Positions 1 to 64,000 of a DNA stretch of 64,000 bases are shown here, in pieces. Each line of letters begins with the position of its first letter. Positions within the stretch are counted from its first letter, which is position 1. The DNA comes from Halobacteriales archaeon QS_4_69_31. GTDB taxonomy: Archaea; Halobacteriota; Halobacteria; Halobacteriales; Haloarculaceae. The notes under the pieces were generated by a model. The model was not told the origin of the DNA and made no database searches. It was given only the letters and a program-made list of their open reading frames with translations. Position numbers and translations under genes: made by a program. Location of the stretch: the NCBI GenBank assembly GCA_003021655.1, contig PXRP01000014.1:1-64000 (forward strand), in the 5' to 3' direction.

Positions 1-459
1 CTCGGGGACCTGGGCCACGGCCCCGGGGGAGACGTCCGCGAAGATGCGGTCGCCCTCCTCGGCGCGGCGTAGCTCCTGGACCGTCCCCGAGTAACTCGCC
101 GTCGGCTGGGGGGGGATCGTCACGTCCGCGTTCTCCTCTAAGTACTCGAACAGCGGCTGGTACTGCACCTCGATGTCGATCTCCTCCTCTGCGGGGTTGA
201 GGATCCAGGTGACCTCCGTCGGTTCGTCTCCGCCGTCCATGCCGTCGCCGTCCTCGGTATCCGTCCCGTCGCCGTCCTCGGTGTCCGTGCTGTCGCCGTC
301 TTCATCGCCCATCCCGTCCTGGCCGTCGCTGCCGCCGTCTTGGCCGTCACTGCCGCCGCCGTCGCCGGAACACCCGGCGAGCAGCGCCGCTCCCGCGAGA
401 CCTGTCTTGGTAAGAAACCGACGCCGTGTGGGCCGCCCACTCGAACCTTGTTCGGACAT
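1..459 (-). CDS. Phosphonate/phosphite-type ABC substrate-binding lipoprotein, 3' part beyond the window
   Basis: The reading frame runs off the left edge; 153 N-terminal residues are visible. They start with a twin-arginine motif (PTRRRFLTKTG), then a hydrophobic stretch ending in lipobox LLAGC. A linker of about 50 residues follows with repeats of TEDGDGTD and GGSDGQDG, typical of haloarchaeal surface lipoproteins. The folded part begins TEVTWILNPAEEE and continues with QPLFEYLEEN and a SYSGTVQELRRAEEGDRIFADVSPG-like stretch, which resembles PhnD/PtxB-family binding proteins. It would be Tat-exported, lipid-anchored and feed an ABC importer lying outside the window. The ATG at 457-459 is chosen because the Tat motif follows at once. 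Ligand specificity cannot be read from this part. Confidence 0.8.
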   Translation of the reverse strand, partial: MSEQGSSGRPTRRRFLTKTGLAGAALLAGCSGDGGGSDGQDGGSDGQDGMGDEDGDSTDTEDGDGTDTEDGDGMDGGDEPTEVTWILNPAEEEIDIEVQYQPLFEYLEENADVTIPPQPTASYSGTVQELRRAEEGDRIFADVSPGAVAQVPE

Positions 460-949
460 CGACCCGACCTTTCCGCGGAGCCAGTATAGTATTTGCGTTC
501 CGGACAGGAATCCGACTGTATACCGCTCAATTGTCGTACAGAGTGATACGGAGCCGGACAGCCGTCGACCTGGTCGACGACCCCAGGGCCGTCGACGCCG
601 ACGGCGTCGTCCTTCCCGGCGTGAGCGCCCTCTCCGAGGGGATGGACAACGCCGCGCCGTACCCCTATTCATACTGTCGGACACAAGTACGTGAACGTGC
701 TCTTCGCCATTCGGGGATGTGACGTCTCGAAGACCCCTCGACAGCCACCGAGCGGTGGCATCACTTGTGTCCGACAGTATCAACACAGCACCTCGCACTG
801 AAACTCAACTCGCCGGAAGACTGGTTCGAGAAACTCCGACGTTACAATGTATCGGGATGAGCGTAGAGGGTAAATACAGCATGGGCCCGGGGATCTGAGT
901 CGCGGTAAAATGACGGCTTGGCTGTCCGCGCCCCTATCGTTACCTCTCG
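460..949. other. Non-coding stretch between two lipoprotein genes
   Basis: The 490 bases hold no convincing gene. Small frames here lack a start context and haloarchaeal protein character. The only structured item is the 110-bp inverted-repeat element at 671-780. The remaining part (781-949) shows nothing recognisable. Confidence 0.6.
671..780. mobile_element. MITE-like element with perfect 18-bp terminal inverted repeats
   Basis: The left end ATACTGTCGGACACAAGT (671-688) is the exact reverse complement of 763-780. The 74 bases between the arms contain no open frame. Perfect long arms around a short non-coding core are what a miniature inverted-repeat transposable element looks like. Such an element would be mobilised in trans by a transposase recognising the same ends; none is in the window. 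No clear target-site duplication is visible (left flank ends TTC, right flank begins CAA). A very long hairpin terminator is the alternative, but there is no T-run and an 18-bp perfect arm is unusual for that. Confidence 0.6.
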
Positions 950-1588
950 CTACTCGCAGTAGACTCCGTCGGCGAACGTCCCACACGTGAGCGAGACCTC
1001 GTAGCGGCCGACTTTCTCGGGGTCGATGGCCTCGGTCGATTGGATTGCGACGCCAGTGGTCTCGCCCGCTGCGAGCGTCCTGCCACCAGCGGGGCTGACG
1101 ATCATGTTCCCCTCGCTTCGATTGAGTTTCTTCAGCACGTCCCCGGCGTCGTCGTACACGGTCAGCGCCCAGGTATACTCGTTCAGTTCGGTCGACTGGT
1201 CGCCGCTGTTCTCCAGGTCGATCTTGACTCCCCATTCCCCCTGACGAGGGTACGGGTGGCTCTCCGCGACCTTCGACTCCAGACCGACGATCCTGAGTCC
1301 CTCGACGGAGCTTTCCTTCACTTCGCCTATCGGATCGCCGAGGTCCCGGCTGGTGGTCGTCGTCTCACCCCCCCTCGGTGTGGTGGTTTCGGTGACGGGT
1401 TCCACGGTGGTTTCGGTGACGGGTTCCACGGTAGTTTCGGCGGGTTCCTCGTCCTGGCCGTCGTCCTCCTCCGTCGGGGTACCGTCACCGTCTGTTCCGC
1501 CGCCGTCACCCTCGTTCCCCTCGCCGGTACACCCAGCCAAACCGAGGGTAGTCGCCGTCGCGAGTGCCGACCCACACCGCCGGAGCAT
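950..1588 (-). CDS. Secreted lipoprotein with Thr-rich linker and beta-sandwich-like domain
   Basis: A 212-residue protein. It starts MLRRCGSALATATTLGLAGC, a signal peptide ending in a lipobox, so it is probably lipid-anchored on the outer face of the membrane. A Gly/Asp/Thr linker follows with a tandem repeat TTVEPVTE x2. The C-terminal part (about residue 90 on) contains GEVKESSVEGLRIVGLESKV and WGVKIDLENSGDQ, resembling FxLYD-type or immunoglobulin-like extracellular domains. A longer in-frame start at 1732 exists, but it would bury the signal peptide, so the ATG at 1586-1588 is preferred. No catalytic residues were recognised; the function is unknown. Confidence 0.75.
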   Translation of the reverse strand: MLRRCGSALATATTLGLAGCTGEGNEGDGGGTDGDGTPTEEDDGQDEEPAETTVEPVTETTVEPVTETTTPRGGETTTTSRDLGDPIGEVKESSVEGLRIVGLESKVAESHPYPRQGEWGVKIDLENSGDQSTELNEYTWALTVYDDAGDVLKKLNRSEGNMIVSPAGGRTLAAGETTGVAIQSTEAIDPEKVGRYEVSLTCGTFADGVYCE

Positions 1589-1786
1589 TGACCTCGCTTC
1601 ACGTGTTACCGTGCCGGTTGGACTACTCCTCTTTATTCTCCGCTTGTTCGCCAACCCCAGTCGTGGAGCGGACGAGGCATAAATCCATAGAGCCTTGCGT
1701 AGGCGGTCCTGTAGGTATCGGCTAGTAACCATGTCAGGTGAGCATAACTTACCAAAATTAATGTGGATTCGCCTGAACGACTTCGT

Positions 1787-2134
1787 ATGTCAAAGACTGT
1801 CAAAACTATCCGTGGCGGGACGGCGCGAGCAATCGCGGTCACGGCCGGGGTATTCATGCTCGTGCCCGGCGTCACTATCCTGTTGGTCGTCGGGAGCGTC
1901 AGTGGGAGTCCCCTCTTCCCGGCGAGCGTAGAGCGTGTCGTCGAATCGACGGTCCCCGTGGTCGGGGTCATCTCCGACGGCACGCTTCCACTGTTCGTGG
2001 TCGCCTTCGCGGCCCTGTTCGGCGGCTTGTTCACCATCGGTGGAGTGAGGCTGATTGCCACCGCGCTCCTGAAGTCCGATTACTCGGTCGACATCGGAGT
2101 CGGGGGGCCGGGAGGCAGCAGTGGCGGAGAGTGA
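1787..2134 (+). CDS. Small membrane protein with two transmembrane segments
   Basis: A 115-residue protein beginning MSKTVKTIRGGTARA. Two hydrophobic segments are clear: about residues 13-35 (AIAVTAGVFMLVPGVTILLV) and about 66-90 (LPLFVVAFAALFGGLFTIGG). A glycine-rich tail follows. An in-frame GTG at 1763 would add eight residues; the ATG at 1787 is preferred because the basic run then directly precedes the first membrane helix. It is convergent with the beta-propeller gene to the right. No family was recognised and no function is proposed. Confidence 0.65.
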   Translation: MSKTVKTIRGGTARAIAVTAGVFMLVPGVTILLVVGSVSGSPLFPASVERVVESTVPVVGVISDGTLPLFVVAFAALFGGLFTIGGVRLIATALLKSDYSVDIGVGGPGGSSGGE

Positions 2135-2178
2135 GGGCTACATCGGCACCGGACCTGGTGAGGATATCGTGGGAGACG

Positions 2179-3927
2179 TCAGCCGGCATCAGTATCGTCT
2201 TCGGTTTCTTCGCTGACTCGTTCTGGTTCAGCGATATCGTTCTCCTCGGCGACGCTCTCCCACGTCATGGGTTCGCCATAGTCGTCGTCGATCTCCCACT
2301 GGGTATCGCCCTCCTGTACCTCCCGTGTCTTGCTTGATCCTCCCTCACTGTCGCCTCCAGTCTCGGCTTCTCCTCGGCCACCGGCTTCCGATTCGTTAGT
2401 CGTTTCGGTCCCACCCTGAGCGCCCTCGCCATTACGGATCATTCTGATCCCGTATCTCAGACCGACCAGTCCGAGTCCCATGGCTAGAAGGAGTCCGACC
2501 GATTTCGCGGGCGAGCCGAACGCAGCACCACCTTCTCCCGTGGACGTGGTCGAAGGGGGCGGTGCCGTCGATGTGACTGAGGTTTCGGTGAGTGAGGTGG
2601 TTCGTCTGGAGGTACTTGTGGTCCGGTCGGCGGCGGTGTCCTCTTCGTCTCCCGTCGAACTCAAGGCGTAGACCGAACCGTCCGCCGAGCCGACGTACAC
2701 CGTGCCGTCGACGACGGCCGCGCCCGCGTCCACTGAGTGCCCCGTCTTGAATGACCAGTGCTCGTCGCCGGTGGTGGCGTCAAGCGCATACACGTTGTCG
2801 TCGTACGACCCCACGTAGACAGCGTCCCCCACCACGGCGGGATCCGCGTAGACCTTCCCGTCGGTCTGGTATGACCACCGCTCGTCCCCGTTTGTCGCGT
2901 TGAGCGCGTACACTCGGCTGTCGATACTGCCGACATAGACGGTGTCGCCGTCGACAGCGGGAGAGCTGTACACCGCGTCGCCGGGTTTGACGCTCCAGAC
3001 GTTCGCGCCATTGGCAGCATCGTAGGCATGAACGGTCGCCTCGTCGATGGCGCCGGACCCGCAGTAGACGACAGCGTCTACAACCGTAGGACTGCTGTAA
3101 GAGTTGCCCCCCGGGACCTCCGCGTGCCAAACCTCGGTTCCGTCGGCGGCGTCGATCGCATAGAGATTGCCGTCACCGGAGGAAACGAAGACGGTCCCGT
3201 CGACGACAGCCGGCGTGTTACCGATGCGCCGGTCCGCTTCGAACGTCCACATCACGTCGCCGGTGGCAGCGTCGAACGCGTACAGCACCCCCTCAAGCGA
3301 ACCGACATAGACGATGCCGTCGACGACGGTCGGACTTCCTTGCTGGATTGGAAGATCGCGGCTCCCGACCGCAACCGACCAGCGCTCGCTCCCATCCTCG
3401 GTCGCGAGCGCACGAACGAGTCCCTCCCGGTCCTGAATGTATACGGTGTCGCTGTCGACTGCGGGGCTAGCGTCGACGAGTTTCCCAACTTTGACCTGCC
3501 AGCGGATCTCACCGGTGGCGGCGTCAAGCGCGTTCACTTCCTTGCCCGCGCCGACGTAGACAGTGTCGTCGACGACTGCCGGATTACTTTCGCTCCCGCT
3601 GGGTCTGGCACTACCTCCAATGTCGGCCGTCCAGCGTGCCTCGACCGGGCCACTGGGTCCGTTCCCGTCAGGGACGAACCCCGTGTTTGCGGCATCGTAG
3701 GCGAACGTAGGCCAAGGGGTGTTTTTCAAGGGAGTAGTATCTGTCCCGGAGTCGTCCACGCTCATCTCGTCGACGTCGAGACTCCCGTTATCGGATCCGC
3801 CAGCCCGGTCGGTGAACCCGGCGACGCCTGCCATCACTCCACTCAGGCGCAGCAACCGTCGTCTGGTCGTCAAACGTTCGGCCACGTATTCAGATTCAAT
3901 CACATCTGCATTTAAACTGACGCTCAT
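2179..3927 (-). CDS. PQQ-type beta-propeller repeat membrane protein (BamB-like fold)
   Basis: A 582-residue protein. The N-terminus carries a Tat-like stretch (TTRRRLLRLSGVMAGVAG) at about residues 20-37. Residues about 70-410 are seven or eight blades of the pattern TVYVGS..VYALDA.TG...W, the PQQ/BamB-like repeat. Such extracytoplasmic propellers usually serve in protein-protein contact or redox enzymes; no cofactor-binding residues are evident here. A Thr/Ser-rich stalk, a membrane helix near residues 468-487 (VGLLLAMGLGLVGL) and an acidic tail of about 90 residues follow. The acidic tail after the helix is unusual if the propeller lies outside. An upstream TATA box lies at 3957-3966 on the minus strand. 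Confidence 0.85.
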   Translation of the reverse strand: MSVSLNADVIESEYVAERLTTRRRLLRLSGVMAGVAGFTDRAGGSDNGSLDVDEMSVDDSGTDTTPLKNTPWPTFAYDAANTGFVPDGNGPSGPVEARWTADIGGSARPSGSESNPAVVDDTVYVGAGKEVNALDAATGEIRWQVKVGKLVDASPAVDSDTVYIQDREGLVRALATEDGSERWSVAVGSRDLPIQQGSPTVVDGIVYVGSLEGVLYAFDAATGDVMWTFEADRRIGNTPAVVDGTVFVSSGDGNLYAIDAADGTEVWHAEVPGGNSYSSPTVVDAVVYCGSGAIDEATVHAYDAANGANVWSVKPGDAVYSSPAVDGDTVYVGSIDSRVYALNATNGDERWSYQTDGKVYADPAVVGDAVYVGSYDDNVYALDATTGDEHWSFKTGHSVDAGAAVVDGTVYVGSADGSVYALSSTGDEEDTAADRTTSTSRRTTSLTETSVTSTAPPPSTTSTGEGGAAFGSPAKSVGLLLAMGLGLVGLRYGIRMIRNGEGAQGGTETTNESEAGGRGEAETGGDSEGGSSKTREVQEGDTQWEIDDDYGEPMTWESVAEENDIAEPERVSEETEDDTDAG

Positions 3928-4364
3928 CCCGATAAGTCGTAACTCGACTCTGCACGTTTATATGTGGGTGCACTCAGAGATAGACAGAGCTTCTGAGAGC
4001 AGTGATTTCTGGTAGCGATTATGTCGATGCTTCCCGCTGCGACCGCCGATCTGGTGCGGGAACCGGGCGAAACGGTGGCTGCAACCGAGATACAGAGCAA
4101 TTGATCGATCCAAAACGGCCGAAAATAGATTATTCAGCTACTCTGTCGTACTCGCTTATAAATGTGCAAAGCCGAGTATCGAACTACACGGAGCAAATTA
4201 TTAGTATTCTGCACCACTTGGTGCACGCGTCGAAGTCACTCCAATGAATCTGATAGGAAACGTTGGTTACAACCGCAACAACGGAGAAAAGATGACACCA
4301 TGCACGACAGTCAACAGGCAGAATTGACTTCCGGATTTGACCCGCTTTCAACTACTGGTCACCG
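3928..4364. other. AT-richer intergenic region with a promoter and a palindrome
   Basis: The 437 bases show no gene. On the minus strand a TATA-like ATATAAAC (3957-3966) fits the propeller gene starting at 3927. A perfect dyad TGCACCA-CT-TGGTGCA lies at 4210-4225 in an AT-rich context. The rest shows nothing recognisable. Confidence 0.55.
4210..4225. promoter_or_regulatory. Perfect 7+7 bp palindrome, possible protein-binding site
   Basis: TGCACCA, a two-base spacer CT, then TGGTGCA: a perfect dyad in an AT-rich non-coding stretch. It could be an operator or a small hairpin. No adjacent gene start is close enough to assign it. Confidence 0.3.
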
Positions 4365-4934
4365 TCAGGTCACGGCGAGCGCGAGTCTGGTCGCGGCCAG
4401 GAGCGCGACCATCCCGAAGACGTCGCCGGCCGTCGTGACCGCGGGGCCGACGATGTCGTCGGGGTTCAGCCCGTGGCGGAAGCCGACGAACACGACGACG
4501 AGGACGACGGCCGTCAGTGCCAGGCCGGCCAGCAGCCCCCCCACGACCGCGACCACGAGGAAGGTCCCGAGGGGCGCGACCGGCCGGCCAAGCGCGGGCA
4601 GGACGAAGACGACGAGGACGGTCGCGAACACCGTCGCGCCCACCCCGTTGAGCATGGCCGCCAGCGCGGCCGCGCCGACCCGCCTGTCGGGTTCGAACGT
4701 CGGCGACACCAGCCCCTGGTGGAGCGCGCTCGACAGCCGCGACCCCAGTGACCCGTAGACGCTCCCCCGGATCGCCAGGAAGGCCGGCACAAGCACCAGC
4801 AGGCCGTCGACGGCTGCCAGGTCCGCCTCCATTCCCCCGAGCACCGTGCCCGCGAGCAGCCCCCCGACGGCGCTGACCAGCAGCGTCGGCAGGGCACTCG
4901 GGTACGCCTCCCCGACGACGTCGGCGACGGACAT
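4365..4934 (-). CDS. MgtE/SLC41-type divalent cation transporter, membrane half 2
   Basis: A 189-residue, strongly hydrophobic protein with about five membrane helices. The segment FLAIRGSVYGSLGSRLSSAL, then ALHQG, matches the core of the MgtE integral membrane domain (usual form G..GN.GS...R..T..H.G). NPDDIVGPAVTTAGDVFG matches the second conserved motif. The N-terminal CBS/sensor domain of bacterial MgtE is absent; the protein is just one membrane module. It is third in a minus-strand operon after the PhoU/TrkA-C protein and the sister half. The two halves probably form a heterodimeric Mg2+ (or other divalent cation) channel. That assignment follows from the family; ion selectivity is inferred. 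Confidence 0.87.
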   Translation of the reverse strand: MSVADVVGEAYPSALPTLLVSAVGGLLAGTVLGGMEADLAAVDGLLVLVPAFLAIRGSVYGSLGSRLSSALHQGLVSPTFEPDRRVGAAALAAMLNGVGATVFATVLVVFVLPALGRPVAPLGTFLVVAVVGGLLAGLALTAVVLVVVFVGFRHGLNPDDIVGPAVTTAGDVFGMVALLAATRLALAVT

Positions 4935-5055
4935 GGTTGTACTGGCCCCCGCGGACGCTTAATGGCTCCGGGTCCCGCGAGGGAACGCGCCGCCCGGGCG
5001 CGCGCGCCTGCCGCCGGACGGTCCCCCGCTCATCGGGTGGCGGCGCCCGGGGTGA

Positions 5056-5610
5056 CTACACCAGCAGTTGACTTACGACGAGCAGAACGACGACGCCGAG
5101 GACGTCACAGACGTTGGTCACGGTGGGGATGACGACGTCGTCGGGGTCGAGTTCCAGCCGGTAGGCCCCGTAGGCGGCCACGACGGTCACGACCACCGCG
5201 AGGACGGCCAGCGCGAGGCCGCTGGTCACTGCGACCGCCAGCACTGTCCAGGGGGACAGCCGTGCCCGCCCCGTCGCCCAGGTGACCGCCCAGGCGCCGA
5301 CGCCGACGACCGGGAAGACCGTCAGGGCCAGCAGGACCGTCGTGGCCGCGTTGCCGACCAGCCGCTCGTCGCCGGGGTCGAACGCGAGCAACCCGAGGTG
5401 GAAGGCCGTCGCCAGCCGCGCCGAGAGGACGCTCCCGAGGTTGCCGGCGGTGCCGATGACCGCCGGCACGAGCACCAGCAGGGAGGGGTACGCCAGGAGT
5501 GTGGCCTCGAAGGACTCCAGTGCGAGCCCGCTGACCAGTTCCAGGGCGGTCAGGACCAGCAGGACCGGCAGGAGTGCGCGCGTGATCCCCCGGACCGTCC
5601 AGTCGGTCAT
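5056..5610 (-). CDS. MgtE/SLC41-type divalent cation transporter, membrane half 1
   Basis: A 184-residue membrane protein. PAVIGTAGNLGSVLSARLAT is the canonical MgtE motif, closer to consensus than in the sister gene. LDPDDVVIPTVTNVCDVLG is the second conserved signature, in which acidic residues line the ion path in MgtE. Its ATG overlaps the stop of the upstream PhoU/TrkA-C gene by four bases (ATGA), showing translational coupling. The partner half starts 121 bp downstream. Both halves lack the cytosolic N and CBS domains, so gating may be supplied by the upstream TrkA-C protein. Confidence 0.9.
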   Translation of the reverse strand: MTDWTVRGITRALLPVLLVLTALELVSGLALESFEATLLAYPSLLVLVPAVIGTAGNLGSVLSARLATAFHLGLLAFDPGDERLVGNAATTVLLALTVFPVVGVGAWAVTWATGRARLSPWTVLAVAVTSGLALAVLAVVVTVVAAYGAYRLELDPDDVVIPTVTNVCDVLGVVVLLVVSQLLV

Positions 5611-6812
5611 GTGGCCAGCTCTTCGAGGCGGGCGACGGCCGTCCGTGTCCCCTTGGCGATGAGGTGGTCGCCGGCCCGCAGGTCCGTCCCGGGGCCGGGC
5701 GAGAGCACCCACTCCGACCGGTCGGTCCCGTCGTCCTCGCCGGCCCGCCGGACCGCGATGACGGTCACGCCGGCGGCGTCGCTTGCATCGAGGTCCGCCA
5801 GCGTCCCGCCGACGAGCACCCCCCCGTCGAGGACGACGCGGGCGATGATCTCGTCGGACTCCCCGACGGCGGCCGCGACGACCGGGTGGCCCGAGATCCC
5901 CCGGAGGACGCCGTCGCTGATCTCGACGGCCGCGTCGCTGATGACCTCCGTGCTCGTGCCGATGTGGACCAGACCCCGGAGCGAGACGGGGTCGTCGACG
6001 GCGGCCGCGGCCCGGAGCGTCCAGGCCTCGAACCGCGACTGGAGGGCGTCGACCTCGATCTCCAGTTCGCGGACCTCCGTGGCGAGGTCGGCGTCGTCGA
6101 AGAGGACGCTCCCGTAGGCCAGGTCGACGGCGAGTTCGCTTATCGTCTTCATCAACACGACGGACTCGACGGCCCGGTCCAGGTCCGCGATGTCGGCCGC
6201 GTCCGGGGGCGGGCGCTCGAAGGCGTCGCCGGTGAGCGTCTCGTAGACCGTCTCGACCGCGTCCTCGGGGCCGCGACAGACAGCGACGTCGCCGGCCGCC
6301 AGCCGGGTTTCCCGGTCCGGGCTGTGGATCCACTCGCGGTCGCGCCGGACCGCGATGACGCGGACGCCGGTCTCGGTCTCCAGGTCGACCTCGCCGAGGG
6401 TCCGGCCGGCGTACGCCGACTCGGGGGCGACGGCGGCCCGTGCGAGCGTCTCGACGGCCTCGGGGAGCGACCGGCGCAGCGCCGCCGGGAGGCCGATGTC
6501 CTCGCGGACGACCTTCGCGATGTCGCCCGCGGCGTCGCTTATCTTCTCGGCGGCCCCCACGATCCCGAACACCGGCGCGAGCGACTCCGCCTCGTTCGGG
6601 CTCCGGCCGGCCATGACGAGGGCCATCCACGCCTGCATCTCGAGGACGTCCATCCGCTGTTCGAGTTCGAGCACCTCCCCGGCGAGCTCGGTGTCGTCGA
6701 ACAGGACCGACGAGTACGACAGGTCGATGAGCAACTCCGCGGTGTCTTTCATCTCGCGCAAGAGAGCCTTCACGCTACGGGGCTCGTACTCGACGCGCCC
6801 GTCCTCGCTCAT
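5607..6812 (-). CDS. PhoU / TrkA-C duplicated regulatory protein of the cation transporter
   Basis: A 401-residue soluble protein made of two tandem copies of a PhoU-like helical region plus a TrkA_C (RCK_C) domain. PhoU-like regions are at about 10-110 and 205-300, each with the similar phrase LIDLSYSSVLFDD / AVDLAYGSVLFDD. TrkA_C domains are at about 120-190 and 310-401, each with TGVRVIAVRR / AGVTVIAVRR. RCK_C domains bind ligands and gate cation transporters, and the ATGA overlap with the MgtE half supports that role here. The ATG at 6812 is chosen over the longer frame because a TATA-like TTTTATC on the minus strand (about 6831-6840) fits a leaderless transcript. Confidence 0.88.
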   Translation of the reverse strand: MSEDGRVEYEPRSVKALLREMKDTAELLIDLSYSSVLFDDTELAGEVLELEQRMDVLEMQAWMALVMAGRSPNEAESLAPVFGIVGAAEKISDAAGDIAKVVREDIGLPAALRRSLPEAVETLARAAVAPESAYAGRTLGEVDLETETGVRVIAVRRDREWIHSPDRETRLAAGDVAVCRGPEDAVETVYETLTGDAFERPPPDAADIADLDRAVESVVLMKTISELAVDLAYGSVLFDDADLATEVRELEIEVDALQSRFEAWTLRAAAAVDDPVSLRGLVHIGTSTEVISDAAVEISDGVLRGISGHPVVAAAVGESDEIIARVVLDGGVLVGGTLADLDASDAAGVTVIAVRRAGEDDGTDRSEWVLSPGPGTDLRAGDHLIAKGTRTAVARLEELAT

Positions 6813-7014
6813 GTGTGACCCATCGCGGACAGAAGATAAAACTCCACCGCCCGCCGTGGGGCGATGAGGTGGGGCCGGGAAACCGGGGGTCACTCGACGG
6901 CCTGGAGTGGGGTCGGTCCGACGGCCGTCGCCGCCGGCGGGGCCAGTATCGCGGGAAAATCGGGCCAGAGCGCTTATCTGCCTCTGTTCACGATGAAGGT
7001 GGTGCACGTCCTCG

Positions 7015-7702
7015 ATGAGCTATCTCCTGACGGACCCGGCGACAGTTCTCGTCGTCGGCGGAACCGAACGGATGGTCGAGCGGGTCCGGTCGGTCGTCAC
7101 GGGCGGTGTCGCGACCGAGGTGGTCGTACGTCCCGCCCACGGCCGCGGACGACCGGCTCCGGGGGGCCGTCGACGAAGCGCTCCTGGCGTTCGACGAGCG
7201 CCGCCGGCGCGACGCCGAGAGCAGTCTGTTCAGGACGCTTCTGGACCGGACCGAGACCGCGATATCCGCCACGGACGCCGAGGGGCGGTACCTCTACGAG
7301 TCCGACCTCAACGTCGACATCGACCCGTCGAGGGCGGTCGGCCGGACGGAGGTCGAGGCCAAGCCGGAGTACCTGCGGGAGACGGCCGAGACCGACTGGG
7401 AGGACGACATGCACGTCATCGAGACGGGCGAGCCGATATACGGGAAACTCAGGACCTACGACGACTACCACGGGTACTGGGAGCGAAAGACGAAGCTCCC
7501 CCGGCGCGACGAGGACGACGAGATCCGGGGACTGGTCGGCATCAGGACGGACACCACCCGCGAGAAGCTCGCGGAGAAACGCCTCCGCCGGCAGGCCGAC
7601 CAGGTCGACCGGTTCGCCCGTCAGGTCACCCACAACGTCCGGACGCCGCTACAGATGGCCGACAGCGCCCTCGCTGGATGCGCCCGGAGCGATTTCGTAT
7701 AG
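7015..7702 (+). pseudogene. Frameshifted and truncated PAS-domain histidine kinase
   Basis: The first about 40 codons from ATG 7015 (MSYLLTDPATVLVVGGTERM...) form a receiver-like N-terminus. The frame then shifts by one base between about 7100 and 7140. The rest of the protein continues in another frame (AADDRLRGAVDEALLAFDERRRRDAE). It contains a PAS domain (FRTLLDRTETAISATDAEGR onward, with PAC-like DEIRGLVGIRTDTTREK) and a HisKA H-box, FARQVTHNVRTPLQM. The gene stops a few residues after the H-box, so the rest of HisKA and the ATPase domain are gone. Two independent lesions make this a decayed gene; a sequencing error could explain the frameshift but not the missing 3' half. Confidence 0.8.
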
Positions 7703-7774
7703 CGCCATGAGATTTATCGCCGGGACGGGCGCGACGCGTCGGACTTTTGCCCGCTGGCCGCGAAGAGACCCCAT

Positions 7775-8683
7775 ATGGTCGAAAATGTCGCGTCCGTGAT
7801 GGCCGAACTCGAGGCCGAGGACTTCCACCTACTTTCGGGGGTCGAGCAGGGGATGCGCTTCTCGGAGTACGTGGCCCGCGAGAAGTTGCCGGAGTTCTCG
7901 CGGCTGACGGCCGAGGACGTCGACTACCGGCTCGACCGCTGCGAGGACCGGGGGCTGGTCGAGCGAAAGACCATCCAGTACGAGGGGTTCAAGCTCACCT
8001 TCGAGGGGTACGACGCGCTGGCGCTGCACACCTTCGTCGAACGGGAGACCTTCGACGGCGTCGGCGCCCCGCTTGGCGTGGGCAAGGAGAGCGACGTCTA
8101 CGAGGTCCGGTCCTACGAGCCCCTGGCGCTGAAGTTCCACCGCGAGGGGTACACGAACTTCCGGGAGGTGATGAAAGAGCGCCAGTACACGGCCGACAGG
8201 GAGCACGTCTCCTGGCAGTACACCGCGCGCAAGGCCGCCGAACGCGAGTACGAGGCGCTGGAGGCGCTGTATCCGGACGTCGCCGTCCCCCGCCCCGTCG
8301 ACCAGAACCGCCACGCCATCGTCATGGAGAAAGTCGACGGCGTCGAGCTCTCGCGGACGAAACTCACCGACGAGCAGGTCCGGCCGGTCCTGGACCTGGT
8401 CCTCCGCGAGGTGGCGACCGCCTACGACGAGGGGTACGTCCACGCCGACATGAGCGAGTACAACGTCTTCGTCACCGGGTCGGGGGTGGTCGTCTTCGAC
8501 TGGCCACAGGCGGTCCCCACCGACCACGAGAACGCCCGGGAGCTCCTCGAACGCGACGTCGGGAACGTCGTCGGCTACTTCGAGCGCAAGTACCCCGGCC
8601 ACGTCGCCGACGCCGACGTCGCCGGACTCGCCGAGGCCGTCGCGACCGACGAGTTCGAGAGCGCCACCCCCTTTCTCGGCTGA
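7775..8683 (+). CDS. rio2: RIO2-type serine/threonine protein kinase
   Basis: A 302-residue protein of typical archaeal Rio2 length. Residues 1-90 form the winged-helix domain. The kinase part has a P-loop-like GVGKESDVYE (101-110), ATP-positioning Lys in LALKFH (K120), catalytic loop HADMSEYN (D225) and metal-binding FDWPQ (D242). Rio2 acts in late small-subunit ribosome maturation in archaea and eukaryotes. It appears monocistronic between the broken kinase gene and the sulfatase. The start at 7775 is supported by the conserved N-terminal helix. Confidence 0.93.
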   Translation: MVENVASVMAELEAEDFHLLSGVEQGMRFSEYVAREKLPEFSRLTAEDVDYRLDRCEDRGLVERKTIQYEGFKLTFEGYDALALHTFVERETFDGVGAPLGVGKESDVYEVRSYEPLALKFHREGYTNFREVMKERQYTADREHVSWQYTARKAAEREYEALEALYPDVAVPRPVDQNRHAIVMEKVDGVELSRTKLTDEQVRPVLDLVLREVATAYDEGYVHADMSEYNVFVTGSGVVVFDWPQAVPTDHENARELLERDVGNVVGYFERKYPGHVADADVAGLAEAVATDEFESATPFLG

Positions 8684-8879
8684 TCCCGCCGGCGCCGGGC
8701 CGGACCGCTCTCGAACCGTGCTGACCTGTCCCGAGTTGTTCCGACCGGAGTGAGACGACAAAATTCGCGTGTTGTGGTTGTAAACTACATAGCGCTATAC
8801 CAAATTCGTCTGCGGACCTGGTTCTCTCAACACACGAGAGACCGAGCCCGGATGGTCGCTCGGCGACCCGCGAGGGAAA

Positions 8880-8888
8880 CGTATATAC
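8880..8888 (+). promoter_or_regulatory. TATA box of the sulfatase gene
   Basis: CGTATATAC lies 25-33 bases before the ATG at 8913, the distance expected for an archaeal promoter giving a leaderless mRNA. Confidence 0.6.
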
Positions 8889-8912
8889 CTTCGACCCGCG
8901 AGTCGACCGTCT

Positions 8913-10445
8913 ATGCGAATTCTGTACGTCGACTGTGATTCGCTCCGCCCGGACCACCTGGGCTGTTACGGGTACGACAGGGAGACGTCACCGAACATCG
9001 ACCGGATCGCTGCCGATGGGCGACGGTTCAGGAACGTCTACGTCTCTGACGCGCCGTGTCTCCCCTCCCGGACGGCGTTTTTTACCGGCCGCTTCGGCTA
9101 TCACACCGGTGTCGTCAACCACCTCGGGATCAACGCCGACGTTCGCCACCGGGGCGGGGCCCGCGGCACCTCGACGAGCGGGCGCTACCGGACGCTCCCG
9201 CGGGCGCTCCGCGAAGCGGGGTTCCGGACGGCCTTTATCAGTCCGTTTCCCCAGCGTCACGGGGCGTTTCACGCGCTCGATGGATTCGAGGAATGGGTCG
9301 ATACGGGAATGGACGGCGCCGAGCGGGCCGAGGTCGTCGCGCCACACGCCCGGAACTGGCTCAGGGAGCACGCAACCGAGGACGACTGGTACCTCCACGT
9401 CAACTTCTGGGACCCGCATACCCACTACGATACGCCCGAAGCGTTCGGGGATCCGTTCGCAGACGACCCCGCGCCGGAGTGGCTGACCGACGAGCGAATC
9501 GAGGACCACTACGAGAGCTACGGTCCACACAGCGCACGGGACCTGCACCACGGCTACCTGACTGGCGATGAACCGCCGGACCTCGCACGGACGCCCGACG
9601 AGATCGCCGACCGCGACGACTTCAAACAGTGGATCGACGGCTACGACACCGGCATTCGCTACATGGACGACCACATTGGGGACATAGTCGAGACACTGGA
9701 GACGGCAGGGGTCGCCGAGGAGACGCTCGTGGTCGTCTCCGCCGACCACGGCGAAAACCAGGGGGAGCTAAACGTCTACGGCGACCACCAGACCGCGGAC
9801 GACCTGACCTGTCGGGTCCCGCTGGTCGTCTCGGGCCCCGGAATCGAACCGGGCGTCGACGACGACTTTCACTACCAGTTCGACTTCGGGGCAACACTGC
9901 TCGAACTAGCCGGGGCAGACGTGCCCGACGGCTGGGACGGCGTCTCGTTTGCCGAGACACTCACCGGGAGCGAGTCCGCCCGAACGGGACGCGACGTGCT
10001 CGTCACTGGACAGGGTGCGTGGTCCTGCCAGCGCGGCGTCCGGTTCGACGACTGGCTCCTCCTGCGGACCTATCACGACGGCTGGAAAGAGTTCGACGCG
10101 GTCGAGCTGTACGACCTGGCGGCGGACCCACACGAAACCGAGGACCTGTCCGGCCAGCGCCCGGCCGTCGTCGAGCGAGGGCTGGCACTGCTCCAGCAGT
10201 GGCTCGGTCAGCGCGCGCTCGATGCTGCGACCGGCCGAGACGGCGGCAACGAGACGGCGCCACGACACCTCCGAGACCCGCTGTTTGAGGTGATAGACGA
10301 GGGCGGGCCAGCGTATCTCCGGGACGGCGACGCCTACCTCCAGCGGCTTCGCGAGACCGGGCGCGAGCAGTACGCCGAGGAGATCGAACACCGCGACGGC
10401 ATCGTCCAGCAGGAGTGGAACGGACCGGGAGCAACACCCCACTGA
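8913..10445 (+). CDS. Cys-type sulfatase family hydrolase
   Basis: A 510-residue protein. Metal-binding VDCDSLRPD is at the N-terminus (D7, D9). The sulfatase signature DAPCLPSR contains C49, the residue converted to formylglycine in the C-x-P-S-R motif. SADHGENQG later supplies further metal ligands. No signal peptide is visible, so it is probably cytoplasmic. Family members hydrolyse sulfate esters of sugars or other organics; some relatives act on phospho-substrates, and the substrate here is unknown. No formylglycine-generating enzyme is in the window. A TATA box at 8880-8888 supports the ATG. Confidence 0.9.
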   Translation: MRILYVDCDSLRPDHLGCYGYDRETSPNIDRIAADGRRFRNVYVSDAPCLPSRTAFFTGRFGYHTGVVNHLGINADVRHRGGARGTSTSGRYRTLPRALREAGFRTAFISPFPQRHGAFHALDGFEEWVDTGMDGAERAEVVAPHARNWLREHATEDDWYLHVNFWDPHTHYDTPEAFGDPFADDPAPEWLTDERIEDHYESYGPHSARDLHHGYLTGDEPPDLARTPDEIADRDDFKQWIDGYDTGIRYMDDHIGDIVETLETAGVAEETLVVVSADHGENQGELNVYGDHQTADDLTCRVPLVVSGPGIEPGVDDDFHYQFDFGATLLELAGADVPDGWDGVSFAETLTGSESARTGRDVLVTGQGAWSCQRGVRFDDWLLLRTYHDGWKEFDAVELYDLAADPHETEDLSGQRPAVVERGLALLQQWLGQRALDAATGRDGGNETAPRHLRDPLFEVIDEGGPAYLRDGDAYLQRLRETGREQYAEEIEHRDGIVQQEWNGPGATPH

Positions 10446-10838
10446 ATGTGGGACGCCCGAAACTGTCCGGCCTGTCTCGTTCCAGTCCGTGTCCCGGCCA
10501 GTTCGAGGCGAGCCACAGGCCGCCGGTGGCTCACCGGGCGGAGTCGCTCGTGTCACGGACCGTCCCGCGGTCGCCGAGTCCTCCGCAGAGTCACTCGTGC
10601 GAGCGCGGGACACGAGGGCGGGATCGAAGTTCAGCTAATTTACTGCTTGGCTCTGCTAACAAGAATTTGATATTCGGGAGTCACGGAACGCGACGGGCGG
10701 GGACGGATGCCGGCCGGGACACGCGGCGCCCTCGGGGCCGCGCGTCCGGAGAAGCCCCGAACAGTCCGACCGGGGAAGGACGGCGGCCCCGAACCGTCCG
10801 CCCGCGGAGGAGAGCACGAAACCGTCGCCAGCGGGGAC

Positions 10839-10846
10839 TTATATAT
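10839..10846 (+). promoter_or_regulatory. TATA-like box in an AT-rich patch
   Basis: TTATATAT lies in a sharply AT-rich patch inside GC-rich DNA, 26-33 bases before an ATG at 10872. This is promoter spacing for a leaderless archaeal transcript. What it drives is uncertain. Confidence 0.4.
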
Positions 10847-10871
10847 CAGATTTTACAGTAAGAAAATATAT

Positions 10872-11066
10872 ATGTCACGGCACGACGGTCCGGACCGGCC
10901 GCGGGAGCGTTCGTGGCTCGCGAACGCCTGGAGGGCGGCGTCGGGCCGGGCGGGCCGGGCGTCACCGGCTAACGCGGGCGATCCCGGCCGCGGGACGCGG
11001 ACCGGGCCGTGGTCCACCCCGCACACTCCGGGCAAATGTGGCACACAGCCGCATGCATTACAGTGA
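10872..11066 (+). CDS. Possible small protein of 64 residues (weak)
   Basis: The frame MSRHDGPDRPRERSWLANAW... starts 26 bases after a TATA-like box. Its composition (Arg, Gly, Pro-rich, ending KCGTQPHALQ) is not like a folded haloarchaeal protein, and no domain is seen. It is listed only because of the promoter spacing; the transcript may instead be non-coding. Confidence 0.2.
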   Translation: MSRHDGPDRPRERSWLANAWRAASGRAGRASPANAGDPGRGTRTGPWSTPHTPGKCGTQPHALQ

Positions 11067-11222
11067 TACGACCGTAATCGAGATGGTCGGTGCGGTTCTC
11101 GCGAACGCGGGGAGTGCGGCCCGGAGAGCGGCCGCTGACCCCGGAGACGCCGCCTGTATCGCCGGCGAGTCCGCCGAATCGGGGCAAGTGTCGTTCGTCG
11201 CTCTCGAACGCGGCGCGTCGGC

Positions 11223-11987
11223 TCAGGAGAACTGGCTGTTTATCTCGATGACGTTGGCCGAGCGGGTCACCATCTCGGGGACCTCCTCGCGGAAGAACTC
11301 CCCCACCATCCGCCGGGAGGGTGCCGTGACGCTCACGGCGCCGAGGACGTCGTCACCGTTCTGGATCGGGGCGGCGACACACCGCACCCCCTCGATCCGC
11401 TCCTCGTTGTCGAAGGCGTACCCCTGGTCGCGGACGGTCGCAAGTTCCTCGTGGAGCCTGTCGCGGGCGGTGGTCGTCCGGTCGGTGAACGCGGGCAGGC
11501 CGTGGCGGTCGACGATCTCGTCGACCCGCTCGTCGGGCATCTGCGAGAGCATCGCCTTCCCGAGCGCGATACAGTGCATGTACTCGTGGGCGCCGACCGA
11601 CGACCCCGTCTGGACCGCCCGCTCGCCGCCCGTCTTGCAGAGGTAGACCGCCTTCCCGTGTTCTTCGACCGCAAACTGCGCGAGTTCGCCGCTCTCCTCG
11701 GCGAGGTCCTCGAGTTCCTCCTCGGCGGCGCCGTAGACCCCGAGCCTGTCGACGGCCGTGTTCGCGAGGTCGAAGTACCGGAGGCTCAGGTGGTAGGTCC
11801 CGTCCTCTTTCACCAGGTAGCCGTTGTCCAGCAGCGTCGTCAGGTGGCCGTGGACCGTCCCCTTCGAGTGGCCGAGGGCCTCCGCGAGCTCCGTCACACC
11901 GGCCCCGTCGTGCGCTTTCAGGTACTCGATGACCGCCAGCGTGATCTCGACCGCCTGCACTCGCCGGGACGCACCCCGATTTGCCAT
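11223..11987 (-). CDS. IclR-family transcriptional regulator (left regulator)
   Basis: A 254-residue protein. The N-terminal winged helix is at about 10-70 (VTELAEALGHSKGTVHGHLTTL is its helix-turn-helix region). The C-terminal IclR effector domain is at about 80-250, with CIALGKAMLSQMPDERVDEI and RGYAFDNEE-like (QGYAFDNEE) consensus stretches. IclR regulators respond to small carboxylates or sugar acids and usually control the neighbouring operon. It is divergent from the ThDP enzyme gene at 12223 and shares a 235-bp control region with it. A minus-strand TATA-like element at 12010-12018 supports the ATG at 11987. Confidence 0.92.
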   Translation of the reverse strand: MANRGASRRVQAVEITLAVIEYLKAHDGAGVTELAEALGHSKGTVHGHLTTLLDNGYLVKEDGTYHLSLRYFDLANTAVDRLGVYGAAEEELEDLAEESGELAQFAVEEHGKAVYLCKTGGERAVQTGSSVGAHEYMHCIALGKAMLSQMPDERVDEIVDRHGLPAFTDRTTTARDRLHEELATVRDQGYAFDNEERIEGVRCVAAPIQNGDDVLGAVSVTAPSRRMVGEFFREEVPEMVTRSANVIEINSQFS

Positions 11988-12009
11988 ACGATACCTGTGC
12001 ACGCGAAAT

Positions 12010-12018
12010 CTAATAACT
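12010..12018 (-). promoter_or_regulatory. TATA-like element of the left IclR gene
   Basis: On the minus strand AGTTATTAG lies about 23-31 bases before the start at 11987, consistent with a leaderless transcript. Confidence 0.45.
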
Positions 12019-12076
12019 GTTCGCATCTCCCAAACGGAATATCCGGACGAGCGCAATATCGAGTTTCGCCGGCGTT

Positions 12077-12099
12077 CCCGTTCGTACCTCGCGAACGGG
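12077..12099. promoter_or_regulatory. Inverted repeat, candidate IclR operator
   Basis: CCCGTTCG, seven bases, CGAACGGG: a perfect 8-bp dyad in the middle of the divergent control region. Its core TTCG-N7-CGAA (12081-12095) recurs three times upstream of the second IclR gene (47741, 48011, 48093). The shared spacing suggests one regulator type recognising both places; this is inferred. Confidence 0.5.
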
Positions 12100-12184
12100 T
12101 GTGACACGTCGCCGGCGGGTGCGAGATTCCCCAAACCGGGGCCGCCGGCAGGACGTCCGACGTATCACGCCCGGATCACCACAA

Positions 12185-12191
12185 TGTTTAT
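12185..12191 (+). promoter_or_regulatory. TATA-like element of the ThDP enzyme operon
   Basis: GTTTATT lies 32-38 bases before the ATG at 12223. A dyad at 12197-12221 covers the expected transcription start. Confidence 0.4.
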
Positions 12192-12196
12192 TCGCC

Positions 12197-12221
12197 GTTC
12201 GGCACACAGTAGCACACGAAC
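12197..12221. promoter_or_regulatory. GTTCG-N15-CGAAC dyad at the ThDP gene start
   Basis: Inverted half-sites GTTCG and CGAAC are separated by 15 bases and end two bases before the start codon. The left part TTCGGCACACA is identical to the beginning of the site at 48093, which has a 7-base spacer. It could be a variant operator in position to repress. Confidence 0.35.
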
Positions 12222-12222
12222 C

Positions 12223-13959
12223 ATGCCGCGACTGACTGGTGGCGAGATCATCGCCAGATATCTCGAAAAGGAGGGGGTCGAGTACCTGGTAGGCATCCCC
12301 GGTCACGGGAGTACGAACATCCTGGACGCGTTCAACGACTCGGACGTGGAGGTCATCCAGCCCCGCCACGAGCAGGGGGCCGCGCACCTCGCGGACGGGT
12401 ACGCGCGGGCCAGCGGCGAGCCGATGGCCGTGTTCACGTCGATCGGACCCGGGGCGACCAACACCGTCACCGGCGTCGCGACGGCCTACGTCGATTCGAT
12501 CCCGATGGTCGTGTTCACCGGCGCGCCCCAGACCCACGAGTACGGCCAGGGGATCCTCCAGGAGATCGAACGCCAGAAGCCCGGCGACTTCCCGAGCGTG
12601 ATGGAGCCCGTGACCAAACAGAGTTTCGAGGTCTCGGACGTCGAGATGCTGCCGCGGGTCCTCCGGCGCGCGTTCCAGGTCGCGCTGTCGGGCCGGCCGG
12701 GTCCGGTGCACATCGACGTGCCGATGGACGTCCAGGGCGCGGTCGCGGACGTCGAGATCCCCGAGCCGACGGCCCACCGGCCACACAGCCGGCCGGGCGG
12801 CGACCCGGAGACAGTGGCCGAGGCCGCGGAACTGCTCGCGGAGGCCGACCGGCCGGTGATCGTCCCCGGCGGCGGGACCATGCTCGCCGAGGCGTGGGAC
12901 GAGGTGCTCGAACTGGCCGAACACCTGAAGGCGCCGGTCAGTCCGACCTTCCAGGCGAAGGGTATCGTCCCCGAGGACCACGACCTGTTCGTGGGGTACG
13001 CCGGCTGGATCGGGACGACGGCGGGCAACGAACTCGCGTCGAACGCCGACGTGGTCCTGGCCATCGGCTGCCGGTTCACCGACATGCACACCTCGTCGTT
13101 CGAGCCCGGCGTGAGCTTCGAGATCCCGTCGAGCAAGCTCATCCACGTGGACATCGACCCCGAGGAGGTCGGCAAGAACTACCCGGTCGAGGTCGGCATC
13201 CAGGGCGACGCGAAGGTCGTCACCCGCCAGATCTACGAGGAACTGGCCGCGCGGACCGACCCCGTCGGGACCGAGGACAACGACTACTACGAGGAGGTCC
13301 AGCGGCTGTGGGACGAGTGGGAACAGCGCGTCGAGGAGTACGTCACCGACGACGTGCCCATGAGCATGGCGCGGGTGCTGGTCAGCCTGCGGGAGGTGCT
13401 CCCCCGCGAGGGGGTCGTCGTCTCCAGCGCCGGCCAGCCCCAGGAGACGACCAACCCGCAGTTCCCGGTCTACGAGCCCCGGACCAACGTCTCGTGTGGC
13501 GGGTTCTCGACGATGGGCTTTGGCGTCTCGGCGGCCATCGGCGCGAAACTCGCCCGCCCGGACCGCCCCGTCGTCGACGTCGAGGGCGACGGGAGTTTCC
13601 TGATGTGCAACCAGGAGGTCGCCTGTGCGGTCGAACACGACGTCGACGTCACCTACCTCGTGTTGAACAACCACGGCTGGAAATCCATCCGGAACCTCCA
13701 GGTCGACAAGTACGGCTGGGACCGCGTGCTGAACACGCCGTTCGACGAGGAGACCGATGTGAACTACATGGACATGGCCGACGCGTTCAACGTCGGCTAC
13801 GCCGAGCGCGTCGTCAAACCCGAGAACCTGGAGGCGACCCTGAGCGAGGCCATCGCCCACGACGGCCCCGCGATGGTCGAGGCGATCGTCGAACCCGACA
13901 ACCCCGACTCCGGCGCGATCATCACCGGCAAGTGGGACCTCGCGGACCTCCAGGAGTGA
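12223..13959 (+). CDS. Thiamine-diphosphate-dependent enzyme, acetolactate-synthase/IolD-like
   Basis: A 578-residue protein with the three ThDP-enzyme domains: N-terminal Pyr domain (1-170), central domain (about 195-330) and C-terminal PP domain (about 370-560). The cofactor-activating glutamate is in QPRHEQGAAH (E50). The Mg/ThDP motif runs from EGDGSFLMCNQE to LNNHGWKSIRN. Glu50 separates it from glyoxylate carboligase. Candidate activities are C-C bond cleavage or ligation of a 2-oxo compound, or cyclic-diketone hydrolysis as in IolD; exact chemistry is not readable. The next gene is an IolA/MmsA-like dehydrogenase, 63 bp away and probably co-transcribed. An in-frame upstream start at 11824 is rejected because it crosses the regulator gene. 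Confidence 0.88.
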   Translation: MPRLTGGEIIARYLEKEGVEYLVGIPGHGSTNILDAFNDSDVEVIQPRHEQGAAHLADGYARASGEPMAVFTSIGPGATNTVTGVATAYVDSIPMVVFTGAPQTHEYGQGILQEIERQKPGDFPSVMEPVTKQSFEVSDVEMLPRVLRRAFQVALSGRPGPVHIDVPMDVQGAVADVEIPEPTAHRPHSRPGGDPETVAEAAELLAEADRPVIVPGGGTMLAEAWDEVLELAEHLKAPVSPTFQAKGIVPEDHDLFVGYAGWIGTTAGNELASNADVVLAIGCRFTDMHTSSFEPGVSFEIPSSKLIHVDIDPEEVGKNYPVEVGIQGDAKVVTRQIYEELAARTDPVGTEDNDYYEEVQRLWDEWEQRVEEYVTDDVPMSMARVLVSLREVLPREGVVVSSAGQPQETTNPQFPVYEPRTNVSCGGFSTMGFGVSAAIGAKLARPDRPVVDVEGDGSFLMCNQEVACAVEHDVDVTYLVLNNHGWKSIRNLQVDKYGWDRVLNTPFDEETDVNYMDMADAFNVGYAERVVKPENLEATLSEAIAHDGPAMVEAIVEPDNPDSGAIITGKWDLADLQE

Positions 13960-14022
13960 CCGGGGTCGGGTGGATGCCCGCGACGTAACACATTTGTGGC
14001 TCCGGGGAGTGGGTCCGGATGT

Positions 14023-15522
14023 ATGACGAGCAGACAAGAGCACCAGGTAGAGCCACCAGCACTGCCGGACACGGTCCGCAACTACGTCGACGGCGAGTGG
14101 GTGGCCGGCGAGGGCGACCGGGTCGACCCGGTCGTGAACCCGGCGACCGGGGCGGAACTCGCGTCGGTGCCGTACGCGAGCGCGGCGGACGTCGACGCGG
14201 CCGTCGCGGCCGCCCGCGAGGCCTTCGACGACTGGCGGGCGACTCCCGCGGTCGACCGCGCCCAGTACCTCTTTGACCTGAAGGCGGAACTCGACGACCG
14301 CCAGGAAGAGATCGCACAGGCACTCACGCGCGAACACGGCAAGACGCTCGAGGAGGCACGCGGCGAGATCCGCCGCGGGATCGAGAACGTCGAGGTCGCG
14401 GCCGGGGCCCCGAACATGCTCCGGGAGGGCAGCGGCGTCGTCGAGGACGTCGCGCCGGGCATGGACGAGTCCGCGATTCGCCAGCCCCTGGGCGTGTTCG
14501 CCGCCATCACGCCGTTTAACTTCCCGGCGATGATCCCGCTGTGGTTCCTCCCGTACGCGGTCGCGACGGGCAACACCTTCGTCCTCAAGCCCAGCGAGAA
14601 GGTGCCCCTGAGCGCAGGACTTATTCTCGAGGCGGTCGAGGCCGTCGGCTTCCCCGACGGGGTGGTCACCCTCGTCAACGGCGGCGCCGACACCGTGGAC
14701 GCGTTGCTCGAACACGAGGACATCGTGGGCGTCTCGTTCGTCGGGTCGACGCCGGTCGCCCGGCACGTCTACGAGACCGCCGCCGCCCACGGCAAGCGGG
14801 TCCAGGCCCAGGGCGGCGCGAAAAACTACGTCGTCGTCACGGAGTCGGCCGCACTCGAGGAGGCGGTGCCCAACATCGTCGGGTCGGTGTACGGCAACGC
14901 CGGCCAGCGCTGTCTCGCCAACGACGTGGTCGTCGGCGTCGGCGACTGCTACGACGACCTGCGCGCGGACCTGCTGGACGCCGTCGACGAGATCACCGTC
15001 GGTAACGGTCTCGACGAGGGGACCGACGTCACCCCGCTGATCACGCCGGACTCGCGGGACCGCGTCGCGGGGATGATAGCCGACGCCGTCGAGGAGGGTG
15101 CGGACCTGGTCGTCGACGGCCGCGACTTCGAGCACCCCGACTATCCCGACGGGAACTTCATGGGCCCGACCGTCCTGGAGGGCGTCACGACCGGCATGAC
15201 GATCGCCCAGGAGGAGGTCTTCGGCCCGGTGCTGTGTCTGGCCCGGGCCGAAGACCTCGACGAGGCCATCGGGATGGTCAACAGCACCGAGTACGGCAAC
15301 GCCTCGTCGGTCTTCACCGAGCGCGGCGCCGAGGCACGCCGCTACCGCCGCGAGGTCGACGCCGGGAACATCGGCGTCAACGTCGGCGTCTGTGCCCCGA
15401 TGGGCTTTTTCCACTTCGGCGGCCGCAAGGGCTCGTTTTTCGGTGATACCCACGCCCAGGGCGAGGACGCCGTCCACTTCTACACCGAGAAGACCATCGA
15501 GATAGAACGCTGGTACAGCTAG
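14023..15522 (+). CDS. mmsA: CoA-acylating methylmalonate-semialdehyde-type dehydrogenase
   Basis: A 499-residue aldehyde dehydrogenase. ITPFNFPAMIPLWFLPYA is diagnostic of the MmsA/IolA branch, and the catalytic Cys lies in NAGQRCLAND. GFFHFGGRKGSFFGD is the conserved C-terminal stretch. This branch oxidises malonate or methylmalonate semialdehyde to acetyl- or propionyl-CoA with decarboxylation, using NAD and CoA. Adjacent to an IolD-like ThDP enzyme, it would be the terminal step turning a C3 semialdehyde into acyl-CoA. The ATG at 14023 is preferred over an upstream one at 13996, giving a normal family N-terminus. Confidence 0.9.
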   Translation: MTSRQEHQVEPPALPDTVRNYVDGEWVAGEGDRVDPVVNPATGAELASVPYASAADVDAAVAAAREAFDDWRATPAVDRAQYLFDLKAELDDRQEEIAQALTREHGKTLEEARGEIRRGIENVEVAAGAPNMLREGSGVVEDVAPGMDESAIRQPLGVFAAITPFNFPAMIPLWFLPYAVATGNTFVLKPSEKVPLSAGLILEAVEAVGFPDGVVTLVNGGADTVDALLEHEDIVGVSFVGSTPVARHVYETAAAHGKRVQAQGGAKNYVVVTESAALEEAVPNIVGSVYGNAGQRCLANDVVVGVGDCYDDLRADLLDAVDEITVGNGLDEGTDVTPLITPDSRDRVAGMIADAVEEGADLVVDGRDFEHPDYPDGNFMGPTVLEGVTTGMTIAQEEVFGPVLCLARAEDLDEAIGMVNSTEYGNASSVFTERGAEARRYRREVDAGNIGVNVGVCAPMGFFHFGGRKGSFFGDTHAQGEDAVHFYTEKTIEIERWYS

Positions 15523-15555
15523 CGAGACGCGCCGGGGCCGGCCCGCGTCGTCGGT

Positions 15556-15686
15556 CCCGCCCGGCCGAGGACACCGCCGCGAGGGGCGTCTCCGGTGACA
15601 CCACCCGTCAGTCCTGCTCGGCCGAGGACACTGCCGCGAAGGGCGTCTCCGGTGACACCACCCGTCAGTCCTGCTCGGCCGAGGAC
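15556..15686. repeat. 57-bp tandem repeat duplicating a gene's 3' end
   Basis: Two full 57-bp copies (15556-15612, 15613-15669) and a partial third (15670-15686) abut. The unit contains the last codons and stop of the aldolase gene, so minus-strand AEQD-stop is followed by degenerate copies of the same end. The copies differ by a few substitutions. Confidence 0.85.
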
Positions 15687-16462
15687 GCCTCGGTGAGGGC
15701 GGCGTCGTAGCGGTCGATGACGTCCTCGATGCCGTCCATGAGCAGGGAGGTGTCCTTGCCGGCGATGAGGAAATCGAACCCCTGTTCGAGGTGCGCGTCG
15801 ATGGCCGCGGTGTCGGTCGTCAGCGTCCCGACGGGCGTCCCGGCGGCGTGGCCGGCTTCGAGGACCCGGTCGAGGTGGGCCTCGAACTCGGGGGACTGCC
15901 ACTCCCCGAACATATCGAGCGCGCCAGACAGGTCCGCGGGGCCGACGAACAGCGCGTCGATCCCGTCGACGCCGGCGATCTCGCGGGCGTTCTCCAGGCC
16001 CTGTCGCGTCTCGATCTGGGCGATTGTGAGGATCGTCCCGTTGGCGTTCGCGACGTAGCTCTCGAACTCCCGGCCGTAGGTGGTGGCGCGGCCCGACGCG
16101 ATCCCCCGGTCCCCATCGGGAGGGTACCTGAGCGACCGGACGAGGTCCTCGGCCTCGCTCCCGGTCTCTATCATCGGGACCATCACGCCGGCGACGCCGA
16201 TGTCGAGGACGCGTTTCAGCCGGACGGGGTCGTTCCACGGGACGCGGACGACCGTCTCCGTCGAGTCCGAGGCGGCCTCGACCCCGCGTTGCATCTCCTC
16301 GACGGTCTCCAGGCTCGTCGTCGTGTGCTCGGTGTCGAGGAGGACGAAATCGAGGTCCAGCGTCGCGGTCGCCTCCGCGACGACCGGGTGGCCGATCGAT
16401 ATCCACGTGCCCAGCGGGTGGTCCCACGATGCGAGCTTCTCCTTGAGTGTCGGTTCCATCAT
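15665..16462 (-). CDS. HpcH/HpaI-family class II aldolase (2-keto-3-deoxy sugar acid type)
   Basis: A 265-residue TIM-barrel aldolase. Seen are catalytic His in LLDTEHTTT (H46), Arg in VRVPW, metal-binding Glu in AQIET (E151), and Asp in VGPADLSG (D177). This is the pattern of HpaI, GarL and RhmA, which cleave 2-keto-3-deoxy acids to pyruvate plus an aldehyde with a divalent metal. It sits convergent to the ThDP-MmsA pair and divergent from a galactonate-dehydratase-like enolase, whose product would be its natural substrate. Two adjacent start codons (MM) lie at 16462; the first is used. Its 3' end is duplicated in a tandem repeat. Confidence 0.9.
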   Translation of the reverse strand: MMEPTLKEKLASWDHPLGTWISIGHPVVAEATATLDLDFVLLDTEHTTTSLETVEEMQRGVEAASDSTETVVRVPWNDPVRLKRVLDIGVAGVMVPMIETGSEAEDLVRSLRYPPDGDRGIASGRATTYGREFESYVANANGTILTIAQIETRQGLENAREIAGVDGIDALFVGPADLSGALDMFGEWQSPEFEAHLDRVLEAGHAAGTPVGTLTTDTAAIDAHLEQGFDFLIAGKDTSLLMDGIEDVIDRYDAALTEASSAEQD

Positions 16463-16685
16463 GGTGACTGGCACCGAGCGCAGGTCGTTTGGTTGCCGTA
16501 CATACGCGACCGTCTCAGTCCGTCGTTCGTCCGATAGATTGTGCTACCGATATTAATTATTTGGGGGTGACGGGGCACTCCATCGCGGGCGCCGACGGGC
16601 GTGCGTTCGGACCCGTGACCGTCCGCCACCGGCCACCCTGCGACCGGCGGTCGGACCCGTCCGTTCCCGGCCACGGGACGGCCGG

Positions 16686-16694
16686 AACATATAA
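16686..16694 (+). promoter_or_regulatory. TATA-like element of the enolase operon
   Basis: AACATATAA lies about 56-64 bases before the ATG at 16750, leaving a leader of about 30 bases with a strong Shine-Dalgarno GGAGGTGA seven bases before the start. This is a leadered transcript, unlike many neighbours. Confidence 0.45.
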
Positions 16695-16749
16695 CAGCGG
16701 TCCGGCCCACCCACCGACAACCGGACGAACGCAACGCGGAGGTGACACC

Positions 16750-17982
16750 ATGTACGAGGACTTCGCGTCGAAGCTCGCCGCGACGATGTGGGCGGACTTC
16801 GACACGACACCGAGCCGCACCGACGGCCAGCTGGCCGCGATCACCGGCGTCGACACGCTCGTCGTCGACGGGAACTTCCCGTGGACGCTCGTGACCGTCG
16901 AGACAGACGCCGGCGTGACGGGGGTCGGCGAGGCCTACCCCTCGCCGGGCGTCCACGAGATCATCACCGACTACCTCGAACCCGTACTCGTCGGCGAGAA
17001 CCCGGCCGACGTCGAACGGCTGTACAACCTCATGCGCGAGAGCCTCTCGGGGCGTGGCTCACAGTGGGGCGTCGGCACCATCGCGATTTCGGGCGTCGAG
17101 ATCGCCCTCTGGGACGCGACCGGCAAACTCCTCGACCAGCCGGTCTACCAGTTGCTCGGCGGCAAGACCCGCGAGAGCGTGCGGGTGTACGCCGACTGCC
17201 ACGCCGGCGAGGCGATGGTCGCCTCCGCCGAGGCGGGTCAGGAGGCGGCGACCTACGAGCCCGAGGCCTACGCGCGGGCGGCCCGCGAGGCCGTCGACGA
17301 GGGGTTCGACATCGTCAAGTTCGACCTCGACGTCCCCTCGGGGGGCGAGAGAGAGACGCTGTCGCGTCACCTCGACGGGCCGGAACTCGACCACAAGGAG
17401 CGTATCGTCGCGGCCGTGACCGACGCGGTCGGCGACGACGCCGAGGTGGGGGTCGACCTGCACTGGAACTTCAGCCCCGAGACCGCCGAGCGCCTCTGTG
17501 AGGCCGTCGAGCCCTACGGCCTCGCGTGGGTCGAGGACCCGATCCCGCCCGAGAACACCGACGCGATGCGGGAACTGCGACGCCGGGTCGAGGTCCCGCT
17601 GTTGACCGGCGAGAACCGCTACGGCCGCCACGGCTTCCGCGACCTGGTCGAGACGCAGGCCGTCGACTTCCTCGCGCCCGACGTGCCAAAGACCGGCGGC
17701 ATCGCCGAGACAAAGAAGGTCGCCGACCTCGCGGCGGCGTACTACCAGCCGCTGGTCCCGCACAACGTCGGCAGTCCCGTCGCGACGGTCGCGACCGCCC
17801 ACGTCGGCGCGACGGTCCCCAACTTCGTCGCCCTCGAGTACCACGCCCGCGAGGTGCCGTGGTGGGAGGACTTGGTCGTCGGCGACGACCTCATCCGGGA
17901 CGGCGCCATCGACGTCCCCGACGGGCCGGGACTGGGTGTCGAACTCGACTGGGACGTCGTCGAGACTCACGAAAAGTCATAA
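16750..17982 (+). CDS. Enolase-superfamily sugar-acid dehydratase, galactonate-dehydratase-like
   Basis: A 410-residue protein. The N-terminal capping domain (1-150) is followed by the barrel. Metal ligands are D236 (VDLHWNF), E262 (WVEDPIPPEN) and E288 (TGENRYG). H238 in a D-x-H motif and H338 (PHNVGSP) with D311 match the acid/base pair of D-galactonate dehydratase. K190 lies in DIVKFDLDV; the second Lys of the usual KxK is absent. It should dehydrate an aldonate to a 2-keto-3-deoxyaldonate. It is divergent from the HpcH/HpaI aldolase and followed 25 bp later by a zinc dehydrogenase. A GGAGGTGA ribosome site fixes the start, against a frame open from 16489. Confidence 0.88.
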   Translation: MYEDFASKLAATMWADFDTTPSRTDGQLAAITGVDTLVVDGNFPWTLVTVETDAGVTGVGEAYPSPGVHEIITDYLEPVLVGENPADVERLYNLMRESLSGRGSQWGVGTIAISGVEIALWDATGKLLDQPVYQLLGGKTRESVRVYADCHAGEAMVASAEAGQEAATYEPEAYARAAREAVDEGFDIVKFDLDVPSGGERETLSRHLDGPELDHKERIVAAVTDAVGDDAEVGVDLHWNFSPETAERLCEAVEPYGLAWVEDPIPPENTDAMRELRRRVEVPLLTGENRYGRHGFRDLVETQAVDFLAPDVPKTGGIAETKKVADLAAAYYQPLVPHNVGSPVATVATAHVGATVPNFVALEYHAREVPWWEDLVVGDDLIRDGAIDVPDGPGLGVELDWDVVETHEKS

Positions 17983-18007
17983 GTGGGCGCGTGGCGACGC
18001 TCCCGCC

Positions 18008-19162
18008 ATGCGAGCCCTCGTACTCGACGCGGAGTGGGACCCGCGAGCGGGGTACGACCCGAGCGAGGCCGACGCCGAGAGCAGGCGCGCGACCGACAGC
18101 GGGTCGGTCTGGCGCGACCCACGACTCCGCCTCGAGGAGCGCGACCGGCCCGAGCCCGGCCCCCACGAAGCCCTCGTGAAAGTCCGGTACGCCGGCGTCT
18201 GTGGCAGCGACGTCGCGATGATAGAGACCGACGACGAGGGGTACATGCACTACCCGGCGTACACGGCGCTGCCGAACGTCCTCGGCCACGAGTTCTCGGG
18301 CGAGGTCGTCGAGACCGGGGCCGAGACCACACGCGTCGAGCCCGGCGACCTCGTGACCGCCGAGGTGACCGACTACTGTGGCCGGTGTGAGGCCTGCCGG
18401 CGGGGCTTTCCCGGCCACTGTGACAACTTCGAACAGCTCGGGTTCACGGTCCCCGGGGCCTTCGCCGAGTACGTCGCCGTGCCCGAGAAACTCCTCTGGG
18501 ACGTCTCGCCGCTGGCGGCGGTCCACGACGCACGAGAGGGGGTCCTCCGGGCCGCCGCGACCATCGAGCCGAGCACGATCACCTACCACGGCCTGTTCGG
18601 GCGGGCCGAGGGGATCCGGCCGGGCGACTACTACGCGTTCCACGGCGCCGGCCCAATCGGGCTGACGGGGATGAACGTGGCGCGGGCGGCCGGGGCCGGG
18701 GCGGTCCTGGCCTTCGAGCCCGCGGAGCCGCGCCGGGCGGTCGCCCGGGAGTTGGGGTTCGAACACGTCTTCGACCCGACCGAGACGCCGCCGGCCGAGG
18801 CCGTCGCGGCGGTCACCGACGGGGCGGGCGTCGACGTCCACGTCGAGACTGCGGGGGCCGTCGAACAGACCTACCCCGCGATCGGGGCGACGCTCGCCGA
18901 GGGCGCCAACGTCGTCCACATCAGCAACGCCGCCGAGCCCGCACCCGTGGACACGCGCCAGTACCAGGGCAACGCCGCCCAGGTATACGGCGCCGAGGGC
19001 CACACCGGCGACCGCATCTACCCGGGCGTCATCCGCCTCATGGCCGCCGGCCACCTCGACAACACCGGGATCGTCACCTCGACGTTCGACCTGTCGGACG
19101 CCCCGGAGGCGGTCCGGCAGGCGAAACGGCGCGTCGACGGGAAGGTCACGGTCGAAATCTGA
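18008..19162 (+). CDS. Zinc-dependent medium-chain alcohol/polyol dehydrogenase
   Basis: A 384-residue MDR protein. Catalytic zinc ligands are C65 (GVCGSD), H94 and E95 (GHEFSG). The structural zinc site is C124, C127, C130 and C138 (DYCGRCEACRRGFPGHC). The nucleotide fold has HGAGPIGLTG at about 215. This family includes threonine, sorbitol, galactitol and glucose dehydrogenases, and IolM of the Thermotoga inositol pathway. Here it should oxidise a hydroxyl of the imported polyol or sugar acid with NAD(P). It lies directly after the dehydratase and before the RbsC-type importer genes, probably in one operon. Confidence 0.9.
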   Translation: MRALVLDAEWDPRAGYDPSEADAESRRATDSGSVWRDPRLRLEERDRPEPGPHEALVKVRYAGVCGSDVAMIETDDEGYMHYPAYTALPNVLGHEFSGEVVETGAETTRVEPGDLVTAEVTDYCGRCEACRRGFPGHCDNFEQLGFTVPGAFAEYVAVPEKLLWDVSPLAAVHDAREGVLRAAATIEPSTITYHGLFGRAEGIRPGDYYAFHGAGPIGLTGMNVARAAGAGAVLAFEPAEPRRAVARELGFEHVFDPTETPPAEAVAAVTDGAGVDVHVETAGAVEQTYPAIGATLAEGANVVHISNAAEPAPVDTRQYQGNAAQVYGAEGHTGDRIYPGVIRLMAAGHLDNTGIVTSTFDLSDAPEAVRQAKRRVDGKVTVEI

Positions 19163-19246
19163 GAGTACCGCTCTCGCGGCCGGACGCGTGGGATCTGGAC
19201 GGACGTCCGCAAGTTTTTTCAAGAGTCCGAATCACGTTGTGTGCGT

Positions 19247-20260
19247 ATGGCTACCACAGACGCACGGCGGAGTCGAGGAGTCCTCGGGTCGGTGGTCGAG
19301 CGGGCCAAGCAGATCCTCGGCCGTAATCCGGAGCTGGCAGCGGTAATCACGTTCCTGGCGGTGACGGCGTTTTTCGTCTTCCTGGCGCCGGGGACGATGA
19401 CCGAGCCGGCCATCTGGGGAGACATCTTCAGGCAGACCGCGCTGATAGGGACGGTGGCCATCCTGGTTTCGATGCTGATGATCGCCGGGGACTTCGATAT
19501 GACCGTCGGGGCGAACTACGCCTTCTCGGCGATGATCTTCCTCTGGACGATAAACGCGGGGTTCAACCCGCTGGTGGCGGCCGGTGCGGCCATCCTGTTC
19601 GGGTTGACCGTCGGGTTCGTCAACGGCGTGCTCGTCACGTGGACGGGGATCCACTCGTTTATCATCACGCTCGGTGGCATGTTCGCGCTCCGGGGGATCG
19701 TCCTGCTGGTCAGCGGCGGGACCTACGTCACGCTGGAGCGCGAACCCGAGTTGCTGGCGATATTCAGCATGGAACTGGGCAACCAGTTCTCGGTCGCCGT
19801 CGTGTGGATGTTCGTCGTGCTGGCGCTGATCGGCTTCATCACCCACCGACACCCGTTCGGCAACCACCTGTACGCGGTCGGCAACGACAGGGACACAGCG
19901 CGCGGGCGCGGCATCCGCGTGACGCGTTCCCGGATCATCGCGTTCATGATGACGGCTGCGGCGGCGTCGTTCGCGGGCGTGCTCGTCGCGTCGCGGTTCG
20001 GGTCGGTCCAGGCGTCGCTGGGCGAGCAGATGCCCCTGGTCGCCATCGCGGCGGCGGTGCTGGGCGGGTGTGCCCTGTTCGGCGGCGAGGGGAGCCCCAT
20101 CGCGGGCTTTCTCGGCGCGCTGACCTTCGGCGTTTTCCAGGTCGGGCTCACGGCGATCGGTGCGGAGACGTTCTGGTTCCGGACCTTCGTCGGGCTCATC
20201 CTGATCGTGGCAGTCATCCTGAACCGACAGATCCGCAACCTCCCGATCCAAGCAAACTGA
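19247..20260 (+). CDS. RbsC-type ABC sugar/polyol transporter permease
   Basis: A 337-residue membrane protein with eight to ten helices. The cytoplasmic-loop pattern (GNDRDTARGRGIRVTRSR, then AAVLGGCALFGGEGSPIAG) is that of BPD_transp_2 permeases such as RbsC, XylH and InoG. It would form the channel of an importer with the ATPase at 20271 and the binding protein at 21204. The ATG at 19247 is two codons inside a GTG alternative at 19241. Confidence 0.9.
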   Translation: MATTDARRSRGVLGSVVERAKQILGRNPELAAVITFLAVTAFFVFLAPGTMTEPAIWGDIFRQTALIGTVAILVSMLMIAGDFDMTVGANYAFSAMIFLWTINAGFNPLVAAGAAILFGLTVGFVNGVLVTWTGIHSFIITLGGMFALRGIVLLVSGGTYVTLEREPELLAIFSMELGNQFSVAVVWMFVVLALIGFITHRHPFGNHLYAVGNDRDTARGRGIRVTRSRIIAFMMTAAAASFAGVLVASRFGSVQASLGEQMPLVAIAAAVLGGCALFGGEGSPIAGFLGALTFGVFQVGLTAIGAETFWFRTFVGLILIVAVILNRQIRNLPIQAN

Positions 20261-20270
20261 GGTGACACCG

Positions 20271-21086
20271 ATGAGTACGGACAAACCACTGCTCGAAGTC
20301 GAGAACCTGCACAAACACTTCGGGTCGATCCGCGCACTGGACGGCATGGACCTCCGTGTCAACGAACAGGAGATACTGGGACTGGTCGGCGACAACGGCG
20401 CCGGCAAGAGCACCCTGATCAAGTGTCTCGTCGGCTACCACCAGCCCGACGCCGGCGAGCTCGACTGGAAGGGCGAACGGGTCAACTTCCAGAACCCCGA
20501 CGAGGCCCTCGACGCGGGGATCCGCGTCGTCTACCAGGACATCGGCCTCGCGGACACGATAAGCGTCGCCCGGAACCTCTTCATCGGCAGCGAACCGACC
20601 AAAAACGGGCGCCTCGACATGAAAAAGATGCACCGCGAGGCCGAGAAGGTCCTCGACGACATCGGGCTGAAGTCGCTGAGCGACCCGACACTGCCCGTCG
20701 AGAACCTCTCTGGCGGGGAACAACAGAGCGTCAAGATCGGCCGCGCGCTGTACTTCGACGCCGACCTGCTCGTCCTCGACGAACCCCTCCGGGCGCTCTC
20801 GGTCAAGGAAGGCGAGAAGGTCCTCCGGACCCTCAAACGCACCAAAGAGCAGGGCGTCTCGATGATCTACATCACGCACAACATCTTCCACGCCTACGAA
20901 GTGGCCGACCGCTTCCAGCTGATCGACAACGGACACAACGCCGGCGAGTTCGAGAAAGACGAGCTTGACGGCCCACAACAGCTGGTCGAATCGCTGAAGT
21001 ACGTCGCCGGGGGCGGCGACCTCGAAGACGCGGACGAACCCGGACCCGTCGAGGAGGAGACCGACGTCGCCGACAGCGCGTCGTGA
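20271..21086 (+). CDS. ABC transporter ATPase, single-domain RbsA/FrcA type
   Basis: A 271-residue ATPase. Walker A is GDNGAGKST, the signature LSGGEQQSVKIGRAL and Walker B LLVLDEPL. Only one ATP-binding domain is present, as in FrcA/XylG-half forms, so it should work as a homodimer instead of the fused RbsA type. The start is 10 bp after the permease stop, with GAGGTGA just upstream. The conserved DEPTAALS is DEPLRALS here, a minor change next to the D-loop. The C-terminal tail is acidic. Confidence 0.92.
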   Translation: MSTDKPLLEVENLHKHFGSIRALDGMDLRVNEQEILGLVGDNGAGKSTLIKCLVGYHQPDAGELDWKGERVNFQNPDEALDAGIRVVYQDIGLADTISVARNLFIGSEPTKNGRLDMKKMHREAEKVLDDIGLKSLSDPTLPVENLSGGEQQSVKIGRALYFDADLLVLDEPLRALSVKEGEKVLRTLKRTKEQGVSMIYITHNIFHAYEVADRFQLIDNGHNAGEFEKDELDGPQQLVESLKYVAGGGDLEDADEPGPVEEETDVADSAS

Positions 21087-21163
21087 CCGCCCGCCGCTTT
21101 GTCCCGACCCCACTCTCGCTCTCTCGCCCGCTCGCGCGCCGGCGCCCGTTCCCACACCGCCGA

Positions 21164-21173
21164 AATATTTATG
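21164..21173 (+). promoter_or_regulatory. TATA box of the binding-protein gene
   Basis: AATATTTATG lies 31-40 bases before the ATG at 21204. An extra promoter here would allow the binding protein to be made in excess over the membrane parts, as is common. Confidence 0.55.
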
Positions 21174-21203
21174 TGGAGTGTGATTATTAATCGTGCATGT
21201 ACT

Positions 21204-22322
21204 ATGAGCGGCAAGCGAATCGAAGGTATGAAGCAGGCACGCTCTGGCATACAGGTATCCAGGCGAGAGGTCATCGCGACGTCGGGCACCGCCGGTCTGG
21301 TTGGGTTGGCCGGCTGTGGTGGGAGTGACGGCACCGGCGGCGACGGTGGCGGTGACGGCGACGGCGGCGGTGACGGCGACGGCGGCGGAACCCAGGGGTC
21401 AGTCGACACCGACGCCACACAGGAGGATTTCACCATCACGTTCATCCCCCACTCGAGCGGGGCGTCGGACCCGTTCTGGGCGATCGAAGAGAAGGGGTGG
21501 AGTGCCGCGGTCGACCAGCTCAGCGTCGAGGGGCAGTTCCAGGGCCCGACGGAGTTCGACCCACAGCAGCAGGTCCAGAACATCAACTCGGCCATCTCGT
21601 CGGGGGTGGACGGCATCGCCACCTCCATCTCCGACCCGGACCTGTTCGACGACCCGCTCCAGCGGGCCCAGGAGGAGGGGATCCCGGTCATCGCGGTCAA
21701 CATCCCCGAGTTCGGCGAGCGGACGCTCCCCTATCAGGGGTACGTCGGCAACGACGAGACCGTCGTCGGTAACGAAGTGGCCTCGAACGCGCTCGAAGAC
21801 TTCCAGGAGGCCACTGGCGAGATGCCAGCACGCGCCGTGATCCCGAACCACCAGCCCGGGAACACCGTCCTCGGGTTGCGGTCGGACGGGATCAAGGAAG
21901 TGATGAGCAACAACAACATTTCGGTCGACGAGATCGCCACGTCCTCGGACCCCAGCGAGAACATCAGCTCCCTGTCGAGCTACCGGTCGTCGAACAGCGA
22001 CGTCGACATCGTGTGTTCGCTCGGCCCCGCGTCGGGCGAGCCCGCGATCCAGTGGATCAACGAGAACGACCTCCAGGGCGAGGTGTACGTCGCCGGGGTC
22101 GACATCACGGAGAAGATCCAGCAGGCCATCGAGAACGGGGTCTACTTCGGGACGGTCATCCAGCAGCCGTACCTCCAGGGGTACCTGGCCGCCCACTACC
22201 TGGCACAGAAGCTCGTCAACGGCATCCTCGCGCCGACCGTGACGCCGACCGGGCCGACCTGGATCGACGACACGCGGCTGGACCTGGTCCGGACGCAGAT
22301 CCAAAACACCGGCGGCGCCTGA
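21204..22322 (+). CDS. RbsB-type sugar/polyol-binding lipoprotein
   Basis: A 372-residue protein. A Tat motif (SRREVIATSG) and lipobox LAGC are followed by a Gly/Asp repeat linker of about 30 residues. The mature part is a periplasmic-binding-protein type 1 fold (Peripla_BP_4): FIPHSSGASDPFWAIEEKGW, AISSGVDGIATSISDPDL, and YVAGVDITEKIQQAIENGVY. It should capture the substrate outside the cell for the permease/ATPase pair upstream. Ligand cannot be assigned; relatives bind ribose, xylose, inositol or erythritol-like polyols. Confidence 0.9.
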   Translation: MSGKRIEGMKQARSGIQVSRREVIATSGTAGLVGLAGCGGSDGTGGDGGGDGDGGGDGDGGGTQGSVDTDATQEDFTITFIPHSSGASDPFWAIEEKGWSAAVDQLSVEGQFQGPTEFDPQQQVQNINSAISSGVDGIATSISDPDLFDDPLQRAQEEGIPVIAVNIPEFGERTLPYQGYVGNDETVVGNEVASNALEDFQEATGEMPARAVIPNHQPGNTVLGLRSDGIKEVMSNNNISVDEIATSSDPSENISSLSSYRSSNSDVDIVCSLGPASGEPAIQWINENDLQGEVYVAGVDITEKIQQAIENGVYFGTVIQQPYLQGYLAAHYLAQKLVNGILAPTVTPTGPTWIDDTRLDLVRTQIQNTGGA

Positions 22323-22348
22323 GACCGCCGCGCCGAGTCCGGCGGTTC

Positions 22349-22442
22349 CCACGTACGGGCCGCCCTCGCTCCGTCCTCTCACCGTCTCCCCGGCCCCCAC
22401 GTACGGACCGCCGTCTCCGTCCTCTCACCGTCTCCCCGGCCC
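22349..22442. repeat. Tandem duplication, two copies of about 47 bp
   Basis: A unit beginning CCACGTACGG and ending in CACCGTCTCCCCGGCCC occurs at 22349 and again at 22397, with one short length difference. It lies between the ends of the binding-protein gene and the convergent isomerase gene and has no coding role. Confidence 0.75.
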
Positions 22443-22478
22443 GGGTGCCGGCGCGAGGACCGGCCCCGCGAGCGACGG

Positions 22479-23297
22479 TCAGCGGCCGCCGGTGACCGCC
22501 TCCCAGTACGCTTTGTTCTCCTTGGCGTGGACCAGCAGTTTCTCGGTCCGGTTCTCGACCTCGACGGTGTAGTGGCCGTCGTAGCCGGCCGCCGCCAGCG
22601 CCCCGTGGACCGCCGCGAAATCGAGGACGCCCTCGCCCAGGTCGGTGAACGACCGGAAGTAGTTGATGACGTTGTCGAGGTGGGGCCGTCCCCCGGAGAG
22701 GGCGTCGCGGTTCGCGGCGAAATCGGCGGTCGGCGCGACGTCCTTGAGGTGGACGTAGGCGATGTCGTCGCCGAACCGCTCGACGGCGTCGGTGACGTCG
22801 CCCTCGGGGTAGTGCTCCCCGTAGGGGTACCAGTGGGCAGTGTCGAAGAGGAGTTCGAGGCCGTCGACGGCCGCCAGGAACCGGTCGACCTCGTCCGGGC
22901 GTTCGACGTGGGTGCCGCCGTGGTGGTGGAGGACGGGGGTAAGGCCCGCCTCACGGGCCGCGTCGGCGACGGTCGCGAACCGCTCCCGGACGGTGTCGTC
23001 GTCGTTGCGGTGGCGCTGGGGCGGCAGGAGGCCGAGGAACTCCGCCCCGAGGTCGGCGACCGTTCCCGCCGCGTCGGCGACGTCGCGGGCGTCGGCGTCG
23101 GTTTCGAGCCAGTCGCCCATCACGCAGTACAGCTCCAGCCCGTGGGTGTCGAGCCACTCGGCGACCGCCCCGGGACCGACCGCCCGCACCTTGCCGAGAC
23201 CGACCTCGACTCCGTCGTACCGGCACGCGCCCACGTCCGCGATGCCGGTTTCGAGCCGTTCCGCGTCGTACATGAGTGTCGTGTACCCGAGACCCAT
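22479..23297 (-). CDS. Sugar-phosphate isomerase/epimerase-fold TIM barrel (IolE/IolO-like)
   Basis: A 272-residue AP-endonuclease-2-type barrel. Likely metal ligands are in LHHHGGTHVE (E132), FDTAHW (D152, H155), YVHLKD (H183) and YTVEVEN. The family includes inosose dehydratase IolE, the Thermotoga epimerase IolO, xylose-isomerase-like and hydroxypyruvate-isomerase-like enzymes. Next to an RbsBCA importer and a Gfo/Idh dehydrogenase it may isomerise or dehydrate a keto-polyol; this is inferred. It is divergent from the LLM oxidoreductase. The ATG at 23297 gives a normal first beta strand (MGLGYTTLMY). Confidence 0.85.
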   Translation of the reverse strand: MGLGYTTLMYDAERLETGIADVGACRYDGVEVGLGKVRAVGPGAVAEWLDTHGLELYCVMGDWLETDADARDVADAAGTVADLGAEFLGLLPPQRHRNDDDTVRERFATVADAAREAGLTPVLHHHGGTHVERPDEVDRFLAAVDGLELLFDTAHWYPYGEHYPEGDVTDAVERFGDDIAYVHLKDVAPTADFAANRDALSGGRPHLDNVINYFRSFTDLGEGVLDFAAVHGALAAAGYDGHYTVEVENRTEKLLVHAKENKAYWEAVTGGR

Positions 23298-23378
23298 ACG
23301 CCGTGGTTGGACGACGCCGATCAAATAGCTTCGGGTGGAACAACACTGAATAGCGACCGGTCACATGTTCTAGTCGAG

Positions 23379-24356
23379 ATGGTCAGCGTCGACTACATGG
23401 CTCACCAGGAGCAGTACAGCCCCTCGACGTTGCTCGACTACGCCGGCCGCGCCGAGCGGGCGGGCTACGAGTTCGTCTGGACGTCGGACCACTTCCACCC
23501 GTGGTTCCACACGGGCGGGGAGGCGGGCTTCGCGTGGTCGTGGCTCGGCGCCGCGACCCAGCGGACGGACCTGCCGGTCGGGACCTACGTCACCCCCGCC
23601 GCCCAGCACTACCACCCGGGGCGGATCGCACAGGCGTTCGCGACCGTCGGCGAGATGCACGACGAGCGGGTCGTCCTCGGACTGTCGACCGGCGAGGCGA
23701 TGAACGAGAAACCGCTGGGCCAGCCCTGGGACGAGTACCCCGTCCGGCGGGACCGCCTCGAAGAGACCCTCGAAATCGTGCGGGAACTGTACGACAGCGA
23801 CGGGTTCGTCAGCTACGACGGCGAGCACTTCTCGCTCGAGGACGCACACCTCTACACGATGCCCGAGGACCGTCCGGAGGTCCACGTCGCCGCCAACGGC
23901 CCGAGCACGGCGCGGCTGGCCGCGCGGTACGCCGACGGTTTCATGACCGTCATCACCGGCGAGGAGTTCACCGACCGGCTCTACCCCGCGGTGCGGTCCT
24001 ACGCCGAGGAGGAGGGTCGCGACCCCGACGCGCTCGAGACGACCGTGCTCGTCATCGTCTCGTACGACCCCGACTACGAGGCGGCCTTCGAGGCCACCCG
24101 GCCGTGGTGGGCGACCACCCAGGACGTCTTCGACCGGGCGGTCGCGGACCCCCGGGAGATCGAGGCGCTGGGCGAGGAGGCCACCCGCGAGGAGATAGAG
24201 GAGAAGTTCCTGGTCGCCGACGACCCCTCGACGGTCGCCGCGGAGGTCGAGCGCCTCGCCGAGATGGGCTTCGACAGGGTCGCGCTCGCCAACACCAGCC
24301 CCGCCCCCGAACGGCTGTTCGAGGTGATGGGCGACGAGGTCATTCCGTCGCTGTAA
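23379..24356 (+). CDS. LLM-class flavin/F420-dependent oxidoreductase
   Basis: A 325-residue luciferase-like monooxygenase-fold protein. FVWTSDHFHPW near residue 35, GTYVTPAAQHYHPGRIAQ and LGLSTGEAMNE match the F420-dependent glucose-6-phosphate dehydrogenase (FGD) subgroup. Members of this subgroup oxidise a sugar hydroxyl or aldehyde with F420, which haloarchaea make. A very long frame open from 22527 is a shadow of the opposite gene; the ATG at 23379 is the family-like start. It shares an 81-bp divergent promoter with the isomerase. Confidence 0.87.
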   Translation: MVSVDYMAHQEQYSPSTLLDYAGRAERAGYEFVWTSDHFHPWFHTGGEAGFAWSWLGAATQRTDLPVGTYVTPAAQHYHPGRIAQAFATVGEMHDERVVLGLSTGEAMNEKPLGQPWDEYPVRRDRLEETLEIVRELYDSDGFVSYDGEHFSLEDAHLYTMPEDRPEVHVAANGPSTARLAARYADGFMTVITGEEFTDRLYPAVRSYAEEEGRDPDALETTVLVIVSYDPDYEAAFEATRPWWATTQDVFDRAVADPREIEALGEEATREEIEEKFLVADDPSTVAAEVERLAEMGFDRVALANTSPAPERLFEVMGDEVIPSL

Positions 24357-24378
24357 GGGCGCCGGCCCGCTCGCCGCC

Positions 24379-25449
24379 TCACCCGTCGGCGTCCCGGTAG
24401 TGTCTGAAGAGGTCGACGATGACGTCGAGGTCGTCGCGTGCCTCCGCGAACGGCGTCCGGACCGCGGCCTCGCCCTCGATACACCGCAGGAAGTGTGCCA
24501 GTTCGCGCTTGAACGGCTCCTCGTAGGAGGGCGTCCGGACCGTCTCGGTCAGTTCCTCGCGCCCCCGCTTGACCCGGAGTTCCGTTGGCGCGTTCCTGAT
24601 GAATGGGTTCGAGAAGTCCACTGTCACCATCCCGTCGGGGCCGTCGACGCGGACGAACTCCTCGAACCACTTGCGGTCGGAGTCGCCGGTCTCCAGGACG
24701 CAGGTGACGCCGCCCTCGTAGGTGAGGTGGGCCGTCGCGTAGCGGCCGTCGGCGAACACGTCGACGTGGTCGACGCGCTCGACCGCGCCGAACAGCCCCC
24801 GCAGGACGTTGACGTCGTGACAGACGTGTTCGAGCTGGAAGTCGTAGGCGTCGACGAGGCGGTCGTCGTCGGTCCCGACCGCCTGCTCGATGTCGGCGCG
24901 CCGCCTGGCGGCGCTCTCCTCGAGGAACGACCCGGGCGGGTCCCCGGCCACCAGGTCGTAGACCTCGGTCACGACGCGCTCGTGGTCGGGGTCGACATCG
25001 TAGGCGGTGACTAGGTCGACCGCGTCCAGCTCCTCGACCGCCTCGCGTGCCCGCTCGTAGGCGGGGTCGTAGCGCTTCATGTACGCGACCATCGCGGTCG
25101 CGTCCGACGCGGCGTCGGCCTCGACCATCCGCTCGGCGTCCGCAGGCGTCGCCGCGATCGGCTTCTCGACGAGCGTGTGGACCCCGGCCCCGAGCGTGTC
25201 GACGACGACGTCGGCGTGTTCGTGTGACGGCGTGAGCACCACGACCGCGTCGAGGTCGTCGCCGGCGTCCGCGAGGAGCGACTCGTGGTCCGCGTACACG
25301 TTCGGGACGTTGTACCTGGCCGCGAGTTCGCCGGCCCGCCCCGTCGCGGGGTCGACGAGGGCGTGCAACTCCGCGTCGGGGAGTTCGGCGAGATACGGGA
25401 CGTGCATCACCTGTGCCACTAGCCCACAGCCGATGACTCCGAATCGCAT
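24379..25449 (-). CDS. Gfo/Idh/MocA-family NAD(P)-dependent sugar/polyol dehydrogenase
   Basis: A 356-residue two-domain oxidoreductase. The Rossmann motif is GVIGCG at the N-terminus. Catalytic-region EKP is at 95-97 (LVEKPIAA). The C-terminal domain has QLEHVCHDVNVLRGLFG, in which the His are typical of the substrate pocket. Family members oxidise myo-inositol (IolG), glucose or other cyclic polyols and sugars. The close set of RbsBCA importer, isomerase and this gene suggests the first oxidation step. Its promoter lies in the unusual T-rich intergenic region to the right. Confidence 0.9.
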   Translation of the reverse strand: MRFGVIGCGLVAQVMHVPYLAELPDAELHALVDPATGRAGELAARYNVPNVYADHESLLADAGDDLDAVVVLTPSHEHADVVVDTLGAGVHTLVEKPIAATPADAERMVEADAASDATAMVAYMKRYDPAYERAREAVEELDAVDLVTAYDVDPDHERVVTEVYDLVAGDPPGSFLEESAARRRADIEQAVGTDDDRLVDAYDFQLEHVCHDVNVLRGLFGAVERVDHVDVFADGRYATAHLTYEGGVTCVLETGDSDRKWFEEFVRVDGPDGMVTVDFSNPFIRNAPTELRVKRGREELTETVRTPSYEEPFKRELAHFLRCIEGEAAVRTPFAEARDDLDVIVDLFRHYRDADG

Positions 25450-25612
25450 GGGAGTGCGTTTCCCGACCTGCCCTCAAAACTCCGTCGGTGCCGGCACGGA
25501 ACGGACGCCGATACGGGGCGGCCCACGCCACCTGGAACGATTGTACCGCCTCCGCGAACGCCGTTGCAGACAGTTATTTCTTTTTTCGACGTCCGATTGT
25601 TTATTTCCCTCA

Positions 25613-25764
25613 TTCTATTTTATTTTTCCAGTCTGCATTTCTATATTTTTCTTTTTTGGTTTCGCATTCTTCTATTTCCACTTTAAATAGCATGTATTTC
25701 TATTTTAATATTATTCATGCAGAAATATTCTATTTCAGTTCTATATTGCTCTATTCGATTCTAT
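25613..25764 (+). repeat. Array of TTCTAT motifs in a T-rich island
   Basis: TTCTAT occurs at 25613, 25639, 25670, 25698, 25728, 25739 and 25759. The first five are spaced 26-31 bases, near three helical turns. The tract between is pyrimidine-rich. It could be a binding array, a flexible or curved segment, or a transcription-termination zone. A lone GATTCTATAT, also present here, recurs at 49148-49157. Confidence 0.6.
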
Positions 25765-25921
25765 ATTTGACGTTCGTCGTGGCCACGGCGGTCACACCCG
25801 TCTTCGGCGGCGGGACGGACGGGGGCCGTGTCGGGCGCGTCCCCGACTCGGCGTCGGTCGGCGGCCGGTCCGCGTCGGTCGGCGCTCGGTTCCCGGCGGC
25901 CGGCGCGGCGTCCGCTGCCGG

Positions 25922-25931
25922 CACATTTATG
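25922..25931 (+). promoter_or_regulatory. TATA box for the FAH remnant and acid-sugar kinase genes
   Basis: CACATTTATG lies 32-41 bases before the ATG at 25963. It resembles the AATATTTATG box at 21164. Confidence 0.5.
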
Positions 25932-25962
25932 TCCGGCCTCCGCCAGATCCGGAGTAACCAGC

Positions 25963-26316
25963 ATGAGATACGTCCGAGTCGCGGGTAGTGACGGGTCCCG
26001 TCTGGCGGTCGAGACGGGCCAGGCGGCGTACGACCTGACGGGCGTCGAGGACCCCCACGACCTCACGATGAGCACGACTATCCGCCGGGACGGCAGGAGG
26101 GTCTACCACGACTCCACTCACACCGGCGAGATGGTCCGCACCTGCGAGGAACTCGTCTCGTATCTCACCCGCCACAACGTCGTCCCCGAGACGACCGTCC
26201 TGCTGACCGGGACGGCGCTGGTCCGGGACGACGAGTTCACGCTCCGCCCCAACGACGACGTCGAGATAACCGTCGAACCCATCGGGAGCCCGCACAACAC
26301 CGTCGTAACGGTATGA
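25963..26316 (+). pseudogene. Internally deleted fumarylacetoacetate-hydrolase-family gene
   Basis: The 117-residue product joins two ends of an FAH-family protein. The first about 30 residues (MRYVRVAGSDGSRLAV) look like the family N-terminus. From about residue 36 (STTIRRDGRRVYHDSTHTG, then MVRTCEELVSYLTRHN, LLTGTALVRDD and NDDVEITVEPIG) it is the family C-terminus. The central region of about 150-170 residues that carries the metal ligands is missing, with the frame kept. Intact members include 2-keto-3-deoxyarabinonate/xylonate dehydratases. It is unlikely to be catalytic. It still has a promoter and lies 55 bp before the acid-sugar kinase. Confidence 0.7.
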
Positions 26317-26371
26317 CTCCGACCGACCGACGACCGGGCGGCCGTCGACGACACAGGGGAAGTGGCGACTG

Positions 26372-27646
26372 ATGGGCGGGGTCGCGCTGGTGGCCGACGA
26401 CCTCACGGGTGCGATGGACACGGCCCAGGGGTTCGCCGCACGCGGGTACCGGACGGCGGTGGTCGCGGTGCCGGGCACACGGGCGGGCGCGGCGGCCGAC
26501 CGGGGCGGGACGGGGGTCCTGGGGGTCAACACCGACACCCGGTCCGCGGCGGCCGACGCGGCGGCCCGGAGAGTCCGCACCGCCGTCACGAGCGTCGGGG
26601 CGGAGATGGTCTACAAGAAGGTCGATTCGACGCTCCGGGGGAACGTGGCAGTCGAGGTCGACGCGGCGCTGTCGGCCGCCGGGGCCGCGGTCGGGCTGTT
26701 CGCGCCGGCGTTTCCCGCCGTCGGGCGGACCACCCGGGAGGGCGTCCATTACGTCGACGGGACGCCGGTCGCGGAGACGGCCTACGGCGACGACCCTGCG
26801 GGGCCGCGGTCGTCCCGGGTCGCGGACCGCTTCGGCGCCGTCGACCGGCCGGTCGAGACGGTGCCCGCGGCGGTCGTCGAACAGGGGGCCGACCGCGTCG
26901 CGGCGGCCGTCGAGGAGGCCATCGCGGGCGCCGGGCGGCCGCCGGTCGTGGTCTGTGACGCGTCGACCGAGAGCGACCTCGCGGCGGTGGCCGACGCCGG
27001 GCGGGCGTTCGACGCGCTCTACGCCGGCAGCGGCGGGCTCGCGGCCTACGTGGGCGTCCCGGGCGCGGCCGGGGACGGCCCCCGCTCGCTGGACGGTCCG
27101 CTGGGAGCGCCCCTCGGGGTCGTGGGGAGCACAAACGAGACCACGCTCGCCCAGCTCGGGCGCGTGCCCGACGAGGACCTGGTCGTACTCGACCCCGAAC
27201 GGTTGCTCGCGGGGACCGCGCCCGGTGACGCGGCCGGTGTGGGCGAGCGCCTCCGGGCGGGGCGGCCGGTCGTGGTCACCGCGGCGGCCGACCGGGAGAC
27301 GGTCGACCGCACGCTCGCGGCCGGACGCGACCGGGGGCTATCGGCCGACGAGGTGCGCGCCCGCGTCGCGACCGGCCTGGCGGAGACGGCGGCCGCCGCG
27401 GTCCGGGCGGCGCCGGTCTCTGGGGTGGTGCTCAGCGGCGGCGACGTGGCCGTGGAGGAGTTGCGCGCGCTGGACGCGACGACGGTCGAACTCACCGGGA
27501 CCGAGGTCGAGACGGGGCTCCCGGTGGGCGCGGTCGCAGACGGCTCGAGCGTCGGGACGCCCGTCGTCACCAAGGCGGGCGGGTTCGGCTCGCCGGCGGC
27601 CATCGTTAACTGTCTCGAAGCCCTCGGAAGAGACGAGAACCGATGA
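26372..27646 (+). CDS. Four-carbon acid sugar kinase (DUF1537 family)
   Basis: A 424-residue protein. Substrate-binding N-terminal motif DDLTGAMDTAQGF (9-21) and KKVDSTLRGN (82-91) are diagnostic. The nucleotide-binding C-terminal domain has GSTNETTL, LSGGD and TKAGGFGSP. The family (OtnK, DtnK, LtnK) phosphorylates 3-oxo-tetronate, D-threonate, D-erythronate or related acids with ATP. The next gene, overlapping by four bases (ATGA), encodes a PdxA2-type 4-phosphate dehydrogenase. That is the known DtnK-PdxA2 pairing, so a 4-phospho-D-threonate or erythronate intermediate is likely. Very alanine-rich, high-GC coding. Confidence 0.92.
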   Translation: MGGVALVADDLTGAMDTAQGFAARGYRTAVVAVPGTRAGAAADRGGTGVLGVNTDTRSAAADAAARRVRTAVTSVGAEMVYKKVDSTLRGNVAVEVDAALSAAGAAVGLFAPAFPAVGRTTREGVHYVDGTPVAETAYGDDPAGPRSSRVADRFGAVDRPVETVPAAVVEQGADRVAAAVEEAIAGAGRPPVVVCDASTESDLAAVADAGRAFDALYAGSGGLAAYVGVPGAAGDGPRSLDGPLGAPLGVVGSTNETTLAQLGRVPDEDLVVLDPERLLAGTAPGDAAGVGERLRAGRPVVVTAAADRETVDRTLAAGRDRGLSADEVRARVATGLAETAAAAVRAAPVSGVVLSGGDVAVEELRALDATTVELTGTEVETGLPVGAVADGSSVGTPVVTKAGGFGSPAAIVNCLEALGRDENR

Positions 27647-28650
27647 CCCGCGACCGTCCGATACTCGCTGTCACGATGGGCGACCCCGCCGGCGTCGGCC
27701 CGGAGGTCATCGCCAAGGCCGTCCCCGCAGCCCACGAGCGGGCCCGGGCGGTCGTCGTCGGCGACGCCGACGTGATGGCCGCCGCCGTCGAGGTCTGCGG
27801 GATGGACCTGTCGGTCGACCGCATCGCGGACGTCTCGGCCGCCCGGTTCGCGCCGGGCACCGTCCCGGTGCTCGACCTGGACAACGTCGACACGCTGGTC
27901 CGGGGGGAGGTCCGGGAGGATTACGGCGCCGCGAGCCTCGCGTACGTCGAGCGCGCTATCGAACTCGCGCAGGCCGGCGACGTCGACGCCATCGTGACGG
28001 CGCCGATCAACAAGCAGGCGACCGCCCTCGCCGGGAGCGACTACGCGGGCCACACGGGCATGCTCGCCGACTACACCGACACGGAGTCGTACGCGATGAT
28101 GCTCGTCGAGGGTGACCTCAGGGTGACCCACGTCAGCACGCACGTCCCGTTGCGAGCGGCCTGTGACCTCGTGACGACCGAGTCCGTCCTCGAGACGGTC
28201 CGCCTGACCGACGAAGCGCTCCGGGACCTCGGCGTCGACGCGCCGTCGGTCGCGGTTGCGGGGCTGAACCCCCACGCCGGCGACGGCGGCCTGCTGGGCG
28301 ACGAGGACCGCGACGCGGTCGAACCCGCCGTCGAACGCGCCCGGGCGGCGGGGATCGACGCCGAGGGTCCCGAGTCGCCCGACACCGTCTACGTCCGCGC
28401 CGCCCGCGGCGAGTTCGACTGCGTCGTCTCGATGTACCACGACCAGGGACACATCCCCGTCAAGATGCTCGGGTTCGCCGGCGGCGACGCCGTCTCGGGC
28501 GTGAACGTGACCATCGGCCTCCCCATCGTCCGGACGAGCGTCGACCACGGCACCGCGTTCGACATCGCCGGCGAGGGCGTCGCGTCCGAACGAAGTATGG
28601 TCGAGGCGGTCGACGTCGCCGTCCGGATGTGCGAGGCCCGCGACCGGTGA
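27643..28650 (+). CDS. pdxA2: PdxA2-type 4-phospho-threonate/erythronate dehydrogenase
   Basis: A 335-residue protein of the PdxA family. GDPAGVGPEV (13-22), HTGMLADYT, GLNPHAGDGG and YHDQGHIPVK supply the phosphate, metal and substrate residues. In DUF1537 pathways PdxA2 oxidises D-threonate or D-erythronate 4-phosphate, which decarboxylates to dihydroxyacetone phosphate. A pyridoxal biosynthesis role is unlikely in an archaeon, which uses PdxS/PdxT. Translation is coupled to the kinase gene by an ATGA overlap. Confidence 0.92.
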   Translation: MTRDRPILAVTMGDPAGVGPEVIAKAVPAAHERARAVVVGDADVMAAAVEVCGMDLSVDRIADVSAARFAPGTVPVLDLDNVDTLVRGEVREDYGAASLAYVERAIELAQAGDVDAIVTAPINKQATALAGSDYAGHTGMLADYTDTESYAMMLVEGDLRVTHVSTHVPLRAACDLVTTESVLETVRLTDEALRDLGVDAPSVAVAGLNPHAGDGGLLGDEDRDAVEPAVERARAAGIDAEGPESPDTVYVRAARGEFDCVVSMYHDQGHIPVKMLGFAGGDAVSGVNVTIGLPIVRTSVDHGTAFDIAGEGVASERSMVEAVDVAVRMCEARDR

Positions 28651-28697
28651 GTACGGGCCGGTTTGGTCCCGCCAGTACGGGCCGGCTGGTCCCGCCA
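28651..28697. repeat. Short tandem repeat (24 and 23 bp)
   Basis: GTACGGGCCGG followed by TTTGGTCCCGCCA, then a second copy lacking one base. The array starts just after the pdxA2 stop codon and decays into GGTCGGTCAGGT repeats. Confidence 0.75.
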
Positions 28698-28767
28698 GTA
28701 CGGTCGGTCAGGTCCTGTCCGGTCCACCGGTCGGTCAGGTTCCATCGGGCGGTTGGGGGACCGGGCG

Positions 28768-29871
28768 TCAGCCGCCACGCTCGACGAGGACCTCGTCCAG
28801 ACACCGGCGACCCAGTTTCACGCCGTCGGGGGTGACCACCTTGGACATGAGCAACAGCGACGTGGCCCGTCGCCGCAGTGGCTCGACCGACGCGTTCCCG
28901 CCGCTCGCGAAGTGGGTGACCGCGAGCGTATACGCCCCCCAGACGGCCGCGAGGCCGTACTCGGCAGCCAGGGCCCGCCCCGCCTGCGCGGCCGTCGACG
29001 AGTCGTTCCAGCGGTCGACCGTCAGGACGACGCGGACACCCTCGGGCGTCAGGTACGTCGACTCGTGTCTGACCGCCGGCGACCACGGGATCGAGAGCGG
29101 GCTCGGCCCGTAGAAGGCAGTGGCGTTGACGCTCAGTACGTGCTCCCACGATTCCAGTCCCGTGCTGACCGCGGCCTGGACCGGGACCGGGCGCAGCGAC
29201 GCGGGACGGGCGTCCCGCGGCGGCGGCGGGCACACCGGCAGGCCCCGTGTCGGCGTGGACGCGGCCGGCCCCCGGTCGACGGTCCCGAGAGACACCGGCG
29301 TGACCGTCGTCTCCCGGCCGCCCCCCGCGACCGGCCCGCCGTCCAGTCCGACCGCCGCCGCGGCGACGACGACCAGTAGCGACGCGGCCAGGGCCGCCAG
29401 GAGTCGAACCGATAGCCGGTCGACGATGACGCCGACCGCCGGAGGCGGGGACGGCACCCGGAGCCGTCGGCGGCCCCCGTCGTCGACCCGGTCGGGGTCC
29501 CGGCCCCCGCTCCCCGCCACGCCGTCGAAGTAGTCGGCCGAGAGCGCCGCGAACTGCTCGTCCGCGATGGCGTACAGCGCCATCCGGTGGAGCGCCCGCG
29601 CGTCGACGACGTTGGTGCCGTCGGCCAGCGTCTCGACGTCGGTGGGGCGGGCGACGACGACGACGTCCGCCGCGACCGGGGCGTCCGGGAGCGACCGTCC
29701 CACCCACACAGTGTCGGCGTCGTCGCGCGGCCGAGCGGCGAAGCAGTCGGTGTCGGTCACCGCCGTTTTGAACCCGCGGGCGGCGTACAGATCCGCGACG
29801 AACTGCGTGAGCCTGTCCGGGTCGAGTCCGTCGAGGCGCCGGACGAACTCGTCGAGGGCGGGGCGGGTCAT
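28768..29871 (-). CDS. Membrane protein with degenerate restriction-endonuclease-like N-terminal domain
   Basis: A 367-residue protein. Residues 1-120 (LDGLDPDRLTQFVADLYAARG, then DVVVVARPTDVETL) resemble the Mrr/REase-like domain found in haloarchaeal membrane proteins, but a complete PD-(D/E)xK set is not evident. A single membrane helix lies at about 157-178 (LLAALAASLLVVVAAAAVGL). The C-terminal half has no recognised fold. The ATG at 29871 is used; a longer frame runs into tandem repeats. It does not look functionally tied to the surrounding sugar genes. Confidence 0.65.
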   Translation of the reverse strand: MTRPALDEFVRRLDGLDPDRLTQFVADLYAARGFKTAVTDTDCFAARPRDDADTVWVGRSLPDAPVAADVVVVARPTDVETLADGTNVVDARALHRMALYAIADEQFAALSADYFDGVAGSGGRDPDRVDDGGRRRLRVPSPPPAVGVIVDRLSVRLLAALAASLLVVVAAAAVGLDGGPVAGGGRETTVTPVSLGTVDRGPAASTPTRGLPVCPPPPRDARPASLRPVPVQAAVSTGLESWEHVLSVNATAFYGPSPLSIPWSPAVRHESTYLTPEGVRVVLTVDRWNDSSTAAQAGRALAAEYGLAAVWGAYTLAVTHFASGGNASVEPLRRRATSLLLMSKVVTPDGVKLGRRCLDEVLVERGG

Positions 29872-29875
29872 CGGT

Positions 29876-29948
29876 CTGTCGGCCGTCGCGCCGGGGCCTG
29901 TCGGCCGTCGTGCCGGGGCCTGTCGGCCGTCGCGCCGGGGCCTGTCGG
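29876..29948. repeat. 22-bp tandem repeat, three copies
   Basis: CTGTCGGCCGTCGCGCCGGG plus GC, repeated at 29876, 29898 and 29920, with one substitution in copy two and a partial fourth copy. It starts five bases upstream of the membrane-protein start codon and may affect its promoter. Confidence 0.8.
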
Positions 29949-30078
29949 TGCGACCCACGGCGGGTAGTTTCTTGAACCTGTTGGTGGTCGGGCGACGGGG
30001 CCGGCGTCGGCCCGCCCCAGGTGCCCTCTGTGTGGCGAACGCGGACGGCGGTCCGGGAACCGTCGGGAGCGGACGGCG

Positions 30079-30148
30079 CGGACGGCGGCCGAGGAACGAC
30101 CAGCCCGGACGGCGGCCGAGGAACGACCAGCCCGGACGGCGGCCGGCG
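30079..30148. repeat. 27-bp tandem repeat, two and a half copies
   Basis: The unit CGGACGGCGGCCGAGGAACG plus ACCAGCC occurs at 30079 and 30106; a partial copy starts at 30133. Non-coding, just beyond the 3' end of the LarA-like gene. Confidence 0.8.
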
Positions 30149-30166
30149 AACTAGCCCGGAAGCGAG

Positions 30167-31483
30167 TCAGTAGGGGTCGTCGGGCAGCGCGCCGTCCTCG
30201 AACGAGAGCGGGCGGAGGTCGCCGACGGTGACGTTCTCGGCCGCTTCGAGGTCGGGGACGACCGCCTCGGAGACGACCAGTTCGCCGGGTTCCATCGTGT
30301 TGCGGATCCGCGCGACGCGGAGGTCGGCAGGGTCGGGCGTCCCGGTGACCGAGGGGGCCAGCAGGAACGCGCTCGCGTCGTCGGGCACGACGAGCGGGAC
30401 CTTCGCGCGCCGCGGTTCGCCGCTGGTGACGATGTTCACGTACGTGTCGGCGAGGTCCAGGTTCGCGACCAGGTCACGGTGGACCATGTCGGCCAGTCCG
30501 ACGCCGAGCCCGTTGCCGTGTGAGGGCGGTGTGAGCGAGCGCGCGTACACCCGGGTGTAGTCGGGCGACTCGGGTTCGGTCTCGCCGCGGAAGTACGTCC
30601 GGCCGAGGACGTTCGTGTCCATGCCCGTTCCGCTGACCTCCTTGCCCATCTCGTCGACGGCGAGCAGGTCCAGGTCCGCGACGGGGAGCGTCGGGAGGGT
30701 CTCGTAGGCCAGATCGAGCAGTTCGGGTTCCCGCGTCGGGATCTCGTCGACGGGCACCCCCTCGACGTGCGCGGCCCGGTCGTGCTGGTTCTCGACGAGC
30801 GCCAGGCCGCCCACCACCGGCAGTTCCTCGAACAGGACCGCCGCCCGGTCCCGTATCTCGGCGGCCATGTCGCCGTCCAGTCCCGCGTTGTGGAGCAGTT
30901 CCGCACCCTCCCGGTTCCCCATCCCGATGACGGCCATCTTGCAGAGGCCGGACTCGATGTCGCCGTTGAAGTCGGTATGCGGTTTGACCCGGTTGGCCAG
31001 CACGACCGCGTCCGCCTCGGCGGCGTGGCGGTCCACGTAGACCGGGAGCCCGTCCTGCCGGCCGACCGCGACGGTCTCTGTCGACGACCGGACGGGACAG
31101 CCCAGCGACTCCTCGGTCATCCCCAGGTCCGCGAGCACCTCGCGCTGGCCCTCGGCCGTCGCCCCGCCGTGGCTCCCCATCGCCGGGAAGACGAACGGCT
31201 CGTGACCCCGTGCCTGCAGTTCCGCGACGGCCCCCGCGACCATCTCGGGGAAGTCGCGGATGCCGCGACTGCCGGCGGTGACCGCGACGGTCGCGCCCGG
31301 TGGGAGCGACGCGGCCGCGAGGACGTCGTCGACCGCGTCCCGACCCGCGGCGCGAACGTCCGCGACGGTCTCGACGTCCCACGCGACCGACGCCGGCGCT
31401 ACCCGCGGCAGGTCCGCGACCGTCACGTCGCTGGCCGCCGTCAGTCGCTCCCGGGACGGCGCCCGCAGTTGAAGACCAGTCAC
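30167..31483 (-). CDS. LarA-like nickel-dependent racemase/epimerase (DUF2088)
   Basis: A 438-residue protein. AVTAGSRGI (about 67-75), AMGSHGGATAEGQ (H105) and the stretch from ANRVKPHTDF to LCKMAVIGMG (H169, K182) match by eye the positions of His108, His174 and cofactor-linked Lys184 of lactate racemase LarA. LarA relatives epimerise 2-hydroxy acids, including sugar acids. Near the acid-sugar kinase and PdxA2 it may interconvert diastereomers of an aldonate or tetronate. The cofactor-making LarB, LarC and LarE are not in the window. A GTG at 31483 is preferred to a TTG at 31504. Confidence 0.8.
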   Translation of the reverse strand: MTGLQLRAPSRERLTAASDVTVADLPRVAPASVAWDVETVADVRAAGRDAVDDVLAAASLPPGATVAVTAGSRGIRDFPEMVAGAVAELQARGHEPFVFPAMGSHGGATAEGQREVLADLGMTEESLGCPVRSSTETVAVGRQDGLPVYVDRHAAEADAVVLANRVKPHTDFNGDIESGLCKMAVIGMGNREGAELLHNAGLDGDMAAEIRDRAAVLFEELPVVGGLALVENQHDRAAHVEGVPVDEIPTREPELLDLAYETLPTLPVADLDLLAVDEMGKEVSGTGMDTNVLGRTYFRGETEPESPDYTRVYARSLTPPSHGNGLGVGLADMVHRDLVANLDLADTYVNIVTSGEPRRAKVPLVVPDDASAFLLAPSVTGTPDPADLRVARIRNTMEPGELVVSEAVVPDLEAAENVTVGDLRPLSFEDGALPDDPY

Positions 31484-31504
31484 ACGTAGACGTTGCCGCG
31501 TCAA

Positions 31505-31723
31505 GTATTAAAACATCACTCCCGCGGCCCGGACGCCGGCCGACGCGGGCGACGACGGTCCGACCTGGGATCGACCCTGGCTGACTCTGGCCGAGGTGGG
31601 CCGTGGCGGTCCGGACGGGGCAGACGGTCGGGACGGTCGGGAGCGGAGTCGGGGGGCGGACGGGAGCAGGAGCGAGCGGGGACGGTCGGGTACGGAGGGC
31701 CAGGAGAGGGACGCCGGGGGTCG
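31505..31723. other. Intergenic region between LarA-like and importer ATPase genes
   Basis: About 220 bases of G-rich sequence with short purine repeats (CGGTCGGGA-like). No gene, promoter or clear hairpin was seen. Confidence 0.5.
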
Positions 31724-32893
31724 TCAATCCTCGGCGGTGACCGACCGGGAGACGGCCCGCGAGGACCCGTCGGCCTCGGAGGTGCCGTGGGCGACGGCCT
31801 CCCCCGAGTCCCGGTCGAAGAGGTGGATGTGGTCCTCGTCGAAGGTGACGGTGAGCGTCTCGCCGACGGCGGGCTCCACCTCGGTCGGGGCCCTGTACCG
31901 GAACTCCTGGCCGCCGCTTTCGAGGTAGATGAAGTTGTCCGACCCGACGACCTCGACGACCTCGACGGTCCCCTCGACGGTCTTCCCCGCGGGCGCGTCG
32001 TCCCCGAGGCGGACGTCTTCGGGCCTGACCCCGATGATGTACTCGGTGACGCCGGCGTCGGCGACGATCTCCGCCAGACCGTCCGAGACCTCGTAGGACC
32101 AGTCGTCGTCGGGCCCGTCGAGGCGGAGGTGCTGCCCGTCGAGTGTCACGTCGACGAAGTTCATGCTGGGCGAACCGATGAAGTCCGCGACGAAGTGGTT
32201 GGCGGGGCGGGCGTACACCTGCTTGGGCGGGCCGACCTGCTGGAGTTCGCCGCCGTTGAGAACGGCGATCCGGTCGGCGAGGGTCATCGCCTCCTCCTGG
32301 TCGTGGGTGACGTAGATGGTCGTGATGCGGAGTTCGTTGTGGATCTGTGCCAGTTCCGTCCGCATGTGCTTGCGGAGTTTGGCGTCCAGGTTCGAGAGGG
32401 GTTCGTCGAACAGGAACACCGCCGGTTCCCGGACGATGGCCCGCCCCGTCGCGACACGTTGCTGTTGCCCGCCCGACAGCGACCCCGGCTTCTTGTCCAG
32501 GAGGTCCCCGATACCCATCATCTCCGCCGTCTCGGTGACGCGCCGGTCGATCTCCTCGTCGGTCAGGTCGGTGCTGAGTTTGAGCCCATAGGCCATGTTG
32601 TCCCGGACGGTCTTGTGTGGGTAGAGGGCGTAACTCTGGAACACCATCGCGATGTCGCGGTCTTTGGGGGCCTTGTCGGTTATCGCCTCGCCGTCGATCC
32701 GGATCGTCCCGTCGGTGACAGTCTCGAGGCCGGCCAGCATCCGGAGCGTCGTCGACTTCCCACACCCCGACGGGCCGACGAACACCAGAAACTCGCCGTC
32801 CTCGACCGAGAGGTCTAGCTCCTCGACGGCCACGACCGTGCCCGAGGAATCGTCGTACACCTTCGTGACCGAGTCGAAGTCTATGGCACCCAT
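31724..32893 (-). CDS. MalK/UgpC-type ABC transporter ATPase
   Basis: A 389-residue ATPase. Walker A is GPSGCGKST (40-48), Q-loop FQSYALYPH, signature LSGGQQQR and Walker B LFDEPLSNLDAKLR. The C-terminal regulatory TOBE/OB region (about 240-389, IGVRPEDVRLGDD) is typical of the carbohydrate-uptake CUT1 class. It would energise the permeases at 33117 and 33966. Unlike the RbsA-type ATPase of this window, it belongs to a different importer class, so the region carries two separate uptake systems. Confidence 0.94.
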   Translation of the reverse strand: MGAIDFDSVTKVYDDSSGTVVAVEELDLSVEDGEFLVFVGPSGCGKSTTLRMLAGLETVTDGTIRIDGEAITDKAPKDRDIAMVFQSYALYPHKTVRDNMAYGLKLSTDLTDEEIDRRVTETAEMMGIGDLLDKKPGSLSGGQQQRVATGRAIVREPAVFLFDEPLSNLDAKLRKHMRTELAQIHNELRITTIYVTHDQEEAMTLADRIAVLNGGELQQVGPPKQVYARPANHFVADFIGSPSMNFVDVTLDGQHLRLDGPDDDWSYEVSDGLAEIVADAGVTEYIIGVRPEDVRLGDDAPAGKTVEGTVEVVEVVGSDNFIYLESGGQEFRYRAPTEVEPAVGETLTVTFDEDHIHLFDRDSGEAVAHGTSEADGSSRAVSRSVTAED

Positions 32894-33116
32894 TGGGGGA
32901 GGTTTTTACCTCCGGACACTTATTGGTAACTGTCCCCACGGACTGGGGCGGTGGCCCGCGCGGCCGACCGCGTCCGGGTGACGGGTCGCCGACGAGCCGG
33001 CCGCGGCGTGGCCGCCGGCACCACGGGCGCGAGCGGCTCACGACAGACGGGACCCGAGAGAGCGACACGAGCATCGAGAGAGACGGAGCGAACCGAGACC
33101 GGACAGAGACCGGCGG

Positions 33117-33953
33117 TCAGTAGCCGCCGCCGATACCCTCGCCGACGTAGCGCTGTGCGAGCGTATAGAAGATGACGGGCGGCACGATCAGCAGGACGGC
33201 CGAGGCCATCAGGACGTTCCACTGTCGCATCACGTCGGAGCCGAGGATGTAGTGGATAGCGACGGTGGCGGTCCGCTGGGACTTGTCGGTGGTGAGGATG
33301 AACACCCACAGGAAGTTGTTCCAGGCGATGATAAACGAGAAGAGGCCGGCGGCGGCGACCGCCGGCAGCGACAGGGGCAACACGACCCGCAGGAACGCCG
33401 TCAGTTCGCTGTGGCCGTCGAGCAGGGCGGCCTCCTCGATGTTCTCGGGGATGCCCTGCCGGAAAAACCCCTGGAGGAGCCAGATCGCCTGTGGCAGCGT
33501 GAAAATAGAGAGCGCGATGATGACCGCCTCCAGCGTGTTGATCATGTTCAGCCACGTGAACACCTCGTAGACCGGGATGGTGAGGACGATCCAGGGGAAC
33601 ATGATCGTGAACACGGCGGTGTAAAACAGGAGCTTCCGGCCGGGGAAATCGAGTCGCGCGAAGGCGTACGCGCTCGGGATGGCGAACGCGAGCGAGATGA
33701 CGGTCGCGCCGAGCGAGACGATGATGCTGTTCGTGAAGAAGGTCACGAAGTCGAACCGGCTCCACACCTGACCGTAGGATTTGAGCGTGAAATTGTCCAG
33801 ACTCGGGAGGTACGGTGCGTTCGGGTCGATCGCGGTAAACGAGTCCAGAAACGACGTCCGGAGGACCCAGAGATAGGGCAACAGCGCCCAGAGCGCTATC
33901 GCTCCGAGTCCGAGGTACAGCAGCGTTCGCGTTCGTCTGGTGTCGTTGAGCAT
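33117..33953 (-). CDS. CUT1 ABC transporter permease (MalG type)
   Basis: A 278-residue membrane protein with six helices. The EAA loop EEAALLDGHSELTAFLRVVLP is the contact site for the ATPase. It is encoded between the MalF-type permease (12 bp upstream) and the ATPase. It imports a sugar or glycoside-type solute. Confidence 0.93.
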   Translation of the reverse strand: MLNDTRRTRTLLYLGLGAIALWALLPYLWVLRTSFLDSFTAIDPNAPYLPSLDNFTLKSYGQVWSRFDFVTFFTNSIIVSLGATVISLAFAIPSAYAFARLDFPGRKLLFYTAVFTIMFPWIVLTIPVYEVFTWLNMINTLEAVIIALSIFTLPQAIWLLQGFFRQGIPENIEEAALLDGHSELTAFLRVVLPLSLPAVAAAGLFSFIIAWNNFLWVFILTTDKSQRTATVAIHYILGSDVMRQWNVLMASAVLLIVPPVIFYTLAQRYVGEGIGGGY

Positions 33954-33965
33954 TGGTAGACCCTC

Positions 33966-34901
33966 TCAGACGTAGAGTTCCTCCTCGCCTTTGATCACGG
34001 TCACGTAGAACACCGCCGCGGTCATCGAGATGACGATCATCGCCATCCCGACGGTGTATCCCCGGCCGAAGGAGTTGTTGACGTACGCGACCCTGTAGGT
34101 GAGGATACTCAACAGCATCGTTCTCGTGCCCGGTCCGCCGCCGGTGAGTTCGAACGGCTGGGCGAACTCCGCGACGTTGTACGCGGTGCGCAGCGCCAGG
34201 ATGATGATCGTGGGCGTGATCAGGTGTGGCAGCGTCACGTCGCGGAACCGGCGGAGGCGGCCAGCGCCCGCCAGGGCCGCCGCCTCGTACTGGTCGCTGG
34301 GGATGTTGATCAGCGCGGCCGCGTAGATGATCGCCGCGTAGCCGTAGTCGTGCCACGTCTGAGCGACGATGAGCGACACGTACGGCCACAGCCCTTCCGA
34401 CAGGAAGCCGGGTGCGACGAGCCCGAGGTCGGCGAACACTCGGGGGAGGAACCCGAACGACGAGTCGAGGAACCACAGCCAGATGACCCCGCCGGCGAGG
34501 GGCGCCGAGAAGTACGGCGACATGACGACGGCGCTTATCCACCGGCGGTAGTTCGACAACTCCGAGAGCAACAGCGCCGCGAGCCCGCCGAGCACCAGCT
34601 GCAACCCGGTCACGCCGAAGACGAACACGAGCGTCCAGCCGAACGCGAACAGGAACAGGTCGTTGGTCAGGAGCCAGTAGTAGTTGTCCAGCCCGATGAA
34701 CTGCCCCGACAGCCCGAGTTTCGTGTCGGTGAACGTCAGGTAGACGCCCCGAACGATGGGGTAGTAAAACAGCAGCGAAAACATCAGGAACGTCGGGAAG
34801 ATGAACAGGTACCCCACCCAGTTCTCCCGCAACCGGTCCGTGATCGTTCGCTCCTCGAGACCGTATCTTTCCCGTATTTGTTCGTCTGACTGGTACGACA
34901 T
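33966..34901 (-). CDS. CUT1 ABC transporter permease (MalF type)
   Basis: A 311-residue membrane protein with six helices. The EAA loop reads YEAAALAGAGRLRRFRDVTLP. A soluble N-terminus (MSYQSDEQIRERYGLEERTI) precedes the first helix at about 28-48. The ATG at 34901 is used; the frame stays open to 35090. No binding-protein gene follows; the only matching one in the window is at 44310-45836. Confidence 0.92.
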   Translation of the reverse strand: MSYQSDEQIRERYGLEERTITDRLRENWVGYLFIFPTFLMFSLLFYYPIVRGVYLTFTDTKLGLSGQFIGLDNYYWLLTNDLFLFAFGWTLVFVFGVTGLQLVLGGLAALLLSELSNYRRWISAVVMSPYFSAPLAGGVIWLWFLDSSFGFLPRVFADLGLVAPGFLSEGLWPYVSLIVAQTWHDYGYAAIIYAAALINIPSDQYEAAALAGAGRLRRFRDVTLPHLITPTIIILALRTAYNVAEFAQPFELTGGGPGTRTMLLSILTYRVAYVNNSFGRGYTVGMAMIVISMTAAVFYVTVIKGEEELYV

Positions 34902-35150
34902 CTGACTCAGGTGGTCGGCGCCTGCGGATAAAAACATTACGCCGGTTCCGGACGATCCGGACGCGGGCGGGCGGTCGTGACGCCCGTCGCGGGGCCACTC
35001 ACGCGGGCCCCGCCGCCGCGGCGTCTCTCGGGGTGGCGTCTCCCCGAGCCTCGACTCCCGGGGGCGTCGCATCCCCGGACGGGGTGTCACCTCTCGGGTC
35101 GTCGCCTCTCCGGACGGCGGCCGTTCTGTCGCCGTCTCCGGGCGGCGACC

Positions 35151-36055
35151 TCACTCCTCGTCCCGGAGCGACCGCTGGACCGCGGCGATGTCGGCGTCGC
35201 GGTCGGCGAGGACCTCCTCGGCGGGGCGGTCGTAGGTGAAAAAGCCACGTCCGGAGGCAACCCCCGTGTGTCCCTGGTCGAGGTACTCGTCGAGGACGGG
35301 GCTGGGCTCTTTCGTGTTGGACAGTTCGGGGACGAGGTCCTCGGCGACGGTCCTGACGAGGTCGATGCCGTTGACGTCGATGGTCTCGAAGGGGCCGATG
35401 ACAGCGGTCCGTGTCGCGTAGCCGTCGCGGATGGCCCGGTTGATGTCGTCAGCCGACGCGACGCCCGCCTCGAGGAGGTGCAGACACTCCCTGAAGACGG
35501 CGAACTGGACGCGGTTCCAGACGAATCCGGGGACGTCCTTTTCGACGCGGATCGGGTCCCGGTCGACGGACTCCAGGAACGACGCGACCCGGTCGACCGT
35601 CTCGTCGGTCGTCTCCTTTCCCGCCACGACCTCCACCGGCGTCCGCAGGTACGGCGGGGTTGGATGGCCGCGCCGATGTCGGTGACCGGAATGCCGGACG
35701 TGTTCGACGCCAGGACCGCATCCGCCGGCGCGGCGGCCGCCACCTCCCGGAACACCGACTGCTTGGTTTCGAGGTCTTCCGGGACCGTCTCCAGGACGAG
35801 GTCGGCGTCGGCGACGGCGGCGTCCGTCTCCAGCGTGAACGTGGTCTCGTCGAGCACGTCGTCGGCCTCGAGCGACGCGACGCCGGTCCGGTCGAGCAGG
35901 TCGACGACGTCGGCGATCCGCTCGCGCGCCTCGTCGAGGTTCGACTGTCTGTGGTCGAGGAGTGTCGGCGACAGACCGTGTGCCGCGAAGTGGACGACGA
36001 ACCCGTGACCCATATCGCCGGCTCCGATGACTGTGACGTTCTCGTACTCCGTCAT
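35151..36055 (-). pseudogene. 3-hydroxyacyl-CoA-dehydrogenase-family gene broken by a small deletion
   Basis: The N-terminal frame (VTVIGAGDMGHGFVV; NAD-binding domain) reads to SNTSGIPVTDIGAAIQ. The remainder continues in another frame at about 35660 with PPYLRTPVEVVAGKETTDE, through the C-terminal domain to 35151. In intact relatives the two parts are joined by roughly 13-15 residues that include GTHWWNP with the catalytic His. A deletion of about 40 bp that removes the His and shifts the frame explains this. The intact gene would have been an NAD-dependent hydroxyacyl-CoA, gulonate or related hydroxy-acid dehydrogenase. The rest is well preserved, so the lesion looks recent. Confidence 0.82.
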
Positions 36056-36124
36056 AGTACGGTAGATCCACCCGTGCCGCCAAATAACTGTGGGGACGCT
36101 CCGCCGGGGCCGTTCTGGCACCTA

Positions 36125-36133
36125 GCTATAAGA
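36125..36133 (+). promoter_or_regulatory. TATA box of the first chaperonin-like gene
   Basis: GCTATAAGA is centred about 28 bases before the ATG at 36157, which supports that start over the ATG at 36148. Confidence 0.45.
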
Positions 36134-36156
36134 CGGCCGGTTCCCGAATGGGATCC

Positions 36157-37755
36157 ATGGACGACCGGGGAGCGGACCTGACGGGCGGGACGCGGACGGT
36201 CTGTGACGTCGTCCGCACGTCGCTGGGACCGTTCGGGACGTCGAAACTGGTGTTGACCGAACAGGGGGAGGTGTCGACGGCCGGCTCGGCGCGGGCGATA
36301 CTCGACGGACTCGACGTCGAGGAGCCGATGGTGACGGTGCTCGCGGACGCGGCGACGGAGTTCGACGACCGCTACCGCGACGGGACCACGACGCTCCTGG
36401 CGCTCGCGGGCGCGCTCCTCGAGGAGGCCGAGAGGCTGTCCGAGACCGGCGTCCACCCGACCGTCGTCGGGCGGGGCTACCGGGACGCCTGCGAGGTGGC
36501 CCGCGCGTCCGTCGAGGACCACGCCAGGCCGGTCTCGTCGGTGGGTACCGCGGCCGTCGCGCGGACGATCCTGACCGGCACGCGGGACCCGGTCACGCGC
36601 GAGACCGTCAGCGAGTACGTCGCCGAGGCCATCGAGGAGACCGACGCCGGCGAACCGGCGGACGGGCGCTCCCACACCGACGGCGTGGCGGTGAGGACCC
36701 GGGTGGGACCGCCGTCCGAGACGACCCTCGTGCGCGGGGTCGTCCTGGACTACGAGCGGATCACCGACGCGTCTCCGGACTCGGTCACCGGGGGCGTGGC
36801 GGTCCTGTCGGAGACGGTCGACGCGCCGTCGGTGGCCGGGGAGACCGCCCGGTCGGACCGGACGGCGTCGCTGTCCGTCGACTCGTTCGAACAGCGGCGG
36901 TCGATCCGCGAGTACGAGCGCGAGGCCTTCGAGGACAGGGTCGCGGCGGCCGTCGACGCCGGCTGCCGGTTCGTCGCGACGGGAATGGCCGTCAACGACC
37001 GCGTGAAGCGGCGCCTCGCCAACGGCGGCGTCGCCGCGGTCCAGCGCGTCGACGACGCGGACCTGCGGCGCCTCGCCCTCGCGACCGGCGCGGCCGTCTG
37101 TCCCTCGCTCGAAGCGGTCACCCCGGAGACGCTCGGGGAGGCCGACGTCACGACGCGGCGCCTCGCCGGCCGCGACGTGTACGTCGTCGAGAGCGACGCC
37201 GGCGACCCGGTGTACACCCTCCTGTGTCGAGCGCCGGACCCGCGGTCGGTGGACTCGTTCGAGCGGTCGGTCGAGGCCGCGCTGGCCTCGACGGCCCGCG
37301 CGGTGCGGGAGGAGCGCGTCGTGCCCGGCGGCGGGGCCGTCGAGACGGGCGCGGCCGCCGACGTCCGCGAGTACGCCCGCTCGGTCGGGCGGCGGGAGCA
37401 ACTCGCCGTCGAGGCGTTCGCCGACGCCCTGACAGTCGTCCCGCGGACGCTCGCGGCGACCGCCGGGATGGACGGGTGGGAGGCGGTCGCGGACCTCCGG
37501 GCGGCACACGCGGCCGGCCGGGACGCCGTCGGGGTCGACGTCCTGGCGGGCGAACCCGTCGACGTCCTCGACGGGGACGCGCCGGTCGTCGACCCGGCCG
37601 GACTCAAGCGCGACGTCCTCGGCGCCGCGACCGACCTCGCGGTCAGGTGTATCCGGGTCGACGGCCGACTCCCCGCGACCGAAATCGACCCGGACGCGAC
37701 CGACGGGACCGGGAGCGACCAGGGCGCGACCGCCGAAGACGCCGCCGGCGAGTGA
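36157..37755 (+). CDS. Divergent group II chaperonin (thermosome) paralog, probably ATPase-impaired
   Basis: A 532-residue protein of thermosome length. TSLGPFGTSKLVL matches the N-terminal LGPKGMDKML loop. RDGTTTLLALAG (74-85) stands where thermosomes have GDGTTT. VPGGGAVETG and YARSVGRREQLAVEAFADAL match the C-terminal equatorial domain. The NDG motif is missing (TEQGEVSTAG), and the usual ERS(I/V)xDAL, which holds the catalytic Asp, reads ERSVEAAL. The C-terminal GGM tail is absent. So the chaperonin fold is recognisable but ATP hydrolysis is doubtful. It is convergent with a second, better preserved paralog. Confidence 0.82.
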   Translation: MDDRGADLTGGTRTVCDVVRTSLGPFGTSKLVLTEQGEVSTAGSARAILDGLDVEEPMVTVLADAATEFDDRYRDGTTTLLALAGALLEEAERLSETGVHPTVVGRGYRDACEVARASVEDHARPVSSVGTAAVARTILTGTRDPVTRETVSEYVAEAIEETDAGEPADGRSHTDGVAVRTRVGPPSETTLVRGVVLDYERITDASPDSVTGGVAVLSETVDAPSVAGETARSDRTASLSVDSFEQRRSIREYEREAFEDRVAAAVDAGCRFVATGMAVNDRVKRRLANGGVAAVQRVDDADLRRLALATGAAVCPSLEAVTPETLGEADVTTRRLAGRDVYVVESDAGDPVYTLLCRAPDPRSVDSFERSVEAALASTARAVREERVVPGGGAVETGAAADVREYARSVGRREQLAVEAFADALTVVPRTLAATAGMDGWEAVADLRAAHAAGRDAVGVDVLAGEPVDVLDGDAPVVDPAGLKRDVLGAATDLAVRCIRVDGRLPATEIDPDATDGTGSDQGATAEDAAGE

Positions 37756-37894
37756 CGCGGACTCTGGCGCGACTGCGGAGGACGCAGCCGCCGAGTGACT
37801 CTACGACGTGACCACCGAGTGACTCCGCGTGAGGGCGTCGAGACTACCGTGGTCGGGTGGTTCCGTGTCGCGACGCGACCGGCCGGCGCCGCAG

Positions 37895-39622
37895 TCACTC
37901 GTGTTCGACCATGGGGTCGAACGAGTCGAGGTCGACCTCGGGGAACAGCACCGTATCGAGCGCGAGCAACTGTTCGGTCACGCCGACGGCGGTCTCGACG
38001 GCCTGCGAGAAGACGCGCCGCGGTTCGACGACGCCGGCGGCCCAGGCGTCGAGCGGCTCCGGCCCGGCCGGGTCGACGCCGGGCGCCGCCGGACCGTCCC
38101 CGCGGCGGGCGGCCCGGAGCGCCGCGACGACCGTTGCGGGGTCGTGTCCCGCGTTGGCGGCGAGCGTGCGGGGGACGGTCTCCAGCGCGTCGGCGAACGC
38201 CTCGACGGCGAGTTGCTCCCGCCGCCCGACCGAGCGGGCGTACTCGCGGACGTCGCCGGCGACGGCCGCCGCGTGCGCGCCGGCGCCGGGCAGCACCTGG
38301 CGGTCGGAGGCGGCGACGGCGGTGACGTCGAGCGCGTCCTCGACGAGCCGTTCGCGCCAGTCGAGGGCCGACCGCGTCCTGGCGCCGACGACGACCGTGG
38401 AGACGCCGTCGCCACACCCCTCGAAGGTCGCCCACTTCTCGCCGTCGACGAGGCGGTCCCGGACCCGCCCGGCGGTGCCGAGGTGGTCGGCCGAGATGTC
38501 GTCGACGAACGAGGCGACCTGCGCGCCGGTCGCGTCCGCGAGTCGGTCGGCGTCCTCGTAGGGGTACTTCGCCCGGTCGATGACGGCGACGTCCGCGCGC
38601 TCGAAGGCCCGCTGGACGGGGTCCTCGACCCGCTCCTGGACGACGAGCACGTCGACGCCCAGGTCCCGGAGGCGACGGGCGGCCCCCGCCCGCCGCGCGT
38701 CGAGCTGGGTCGCGTACTCCTGGGCGGCCTCGCGGGAGCCGAGCGCGACGCGGCCGCCGGTCCCCCGCTCGAAGGTGCTCGCCGTCTCCTCGAAGTCGAT
38801 CTCGTCGTCGACGACCACGACCGTGGCGTCCTCGACCGGTTCCGGAATCGCCGGTCGCTGGCCGAACGAGCGCGTCGTGAACTCCGGCATCTCGTGGTAG
38901 GTGGCGGGCTCGCGCCGGACCACGACGCCGTCGACGACGCCCGTCTCGACGGCCGTGCTCCCGACGACGCCGACGTCGTCGGTGGCGACCCACCCCCTGT
39001 CGGTCGCGCGGGCGAGTCCCGCGACCACCTCCGCGACGGCCGACGCGCTCTCGGCCCGCCACGCCTCGTCCCGGGCGTCGGCCATCGCGGTCGCGGCGAC
39101 GTCCCGGAGGTCCGCGGCGCTCCCGGGGTCGACCTCCCGGGCGAGGTCGTCGAGGGTCTCGCCCGCCCGCGCGTTCGCGAGACCGTAGCCGACGATGACC
39201 GACATCGGGTGGAGCCCCTCGTCGACGAGGTCGAGTCCCGCCTCGACGAGTGCCCCAGAGAGGAGGAGCGCGGTCGTCGTCCCGTCCCCGAGGGCGCGCC
39301 GGTGGGAGTCGACGGCGTCTATCAGGAGGGCGGCCACCGGGTGGGCGAACCCGCTGGCGCGTTCGAGCGCGTCGAGTATCTCGCCGGCGTCGGCCGTGAG
39401 GACCACCTCCGGGTCGTCGTGACTGTCCACCGTCTCGACCAGCGTCTCACAGCCCCGGGGGCCGAGCGTCGACCGCACCAGCGAGGCGACGGCGCTGGCG
39501 GCACTGCCGACGAACTCACGGGTGGCCCCGTCGCGCAACAACCAGTCGTCGACGTCGCTGAACCCGGTCGCCCCGTCGTCGCCGGCTATCGGCCCGGTCG
39601 GTCCGTCCCCCGGAAGGGTCAT
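37895..39622 (-). CDS. Divergent group II chaperonin (thermosome) paralog with ATPase motifs
   Basis: A 575-residue protein. STLGPRGCETLV, LTADAGEIL, LGDGTTTALLLSGALVE (112-117 core) and RERLVEDAL keep the residues expected for ATP hydrolysis. YARSVGRREQLAVEAFADAL is identical to the first paralog over 20 residues, so the two are recent relatives or under shared constraint. VPGGGA is changed to LPGAGA. The frame stays open far upstream, but the ATG at 39622 places the conserved N-terminus normally. It is divergent from the fused E1 gene, only 87 bp away. Confidence 0.85.
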   Translation of the reverse strand: MTLPGDGPTGPIAGDDGATGFSDVDDWLLRDGATREFVGSAASAVASLVRSTLGPRGCETLVETVDSHDDPEVVLTADAGEILDALERASGFAHPVAALLIDAVDSHRRALGDGTTTALLLSGALVEAGLDLVDEGLHPMSVIVGYGLANARAGETLDDLAREVDPGSAADLRDVAATAMADARDEAWRAESASAVAEVVAGLARATDRGWVATDDVGVVGSTAVETGVVDGVVVRREPATYHEMPEFTTRSFGQRPAIPEPVEDATVVVVDDEIDFEETASTFERGTGGRVALGSREAAQEYATQLDARRAGAARRLRDLGVDVLVVQERVEDPVQRAFERADVAVIDRAKYPYEDADRLADATGAQVASFVDDISADHLGTAGRVRDRLVDGEKWATFEGCGDGVSTVVVGARTRSALDWRERLVEDALDVTAVAASDRQVLPGAGAHAAAVAGDVREYARSVGRREQLAVEAFADALETVPRTLAANAGHDPATVVAALRAARRGDGPAAPGVDPAGPEPLDAWAAGVVEPRRVFSQAVETAVGVTEQLLALDTVLFPEVDLDSFDPMVEHE

Positions 39623-39623
39623 A

Positions 39624-39664
39624 CGCTCCCGTATACTCCCGGACCATACTAACTTTTGGGAGCG
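39624..39664. promoter_or_regulatory. Inverted repeat in the chaperonin/E1 divergent promoter
   Basis: CGCTCCC (39624-39630) and GGGAGCG (39658-39664) are perfect inverted copies 27 bases apart. They sit between two divergent start codons and enclose AT-richer promoter-like sequence. Confidence 0.35.
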
Positions 39665-39709
39665 TCGGGGGACAGATTTAGGGCGCGCCTCCGCGTGGTA
39701 GCGACCGTG

Positions 39710-41725
39710 ATGCCGCCGGACGAGACAGTCAGGGACATGTACCGACGGATGTACACGATCCGGTATTACAACGAGGCCATCGAGGCGAAGTACGAGGCGG
39801 GCGCCGACGTTCCGGCCGGGATACACGGGAGCAAGGGCCAGGAAGCGCCCGCGGTCGGGGTTTGTCAGCACCTCCGGGACGACGACTGGGCGTTCACCTC
39901 CCACCGGAGCGCCCACGTGGCCATCGCGAACGGTGTCGACCTGGAGGCGCTCGCCGCCGAGCAACTCGGCAGGACGGGCGGCGTCTGCGGCGGGAAGGCG
40001 GGCGAACAGCACCTCTTCGCGGCGGACGCGAACGTCGTCTCGGGGGCTATCGTCGCACAGCACCTCCCGTCGGCGACCGGCGTCGCGCTCGCCCACCAGA
40101 AGCGCGGGACCGACGCCGTCGTCGTCGGCTACCTCGGCGACGGGGCGGCCAACCAGGGGGCGTTCTACGAGTGTCTCAACCTCGCGAGCGTCCACGACCT
40201 CCCGATAGTGTTCGTGGTCGAGGACAACGACTGGGGGATCAGCACGCCCAAAGAGCGCGTCACGGCGGTGGCCAACAACGCCGAACGGGCGGCGGGACAG
40301 GGCATGCCCGGCCGGCGCATCGAGGACAACGACGTCGGCTCGGTGTACGGGGCGGCGGGCGAGGCCATCGAGCGGGCACGCGAGGGACGGGGCCCGACGC
40401 TCCTGGCGGTCCAGACCGACCGTATGCAGGGACACTTCTTCGCCGACCCCGAGAGCTACCGCGACGAGGCCGAACGGGAGGCGATGCGAGCCAACGACTG
40501 CATGAAGGCGGTCGAACGGGCGGTCCGCGACCGTGGACTCGCCGACGAGGACATCCAGGCGGTCAGGAGCGCGGTCGAGCGGCGCGTCGACGAGGCGGTC
40601 GAGTCCGCGCTCGACCAGCCGGCACCCGACCCGGCCCTGGCGACGCGTGACGTGTTCTCTGACGGCGCGGACCCCGGGACGGGCGAGGACGTGCCCACAA
40701 GGGAATCGACGACGAACGACCCGACGGTGGGCGAAGGGGGTCGGATGGCCCCGGCGGTCGCGGCGGGCATCCGCGGCGAGATGGAGCGGTCGGACGACGT
40801 CTTCGTCATGGGCGAAGACATCGGCGAGTTCGGCGGCGTCTTCGACAGCACCGAGGGACTGTTCGACGCGTTCGGTCCCGACCGGGTGATAGAGACGCCG
40901 ATAAGCGAGACCGGCTTCATCGGGGCCGGCGTCGGCGCCGCGATGGCCGGGTTCCGGCCGGTCGTCGAACTGATGTACGTCGACTTCGCCGGCGTCGCGA
41001 TGGACCAGATCTACAACGAGATGGCGAAGGTCTCGTACATGAGCGACGGGTCGTTCAGCGTCCCGATGGTCCTGATGACGGCGGTGGGGATGACGCCCTA
41101 CCAGGACCCGACACACGGGCAGTCGCTGTACGGCACGTTCGCCCACTTCCCGGGGCTGAAGGTGGTCGTGCCCAGTTCGCCTTCCGACGCCAAGGGGCTG
41201 ATGCACAGCGCCGTCCGCGACGACGACCCCGTCGTCTACATGTTCCACAAGCAGTTGATGCTCGGCATGACCGAGTTCGCCGACGGACTCGGCGACCCCG
41301 CGCCCGCGGAGGACTACGAGGTCCCGCTCGGCGAGGCGGCGGTCAGGCGGGCCGGCAGCGACGTGACCGTCGCGACGCTCGGACTCCACGTCCACCGGGC
41401 GCTCGAAGCGGCCGACCGCCTCGCCGCCGACGGGGTCGACGCGGAGGTGCTCGACCTGCGTTCGCTGGTCCCGCTGGACACCGACCGGCTCGCAGAGTCG
41501 GTCGCGAAGACGAACCGGCTGCTCGTCGTCGACGAGGACTACCGGTCGTTCGGGGTGTCCGGCGAACTCATCGCCCGCCTGACCGAGCGCCGGCCGGCGG
41601 CGCTCGACGCCGCGACGCGCCTGGCAGTGCCCGACACGCCGGTCCCGTACGCGCCCGAACTCAAGGAGGAACTCGACCCCGGGGTCGAGGACATCGCGGC
41701 CGCGGCCCGGGACATAGTCGAGTGA
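39710..41725 (+). CDS. Fused 2-oxoacid/acetoin dehydrogenase E1 alpha-beta protein
   Basis: A 671-residue protein in which E1 alpha (1-about 320) and E1 beta (about 350-671) are fused. The ThDP motif GDGAANQGAFYEC ... VVEDN is at 143-173. The beta half has GEDIGEFGG, the E/F/Y/H region DPTHGQSLYGTFAHFPGLKV and RSLVPLDTDRL. Separate alpha and beta genes are usual in haloarchaea. No E2 lipoyl acyltransferase or E3 gene is near, so partner and substrate (pyruvate, acetoin, branched 2-oxoacid or a sugar-derived oxoacid) remain open. The ATG at 39710 is used. Confidence 0.88.
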   Translation: MPPDETVRDMYRRMYTIRYYNEAIEAKYEAGADVPAGIHGSKGQEAPAVGVCQHLRDDDWAFTSHRSAHVAIANGVDLEALAAEQLGRTGGVCGGKAGEQHLFAADANVVSGAIVAQHLPSATGVALAHQKRGTDAVVVGYLGDGAANQGAFYECLNLASVHDLPIVFVVEDNDWGISTPKERVTAVANNAERAAGQGMPGRRIEDNDVGSVYGAAGEAIERAREGRGPTLLAVQTDRMQGHFFADPESYRDEAEREAMRANDCMKAVERAVRDRGLADEDIQAVRSAVERRVDEAVESALDQPAPDPALATRDVFSDGADPGTGEDVPTRESTTNDPTVGEGGRMAPAVAAGIRGEMERSDDVFVMGEDIGEFGGVFDSTEGLFDAFGPDRVIETPISETGFIGAGVGAAMAGFRPVVELMYVDFAGVAMDQIYNEMAKVSYMSDGSFSVPMVLMTAVGMTPYQDPTHGQSLYGTFAHFPGLKVVVPSSPSDAKGLMHSAVRDDDPVVYMFHKQLMLGMTEFADGLGDPAPAEDYEVPLGEAAVRRAGSDVTVATLGLHVHRALEAADRLAADGVDAEVLDLRSLVPLDTDRLAESVAKTNRLLVVDEDYRSFGVSGELIARLTERRPAALDAATRLAVPDTPVPYAPELKEELDPGVEDIAAAARDIVE

Positions 41726-41767
41726 CCGGCCCGCGGCGGGGCACTCGGGACCGGGTCCGGGTCCAGC

Positions 41768-42565
41768 CTAGGACTCGGGGTCCCAGCCGCCGCGGGTGTT
41801 CGTGACGCCGCCGTCGACGGTGAGCGACTCCCCGTTGACGAACGACGCGAGCGGACTCGCGAGGAACAGCGTCGCGTTCGCGACGTCCTGTGGCTGGCAG
41901 ATCTGGCCCAGCGGCGTATCGCGCCGGTAGGAGTCGGCGGTCTCGGTCCCGATCACGTCGAGGTCTTCCCTGGTCATGGTCGTCTCGACCAGCCCCGGGT
42001 GGACGGCGTTGACCCTGACTCCGCGGGGGCCCAGAGACCCGGCCAGCGCGTAGGTCATCAGCCGCACGGCGCCCTTGGAGGTGCAGTACCTGACGCCGTC
42101 GCCGCGGGCCACCAGCCCGGAGATGCTCGAGATATTGATGATAGCCCCCGACCGCCCGTCGGCGACCATCTTCCGCGCGGCGGCCTGGGCGCCGAAGAAC
42201 ACTCCCTTGACATTGACGTCCATCATCCGGTCGTACTCCTCCTCGGTCGTCTCGAGGAAGTCGTCGCTGTGCGTGATGCCGGCGTTGTTGACCATCACGG
42301 ACACCCCGCCGAACTCGTCGGCGGCGTCGACCGCGTCCCGGACCTCCGAGACGTTCGAGACGTCACACTCGACGAACGTCGAGTGCTGGCCGTGTTCGGA
42401 CCGGACCACCTCGTGGGTCGGCGTCCCGCCCTCCCGTGGCTCTGGCCGGAGGTCGACGACCACGACGTCCGCGCCGTGTTCGGCCAGCGTCAGGCAGATC
42501 TGTCGGCCGTTGCCGCTCGCTCCGCCGGTCACGACCGCCACGTCCGCGTCTAGCAGGTCAGTCAT
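41768..42565 (-). CDS. Short-chain dehydrogenase/reductase (SDR)
   Basis: A 265-residue classical SDR. The nucleotide motif TGGASGNGRQ (13-22), NNAG (93-96), catalytic Ser in NISSISG and YCTSK (Y160, K164) are all present. HPGLVETTMT and NGESLTVDGG complete the family pattern. It should oxidise or reduce a sugar or acid hydroxyl with NAD(P). It is convergent with the fused E1 gene. A frame open to 43129 is a shadow; the ATG at 42565 is typical. Confidence 0.92.
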   Translation of the reverse strand: MTDLLDADVAVVTGGASGNGRQICLTLAEHGADVVVVDLRPEPREGGTPTHEVVRSEHGQHSTFVECDVSNVSEVRDAVDAADEFGGVSVMVNNAGITHSDDFLETTEEEYDRMMDVNVKGVFFGAQAAARKMVADGRSGAIINISSISGLVARGDGVRYCTSKGAVRLMTYALAGSLGPRGVRVNAVHPGLVETTMTREDLDVIGTETADSYRRDTPLGQICQPQDVANATLFLASPLASFVNGESLTVDGGVTNTRGGWDPES

Positions 42566-42620
42566 GCGTGGGGGTATCGACGCGGGACGGAAAGAACGTT
42601 TCCCCCCGGCCGCGTAAGAT

Positions 42621-42629
42621 TTTATGTAA
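42621..42629 (+). promoter_or_regulatory. TATA box of the small-protein/membrane-protein operon
   Basis: TTTATGTAA lies 21-29 bases before the ATG at 42650, fitting a leaderless transcript. Confidence 0.5.
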
Positions 42630-42649
42630 TCGACATCCTTGAGCGAACA

Positions 42650-42946
42650 ATGACCGCCGGAGCGGACGACGTATACGACCGCATCGAGGAGGCGGGCGGT
42701 GGGTACCCCGTCTCCGTACACCGACTCGTCGAGAACCACGGGATGGAGAACGTCGACATCGACGAGCGGGGGAACTCGATGATGCTCTCGGAACTGCTGG
42801 CGGAGGTCGACGCCGAGCGGTTCGGGTCGCGGTCCGACCTCGAGGAGACGGTGGGGCCGGTCATCGAGCGCGAGCGCCAGCGACGCCGGGTCGGCTGGCT
42901 CGGCCTGGTGAAACGCGCCGTCCTCGGGAAGCCGCTGCGACGATGA
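42650..42946 (+). CDS. Small soluble protein of unknown function
   Basis: A 98-residue acidic protein (VYDRIEEAGGGYPVSVHRLV, then SMMLSELLAEVD), ending in a basic stretch RQRRRVGWLGLVKRAVLGKP. It has a TATA box at leaderless distance. The stop overlaps the start of the following membrane protein by four bases (ATGA), so the two are translationally coupled and probably act together. No family was recognised. Confidence 0.75.
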   Translation: MTAGADDVYDRIEEAGGGYPVSVHRLVENHGMENVDIDERGNSMMLSELLAEVDAERFGSRSDLEETVGPVIERERQRRRVGWLGLVKRAVLGKPLRR

Positions 42947-44055
42947 ACGCGGTGCGCGCCCTCTCGGCGGCGAGCGCCGGCCTCCTGGCCGCGTTCGTCG
43001 CCTGGGCGGCCGCCACGTACGACGGGGGCGCGCGACCGGTTCCGTACCTCCTCGCGGCGGCGACCGCGGTGGCAGTCCTGCTGGCCCCGGCCGGCGCCGC
43101 GCGGGCGAAACTCCTCGGGAAACGGGCACTCCGGCACGTCCGCGGCGGGAGCGAGTTCAGCGCCGAGCGGGGAACGGTCTTCCGGGCGACGTCCCCGCTG
43201 GGGCGGGCGGACCTGTTCGACGCCGTCGAGGAGGTGGTGGGCGGGTCCGGCGACTTCGAGGGCGTCCGGACCGACGAATTCCCCGAGGGTGAGGGGCTCG
43301 TGGTCACCCACGCGGGGTTTCACGCGCTGTTCGTGCGCGTCACCGACGCCGGCCATCCCGTGGTCACCGGCGCGTCGAAGCGGACCCGCCGGCTCGTGGA
43401 CGCGCTCGAACGCACCCGCTCGCTGTCGTTCGAGCGGGTCGAAACCAGCCCGTTTCTCGACCCCGAGCCGGTACGCGGGGGGCCACGCGTGCTGCTGGCC
43501 GGCGCGCTGGTCGTGGCGACGCTCGGCGGGGCGACGGTGGTGGTCGACGCCGCCCACGCGGGCGAGCCGTACAACACCGCCGAGAAGTTCACGCTCGTCA
43601 GCATGGACGCCCGGGCCGCAATCGACCCCGGCGTCTCGGAGACGGAGGCGAAACTCCACAAGGCCGCGTTCCTCGTGCGTTCGATACGCGAGGAGGCGGT
43701 CGAGATCCGGTGGCGAGACGCCGACGCCGAGCGGGTACACGCAAACGCCGTTCAGGCGCTCCGGACGGACAGGACCGTCAGGGAGCTGCTCCGGAGCGCC
43801 CGGTCGGCGTCGCTGACGGCCGAGCAGGCCGCCCGGGCCGACCGCATCGAGACGGCCCTCCTGGCGGCCGACCGTCGCGTCGCGGCCGCGGTCCGCAACC
43901 GGACCGGGACCGGCCTCGCCGACCCGGACGGTGACCTCGACGAGGTCCGCCGGCGGCTCGCCGAAGCCGGCGAGACGCCGGTCGCTCCGGCGGGTCCGGC
44001 CGGCGACGACCCCGGAGCGGTGACTGTCGACCGGCGGTCCCGGACCGTCGGGTGA
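42943..44055 (+). CDS. Membrane protein of unknown function with three helices
   Basis: A 370-residue protein. Two hydrophobic segments are at the N-terminus (about 5-25 and 33-52) and one at about 180-202 (VLLAGALVVATLGGATVVVD). The intervening soluble part (about 55-170) and the C-terminal helical part (about 205-370, rich in Ala and Arg with EAKLHKAAFLVRS) have no recognised motif. Coupled to the preceding small protein. It interrupts the sugar gene set and may be resident genome. Confidence 0.75.
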   Translation: MNAVRALSAASAGLLAAFVAWAAATYDGGARPVPYLLAAATAVAVLLAPAGAARAKLLGKRALRHVRGGSEFSAERGTVFRATSPLGRADLFDAVEEVVGGSGDFEGVRTDEFPEGEGLVVTHAGFHALFVRVTDAGHPVVTGASKRTRRLVDALERTRSLSFERVETSPFLDPEPVRGGPRVLLAGALVVATLGGATVVVDAAHAGEPYNTAEKFTLVSMDARAAIDPGVSETEAKLHKAAFLVRSIREEAVEIRWRDADAERVHANAVQALRTDRTVRELLRSARSASLTAEQAARADRIETALLAADRRVAAAVRNRTGTGLADPDGDLDEVRRRLAEAGETPVAPAGPAGDDPGAVTVDRRSRTVG

Positions 44056-44309
44056 GCGCGCTCAACGGCAAGCCGGAAGCCGGAGCGTCCAGTGGCCGGT
44101 CCCGAAGCCGACAACGAAGGTGGCTGTCGAAAAAACGGAACGACGGTCGAGAGGAAGCCGGTTGCCGGGGTGTGTCCGCCGCGCGTCCCCGTCGGCGGAC
44201 CCGCGGCAGGGCGTCAGTGCAGGGCGAGCGGCGAAGTGTCAGTCCCCGGTTCGTCCGGCGACGGGGTACGTGAGCCAGGCGACGAGGCGTTTGGGTGGGT
44301 CTGGGCCGC

Positions 44310-45836
44310 TCAGTTCTGCTCGGAGAGCGTCGACATGACCCGCTCGCGGATGAGACCGGGCGTCTCCTCCATGGAGTGTTGGCCGGCGATGGCCTCGCTG
44401 ATCGTCTCGTTGATATCGGTCCAGCGGATCTGCGCGGTGCCGCCGACGTCCCAGCCCGCACCGGTGGTGTTGTACTGGGCGCCGTACTCCTGGGGGAGCT
44501 GGTAGATCTGCTGTTGGATCTGGGGCAGGTCATCGCCGAACTCGTCGAGGATGGCGCTCGTGACCGGCTGGTAGCCACCGAGTGCGGGGTAGTCATTGAC
44601 CAGGAGCGGGATGTTGTGTTCCTCGGAGGTGGTGACGAAGGTCATCAGGTCCGTCGCGGCGCTCTTGAGGGCGTCGCTCTGGTCCTGGTTGAAGACCTGG
44701 TGCTGGAACTCCAGCGACCAGAGGTGGCCGCCGTGCTCGCCCTCCTTGCCGGCGAGTTCGCTGATTCCGAACTCCTCGCCGTAGTTGGCGTCCAGTTTGG
44801 GGTGGGGGCCCTGCCAGATGTCGCCGTCCCAGCCGAACGTCACGTCCTCTTTGACCGACCGGTACCGGATCGGGCTGCCGAGACCGTACAGGAACGACGC
44901 CGCCTGGTCGGTCAGCATCAACGACGGCAGTTCCTCGTCGCCGCGACTCGCCGACTCGTCGCTGGAGTACGTCGCCGCGAGGTCGATGCTGTTTTTGATC
45001 ATGCCGTCGGTGCGGTCCTTCTGCCCGATGAGGACGTTCGGGTCGGTCGGGTCGCCACGGATCCAGGGGTCGGCGCCGCCCGTGTAGGCGGTCCGGGCGT
45101 ATCCCCAGTAGGATTCGAGGTCGCCACCGACGCCGGTCTCCTCGTAGGCCCACATGTTGGGGTTGTTCTCGGCGATGGTGTCGAGCGCCCGCCGGAACCC
45201 GGTCCAGGTCGAGAGCCCATCGGGGTCGTCGACGCCAGCGTTTTTGAAGAAATTCGGACGGACGGACAACAGACTGATCAGGTGACGGTTCCCGCCGCCG
45301 CTCCACCAGTCGCCGCGGAACTTCGCCGACGCCTTGTTGGCCGCCGTGAAGTCCTCGTTGACCCCCGTCTCCTGCATGTAGGCGTTGTGGTCGGCGACGT
45401 GGTCGTTCTGCCAGAACGTGATCCCCTCGGACCCGCTCTCCGCGAGGTCCGGGGCGTTGCCGGCCTGTACCGCGCTGGGTAACTGCTGGGAGAGGTCGCC
45501 CGAGTTGAGCGCGTTCAGTTCCACGGTGACGTTCTCGTGCTGGGATTCGAACGTCGACATCGTGTCCTTGTACCGCTCTCCCGTGGCGTTGTTCTCCGCC
45601 GGCAGGAACGTCCAGAAGTTGACGGTGACCGACTCCGAACTGCCACCGCCGTCGCTACCACCGTCGCCGTCGCCGTCGCCACCACCGTCGCCGTCGCCAC
45701 CGCCGTCGCCACCATCCGTGGGCGTTCCGCCACCACCGTCGCCACTGCAGCCGGCGAGGCCGCCGAGCGCTCCCGCCGCGGCGAACGCGCCGGTCTGTTT
45801 CAGAACAGTCCGCCTGGTGGGTTCTTCCTCTCTCAT
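44310..45836 (-). CDS. CUT1 sugar-binding lipoprotein (MalE/UgpB type)
   Basis: A 508-residue protein. A Tat motif (TRRTVLKQTG) and lipobox LAGC are followed by a Gly/Asp repeat linker of about 35 residues. The mature region is an extracellular solute-binding protein family 1 fold (VNFWTFLPAENNATGERYKD, AGNAPDLAESGSEG, GLSTWTGFRRAL). It fits the MalF/MalG/MalK genes at 31.7-34.9 kb, which lack their own binding protein. About 9.4 kb separates the nearest ends of the two loci. A minus-strand TATA (TATTTATAAT, 45861-45870) gives a short leader. Confidence 0.9.
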   Translation of the reverse strand: MREEEPTRRTVLKQTGAFAAAGALGGLAGCSGDGGGGTPTDGGDGGGDGDGGGDGDGDGGSDGGGSSESVTVNFWTFLPAENNATGERYKDTMSTFESQHENVTVELNALNSGDLSQQLPSAVQAGNAPDLAESGSEGITFWQNDHVADHNAYMQETGVNEDFTAANKASAKFRGDWWSGGGNRHLISLLSVRPNFFKNAGVDDPDGLSTWTGFRRALDTIAENNPNMWAYEETGVGGDLESYWGYARTAYTGGADPWIRGDPTDPNVLIGQKDRTDGMIKNSIDLAATYSSDESASRGDEELPSLMLTDQAASFLYGLGSPIRYRSVKEDVTFGWDGDIWQGPHPKLDANYGEEFGISELAGKEGEHGGHLWSLEFQHQVFNQDQSDALKSAATDLMTFVTTSEEHNIPLLVNDYPALGGYQPVTSAILDEFGDDLPQIQQQIYQLPQEYGAQYNTTGAGWDVGGTAQIRWTDINETISEAIAGQHSMEETPGLIRERVMSTLSEQN

Positions 45837-45860
45837 CACGTTTTTGCGGTATGGATGACT

Positions 45861-45870
45861 ATTATAAATA
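45861..45870 (-). promoter_or_regulatory. TATA box of the MalE-type binding-protein gene
   Basis: Read on the minus strand, TATTTATAAT lies 25-34 bases before the ATG at 45836. Confidence 0.6.
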
Positions 45871-45964
45871 TTTTTTCCATATTTTCGGTTCATGAGGAGT
45901 ACGGCCCGGCGCCACACGGAGGTGCGGGCCCGGCGCCGAACGGCAGGACCGAGCGGGAGCGACA

Positions 45965-46070
45965 GACCACCACCGCCGGCGAGAGCGGGAGTGACGCCAC
46001 GAGTCTTTCGATGGGGCCGTCGGGATTGCCGGAGGACCACCACCGCCGGCGAGAGCGGGAGTGGCGCCAC
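45965..46070. repeat. Direct repeat of 36 bp, copies 70 bp apart
   Basis: GACCACCACCGCCGGCGAGA plus GCGGGAGTGACGCCAC occurs at 45965-46000 and again at 46035-46070 with one substitution. It lies between two divergent genes. A duplicated regulatory segment or a simple duplication are both possible. Confidence 0.7.
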
Positions 46071-46114
46071 CGCCGCCGGTCGTCAGGACGCGACGGGTCC
46101 GGCGGGTGGATAGT

Positions 46115-46123
46115 TTTAATATA
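46115..46123 (+). promoter_or_regulatory. TATA box of the DXR-like/SAF oxidoreductase gene
   Basis: TTTAATATA lies 33-41 bases before the ATG at 46156. Confidence 0.5.
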
Positions 46124-46155
46124 CAGTCAGTGTAAGTCCCCTCTGGCGCGAAAGC

Positions 46156-47502
46156 ATGTTCAACTTTCCAGCGCGGCTAGCCGAGCGTGAGGAGCCAGTA
46201 CGTGTCGGCGTCATCGGTGCCGGTCTCTTCGGGACGAACCTGATAGACCAGCTCGAACGGGTCGACGGTCTCAGGACCGCGGCTGTCGCGGACATCGAGA
46301 CCGACAAAGCAGTCGATACGCTCCGGAAGGCGGGCGTCCAGGGGAGCGAGGTCGTCCGCGCCGGTGGCGCCGCGGAAGCACAGGCAGCGATAGAAGACGG
46401 GGACCGCGCGGTCCTCGCCAGGGGAGAGAAACTGGTCGAGACCGACGTCGACGTCGTCGTCGAGGCGACCGGCCGTCCGGAGGTGGGCGCCCGACACGCC
46501 TACGGCGCGGTCATGGCCGGCACGGACATCGTCATGGCGACCGTCGAGACCGACACCGTCGTGGGACCGGTTCTCGCGAGGATGGCCGAGAACAACGACG
46601 TCACGTACTCGATGGCCTACGGGGACCAGCCGGGGTGTATCGTCGAACTCTGTGACTGGGCGCGGACGGTGGGGCTCGACATCGTCGCGACGGGAAAGGG
46701 CAACCCCTACCTGAGCGAGAACCGGTTCGGGACGCCCGACGACGTTTTCGAGCGGATCGGCTTCGAGGACGAGTTCGTCGAGCGCCACGGCCTCAATCCG
46801 CGGATGTTCAACTCCTTTTTCGACGGGACCAAGGTGGCCGTGGAGATGTGCGCGGTCGCCAACGCCCTCGGACTCGAACCCGACGTCCCGGGGATGCACA
46901 TCCCGACCGCCGAGATCTCCGAGATCCCGGAGAAACTCCGGCTCAAGGAGGACGGCGGCCTGCTCAACAACACGGGCGTCGTCGAGACGGTCGGGACGCT
47001 CACCGACGACGGGACGCGCATCGACCCCGACCTCAGTCTCGGAGTCTACGTCGTGACCAAGACACCCGTCGAGCGCGTCCAGGAGTACTTCCAGCAGTAC
47101 AGCGGCGCCGGACTGTTCACCGCCAACGGCGGCAAGTACCAGGTCTTCTACCGACCCCACCACCTCCCCGGGCTGGAGACCGGCGTCAGCGTCGTCCACG
47201 CCGCCCTGAACGACGAGGCGACGGGGACGACCCGGAGCCAGAACACGGATGTCGTCGGCGTCACCAAACAGGCGCTCGACCCCGGCACCGAACTGGACGG
47301 CGGTGGCGGGTACACCGTCTACGGACGCCTCGAGAAAGCCGACACCGCCTCCGAGAAGGGCCACGTCCCGTTCGAACTACTCGAAGGGGCGACCGTCGTG
47401 ACCGAACTCGAGAAAGACCAGGTCGTCACCTACGACGACGTCGAACTGGACGAGGACACCCTCCTGTACACGCTCCGCCAGCTCCAGGAAGAAACGATGT
47501 AA
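46156..47502 (+). CDS. Homoserine-dehydrogenase-like oxidoreductase with SAF domain (DXR-like family)
   Basis: A 448-residue protein. The Rossmann motif GVIGAGLFGTN is at 18-28. VVEATGRPEVGARHAYGA and TYSMAYGDQPGCIVELCDWA match the homoserine-dehydrogenase-like DRL (DXR-II) family. The C-terminal part (about 345 on, ALDPGTELDGGGGYTVYGRL) is the SAF-like domain. DRL enzymes act on deoxyxylulose phosphate in Brucella, but archaea make isoprenoids by the mevalonate route. Here a sugar-acid or keto-sugar reductase/isomeroreductase role is more likely. It lies upstream of the right-hand IclR regulator. Confidence 0.83.
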   Translation: MFNFPARLAEREEPVRVGVIGAGLFGTNLIDQLERVDGLRTAAVADIETDKAVDTLRKAGVQGSEVVRAGGAAEAQAAIEDGDRAVLARGEKLVETDVDVVVEATGRPEVGARHAYGAVMAGTDIVMATVETDTVVGPVLARMAENNDVTYSMAYGDQPGCIVELCDWARTVGLDIVATGKGNPYLSENRFGTPDDVFERIGFEDEFVERHGLNPRMFNSFFDGTKVAVEMCAVANALGLEPDVPGMHIPTAEISEIPEKLRLKEDGGLLNNTGVVETVGTLTDDGTRIDPDLSLGVYVVTKTPVERVQEYFQQYSGAGLFTANGGKYQVFYRPHHLPGLETGVSVVHAALNDEATGTTRSQNTDVVGVTKQALDPGTELDGGGGYTVYGRLEKADTASEKGHVPFELLEGATVVTELEKDQVVTYDDVELDEDTLLYTLRQLQEETM

Positions 47503-47740
47503 CCCGGGTACCGCGCGGTCGCGCTGGCCCCGTTCTCACCGGCGACGCGACCGGACCAGGTGCCGTCCCTCCGCCGCCCCCGCCGTCTGATCGCTGCCGC
47601 TACTTCTCGCAGGCAATGCGACGGACCGGGCGCCGTCTCCCGCTGTCGCGGCCCGTGTCGCCCGCGACCCGACACGCCCGGTCGAACCCCGGTCGGTGGC
47701 TGTCCCCGACGACGGCTCGTACGGTGATGACGAAATGTTA

Positions 47741-47755
47741 TTCGGCAGCACCGAA
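47741..47755. promoter_or_regulatory. TTCG-N7-CGAA dyad, site 1
   Basis: TTCGGCAGCACCGAA, within the longer perfect dyad TATTCGG-N5-CCGAATA (47739-47757). Same core and spacing as sites at 48011, 48093 and 12081. Confidence 0.45.
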
Positions 47756-48010
47756 TACGAGGTCGTGTCCCGCGGGGTAGAACCCCGGCCAGACGGCGCG
47801 TGGACGGCGCCTCCGCTCGCGCCTGCGTCGCGCGGAGTGACGGGCTCGACACCCCCGGTTCGACGACGGCGAATCCGGATCGGGCGCGTTCGTCGCTATC
47901 GATCGTGTACGTTCGGGGGCCCAGCGTCCGATTTCGGCACGTCCCGCCCAACAGACCAGCGAGGGATCCGCCCCGACGAACCCGGCCGACCGGGGATATC
48001 ACCGACCGGA

Positions 48011-48025
48011 TTCGACATGACCGAA
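48011..48025. promoter_or_regulatory. TTCG-N7-CGAA dyad, site 2
   Basis: TTCGACATGACCGAA, flanked by A and T to give ATTCG-N7-CGAAT. It lies 115 bases before the IclR start codon. Confidence 0.45.
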
Positions 48026-48092
48026 TATCATGATCTTTCATCAGGTTCGGGTGTGGAGTCGGTAATTAAACCTCACAGTGACCGAATTCTCC

Positions 48093-48107
48093 TTCGGCAC
48101 ACACGAA
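48093..48107. promoter_or_regulatory. TTCG-N7-CGAA dyad touching the TATA box, site 3
   Basis: TTCGGCACACACGAA. Its last bases run into the TATA element at 48106-48117, so a bound protein would block TBP. This placement suggests autorepression. Confidence 0.5.
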
Positions 48108-48117
48108 TAATTATAAG
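48106..48117 (+). promoter_or_regulatory. TATA box of the right-hand IclR gene
   Basis: AATAATTATAAG lies 23-34 bases before the ATG at 48140, giving a leaderless or very short-leader mRNA. Confidence 0.6.
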
Positions 48118-48139
48118 GGATGGTAACGTGTGACACGGT

Positions 48140-48910
48140 ATGTCACAGATCCGTGACGGGCCCCGCACGGTGAAGGCGGTCGAGACGTCGATCGAGGTCA
48201 TCCAGTATCTCCGGGATTCCGACGGCTCGCGGCTCCACGAGGTCGCCGACGAACTGGGGCTGGCCAACAGCACCGTCCACCAGCACCTGTCGACGCTCGT
48301 GGAGGACGGCTTCGTCGTCAGGGAAGGGGATACCTACCACGTCGGGCTGGAGTTCCTGCAGGTGGCCAGTTACGCGCGCAACCGGACCAAGGCGAACAAG
48401 GTGTCGCGCTCGATCGTCAGGAAGACCGCCGAGAAGACCGACGAACAGGCACAGTTCATCGTCGAGGAGAACGGGCGTGGCTACCACGTCTACACGTACC
48501 CGCTCGACAGGGAACGCGCCATCGACACCCGCCCGGGGAAGCGGATCTACCTGCACGCCAACGCCGCGGGCAAATCGATACTCGCACACCTCGACGAGGA
48601 GCGGGTACACGAGATCCTCGACCGGTGGGGGATGCCCCCAATCACCGAGAACACCATCACCGACAGGGACGAACTGTTCGCCGAACTCGAACGCACCCGC
48701 GAACGAGGGTACGGCTACAACAGGGAGGAGCACGTGCTGGGATACTGCGGCGTCGCGGCCCCGGTCACCGACCAGAACGACACCGTCGTCGGCGCGCTGG
48801 CGATCGGCGGCGCCAAACACCGGTTCGAGGGCGAACTCATGGACGAACGGCTCCCCGAGCAGATACTCGAGATGGCAAACGAGTTCGAACTCCAGCTCAA
48901 GTTCTCGTGA
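48140..48910 (+). CDS. IclR-family transcriptional regulator (right regulator)
   Basis: A 256-residue protein. The winged helix (about 8-70) contains EVADELGLANSTVHQHLSTL, the effector domain (about 80-256) HANAAGKSILAHLDEERVHEI and RGYGYNREEHVLGYCGVA. It is clearly a different paralog from the left regulator but shares TTCG-N7-CGAA dyads in the promoter. It probably controls the DXR-like gene and transporter genes to its left, and itself. Confidence 0.93.
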   Translation: MSQIRDGPRTVKAVETSIEVIQYLRDSDGSRLHEVADELGLANSTVHQHLSTLVEDGFVVREGDTYHVGLEFLQVASYARNRTKANKVSRSIVRKTAEKTDEQAQFIVEENGRGYHVYTYPLDRERAIDTRPGKRIYLHANAAGKSILAHLDEERVHEILDRWGMPPITENTITDRDELFAELERTRERGYGYNREEHVLGYCGVAAPVTDQNDTVVGALAIGGAKHRFEGELMDERLPEQILEMANEFELQLKFS

Positions 48911-49354
48911 GACGGGCCGACCGCCTCCCGGACGCTGCCGCTGTCGGCGCTGTCCGGGCTACGCTTACAATCGTACAATCGTAATACGACCGCCCGCCGG
49001 AACCGGTCGCGGCGTCCCGCGCCACCCTCCGTGTCTGTCCGTTCACGGGAGACCGACCGGTCGACGCCGTATTCATCCACACTCACCCAGATTCTCTTAC
49101 ATCCTCTATCCGTCTACGAACGTTTTTCGGTTATATTATCGATTTTTGATTCTATATCTTTTCCTATTTTTCCGTTTTAATCTCAATTCTCCGCATGAAA
49201 GTACAGAGTAGGTAGAAAGGTAGATATCGGGACCGACTGTGGAGAGGTGACAGGCAGTCGGGAGTCGTCGCTTCTCCTGCGTGGGACCGACGCGTTCGTC
49301 GGTCGTGGCGAGGGAAACGCTAATGTGGCTGGTTTCGAAACCACTGTGCACCGG
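48911..49354. other. Intergenic region with a second T-rich tract and a palindrome
   Basis: The 444 bases hold no clear gene. Around 49120-49195 lies an AT-rich, pyrimidine-rich tract like that at 25.6 kb, sharing GATTCTATAT. It may terminate the IclR transcript. Inverted CGACTG/CAGTCG (49234-49239 and 49255-49260) and a 14-bp palindrome (49330-49343) follow. Confidence 0.5.
49330..49343. promoter_or_regulatory. 14-bp perfect palindrome upstream of the REC-PAS-GAF gene
   Basis: TGGTTTCGAAACCA ends 12 bases before the ATG at 49355, in operator position. A weak TATA-like CGCTAATG lies just upstream. Confidence 0.4.
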
Positions 49355-50587
49355 ATGGAAGAGGACAGGTCGGTCAGGGTCCTGCACGTAGACGACGACG
49401 AGGACATCCTGGAGGTGACGAGAGCCTATCTCGAACTGGAGGGGCTCACCGTGGAGACGGCAACGAGCGCCGACGAGGGGCTCGACCGGCTCCAGGCGGG
49501 CGGGATCGACTGTATCGTCAGCGACTACGACATGCCGGGCACGGACGGGCTGGAGTTCCTGACGGTCGTCCGGGAGCGGGGGCTGGAGGTGCCGTTCGTA
49601 CTCTTTACCGGCCACGGCAACGAGGCCGTCGCCAGCGAGGCCATCTCCGCGGGCGTGACCGACTACCTCCAGAAGGGGACCGGCGGCGAGCAGTACGAGG
49701 TCCTGGCGAACCGGATCCGCAACTACGCCGACCAGCACCGCACCGAGCGGGAGATCGAACGCGTCCGCCGGCGGTACGAACTCGTCGCCCGCGCGGTCTC
49801 GGACGTCATCTACGAGTGGGACAGCGACCGGGACCACATCGCGATCTCGTCGGGGTACGCCGAGCACTTCGGGACCGACCCGCCCGACGACGCGGACGTC
49901 GGCTGGTGGCTCGAGAACGTCCACCCGGAGGACCGCGAGCGGGTCAAAGCGCGGACCGACGAGGCGGTCGAACACCGGGAGCGGTCGGTCACGGTCGAGT
50001 ACCGCTTCGAACACGCCGACGGCGGCTACCGGCACGTCTCGGAGGACCGCCACCACGTCTTCGACGACGACGGGACCGTCACGCGGGTCGTCGGCGCCTT
50101 CCGGGACGTCACCAACCGCCGCCGCCGCGAGCGCCGCCTCGACGCGCTCCACGAGGCCAGTCGGGACCTCATGACCGCCGAGACCGTCGACGAGGTCGTC
50201 ACCACGGTGAGCCAGGCCGCCGAGGAGATCCTCGACCTCCGGGCCCACACGGTCTTCCGGCTGACCGACTGCGGGCTCGTTCCGGAAATCTCGACGGACC
50301 ACGCCGAGGAACTGTTCGACGGCGTGCCCACGATAGACCGCGGCGACGGGCTGGTGTGGGACGCCGTCGAGAGCGGGGAAGTCGAGTCGTACGCGGGCGT
50401 CTCCGACCAGGAGGGGCTGCTCAATCCCGACACCGAGATACGCAGCGAATTCTACGTGCCCATCGCCGACTTCGGCGTCTTCGTCGCCGGGTCGACGGCC
50501 CCCGACGACTTCGCCGAGGCCGACGTCACGCTCGTGAAGGTGCTGGTCGCCAACGCCGAGGCGGCGCTGGCCCGGGTCGACGACTGA
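49355..50587 (+). CDS. Receiver-PAS-GAF signalling protein without output domain
   Basis: A 410-residue protein. The receiver domain (5-122) has acidic HVDDDED (D13, D14), phosphoacceptor D57 (IVSDYDMPG) and Lys in YLQKGTGG. A PAS domain with PAC follows at about 145-265 (RRYELVARAVSDVIYEW; AFRDVTNRRRRER). A GAF-like domain is at about 270-410. There is neither a histidine kinase nor a DNA-binding domain, so it must act through a partner protein or be a single-domain-type relay. A frame open from 49247 is possible; the ATG at 49355 is preferred since the receiver starts there. Confidence 0.87.
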   Translation: MEEDRSVRVLHVDDDEDILEVTRAYLELEGLTVETATSADEGLDRLQAGGIDCIVSDYDMPGTDGLEFLTVVRERGLEVPFVLFTGHGNEAVASEAISAGVTDYLQKGTGGEQYEVLANRIRNYADQHRTEREIERVRRRYELVARAVSDVIYEWDSDRDHIAISSGYAEHFGTDPPDDADVGWWLENVHPEDRERVKARTDEAVEHRERSVTVEYRFEHADGGYRHVSEDRHHVFDDDGTVTRVVGAFRDVTNRRRRERRLDALHEASRDLMTAETVDEVVTTVSQAAEEILDLRAHTVFRLTDCGLVPEISTDHAEELFDGVPTIDRGDGLVWDAVESGEVESYAGVSDQEGLLNPDTEIRSEFYVPIADFGVFVAGSTAPDDFAEADVTLVKVLVANAEAALARVDD

Positions 50588-50757
50588 CCGGCGATAGCGG
50601 CCGCTCCGGTTCGAAGCCCTTTTGAATGCCAGCGTGGAACGTGGGGGTAACTCGCTGGGGACGGGCACCAGCGGGCACCTGCCTGTGCAGGACGGGATGT
50701 GAGCGCCCGGGACGGTCCCGCGGGGCTTGAACCACGCAACGCCCGAGGTGAACACCC
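50588..50757 (+). promoter_or_regulatory. Structured leader region of the L15e gene
   Basis: The 170 bases before rpl15e contain several short inverted repeats, such as CCTGC-CTGT-GCAGG and GGGAC-G-GTCCC. Just before the start lies GAGGTGA, a Shine-Dalgarno site. A structured untranslated leader that could regulate ribosomal protein synthesis is possible; nothing shows it directly. Confidence 0.3.
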
Positions 50758-51348
50758 ATGGCAAAGAGCTTCTACTCGCACATCCGGGAGGCCTGGAAGG
50801 ACCCGGACGACGGCAAACTCGCGGAGTTGCAGTGGCAACGCAAACAGGAGTGGCGCGACCAGGGCGCGATCGAGCGCATCGAGCGCCCGACCCGCCTGGA
50901 CAGGGCCCGGGCGCTGGGCTACAAGGCCAAACAGGGGGTCGTGGTCGTCCGCGCGTCGATCCGCAAGGGCGGGGCGCGCAAACAGCGGTTCACCGCCGGC
51001 CGCCGCTCCAAGCGACAGGGCGTCACCCGCATCACGCGCCGAAAGAACCTCCAGCGCGTCGCCGAGGAACGGGCCGCGCGCGTCTACCCGAACCTGCGCG
51101 TGCTCAACTCCTACCCGGTCGGACAGGACGGCAGCCAGAAGTGGTTCGAACTCATCCTCGTCGACCCGAACCACCCCGCCATCCGGAACGACGACGACCT
51201 CTCGTGGATCTGTGAGGACCAGCACACCGACCGCGCCCTGCGCGGGCTGACCAGCGCCGGACGACGCAACCGCGGCCTCGACAACCGCGGCACCGGCGCC
51301 GAACAGGTCCGGCCGAGCCTCTCCAGCAACGAGAACCGCGGCCGGTAG
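50758..51348 (+). CDS. rpl15e: Ribosomal protein L15e (large subunit)
   Basis: A 196-residue protein, the normal archaeal L15e length. MAKSFYSHIREAWKDPDDGK, RPTRLDRARALGYKAKQG and AGRRSKRQGVTRITRRKN are highly conserved L15e stretches. It is a structural component of the 50S subunit bound to 23S rRNA. A Shine-Dalgarno GAGGTGA precedes the ATG. It marks the return to core genome after the accessory region. Confidence 0.97.
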   Translation: MAKSFYSHIREAWKDPDDGKLAELQWQRKQEWRDQGAIERIERPTRLDRARALGYKAKQGVVVVRASIRKGGARKQRFTAGRRSKRQGVTRITRRKNLQRVAEERAARVYPNLRVLNSYPVGQDGSQKWFELILVDPNHPAIRNDDDLSWICEDQHTDRALRGLTSAGRRNRGLDNRGTGAEQVRPSLSSNENRGR

Positions 51349-51504
51349 GACGACGCGTTCTGCGGGTCCCCGACCGACGGAACCTCTCGGGCAGAGACCG
51401 ACGAAACCCAGGAGTTCTGACTGACGGGACGACGAACTGGGAGTTCCGACTGATTGGACAACGAACTGGGAAGACCGACGAGACGAGAGCTCCGAGGGGC
51501 GGTA

Positions 51505-52464
51505 TCAGGCGGGCTGGCCGACGCCGTCGACCTCGGGTGCGGGGTCGTCCTCGCCGGCCCGGGAGACGGCGCTGACCGCGTAGAAGGCGGCCTCGGGGTC
51601 GCGGTGGCGCCGCCAGTGGAGATAGGTCCGGACGAGGAGGTAGCCCCGGCGCAGGCGGCTGAGCTGTGGGGTCTCGCTGAGGACGTCGTGGTCGCGGTCG
51701 CGGATGAGCCGGTGGTGTTCGGCGTAGAAGACCGCCGCCAGCAGGACGCCGAACTGGCAGTCCTCGGGGAGCATCCGGATGCCGGCGACCCCCTCCCGGT
51801 AGAGCGACTCCGTGCGGCGGAGTTCGCGACTCATCGCGGCGACGAACCCGTCGGTGACCCGTGCTTCCGCGAGGTCCGCCTCGGTGACGTCGTACTGCCG
51901 GAGGGTCTCCTGTGGGATGTAGACGCGGCCGTAGTCGTGGATGTCCTCGCGGACGTCCCGCAGGAAGTTGGTGAGCTGGAACGCCTCGGCGAGCGCCGCC
52001 GCGTGCGGGCGGGCCTCGGCCTGCTCGTCGTCGTCCATCCCCATCGCGGCCATCATCATGTTCGCGACGGCCACCGCCGAACCGCGCATGTACGCCTCGA
52101 GGTCGGCGTCGGTCTCGTAGCGGGCCGTCTCGATGTCCTGGACCATCGCGTCGACGAACACGTCGACCTCCGCGTCGGCGATGTTGTACCGCGTCGCGAG
52201 TTCGTGGAACGCCGAGAGCACGGCGTCGTCGGTGTCGCGCTCGCCCAGGGCGGCCGCCCGGATCCGCTCGAGTTCCGCGCGTTGCTGTTCGGGGTCGGGG
52301 GCGTCGGTCCGGTCGACGACCTCGTCCGCGACCCGGAAGAAAGCATACAGGACGTACGTCGCCCGCCGCACCCGTTCGGGGAGGAGCCGCGTCGCGAGGT
52401 AGAACGTCCGGCCGGTCTGCTTGTGAATCCGTCTACTGACGTCGATCTGGTCACTCTCTGGCAT
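51505..52464 (-). CDS. crtB: Phytoene synthase (squalene/phytoene synthase family)
   Basis: A 319-residue all-alpha prenyl transferase. The two Asp-rich motifs are DEVVD (47-51) and DVREDIHDYG (about 165-175). It joins two geranylgeranyl diphosphates head to head to phytoene, the first step to bacterioruberin-type carotenoids of haloarchaea. The ATG at 52464 is chosen (MPESDQIDVS); a longer frame to 52497 is less likely. Monocistronic and convergent with L15e. Confidence 0.93.
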   Translation of the reverse strand: MPESDQIDVSRRIHKQTGRTFYLATRLLPERVRRATYVLYAFFRVADEVVDRTDAPDPEQQRAELERIRAAALGERDTDDAVLSAFHELATRYNIADAEVDVFVDAMVQDIETARYETDADLEAYMRGSAVAVANMMMAAMGMDDDEQAEARPHAAALAEAFQLTNFLRDVREDIHDYGRVYIPQETLRQYDVTEADLAEARVTDGFVAAMSRELRRTESLYREGVAGIRMLPEDCQFGVLLAAVFYAEHHRLIRDRDHDVLSETPQLSRLRRGYLLVRTYLHWRRHRDPEAAFYAVSAVSRAGEDDPAPEVDGVGQPA

Positions 52465-52812
52465 TGTTTGGTTCGATAGCCGGCTCACGACCCCCAAAGA
52501 GAGACCGCAGCGTGGATGGGTCCACCAACTGTCGGGCCGGCTATCTCCATATCAGTGCGTTCGGCTACACGTGTAATAATCTGCGTGCCCAACCTGTTTG
52601 GACCGTTCGCCGGCGGCGGGCGGCCACGAGTCGGGGCCGACGCGTCCGCGCCGGGCCGGCGGGTCGGCCCCACCGCCCGGCCCGGGGCAGGGCCTCGCGG
52701 GCCGGGACGGACGCGGCGCGGCCGTCGAACCCGGGGCCGGCGACCCGGATTGCCTGCCGGGGTGGACGTCCGGGACGGGAAACCTATCCGACGGGACGTC
52801 CAACACGGGGGC
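52465..52812. other. Intergenic region between divergent crtB and DUF5810-type genes
   Basis: The 348 bases contain no gene. An AT-rich patch at about 52550-52600 (ACACGTGTAATAATC) probably includes the crtB promoter region. The rest is GC-rich and shows nothing. Confidence 0.5.
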
Positions 52813-53364
52813 ATGGGCTACGAGTGTCCGGTCTGTGAGGACCCGCAGGCCGACGGTCACCACCTCGCCAACCACCTCGCGTTCACCGCGACGCTCGGCG
52901 ACGACGACCACGCGGCCTGGCTCGACGAGACCGTCCCCGGGTGGGCCGACGCCGACCCGGCCGACCTGGCCGCGGCGGTCACCGACTACGCCGACGAGAC
53001 CGAGTTCCCGCAGGTCTTCGAGGGCACGACCGGCGGGGGCGGCCACGCCCACGACCACGGACACGACCACTCCCGAGACGGGAAGAGAGGCCGGGACGCG
53101 GTCGCGCCGGGGGGCGTCGCCGATGTCGAGAACGCCCTCGGCGGCGACGCGGACGTCGAGTCGGTGCTCGCGGAGGCGCGCGAACTGACGCGCCAGCGAC
53201 GGACAGAGGGCGACGAAAAGAGAGACGGCGGGGCCGACGACGGACCCGGAGACGGGACCGACGGTGGCCACACAGACGACGGCGAAGCGAACGACGACAC
53301 GACCGGCGACGGTGGTGAGTCCGGCGGACCCGGAGACGGTGGCGACGCGGACGACGGCACGTAG
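52813..53364 (+). CDS. DUF5810-like haloarchaeal protein with zinc-binding N-terminus
   Basis: A 183-residue protein. The N-terminus MGYECPVCEDPQADGHHLAN has a CxxC and two His, a likely zinc finger. A His-rich stretch (HAHDHGHDHS) follows at about 77-86. The C-terminal 60 residues are a disordered Asp/Gly tail. From memory it resembles DUF5810, which sits beside DUF5809 genes in haloarchaea, as here. Function is unknown; metal or nucleic-acid binding is plausible. Confidence 0.75.
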   Translation: MGYECPVCEDPQADGHHLANHLAFTATLGDDDHAAWLDETVPGWADADPADLAAAVTDYADETEFPQVFEGTTGGGGHAHDHGHDHSRDGKRGRDAVAPGGVADVENALGGDADVESVLAEARELTRQRRTEGDEKRDGGADDGPGDGTDGGHTDDGEANDDTTGDGGESGGPGDGGDADDGT

Positions 53365-53433
53365 CGCCGCGGCGGGTTAGGGGGTCGGTCCCGTCCCGGT
53401 CACACCTAAGTCGGCGCGGACGAACAGGCAGGT

Positions 53434-53862
53434 ATGGACACCGAAGGCGAGTACGCGCCGGCGACGGCGGCCGCGGCCCGCGAGCGCTACGAGGCGCTCG
53501 GGCCGACGGCCCAGGTCGTCGTCACGCAGGTCGCGAAGGCCATGGAGATGGACGCCGACGAGTACGACGAGCGGGTGACCGGCGAGGTCGTCGAAACGGC
53601 CCGCGAGGCGCTTTTCGCCTCGTTGCTCTCGGTCCGGGTCGGCACCCGCGAGGAGTACGAGGCCTGGCTCGCGGACAACCCCGACTACGAGGTCCAGGAG
53701 GTCGGCAGCGACCACGTCGACAACGTCGCCTGGCACGCCGCACCCGCTACCGGGACCGTCGTCGCCGCCACCTTCCAGGACGAGCGCCGCGCCGCCGTCG
53801 GGACGCTCCGCCGGCAGGCGTTCGGCCGGGTCTACCGCGACCTCGTCGCCGACGGGGACTGA
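53434..53862 (+). CDS. DUF5809-like haloarchaeal protein
   Basis: A 142-residue acidic protein (YEALGPTAQVVVTQVAKAM, REEYEAWLADNPDYEVQEVG, FGRVYRDLVADGD). It follows the DUF5810-type gene by 69 bp, the arrangement I remember for these haloarchaeal families. No catalytic motif is visible and no function is proposed. Confidence 0.7.
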   Translation: MDTEGEYAPATAAAARERYEALGPTAQVVVTQVAKAMEMDADEYDERVTGEVVETAREALFASLLSVRVGTREEYEAWLADNPDYEVQEVGSDHVDNVAWHAAPATGTVVAATFQDERRAAVGTLRRQAFGRVYRDLVADGD

Positions 53863-53947
53863 CCCGGCCTCCGTGCGGGTGACGACGCCGGGAGCGGGCC
53901 GGATACCGACCGCGACGTTTTCAAGCGGGGGCGTCGAACCGGCGGGC

Positions 53948-54325
53948 ATGCACTTCGACCAGCGGACCCAGACGGCGCTGCGCGAGGTCGCGGGGCTGTC
54001 GACCGCGGAGATACGGGCGGTCTCCGAGGCGGTCGTCGAGGCGACCGCGGCCGACGCCGACCGGATCGAGGCTTTCTTCGACGGCCGCGCGACGGTCTAC
54101 TCCGACATGGACCTGGCCCACGCGAGCACCGACTACCCGGAACACACAGTCGACTACCTCGACCTGTTCACCCACGCCGACGACATCCGCGGCTACCTGC
54201 GCTTCGAGACGTGGGGCGTGGCCGTCGAGGGCGGGCGCGTCCTGAGCGAGGACGTCGTCGAACTCTCGCTGGGCGCGACCGTCCACGACCGCGTGCGGTT
54301 CGCCGCCGACCGGGACGCGCTATGA
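53948..54325 (+). CDS. Conserved haloarchaeal protein of unknown function
   Basis: A 125-residue protein. STAEIRAVSEAVVEATAADA, YSDMDLAHASTDYPEHTVDY and RGYLRFETWGVAVEGGRVLS suggest a compact alpha/beta domain. The stop codon overlaps the FAU-1 start by four bases (ATGA), so the two products are coupled and the protein may assist RNA binding. No family is recognised with confidence. Confidence 0.75.
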   Translation: MHFDQRTQTALREVAGLSTAEIRAVSEAVVEATAADADRIEAFFDGRATVYSDMDLAHASTDYPEHTVDYLDLFTHADDIRGYLRFETWGVAVEGGRVLSEDVVELSLGATVHDRVRFAADRDAL

Positions 54326-55917
54326 GCGAGGGCGACGAAATCGTCGAAGACGGTGGCGAGGAACCCGAGAACCACGACCCGAACGGGGCCAGTGAGAGCG
54401 AGGACCACGCCACGGGCGAGCCGACGCGGGTTCGCGTCCGCGGGATCTACACGACGGCGCTGACGTACCTGCTCGACGGCGAGGGGACGGCCGTCGTCCA
54501 GGCGTCGCCGCCGATACGCGAGCGGTTCGAGGCCGAGTTCGGCGTCGCCCCCGCGGACGTGGCGGTCACGACGACCGACGACCGGCAGGGGGTCGGACTC
54601 GTCGGTCGCCCGGACGGGGTCGCGGCGGTCCTCGACCGCGTCCGGGGCGTGGGACGGGACGCGCTCGCCTGGCGCGACCCGACGCCGCGTGACGCCGTCT
54701 ACGCCGGCGAGGTGACCGAGACGCTGGGCAGCGGCGCCGTCGTCTCGCTGACCGACGCCGGGTGGGGCGGCCGCCACGCCAGCGACGCCCCGGCACGGGA
54801 GGGCCGCGACGGCGGGGAGGGGTCGGGCGACCAGAGAGCGGGGGCGCCGGCGGTCGCCGGCCGGGACCCGGAGGGGTTCCTGCCGTACTCGAAGACGGCG
54901 GCCCACGTCGAGACGGGCGACCGCCTGCGCGTCCAGGTCGTCGAACCGAGCGCCCCGTGGACGGGCGGCCGGCCGGTGCTGGACACGACCGTCGCCGTTC
55001 GGCGGCCGCTGGCGACGCTCCTCCGGGGGGGCGGGGACGCCGGGACCGGCGGGCCGGAACTGGCGGACCTGCTGTCGGCCGACCCGCCCGCGGGGTGGCA
55101 CATCGACTGGGCGACGGCGGCAGACGACGCCGACCTGGACGCGCTCGGGGCCGCGCTGGCGGGCCTCTCGGAGCGGGCGAGCGCGCTCGACGACGCCTTC
55201 GCGGCGGCCGACGCGCCCGACGCGGTTGCGCCCCGCTGTTACTGGGCGGGGACCGCGACGGCATGGGTGTGGTTCGGCCGGGAGTCCCGGTTCGGGCTCG
55301 ACGACGCCCGGCGGGCGGTGACCGCGACGATGGCCGGCCACCACCGCGTCAAGGCCGGCAGCGGGCGCGCCAGCGCCGCGGTTGACTTCGTCGAGGCGGT
55401 CTGTCCCGACGCAGGCGGGGAGTTCCCCTTCGACGCGGTGACCCGGCAGTTCGGGCCACGGGAGGGCGACAGCGTCGCCATCGAGCACGGCAAACCCGAC
55501 GGGCGCTCGTTCTCGCTGGGCGAGGGCGAGGTGACCCGCCGCGACCCCGACGGGACGGTCGTCGTCGAGCGCGAGATGTCCGGCCGCGGGACCTACGATG
55601 CCCTCGGAGTCGAACAGGCGGCCGGCGACGTCGCCGTGACGAAACTCACCGAGGGGAACTGGTGGTACCCGACCGTCTACCGGAGCGCCGACGGCGAGAC
55701 GCGCGGGACCTACGTCAACGTCTGTACGCCCGTCGAGGTGTTCCCGTCGGCGGCCCGGTACGTCGACCTCCACGTCGACGTGGTGAAACACGCCGACGGC
55801 CGGGTCGAACGCGTCGACGACGACGAACTCGACGCGGCCGTCGCCGCCGGCCACGTCCCCGAGCGCCTGGCCGAGCAGGCCCGCTCGGTCGCGGGCGCCG
55901 TCGAGAACGCACTCTGA
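54322..55917 (+). CDS. FAU-1-type RNA-binding protein with S1-like and DUF402 domains
   Basis: A 531-residue protein. The N-terminal region (about 35-180, RVRVRGIYTTALTYLL) resembles the RNase E/G-like part of archaeal AU-binding protein FAU-1. The C-terminal part (about 385-525) is a DUF402 domain: KLTEGNWWYPTVYRSADG, TYVNVCTPVEVFPSAARYVD and LHVDVVKHADGRVERVDDDE. FAU-1 of Pyrococcus binds AU-rich RNA and has been linked to rRNA processing. Insertions rich in Gly and Asp make this form longer than the usual roughly 460-480 residues. Confidence 0.85.
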   Translation: MSEGDEIVEDGGEEPENHDPNGASESEDHATGEPTRVRVRGIYTTALTYLLDGEGTAVVQASPPIRERFEAEFGVAPADVAVTTTDDRQGVGLVGRPDGVAAVLDRVRGVGRDALAWRDPTPRDAVYAGEVTETLGSGAVVSLTDAGWGGRHASDAPAREGRDGGEGSGDQRAGAPAVAGRDPEGFLPYSKTAAHVETGDRLRVQVVEPSAPWTGGRPVLDTTVAVRRPLATLLRGGGDAGTGGPELADLLSADPPAGWHIDWATAADDADLDALGAALAGLSERASALDDAFAAADAPDAVAPRCYWAGTATAWVWFGRESRFGLDDARRAVTATMAGHHRVKAGSGRASAAVDFVEAVCPDAGGEFPFDAVTRQFGPREGDSVAIEHGKPDGRSFSLGEGEVTRRDPDGTVVVEREMSGRGTYDALGVEQAAGDVAVTKLTEGNWWYPTVYRSADGETRGTYVNVCTPVEVFPSAARYVDLHVDVVKHADGRVERVDDDELDAAVAAGHVPERLAEQARSVAGAVENAL

Positions 55918-55918
55918 C

Positions 55919-57565
55919 TCACTCGTCCTCGTCGAGCACGCGTCGCGCGCCGACTCCGAGTCCGGCCAGCGCCGCGAGTCCTGTCAGCGCCGCGAGTCCG
56001 CCCAGTCCCGGCCCGTCGGCGGCCGTCGAGGGCTCCCCGGCGGTCGTCGCCACGGCCGGGGTCGACGTGGGCGACGCGTCCCCGCCGGTCGGCCGGTCGG
56101 TCGGCGTGGGCGTCGGCGCGGGCGCCGGCGACGCGGTCGGCGTGGGTGTGGCCGTCCGCGTCGGCGACGCTGTCGGCGTCGGCGAGGGCGTGGCCGTCGG
56201 CGTCGCCGGGTTGTGAGTCGTCGGGTCGGGGAAGACGAACAGGGCGTTCTGGGAGCCGGGGACCCGGGTAGCGTCGGTGCTGCTGGCGACGAAGTACTCG
56301 CCGGGGACGGCCGCCCGCGCGGTCCAGAAGTACCCCAGGTCGTAGTCCCGCCAGTGGGCGAGCGGGCGCGGGTCGGTCGGGTCCGAGACGTCGTGGACCG
56401 CCACGCCGCCGGCGTACCACGACGAGTAGAGGACGCCCGACCGGAGGTCGAGGTTGTGGGCGGTCGTCCACAGCGGCTCCCCGTCGACGGTCGGTGGCTC
56501 GGGCGGGTCGACCGTCGACAGGCGCGTCGGGTCCGAGGGGTCGGCGATGTCCCAGAGGGCAACCCCCGCCGGCCCGCCGGTGTCGTCGGGGCCGCCCTCG
56601 TCGGCGAGGCTGTCCCAGGCCTCCTTGCCGACCGCCAGCAGGTCGGCCCCGTGGTCGGCCTGGACGTAGTGGGCGTTGCCGGGCGGTTCGGCGACCTGCT
56701 GGCCGGCCGGCTCAGTCCGGAGGTCCGCGAGCGTCCGGTCGCCCGCCCGGCCCAGGTAGGTCGGGTCGTCCGGGTCCGAGACGTCGAGGATGAACGCCCC
56801 CGCGTCCCAGTAGGCGAGGTACGCGCGGTCGTCGGCGACCCACACGTCGTGTAGCGAGCGGAGTTCCCTCGGGACCTCCGCCCAGGCGTCGTCGTGGTCG
56901 GCCGGGCGCCACGTCGCCACCCGTTCGGGGTCGGAACGGGCCACGTGGACCACTTCGAGCCCGTCGCCGGTGTAGTAGGCGTACCCGCCGTCGAGATAGC
57001 AGTTGTGGACGGACCCCGCCGTCTCGAACGTCGACAGGACCCGGGGGTCCGCGGGGTCGGCCACGTCGTACAGCGCGAGGCCGTAGAAGGCGTCGCCGGT
57101 GGCGAAACTGCCGGGCGCGCCGACGAGCAGGCGGTCCCCGTCCCAGGAGAGGTCCCAGACGTTACGCATCGGGCCGTCGGCGTGGTCCGCCAGCGCCGGG
57201 TCGACCCGCGTCCCGACGACCGGGTCCGCTGGGTCGCGCAGGTCCACGACGACGAAGCCGTCCTCGACGGCGACGAACGCCAGCGTGCCGTCGTCGCCGG
57301 TGACTGCCTCGTAGGTGTCCCCGAGCGGGAGGCGCGCGAGGGGCTCGAACCCCGCCGCCGGCGTGGCGGTCGCCGTCGACGAGGGCGTCGGCGCGGGGGT
57401 ATCGGTCGCCGTCGATGTCGGCGAGGGCGTCGCTGCCGGTCGGTCACCCGGGTCCGGGCTCGGTCGCGTCGGTGCGTCGGGGCGCGTCCCGGCGACGCCG
57501 TCGGCGAGCGCGGGGAGGCCGACGGCGCCGGCGGCACACGCGCGCAGGAGGGCACGGCGGCGCAC
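55919..57565 (-). CDS. Tat-exported LVIVD-repeat beta-propeller with PGF-CTERM-like tail (copy 1)
   Basis: A 548-residue protein starting at GTG. The Tat motif RRRALLRACAAGAVG is at the N-terminus, then a Thr/Pro-rich linker. Blades carry LVIVD-type phrases (FVVVDLRDPADPVV, AFILDVSDPDDPTYLGRAG, VAVHDVSDPTDPRPLA). A second Thr/Pro-rich stalk leads to [20 protein letters not shown] and a basic end, like a PGF-CTERM signal processed by archaeosortase A with lipid attachment. It should be displayed on the cell surface. First of three tandem paralogs; no enzymatic residues recognised. Confidence 0.87.
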   Translation of the reverse strand: MRRRALLRACAAGAVGLPALADGVAGTRPDAPTRPSPDPGDRPAATPSPTSTATDTPAPTPSSTATATPAAGFEPLARLPLGDTYEAVTGDDGTLAFVAVEDGFVVVDLRDPADPVVGTRVDPALADHADGPMRNVWDLSWDGDRLLVGAPGSFATGDAFYGLALYDVADPADPRVLSTFETAGSVHNCYLDGGYAYYTGDGLEVVHVARSDPERVATWRPADHDDAWAEVPRELRSLHDVWVADDRAYLAYWDAGAFILDVSDPDDPTYLGRAGDRTLADLRTEPAGQQVAEPPGNAHYVQADHGADLLAVGKEAWDSLADEGGPDDTGGPAGVALWDIADPSDPTRLSTVDPPEPPTVDGEPLWTTAHNLDLRSGVLYSSWYAGGVAVHDVSDPTDPRPLAHWRDYDLGYFWTARAAVPGEYFVASSTDATRVPGSQNALFVFPDPTTHNPATPTATPSPTPTASPTRTATPTPTASPAPAPTPTPTDRPTGGDASPTSTPAVATTAGEPSTAADGPGLGGLAALTGLAALAGLGVGARRVLDEDE

Positions 57566-57595
57566 GCCGGCGAGTGGGGCGCCTCGGTAATGAAC

Positions 57596-59161
57596 CTACT
57601 CGTCGCCGCCGAGGAGCCAGGTTCCGACCCCGAGCGCGGCGAGGGCAGCCAGCGGGCCGAACCCCGGACCCGCACCGGTCGTCGCGCCCGGGGTCGGCGA
57701 GGGGTCGGCCGCCGAGATCGGGTCCGGGGTCGGCGCGGCGGTCGGCGTCGACGCGTCTGTCGACCCCGCGGTCGGCGTCGGCGAGGGTGTCGGTGTCGGG
57801 CGGGGGATGTCGGGGAACGTGTAGACGACGCCGGGCGCCCCGAGGTCCTGTGGGTTCAGGTAGCTCGTCGCGACGACGGCCTCGCCGGGGGCGGAAAGCT
57901 GTGCGGTCCAGAAGCTCGTCGTCGACGACCGCCGGAAGTGGCGCACCTCCTCGGGCTCTGTGGGGTCGGAAACGTCGTGGACCTTCACGCCCCCCTGGTA
58001 CCACGACGAGTAGAGGTATTGCTCGCCAACCTGGAAGTTGTGGGCGGTGGTCATCACGCCGTTGAAGTTCGGGTCGGCCGTCGGCGGCGGGTCGATGGTC
58101 GCCACCCGCTCGGGGCTCGTCCGGTCGGTGATATCGTACAGTTCGATGCCGCTGGGGCCGCCGGGGTCGTCGCCGGTGGGCGTCGTCTCGTCTACCCCCG
58201 CGTTGGAGTTCCAGCTCTCCTGGCCGACCGCCATCAGCGTCCCGTCGGGGCTGGTCGCGACGTAGTGGTCGTTGCCCGGCGGCTCCGAGAACTCCCGGAA
58301 GATCTTCAGGCCGGTGTCGTTGGCCAACTCCTCGATGGGGCGGTCGGTGACGTTCGCGACGTACCGTGGGTCCGAGGGGTCCGAGACGTCGAGGATCCAG
58401 GTGCCCGCGTCCCAGTAGGCGAGGTAGGCGTAGCCGTCCTGGACCCAGACGTCGTGGATCCGGCGGACGCTGTGGTCGACCTCGGCCCAGTCCTCGTCGT
58501 GGTCCAACACCGACCACCGCGCGACCTCGGTCGGCTCCGGGCCGATGTCGACGACCACGAGCGGGTGGCGGTCGTCGTCCCGGCCGGTCAGGTAGGCGAC
58601 GTCGTCGGCGAAATAGCAGTTGTGGACCGCGAAGGTAGTCTCGTAGGCGCGGACGAGCGCGGGCGCGCCGGGGTCGCGCACGTCGTAGCGGGCGACCCCG
58701 CGGTAGCCGTCGGGGTGGTACGACGCCGGCCCGGCGACCAGGAGGTGGCCGTCGTCGTATTTCACGTCGCGGATCTCGGGCATGACGCGGTCGGTGCCTG
58801 GGGGCGAGACCGGCCCGACGCGCGTCCGGACGGTCGGGTCGGCCGGGTCCGAGAGGTCAAGCACCGCGAAGCCGTCACCCGTCGCCACGAAGGCCGTCTC
58901 GCCGCCGGGCGCGACGACCGTCTCCGCGGCCCCGGGGACCGTAACCGCGCCCATCGGCTCCCACCCGGAGGTCGGCGTCGCGGCCGGCTCGGTCGGCGTC
59001 GCCGTTGGCGTCCCCGTCGCCGTCGTGTCTGTCGCGGTCGGCGTGTCAGGCTGGCCCGAAGAGGCGTCGGCGCGGCGGGCCGCGTCGCGGGCCGAGACGG
59101 CGGCGACGCCCCCCGTTCCGGCGACGACGGCGGCCGCCCGGAGGTACTGGCGGCGGTACAC
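57596..59161 (-). CDS. Tat-exported LVIVD-repeat beta-propeller with PGF-CTERM tail (copy 2)
   Basis: A 521-residue protein starting at GTG. Tat motif RRQYLRAAAVVAG; blades [34 protein letters not shown] and VKVHDVSDPTEPEEVRHF. The tail GPGFGPLAALAALGVGTWLL is the clearest PGF-CTERM of the three. Phrases such as DVWVQDGYAYLAYWDAGTW are near-identical in all copies. It lies 30 bp from copy 1 and 74 bp from copy 3, all in one direction, so an operon is likely. Confidence 0.88.
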   Translation of the reverse strand: MYRRQYLRAAAVVAGTGGVAAVSARDAARRADASSGQPDTPTATDTTATGTPTATPTEPAATPTSGWEPMGAVTVPGAAETVVAPGGETAFVATGDGFAVLDLSDPADPTVRTRVGPVSPPGTDRVMPEIRDVKYDDGHLLVAGPASYHPDGYRGVARYDVRDPGAPALVRAYETTFAVHNCYFADDVAYLTGRDDDRHPLVVVDIGPEPTEVARWSVLDHDEDWAEVDHSVRRIHDVWVQDGYAYLAYWDAGTWILDVSDPSDPRYVANVTDRPIEELANDTGLKIFREFSEPPGNDHYVATSPDGTLMAVGQESWNSNAGVDETTPTGDDPGGPSGIELYDITDRTSPERVATIDPPPTADPNFNGVMTTAHNFQVGEQYLYSSWYQGGVKVHDVSDPTEPEEVRHFRRSSTTSFWTAQLSAPGEAVVATSYLNPQDLGAPGVVYTFPDIPRPTPTPSPTPTAGSTDASTPTAAPTPDPISAADPSPTPGATTGAGPGFGPLAALAALGVGTWLLGGDE

Positions 59162-59235
59162 GTCGATCGCTGAGGGACCGACGGGTTTGAGTCTGTCCCA
59201 GAACGCGGACGGGTCGGGTGCCGTGCGGGGCGGAT

Positions 59236-60882
59236 TCAGGACTCGTCGCCGCTGCGGACGGCCCGCCAGGTACCGAGTCCGAGGCCGGCCAGCGCGGCCA
59301 GCACGCCCAGTCCGGGGCCGTCGCCGCCGGTCGTCCCGCCGGTCCCGTCGGCAGTCGTCCCGGTCGCCGGGGTCTCTGACTCCGTCGGCGTCGCCGCCGT
59401 GGGCGACGGGGTGGGCGTCGGCGACACTGTCGGGGTCGGCGACTCGGTCGCGGGCGGCGCGGAGTCGACGGGCGGCCCCGCGGGCGTTCTGGTGGCGTCG
59501 GTCGCCAGCGGATCCGGGAACGTGTAGAGACCCCCGGGGCCGTTGGCTCCCTCGTCCTCCGGGTCGTGCATGCTACTGCCGACGAAGTACTCACCGAGGA
59601 CGGCAGCCTGTGCGGTCCAGAACGACGTCTCGTCGCCCTGCTCCCAGGCGGCGACCTCCCGGGGGTCGGCGGGGTCCGAGATATCGTGGACGCGCACACC
59701 GCCGCGGTACCACGAGGAGTACAGCGTGTCGCCGACGATGTCGAAGTTGTGCGCGGTGGTGTAGTAGCCCCCTTCCCTGTCGGTGGTCTCGCCCTCGGGG
59801 ACCGGCGGCGGGTCGACCGTCGCCAGTTCCGTCGGGTCCGAGGGGTCGGCGACGTCCCAGAGTGTGATGCCGCTGGGACCGCCGGGGTCGTCGGCCTGTG
59901 CGTCGTTGTCCGGGTCGTTCCAGGACTCCTTGCCGACCGCGAGGACGGTCCCGTCGTCGTTCGGCTGGACGTAGTGGTCGTTGCCCGGCGGTTCGAGCAC
60001 CGCCGAGTCCCGGTCGGCCGTCGACGTCGACTGCAACTCCGAGAGCGAGCGGTCGGCGACGTGGCCGACGTGAGTCGGCTCGGCCGGGTCCGAGACGTCG
60101 AGGATCCAGGTGCCCGCGTCCCAGCAGGCGAGATAGCAGCGGTCACCCTGGACGTACAGGTCATGGACGTTCCGGAGGCCGACCGACACCTCCTCGTAGC
60201 CGTCGTCGTAGTCGGTGACCGACCACGTGGCGACCCGTTCGGGCTCGGCCGGCCGCAGGTCGATTATCTCGACTTTCCCCCTGTCGGTCAGGTAGGCGTG
60301 GTTCCCGTACAGGTAGCTGTTGTGGACGTTGTGGAAGGTCTCGTAGGTCCGTAGCAGCGTCGGGTCGGTCGGCGTCGACACGTCGTACAGCGCGAACCCG
60401 GGGAAGCCGGCGGTAAAGCCCGCCGAGACCAGCAACCGGTCGCGGTTGTACTTGACGTCGAGGACCGCTATCAGCGGCTCCCCGCCCTCGTCGACGAGCA
60501 GGTTCGTCGCCGTGTGGACGACCTCGGGGCTGGCCGGGTCGCTCAGGTCGACGACCTCGAAGCCGTCGAACCGGGAGACGAAGGCGTACTGCCCGTCGAC
60601 CGTCGTCACGGCTTCGGTCGCACGGAGGTACGTCGACATCGAGTTCGTTATCTCGGCGCTGCCCAGCGGCCCGAACCCGTCGCCGGAGTCGGTTTCTGTC
60701 GGCGCGGCCGTCCCCGTCTCGGTCGGCGTGGGGGTCGCAGTCGGCGTGACGGTCGCGGTGGCCGTCGGCGCTATGCTGGAGGGCGACGCGTCGGTGCCCG
60801 TGGCGGCTCCCAGGACGGTCGCCGTCATCCCGGAGAGGGCACCGGCACCGAGCGCGGACCGGAGGTACTCGCGGCGGCGCAT
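59236..60882 (-). CDS. Tat-exported LVIVD-repeat beta-propeller with PGF-CTERM-like tail (copy 3)
   Basis: A 548-residue protein starting at ATG. Tat motif [13 protein letters not shown]; blades [40 protein letters not shown] and [20 protein letters not shown]. The tail [18 protein letters not shown] is PGF-CTERM-like. It is the first gene of the tandem set. The conserved WTTAHN/TTAHNFD and SSWY.GGV phrases shared by the copies suggest a common partner or ligand surface. Confidence 0.88.
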
Positions 60883-61057
60883 ACACCGGCTATCGGGCTG
60901 GTCCGCATTTACGTGTTCCTATCACTCGAATGGAATGTATCGCACGGCCGTCGCGACCCCGACTGTACGCTCGACGGCGCGAGTGTCCTCGCTGTGCGCG
61001 CGACTCGCGGCGCGCGGAAACGCGTCGCTTTTCAGCGCTCGCGGCCGACCGACGGGC

Positions 61058-61675
61058 ATGTTCGAGACGCGCCCGGAGAGGGACGCCGAGGTGGTGCTGG
61101 TCGGTCGCTCCAACGTCGGCAAGTCAACGCTGATGCGCGAGTTGACCGGTCACAGCTTCGAGACCGGCCGGCGACCGGGCGTCACGCGCGAGCCCAACCA
61201 CTACGACTGGGCCGCCCAGGACTTCGTCATCACCGACCTCCCCGGCTTCGGATTCATGGAGAGCGTCCCCGAGGAGGTCCGCGAACAGACCAAGACCGAC
61301 ATCGTCCGCTACATCGAGACCCACGCGCCGAAGATCCTCGTCGGCGTCCTCGTCGTCGACGGGAAGGCCGCCGTCGACATCATCGACCGCCACTCCGGCC
61401 CCGACGGGGTCCCCTACGACGTCGAGATGTTCCACTTCCTCCGGGACGTCGGGATCCCGACGGTCGTCGCCGTCAACAAGATGGACAAGGTCGACGACCG
61501 CGACGAGCGCCTGGACGAACTCTGTGACCGACTGGGCCTGGTCCCGCCCTGGCAACAGTGGCAGGAGACGGTCGCCCCCATCTCGGCCAAGCGCGGCAGT
61601 ATCGACGCCCTCACCGAGGCCGTCCGCGGCCACCTCCACGACGCGAACCGCGACGACCTGTTTCAGTTCTTCTAA
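61058..61675 (+). CDS. engB: EngB-type GTP-binding protein
   Basis: A 205-residue TRAFAC GTPase. G1 is GRSNVGKST (16-24), G3 DLPGFGF (60-66) and G4 NKMD (140-143); G5 reads SAKRG. EngB/YihA proteins act in large-subunit ribosome assembly in bacteria; the archaeal form is assumed similar. The ATG at 61058 is chosen over a long open frame from 60446 that overlaps the propeller gene in antisense. A T-run and hairpins follow the stop codon. Confidence 0.92.
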
Positions 61676-61680
61676 ACCAC

Positions 61681-61804
61681 CTTTTTTCCGGTGGGGGTGT
61701 CCTCGCGCGCCTCCGGCGCGCTGCGGGCACCCCCGCGGAAAAAACGTGGGCGAAAAAGCGCGAGCGCTTCGCGCTCGCGGGAACCGCGCGCCGCAGGCGC
61801 GCGG
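61681..61804 (+). terminator. T-run and three consecutive perfect hairpins after engB
   Basis: Six Ts lie at 61682-61687, a few bases after the engB stop, as in archaeal termination. Then come GCGCGCC-TCC-GGCGCGC (61705-61721), CGCGAGCGC-TTC-GCGCTCGCG (61759-61779) and CCGCGCGCC-GCA-GGCGCGCGG (61784-61804). The outer part, with TTTTTTCCG and CGGAAAAAA, forms a larger interrupted dyad. Three stems in a row are more than termination needs and may be a repetitive palindromic element. Confidence 0.65.
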
Positions 61805-61937
61805 ATAGTTAGTACAGAGAGATCAAGTACCACCTCAGTCGGATACCTGTCCGAGATTAGGTACGTTCGGCGTGTAATAAACAGATGAGATACCGAACGG
61901 ACAAGAGACTGTAGAAGGCTTCCTTGAGCGGTTGTCA

Positions 61938-61948
61938 CACATAATAGT
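61938..61948 (+). promoter_or_regulatory. TATA box of the low-GC lipoprotein gene
   Basis: ACATAATAGTT lies 21-31 bases before the ATG at 61969. Confidence 0.5.
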
Positions 61949-61968
61949 TCAAGCACCGATGTTCTGCT

Positions 61969-62436
61969 ATGGACAGACGGACGTTCGGTGTTCTTGCGGT
62001 CGGAACACTAACCGGCTCAACGGGATGTGTCTCATTGTTAGATAACGCATCGAGTGGGAGAACGACACCACGGACGCTTCCAGAACCCGTCACAACCGCT
62101 GACTTCTCGATTACTGCTGAAAGCGAAAATCAACCTGAACCGCCGACTATCACGTATTTTCCAGAAGAGAATCAGGTTCATGTTACCGGGACGATGCTTG
62201 CGGGGAACCCCTGTCACGAAGCGTCCCTGGAATCACTCTCGTTTGATGAGGAATCTTCAGCACTCACCGTACAAATCGGAGTGGAAAAGGTTCGATCCAA
62301 CTGTCCGGACTCTCTCGGGACAGATACGTACGAACTTCTCGTCTCTTTCCGTTCCACAGCTCCTGACTCGATCACTGCTACACACCGCGACAGCGACGGA
62401 GAAACAGCCGCAACCACAAAAGAAAAACCGTCATAA
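61969..62436 (+). CDS. Small lipoprotein of foreign base composition
   Basis: A 155-residue protein. MDRRTFGVLAVGTLTGSTGC is a Tat-like signal with lipobox TGC. The mature part (ITYFPEENQVHVTGTMLAGN, PCHEASLESLSFDEESS, YELLVSFRSTAPDS) looks like a small beta-sandwich of a kind seen in many haloarchaeal lipoproteins; C-x-n-C residues could form a disulphide. GC content is visibly lower than in all neighbours and codon choice is A/T-tolerant. It is bracketed by hairpin clusters, which points to transfer. Function unknown. Confidence 0.8.
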   Translation: MDRRTFGVLAVGTLTGSTGCVSLLDNASSGRTTPRTLPEPVTTADFSITAESENQPEPPTITYFPEENQVHVTGTMLAGNPCHEASLESLSFDEESSALTVQIGVEKVRSNCPDSLGTDTYELLVSFRSTAPDSITATHRDSDGETAATTKEKPS

Positions 62437-62544
62437 CGGAGGACACGATCCGCTCACTTCGCGCGATCCATCTTGCGTGACTCTGTGAATATCTACCGTA
62501 TTTGACAGAACCCATAGCGGCAGCTACGCACACGTTCTGAGCAT

Positions 62545-62605
62545 CCGCGCGAACGAAGTGAGCGCGGTTCACCGAGCGCGACCGGAGGGAGCGCTCGGCC
62601 TTTTT
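62545..62605 (+). terminator. Hairpins and T-run after the low-GC lipoprotein gene
   Basis: CCGCGC/GCGCGG (62545-62550 and 62562-62567) and CCGAGCGC-N11-GCGCTCGG (62572-62598) are followed directly by CCTTTTT (62599-62605). This is a plausible rightward terminator. Confidence 0.55.
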
Positions 62606-62672
62606 CACCCATGTTTTTGGTCGGGGGGTTCCCGCAGCGAGGCCGTCGGCCGAGCGAGGAAACCCCCCGGCG

Positions 62673-62682
62673 AAAAAGATGG
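62673..62682 (-). terminator. T-run after the aIF1 gene
   Basis: On the minus strand CATCTTTTTC follows the aIF1 stop directly. A GGGGGGTT/AACCCCCC dyad around 62624-62668 lies just beyond it. Confidence 0.45.
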
Positions 62683-62976
62683 TTAGGCGACGTTGAAGCC
62701 CTTGTCGCGGAGGAAGTCCTCGACGCGGCCGGTGTGGTTCCCCTGGAGTTCGATCTGACCGTCCTCGACGGTCCCTCCACAGGCGAACTTCGATTTGAGG
62801 TCCGAGGAGAGACTATCCACGTCGACGTCCTGCGGATCGAATCCCTCGATGATCGTTACCTCCTTCCCGTAGCGGCGCTCGTCGATGCGGATCGTGATCT
62901 CCTGGGACTCCTTGGCGACGTCCTCACAGACGCAGAGTTCCTCGGGCAATCCGCACGTCGAGCAGACCTCAGACAC
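62683..62976 (-). CDS. Translation initiation factor aIF1 (SUI1 family)
   Basis: A 97-residue protein, the normal archaeal length. The N-terminal zinc-knuckle-like [13 protein letters not shown] is followed by the SUI1 core: [40 protein letters not shown] and [11 protein letters not shown]. aIF1 binds the small ribosomal subunit and checks start-codon selection. A GTG at 62976 is used since relatives begin (M)SEVCSTCG. Confidence 0.95.
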
Positions 62977-63192
62977 AGTAACCACCAAGAGTCCGATACT
63001 CGCTTGGCTGGTTCTGCCCCCGGGCTTGTGGTGTACTCGCCTTGGATAGCGAGCAGACTTCCGACATTACGCATCAGCTTACGAAACGGTCATATTAAAC
63101 ACTGTCGGGATTTCCCACACCCGCCGATATCGGGCCCGAACAGCGGTCACACCGGGCCGGACGGGGGCCGGGAGACCGGTTCGGAGGGGGTG
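62977..63192. other. Intergenic region upstream of aIF1
   Basis: About 215 bases without a gene. The aIF1 promoter must lie here; an AT-rich patch at about 63085-63105 (GTCATATTAAACACTG) is the likeliest place, though it is over 100 bases from the start. Confidence 0.4.
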
Positions 63193-64000
63193 TCAGCCGG
63201 CCACCAGTTCGTCGACGAGGTCGACGGCGCGGTCGGCCTCCTCGCGGGTGACCTCGCCGGCGTAGCGCGCGCGCTCGCGGATGAGCGCGACGGTGTTGGC
63301 ACGCTCGTCGGCGCCGACCGCCGCGAGGTACTGGCGCGGCGTCTCGCCGGGACGCCGGGGGCGGTAGCGCCGTTCGAGCACGTACTCCAGGCGCTCGTAG
63401 GCCCGTTCGGCGTCCGTCGGGGGGTCGCTTCTGGGCTGGTACCGCACCCAGATGACCCGGTAGAGGCGGCGTGCGGCCCCCAGCCGGCGGATCCCGAGGA
63501 CGAGCCCGAAGGCGGCGATCCCGAGCAGCGTCGCCTCCTCGCGGGAGGGGAGGTCGATGCCGCCCCCGCCGGCACTCGCGGCCCCGGTCGTGCCGGCGGT
63601 CGTCACGTTTGCGGCCGTGGCGTTGCTCCCCTCGACCCTGTCGAGGACACCGGGGGCGACGTCGTCGGGCCGGGTCGTGATCGTGGGGGGACCGCCGGGG
63701 TCGTCGACCGGCGGACCCGCCTGTTCGTCCGACGGCGTCAGCGGCGCGGGCGTCGCCGTCGCCGTCGGCGTCCACTCACCGCCGCCGGTGTCGTTCAGGT
63801 CGACGTCGGTCCGGTTCTGTTCGCGTGCCTCCGCGAGTTCCGACCGTTCGGCCTCCTGTCGCGGGGCGGCCGGCGTCGGGTCGAACCGGACCCAGCCCAC
63901 GTCCGGGAAGTACACCTGCACCCAGGCGTGGGCGTCGTAGCCCCGGACGACCCACTCGTCGCGGTCGACGCGCTCGCCGGGCGTGTAGCCGACGGCCAGA
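63193..64000 (-). CDS. Transglutaminase-domain membrane protein, C-terminal part (5' end beyond the window)
   Basis: The frame enters from the right edge; about 269 residues are visible. RGYDAHAWVQVYFPDVGWVR carries the His and Asp of the transglutaminase/protease-like triad; the Cys lies outside the window. A Thr/Pro-rich extracellular linker, a membrane helix (about ATLLGIAAFGLVLGIRRLG) and a cytoplasmic DUF4129-like tail (DAERAYERLEYVLERRYRPR, TPRQYLAAV) follow. This architecture is common in archaeal and bacterial cell-envelope proteins, often beside MoxR ATPase and DUF58 genes. Substrate unknown. Confidence 0.85.
   Translation of the reverse strand, partial: LAVGYTPGERVDRDEWVVRGYDAHAWVQVYFPDVGWVRFDPTPAAPRQEAERSELAEAREQNRTDVDLNDTGGGEWTPTATATPAPLTPSDEQAGPPVDDPGGPPTITTRPDDVAPGVLDRVEGSNATAANVTTAGTTGAASAGGGGIDLPSREEATLLGIAAFGLVLGIRRLGAARRLYRVIWVRYQPRSDPPTDAERAYERLEYVLERRYRPRRPGETPRQYLAAVGADERANTVALIRERARYAGEVTREEADRAVDLVDELVAG

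Follow-up and report, generated by a model that had tools for sequence, protein, structure and literature searches.

A gene cluster at positions 11,223 to 25,449 of the window, the 64,000-nucleotide stretch of contig PXRP01000014.1 from Halobacteriales archaeon QS_4_69_31 that was analysed, is probably a haloarchaeal inositol-catabolic cluster, in which an Iol-like upper half is joined to a non-phosphorylative lower half (probability roughly 0.57). That the cluster serves the catabolism of a cyclic polyol is well supported. The following genes were assigned, with the proposed functions worded as such:

11223–11987, minus strand: IclR-family regulator, divergent from the cluster; IclR-type NCBIfam matches, none above cut-off
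12223–13959, plus strand: putative IolD-like ThDP-dependent ring-opening hydrolase (TPP_enzyme N, M and C domains)
14023–15522, plus strand: MmsA/IolA-like CoA-acylating (methyl)malonate-semialdehyde dehydrogenase (TIGR01722)
15665–16474, minus strand: HpaI-type aldolase (HpcH_HpaI domain), proposed 4-hydroxy-2-oxoadipate aldolase
16750–17982, plus strand: enolase-superfamily acid-sugar dehydratase (MR_MLE domains), proposed 5-deoxyglucarate dehydratase
18008–19162, plus strand: IolM, Zn-dehydrogenase of the scyllo-inosose 3-dehydrogenase family (NF041097), accessory
19241–20260, plus strand: RbsC/LsrC-like ABC permease (NCBIfam)
20274–21086, plus strand: single-domain sugar ABC ATPase (NCBIfam)
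21204–22322, plus strand: sugar-binding lipoprotein (Peripla_BP_4), best NCBIfam model the rhizopine binding protein
22479–23297, minus strand: TIM-barrel protein, putative IolE-like inosose dehydratase
about 23379–24356, plus strand: F420-dependent LLM-class dehydrogenase (TIGR03557), proposed 5-deoxyglucuronate dehydrogenase
24379–25449, minus strand: Gfo/Idh/MocA dehydrogenase, IolG-like (matches below cut-off)

All enzymes named in the original prediction for this region were recovered as open frames with family-level matches. Two further members of the cluster had gone unmentioned there, namely the F420-dependent LLM enzyme, which is a constant member, and the IclR regulator.

In the proposed route, the Gfo/Idh enzyme would oxidise inositol (myo-inositol or a stereoisomer) to inosose, which the IolE-like TIM-barrel protein would dehydrate to 3D-(3,5/4)-trihydroxycyclohexane-1,2-dione, and the IolD-like ThDP enzyme would open the ring to 5-deoxyglucuronate. 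The free aldehyde (hemiacetal) of this product would then be oxidised to 5-deoxyglucarate by the LLM enzyme, dehydrated to 4-hydroxy-2-oxoadipate by the enolase-superfamily enzyme and cleaved by the HpaI aldolase to pyruvate and malonate semialdehyde, the latter being converted to acetyl-CoA and CO2 by MmsA. The lower half would thus be non-phosphorylative, with one enzyme per step, joined to the Iol-like upper half; IolM, a second Gfo/Idh protein (Gfo2), an aldo/keto reductase and an SDR may serve the entry of other inositol isomers. The aldolase and MmsA fit this scheme because 5-deoxyglucuronate, once oxidised and dehydrated, would be the C6 homologue of the substrate of HpaI itself, and its cleavage would yield the substrate of MmsA. 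The exact intermediates, for which every substrate and product was derived from family chemistry, are put forward at slightly better than even confidence; that the cluster provides a complete phosphate-free degradation of inositol in archaea, from 5-deoxyglucuronate via the F420-dependent dehydrogenase, 5-deoxyglucarate and 4-hydroxy-2-oxoadipate to pyruvate and malonate semialdehyde, is judged an even chance.

Conservation was assessed across 392 Halobacteria genomes. The ThDP enzyme was present in 25 and IolM above the NCBI cut-off in 23 of them, and both occurred in the same genome 22 times against 1.5 expected (P about 1e-31); IolM scores were bimodal, lying either at or above 522 or below 240 bits. 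In cluster slices from 29 other genomes, the ThDP and LLM enzymes were each found in 25, the identical set of genomes, followed by the enolase and TIM-barrel proteins (23 each), IclR (19), MmsA (18), and the HpaI aldolase and Gfo/Idh (16 each). The genes that recur together encode the ThDP enzyme, the DxH enolase, the HpaI aldolase, MmsA, the TIM-barrel protein, Gfo/Idh and the F420-dependent LLM enzyme; they co-occur in varying orders in many genera, with the ThDP and LLM genes always paired. Three genomes of one genus, among them Halomicrobium katesii, carry exactly these seven core enzymes plus IclR, without IolM, in a single shared order (TIM-barrel, enolase, Gfo/Idh, HpaI, MmsA, ThDP, LLM, IclR). 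Gfo2, the aldo/keto reductase and the SDR occur in a large share of the genomes but are missing from some, and many clusters have a second TIM-barrel protein. The laboratory strain Haloferax volcanii seems to lack the cluster. A sulfoquinovose/sulfo-ED route, prompted by the adjoining sulfatase gene, and a threonate link through DtnK and PdxA (26372–28650) were discarded, since the flanking sulfatase, DtnK and PdxA genes were present in none of the 29 other cluster slices.

Among the upper-half proteins, the Zn-dehydrogenase is assigned to IolM by its score against NF041097 (538.7 bits, curated equivalog cut-off 450). By sequence, the ThDP, TIM-barrel and Gfo/Idh proteins are nearest to IolD, IolE and IolG, yet they stay below the respective cut-offs, with 285 bits against 715 (TIGR04377), 83.6 bits (84 when rounded) against 290 (TIGR04379) and 98 bits, over the N-terminal half only, against 355 (TIGR04380), and these scores were counted against the favoured explanation. 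The inositol-like reading of the original prediction is borne out to this extent. The ThDP enzyme, 80–86% identical across haloarchaea, shares with IolD the motifs GHG, S[IV]GPG, LQ[EQ], GFSxMG and LQ, which are missing from the other ThDP subfamilies aligned. Trees were built on small reference panels that left out biosynthetic IlvB and cyclohexane-1,2-dione hydrolase, and a placement beside Iol clades was obtained both for the ThDP enzyme, which clusters with IolD at 97/94 (25-row tree, limited panel), and for the haloarchaeal TIM-barrel proteins, whose grouping with IolE reached just 83/80, a value likewise counted against the favoured explanation.

For the TIM-barrel protein, IolE was the closest relative in family, PDB and plasmid searches. 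It was also the sole NCBIfam match, so that IolO was not matched in that search, and a His replaces the epimerase Glu (HHH motif), as in IolE. All 17 haloarchaeal relatives matched IolE (best 6e-26) and 8 of the 17 matched IolO (best 5e-6); the IolO assignment, which the original prediction had offered next to IolE, was not upheld. In a fold search with the predicted model (pLDDT 69), the top match was IolE (9zmw) with sugar epimerases scoring close behind, and a model of such moderate confidence with so small a margin is mildly supportive of an IolE identity. The relatives of Gfo/Idh all matched IolG below cut-off (11 of 11); its best solved relative is the dehydrogenase 3ezy, which is T. maritima TM0414 (IolG), and its predicted structure had a mean pLDDT of 65 with a poor C-terminal half.

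Of the lower-half enzymes, MmsA scored 548.2 bits against TIGR01722 (CoA-acylating MMSDH, cut-off 448.5) and is 45–47% identical to MmsA of Azospirillum iol clusters. The LLM enzyme exceeded the subfamily cut-off of TIGR03557 (232.2 bits, cut-off 210.4) and fell short of the equivalog for F420-dependent glucose-6-phosphate dehydrogenase (FGD; 203 bits, cut-off 420). The catalytic His, Trp and Glu of FGD are retained, whereas K198, K259 and R283, the phosphate-binding residues of FGD, are replaced by T, D and K, so that a non-phosphorylated aldose-type substrate would fit. The enolase-superfamily protein shows the residue pattern DLH...E...E...H, and its relatives act on acid sugars; its best solved relative, 2qq6, has no stated function, and the galactonate dehydratase equivalog was missed (213 bits, cut-off 311). 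The aldolase belongs to the same superfamily as HpaI (4-hydroxy-2-oxoheptanedioate aldolase, TIGR02311), below whose cut-off it scored (190 bits, cut-off 368.8), and its best solved relatives are HHED aldolases.

The importer genes (permease, ATPase and binding protein) span 19241–22322 on the plus strand. The permease and the ATPase are 35% and 42% identical to those of a Rhizobium indicum iolCD cluster, and the binding protein scored 144 bits against the rhizopine binding protein model (cut-off 420). A relative of the binding protein was located inside the cluster in just 3 of the 29 genomes, and this lack of conservation was counted against the favoured explanation.

The absence of IolB and IolC, claimed in the original prediction, was confirmed in whole genomes: IolB was found in none of 8 cluster genomes, with a model that detects it in B. 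subtilis, C. vibrioides and C. glutamicum, which served as controls, and IolC above cut-off in none of the 8 (best 196 against 300 bits). IolN above cut-off was likewise found in none of them (best 105 against 245 bits), with just one control genome passing. This last result counts against a Thermotoga-type route, which had also been suggested at the outset and which we regard as very unlikely. There, IolM would act before hydrolysis to 5-keto-L-gluconate and epimerisation to tagaturonate by IolO, the ThDP enzyme taking the place of IolN, as the IolM score and the relationship of Gfo/Idh to 3ezy would suggest; however, the TIM-barrel protein is closer to IolE than to IolO, and MmsA and the LLM enzyme would be left unexplained. 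IolM has another possible use in a diketo-inositol/aldarate route, in which it would oxidise inosose to a vicinal diketone, followed by ring opening to a hexuronate (ThDP enzyme), by formation of an aldarate (LLM enzyme) and 2-keto-3-deoxyglucarate (enolase) and by cleavage to pyruvate and tartronate semialdehyde (HpaI/GarL-like aldolase). The retention of IolM in most genomes (22 of the 25 with the ThDP enzyme), which counts against the favoured explanation, agrees with this route, as do the acid-sugar substrates of the enolase relatives and the score of the aldolase against GarL (183 bits), nearly equal to that against HpaI. It is nevertheless improbable, given that the whole core exists without IolM in three genomes and that no job would remain for the IolE-like protein or the CoA-acylating MmsA.

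The same chemistry may instead act on another cyclic polyol or on a derivative of inositol (chiro- or scyllo-inositol, pinitol or a rhizopine-like amine) rather than on myo-inositol. The rhizopine model as best match of the binding protein, the importer type, which differs between clusters, and the additional Gfo2, aldo/keto reductase, SDR and second TIM-barrel genes speak for such a substrate, against which stand the similarity of the core enzymes to the general myo-inositol set and a core without an amine-handling gene; we consider it unlikely. The original prediction had held that two branches may coexist, one inositol-like and one for aldonate or 2-keto-3-deoxy-acid cleavage. The enolase and HpaI families are indeed typical of aldonate/aldarate routes, and in Natrialba magadii an enolase with 72% identity is located outside the cluster, but the same genes recur jointly in varied orders in many genera, with the ThDP/LLM pair constant, and the enolase and aldolase share a conserved cluster with the Iol-like genes. 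The genes make up a single conserved cluster rather than two branches, and two unrelated adjoining pathways are highly improbable. The 2-keto-3-deoxy-acid clue itself was right, and is best accommodated in the lower half of the inositol route instead of in a separate branch.

The favoured inositol route has the dehydrogenase, the IolE-like dehydratase, the IolD-like ThDP hydrolase and the terminal MmsA/IolA in common with the bacterial iol pathway (Bacillus subtilis, Klebsiella, Azospirillum; IolG-E-D-B-C-J-A), and malonate semialdehyde would be the last intermediate in both. In the bacterial pathway, with IolB and IolC, 5-deoxyglucuronate is isomerised, phosphorylated and cleaved to DHAP, whereas LLM oxidation, enolase dehydration and HpaI cleavage to pyruvate are proposed here. 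The Thermotoga maritima pathway (IolG-M-N-O) shares IolM and a Gfo dehydrogenase; the haloarchaeal cluster differs from it by the lack of IolN above cut-off, an IolE-like rather than IolO-like TIM-barrel protein and the dispensability of IolM in three genomes. Acid formation, enolase-superfamily dehydration to a 2-keto-3-deoxy acid and aldol cleavage to pyruvate are also features of archaeal non-phosphorylative sugar-acid routes (branched Entner-Doudoroff, Weimberg/Dahms type), in contrast to which the substrate here would be produced when the ring of a cyclic polyol is opened, and the oxidation would be F420-dependent. An iolD-iolE cluster on a plasmid of Pantoea sp. BRR-3P (NZ_CP155067) holds iolG, iolD and iolE and also encodes an aldolase of the HpaI type, an aldehyde dehydrogenase and an SDR, with iolB and iolC absent within the 22 kb examined; its proteins are about 27–36% identical to the haloarchaeal ones, and the LLM enzyme and enolase were not seen there.

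A literature search for archaeal growth on inositol or for 5-deoxyglucarate returned nothing relevant, and no published description of the proposed lower half (5-deoxyglucarate, 4-hydroxy-2-oxoadipate) was found. According to the one published survey found, which dates from 2022 and covered 1,511 archaeal genomes, the breakdown of inositol through iol clusters was so far restricted to bacteria (PMC9430895). The cluster offers archaea a testable inositol route. The proposed route would explain the use of 5-deoxyglucuronate without IolB, IolC and IolJ, proposes candidate substrates for several haloarchaeal families that lack an assignment (enolase, LLM, HpaI and ThDP), and suggests that F420 may have a role in catabolism.

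Twelve genes of the haloarchaeal genome assembly to which the window belongs (2.74 Mb, 60 contigs, 82% complete) were located at 11.2 to 25.4 kb:

11.2-25.4 kb: IclR regulator; ThDP enzyme; MmsA; HpaI-type aldolase; enolase-superfamily enzyme; zinc dehydrogenase; three ABC importer genes; TIM-barrel protein; F420-dependent LLM enzyme; Gfo/Idh dehydrogenase

All genes named in the original prediction were correct; the LLM enzyme and the IclR regulator had been omitted. Using curated NCBI bit-score cut-offs, the predicted IolM-like nature of the zinc dehydrogenase was confirmed (538.7 bits, cut-off 450). MmsA passed as a CoA-acylating methylmalonate-semialdehyde dehydrogenase (548 bits, cut-off 448.5), and LLM as a member of the F420 subfamily TIGR03557 (232 bits, cut-off 210).

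Of 392 Halobacteria genomes, 23 had an IolM scoring above cut-off, the scores leaving a clear gap between 522 and 240 bits, and 25 had the ThDP enzyme at E < 1e-180. Both occurred together in 22 genomes, with 1.5 expected (Fisher P ~1e-31, a guide only, as related genomes are not independent). The window proteins were mapped onto slices around the loci in 29 other genomes; owing to the slice length of about 20-30 kb, the counts are lower bounds, and three more ThDP genes lie 11-17 kb from IolM. ThDP and LLM genes were found in an identical set of 25/29 slices, enolase and TIM-barrel in 23/29 each, IclR in 19/29, MmsA in 18/29, and HpaI and Gfo in 16/29 each, with identities to the window proteins of 80-86% (ThDP), 74-86% (enolase) and 68-84% (LLM). 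This recurrence places enolase and HpaI in one group with the Iol-like genes: the locus is one cluster rather than two pathways, and the proposed coexistence of an inositol-like and a 2-keto-3-deoxy-acid branch was not upheld. The cluster borders are marked by an adjoining sulfatase-family hydrolase at 8.9 kb (8913-10445) and by two side-by-side genes at 26.4-28.7 kb (26372-28650), one for a DtnK-like kinase of four-carbon acids and one for a dehydrogenase of the PdxA family (the latter passes the general PdxA cut-off), since relatives of these were present in 0/29 other slices.

One further locus (L055, genome G328) contained IolM, Gfo and HpaI and no ThDP relative at E < 1e-180. A second ThDP paralogue, 69% identical, was observed in two Haloarcula species (loci L069 and L070, 10001-11809) with different neighbors, namely an ABC ATPase and an alcohol dehydrogenase, plus HpaI and a second Gfo gene (Gfo2) in one species.

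In three genomes of one genus (g5), including Halomicrobium katesii (L063/L132), the genes for TIM, enolase, Gfo, HpaI, MmsA, ThDP, LLM and IclR were arranged in one shared order, adjoined by a UgpC-type importer gene. IolM above cut-off was found nowhere in these three genomes (best match ~1e-40). As the core is kept there without it, IolM is accessory and the core consists of seven enzymes, on evidence from one genus.

The ThDP protein scored below the IolD cut-off (285 against 715 bits), its best family models being acetolactate synthases. In an alignment that included five IolDs and further ThDP subfamilies, several in number, it had GHG, S[IV]GPG, LQ[EQ], GFSxMG and a late LQ in common with the IolDs, and in a tree with a small reference panel it grouped, as predicted, with IolD and an Ensifer homologue (support 97/94). 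A 45% identical protein sharing the GHG motif is encoded on an Ensifer canadensis plasmid (L079, 11956-13788), next to Gfo/Idh, GMC, histidinol-dehydrogenase-like and VOC genes.

The TIM-barrel protein was likewise below the IolE cut-off (84 against 290 bits), yet IolE was its sole family match. Of the predicted IolE/IolO likeness, the IolE part stood: 17/17 haloarchaeal relatives matched IolE (best 6e-26) and only 8/17 matched IolO (best 5e-6), IolE ranked first in a PDB profile search (6e-13), and bacterial plasmid relatives are annotated iolE. A strand-end His is found in IolE and the haloarchaeal proteins, and mostly Glu in other aligned TIM-barrel relatives; tree support for uniting IolE with the haloarchaeal proteins was only 83/80, and in a fold search, IolE was only slightly ahead of sugar epimerases. 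Gfo relatives matched IolG below cut-off. LLM retains FGD's His, Trp and Glu and has Thr, Asp and Lys in place of the phosphate-binding Lys198, Lys259 and Arg283; its substrate is therefore expected to be sugar-like and not phosphorylated. The enolase carries DLH, E, E and H, the residues of acid-sugar dehydratases. MmsA shares 45-47% identity with the MmsA proteins encoded in iol clusters of Azospirillum; the importer permease shares 35% and the ATPase 42% with their counterparts in an iolCD cluster of Rhizobium indicum.

Bacteria continue from 5-deoxyglucuronate by IolB, IolC and IolJ. The predicted absence of the first two was borne out, with IolB in 0/8 cluster genomes and IolC above cut-off in 0/8; IolN above cut-off was likewise found in 0/8, and the seven genomes besides the incomplete one of the window agree on all three. 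In established iol chemistry, inositol is converted via inosose and trihydroxycyclohexane-dione to 5-deoxyglucuronate by IolG, IolE and IolD (see also PMC8355322). From there, LLM would oxidize the aldehyde to 5-deoxyglucarate (2,3,4-trihydroxyadipate), and the enolase-superfamily dehydratase would remove water to give 4-hydroxy-2-oxoadipate. This compound is the usual HpaI substrate minus one carbon; its aldol cleavage would yield pyruvate and malonate semialdehyde, which MmsA would convert to acetyl-CoA and CO2, a final step identical to that in Bacillus. Judged by family chemistry, the seven core enzymes most likely serve one step apiece, with none spare.

A route to an aldarate via a vicinal diketone would require IolM, which three genomes lack, and would leave IolE and MmsA unused. 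The Thermotoga variant named in the original prediction was not supported either, IolN and IolO being lacking (IolO matches were weak). Within the seven-step route, another inositol isomer or derivative is quite possible as substrate, given that importers vary between clusters and the binding protein of the window is closest to a rhizopine model; the Gfo2, AKR and SDR genes of many clusters suggest that several isomers are handled.

Elsewhere in the window, a nickel-pincer isomerase of group 22 (30167-31504; NF052515, 485 against 400 bits) is followed by a UgpC-type ABC ATPase (31724-32893). A solute-binding protein (44310-46070), a DRL_cat oxidoreductase that weakly matches a SAF domain (46156-47502) and a second IclR regulator (48140-48910) possibly form another sugar-acid locus, and three adjacent exported-looking proteins matching LVIVD repeats lie at 55919-60882.

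No publication on archaeal inositol catabolism was found in the open-licence literature. According to a survey (PMC9430895), inositol degradation is so far restricted to bacteria; the survey mentions a small number of archaeal genomes, including two from Halobacteriales, with homologues that are unproven. IolM had already been labeled by the NCBI pipeline in several cluster genomes; this assignment alone is not new, and the proposed pathway is. A Pantoea plasmid (NZ_CP155067; L094/L095) carries iolG, iolD, iolE, an HpaI-type aldolase, an aldehyde dehydrogenase and an SDR, with no iolB or iolC in the 22 kb read, which hints that a comparable lower half may exist in bacteria.

Follow-up and report, generated by a model that had tools for sequence, protein, structure and literature searches.

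A LarA homologue linked to a DUF1537 kinase and PdxA2 in haloarchaea points to a putative route for four-carbon sugar acids

In a 64,000-nucleotide stretch of DNA from Halobacteriales archaeon QS_4_69_31 (the window), a gene pair encoding a DUF1537-family kinase and a PdxA2-type enzyme is found close to a gene for a LarA homologue. The locus raises the question of whether the three proteins act on the same acid and, if so, on which one. The window was therefore analyzed together with 391 genomes of the class to which its salt-loving archaeal host belongs. Its features are collected in Table 1.

Table 1. Features of the window around the LarA homologue.
Feature	Coordinates	Strand	Evidence
FAH-family remnant, 117 aa	25963-26316	+	PF01557, positions 120-214 only
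DUF1537-family four-carbon acid sugar kinase (SBD_N + NBD_C), 424 aa	26372-27646	+	PF07005, PF17042
PdxA2-type 4-phospho-tetronate dehydrogenase/decarboxylase, 335 aa	27643-28650	+	PF04166, TIGR00557
ORF between PdxA2 and LarA, no functional annotation	28768-29958	-	No match in Pfam or NCBIfam
LarA homologue of NPN isomerase group 22 (clade T), probably a C2 epimerase of tetronates	30167-31483	-	NF052515, fold, residues
MalK/UgpC-type sugar ABC transporter ATPase, adjoins LarA	31724-32893	-	NF008653, 451.7 bits (cut-off 432)
Two ABC transporter permeases, same transporter as MalK	33117-33953, 33966-35090	-	ORFs; permease families match 33966-35090

The kinase and PdxA2 genes are both intact and share the ATGA overlap described in the initial annotation, at positions 27643-27646. 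The LarA open reading frame opens at a TTG at 31504 (30167-31504, minus strand); the alignment with relatives begins at an in-frame GTG, at 31483, from which the complete protein counts 438 aa. This GTG agrees with the end of the acid-sugar module that had been proposed for 25963-31483, but the start of that span opens the separate FAH-family remnant. The distance of 1.5 kb given between the PdxA2 and LarA genes proved correct. The two genes lie tail to tail, and since they converge on opposite strands they do not form one operon in the window, where the kinase-pdxA2-larA unit is rearranged. A promoter and terminator scan of positions 28600-30200 returned nothing with the consensus used, which is ill-suited to archaea.

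The LarA homologue scored 485.4 bits against NF052515 (“nickel pincer cofactor-dependent isomerase, group 22”; cut-off 400) and passed the Pfam Lar_N model marginally (23.6 bits, cut-off 23.3). Group-22 LarA proteins above the cut-off were found in 178 of the 391 genomes, and the open-access literature yielded no reaction or assay for any of them. A fold search with the predicted LarA model (pLDDT 74.6 overall) retrieved 12 LarA-family entries with Z scores of 18.0-20.3, followed by an unrelated family at 7.0; a PDB search with a sequence profile of the LarA alignment returned no LarA and one chance match (E 0.48). Copies at ≥52% identity, termed clade T, are monophyletic (SH-aLRT 98) in a tree of 48 clade-T sequences, 28 drawn from the other haloarchaeal ones and five from bacteria; the 48 clade-T rows differ from the 48 copies counted below, as they include two named genomes (L009 and L010) and omit genome G267 and the second copy of G264.

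In an alignment of 48 clade-T sequences with 71 further LarA sequences, every row carries Arg80, His112, His176, Lys189, His205 and Lys288. The active-site set consists of the two catalytic histidines and the pincer-binding Arg, Lys and His, assigned to L. plantarum positions from their order and spacing rather than by superposition. The His/His/Lys reported from the first reading of the sequence is thus present, as His112, His176 and Lys189, and invariant in relatives. In the same alignment Glu363, Arg366, Ala207 and Ser328 (445-aa numbering) are confined to clade T. This alignment was reduced from 121 to 119 sequences by removing two identical ones; two sequences on cut contigs (L016, L017) and one with a bad start choice (L146) were excluded, and the short stretches L019-L049, most of which are represented by longer versions, were omitted. 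In the model, stretches 289-313, 327-333 and 353-367 have a pLDDT below 50 and are probably part of the substrate pocket.

Clade-T LarA was found in 46 of the 391 genomes and the kinase in 55, with both present in 45 (Fisher p 5e-48, phylogeny not controlled), and the association stratified by genus gave a chi2 of 29.5 and a p of 5e-8 over 182 genomes. PdxA2 was found in all 55 kinase genomes and is absent, like the kinase, from G233, the sole clade-T genome without a kinase. Within 1.2 kb of the kinase lie 32 of the 48 clade-T copies, in five arrangements, including 20 kinase-pdxA2-larA operons from several families (for example in Halegenticoccus tardaugens). The remaining 16 copies comprise two at 2.5-7.7 kb from the kinase, nine at 18-36 kb, one at 81 kb, three with the kinase on another contig and one without a kinase. 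These co-occurrence and distance counts and the stratified test rest on match coordinates and on genus codes entered by hand, and counts from the gene-order map are minimums, because the map misses some PdxA2 genes that tblastn finds. When loci were picked by LarA alone, a kinase was present at 11 of 15 clade-T loci versus 2 of 64 other group-22 loci. Seven bacterial LarA relatives (40-47% identity) showed no kinase or PdxA2 by tblastn in the stretches compared.

Many genera contain all three genes and keep them clustered, so their linkage is not due to chance, and the link between LarA, kinase and PdxA2 is strong. Ten kinase genomes have no clade-T LarA, indicating that the epimerase is optional. 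The inclusion of LarA in an acid-sugar module is strongly supported by comparative genomics, through the operons and the 45 of 46 clade-T genomes, although in the window itself LarA lies outside the kinase operon.

Synthesis of the nickel-pincer cofactor depends on other genes, and the proposed check for larB, larC and larE elsewhere in the genome found all three. LarC (395.6 bits), LarE (283.3 bits) and LarB (215.0 bits) of the host score above their cut-offs and are unlinked to LarA. LarC was detected in all 46 clade-T genomes, but also in 333 of the 391 genomes overall, including 157 without a group-22 LarA; three LarA genomes, none of them with clade T, gave no larC match (G094, G235, G354). 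Given how common larC is across the class, the presence of larB, larC and larE is weak evidence.

The kinase matched both domains of its family above the cut-off (PF07005, 160.9 bits, 5e-47; PF17042, 81.3 bits, 1.5e-22). The best-scoring kinase model was D-threonate kinase (DtnK, NF047819), although the 202.7 bits are under its equivalog cut-off of 450; the OtnK model gave 87.8 bits, likewise under the 3-oxotetronate equivalog cut-off. The best solved relatives are 4xfm/4xgj (128 bits) and 4xfr/4xg0 (113 bits). PdxA2 scored 354.7 bits against PF04166, 369.6 bits against TIGR00557 (cut-off 290.35) and 314.8 bits against the D-threonate-4-phosphate dehydrogenase equivalog NF002891, under its cut-off of 583; its best solved relatives are 2hi1 (283.9 bits) and the D-threonate 4-phosphate dehydrogenase 6e85 (267.6 bits). 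Because the kinase falls below the D-threonate kinase cut-off, the identities of the two enzymes do not fix the exact acid.

Taken together, the three genes probably form a unit with which haloarchaea degrade four-carbon aldonic acids: clade-T LarA would invert C2 of a tetronate, and the kinase and PdxA2 would convert it to dihydroxyacetone phosphate (DHAP). Which acid is used, at which carbon and in which direction it is epimerised, and what is formed from it are points that we infer. LarB, LarE and LarC would make the nickel-pincer nucleotide that charges clade-T LarA, which may then invert C2 of the free acid, most likely interconverting D-erythronate and D-threonate, by proton-coupled hydride transfer between the two histidines. 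The kinase would phosphorylate O4 of whichever epimer it accepts, and PdxA2 would oxidise C3 to yield a 3-oxo acid that loses CO2 to give DHAP. D-threonate and D-erythronate differ solely at C2 and have the C3 configuration in common, and C3 is the carbon that PdxA2 oxidises, DHAP arising from 4-phospho-tetronate only; C2 epimerisation is for this reason the likeliest role of LarA. Such an epimerase would let one kinase/PdxA2 pair drain both epimers. LarA enzymes C2-epimerise D-gluconate and D-mannonate as their main activity and 4-deoxy-threonate and 4-deoxy-erythronate as side activities (PMC11770544, PMC7583248). The more specific proposal that clade T is a dedicated nickel-pincer tetronate 2-epimerase, which joins the D-erythronate and D-threonate branches for one kinase and PdxA2 and replaces the bacterial dehydrogenase/isomerase routes, we regard as evenly balanced.

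The neighbouring genes bear on the choice of acid. Relatives of the MalK protein (66-69%) lie near clade-T LarA at seven loci, with the order of permeases and MalK kept at three of them. At the same seven loci, tblastn relatives (28-40%) of the protein encoded between PdxA2 and LarA lie between LarA and MalK, and this conservation argues that the gene is not a spacer. A GntP-family permease, of the aldonate:H+ symporter family, adjoins at least 11 of the 20 operons. The FAH-family remnant consists of the start and the C-terminal part of a gene of ~290 aa, from which ~175 residues are gone with the frame kept; its residues 28-117 align (58%) with residues 202-291 of a 291-aa FAH-family protein in a relative, and it is probably inactive. 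Full-length FAH-family genes lie near kinase-pdxA2 at four loci. Altronate/galactarate dehydratase, UxuA-like and enolase-superfamily genes are further neighbours in relatives, and triosephosphate isomerase or class II FBP aldolase genes near some clade-T copies are consistent with DHAP as the product.

A genuine unit for another 2-hydroxy acid, in which LarA acts on a branched or longer aldonate (a pentonate or an apionate-like acid) and the kinase and PdxA2 have matching specificity, is the main alternative, though an unlikely one. The kinase scores below both equivalog cut-offs, the dehydratase, UxuA-like, enolase-superfamily and FAH-family neighbours handle C5-C6 acids, and LarA has an ABC transporter of the sugar type beside it in the window. 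Against this stand the established chemistry of PdxA2, the aldolase and isomerase neighbours that fit DHAP, and the D-threonate-4-phosphate dehydrogenase among the closest solved relatives of PdxA2. Less likely again, LarA could be a bystander in a haloarchaeal sugar-acid island that serves lactate, glycerate or hexonate, as its nearest conserved neighbours in the window are the unannotated protein and the ABC transporter, and as 127 of the 179 group-22 LarA genomes have no kinase match. The latter count shows that other group-22 branches evidently have another role, but clade T itself is tied to the kinase by co-occurrence, by the genus-stratified association, by the contiguous operons and by the LarA-selected loci.

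A role of PdxA and the kinase in vitamin B6 supply by salvage of 4-hydroxythreonine phosphate, with LarA unrelated, was rejected as highly improbable: an excerpt of PMC7954711 states that DUF1537 enzymes can phosphorylate 4-hydroxythreonine, and the TIGR00557 pdxA cut-off is passed, but PdxJ, the next enzyme, had no match in any of the 46 clade-T genomes and the host has PdxS (329.9 bits) of the other B6 route. Least probable of all is a pincer-based hydride reaction other than epimerisation, such as an internal redox shift to a 3-oxo acid, which has been raised for LarA groups without a catalytic residue (PMC7583248): clade T retains both catalytic histidines without variation, and the active LarA enzymes in the studies considered are racemases or epimerases.

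We found no LarA tied to DUF1537 or PdxA2 in the open-access literature, a search outside of which lie the supplementary genome-context tables of PMC7583248, and a clade-T tetronate 2-epimerase would, if true, be a LarA activity not yet described. Conservation of the operon, whose other two enzymes have known chemistry, reduces the candidates for one group-22 clade to a few testable substrates. Confirmation would add a new reaction for nickel-pincer enzymes and an archaeal tetronate route with a simple logic, in which the epimerase widens the diet of the kinase.

The clade-T protein shares with the LarA superfamily (NF052515 group 22) the fold, the Arg/His/His/Lys/His set, a score above the cut-off and larB, larC and larE in the genome; unlike other group-22 branches of the class, clade T is tied to DUF1537 and PdxA2. 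GntE, the D-gluconate 2-epimerase (LarAH19/LarAH20), is likewise a LarA-type enzyme that epimerises an aldonic acid at C2 and is encoded among sugar-acid genes, but its substrate is a hexonate, whereas the partners of clade T are tetronate enzymes. The bacterial D-threonate pathway DtnK-PdxA2, which Zhang and co-workers reportedly described in 2016, also combines a DUF1537 kinase with PdxA2, although the haloarchaeal kinase is under the DtnK cut-off; we know of no bacterial DtnK-PdxA2 unit with an epimerase. As outlined in excerpts of PMC12540250 and PMC10580937, the LtnD/DenD-OtnI-OtnK-OtnC tetronate pathways resemble the proposed route in their four-carbon acids, DUF1537 kinase and DHAP product, but they reach a 3-oxo acid by a dehydrogenase and an isomerase before phosphorylation instead of by C2 epimerisation.

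The kinase and PdxA2 reading frames are both intact and have in common the ATGA by which the initial annotation had them overlap, and the LarA-like protein belongs to the NCBIfam "nickel pincer cofactor-dependent isomerase, group 22" (485.4 bits, cut-off 400). The assembly that holds them as part of contig 14 is haloarchaeal, 2.74 Mb long and 82% complete. In the FAH-family remnant, at whose first position the initially annotated interval begins, the middle part is absent in frame when it is aligned to its 291-aa relative.

Genes of the window and of its genome
Feature	Position	Strand	Observation
DUF1537-family kinase	26372-27646	+	intact; well over Pfam family cut-off
PdxA2	27643-28650	+	intact; well over Pfam family cut-off
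LarA-like gene, 438 aa	GTG start at 31483	-	opposite to kinase and PdxA2; relatives align from this GTG
FAH-family remnant	ORF from 25963		residues 28-117 correspond to the 90 C-terminal residues of a 291-aa relative
396-aa gene	between PdxA2 and LarA		stays with clade-T LarA in relatives
MalK-type ABC transporter	after LarA		stays with clade-T LarA in relatives
Inositol-type module	17936-25449		scyllo-inosose 3-dehydrogenase IolM (538 bits, cut-off 450), ABC transporter, IolE-like TIM-barrel gene, Gfo/Idh oxidoreductase
3-Hydroxyacyl-CoA-dehydrogenase-like gene	35087-36121		N-terminal (3HCDH_N) and C-terminal (3HCDH) halves in two overlapping frames; a frameshift or assembly error
Two genes presumably related to thermosome/CCT chaperonins	36148-39062		conserved next to kinase-pdxA2 in relatives' loci L131, L134 and L154, and in L131 and L154 also next to a gene for a sugar-binding protein
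Second PdxA homologue	G000:C57:31892-32878		49% identical to the window's PdxA2

The window's LarA was used as query against 391 genomes of the class, of which 179 gave matches. An upper set of 48 copies in 46 genomes (at least 52% identity and at least 449 bits) was separated by a gap from the next match at 397 bits and was defined as clade T; it forms a single branch in a quick tree (SH-aLRT 98). The kinase was present in 55 genomes, all of which also carry PdxA2. Clade T and the kinase occurred together in 45 genomes, the kinase alone in 10 and clade T alone in a single genome (G233), which also lacks PdxA2. This co-occurrence is highly significant in a Fisher test that ignores kinship (p 5e-48) and holds when genera are treated as strata across the 182 genomes with LarA or kinase (chi2 29.5, p 5e-8); within one genus (g3), both are present in six genomes and both absent from 15.

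The proposed module of kinase, PdxA2 and LarA is thus real, and co-occurrence and gene order support it more widely than the window alone could. The kinase lies within 1.2 kb of 32 of the 48 clade-T copies, and 20 of these 32 show kinase-pdxA2-larA on one strand. The remaining close copies are head to head with larA (seven), tail to tail, which is also the window's orientation (G282, G138), kinase-larA with pdxA2 elsewhere (G333, G265) or larA-kinase-pdxA2 (G237). For the other 16 copies, the distance is 2.5 kb in the window, 7.7 kb in G136, 18-36 kb in nine and 81 kb in one; the kinase is on a different contig in three and missing in one. The parts and their linkage are a matter of observation. 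Many genomes carry the unit as an operon, of which the window shows a rearranged version. Among loci fetched for LarA alone, the kinase was found in 11 of 15 clade-T loci versus 2 of 64 others, and therefore the link is mainly that of clade T and not of group 22 as a whole. In two loci (L079 and L114, both 1-18001), a group-22 LarA outside clade T has kinase-pdxA2 in its vicinity, along with UxuA- or FAH-family genes; these copies are possibly further sugar-acid epimerases.

By established enzymology, the kinase would form a 4-phosphate that is then oxidised at C3 by PdxA2, with decarboxylation leaving DHAP. C2 is the position inverted by LarA enzymes. Because C2 alone sets D-threonate (2S,3R) apart from D-erythronate (2R,3R), a LarA acting as C2 epimerase of tetronate would open both acids to one kinase/PdxA2 pair. 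We infer C2 as the site of epimerisation, as well as the kinase's preferred epimer; an epimerase is the best explanation for LarA, its activity being predicted. The 10 genomes with kinase and PdxA2 and no clade-T LarA fit this proposal, as kinase and PdxA2 can use a single epimer without an epimerase. Near some clade-T copies there are genes for triosephosphate isomerase and class II fructose-bisphosphate aldolase, in keeping with DHAP as product, and a GntP-family permease (PF02447, 313 bits; TIGR00791, 284 bits, slightly below the cut-off of 292.75) adjoining at least 11 of the 20 operons points to aldonate uptake. An aldehyde ferredoxin oxidoreductase gene immediately upstream of three operons (L099, 4202-5917; L121; L136) may be a source of the sugar acid. 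C6-acid dehydratase, FAH and enolase-superfamily genes are also found nearby and leave room for the unit to act on an acid other than tetronate.

The roles of DUF1537 and PdxA2 are described in PMC9997740, PMC7954711 and PMC12540250. No report linking LarA to DUF1537/PdxA2 was found among the open-licence papers searched, whose titles and abstracts yielded no erythronate/threonate epimerase in a pathway. Likewise, no open-licence paper was found on haloarchaea with threonate or on COG3875 with COG1995 or COG3395.

LarB, LarC and LarE, sought elsewhere in the window's genome, are each encoded on other contigs and score over their cut-offs; a single LarA copy was found in this incomplete genome. 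larC was found in all 46 clade-T genomes and in 176 of the 179 with any group-22 LarA; since it occurs in 333 of the 391 genomes, the cofactor genes agree with a functional LarA and do not prove it. A structure model of LarA from ten sequences (mean pLDDT 74.6) aligns to 12 LarA-family PDB entries, among them the racemases for malate and lactate and 4nar from Thermotoga, at Z 18.0-20.3, the next family reaching Z 7.0. The His/His/Lys expected of LarA is present as His112, His176 and Lys189, which together with Arg80, His205 and Lys288 are invariant in the 48 clade-T and 71 other LarA sequences. According to PMC11770544, the LarA-type GntE acts on D-gluconate/D-mannonate, and C2 epimerisation of 4-deoxy-threonate and 4-deoxy-erythronate is among the minor LarA activities. 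By order and spacing, the six invariant residues match those that PMC7583248 and PMC11770544 give for L. plantarum LarA: R75, H108, H174, K184, H200 and K298.
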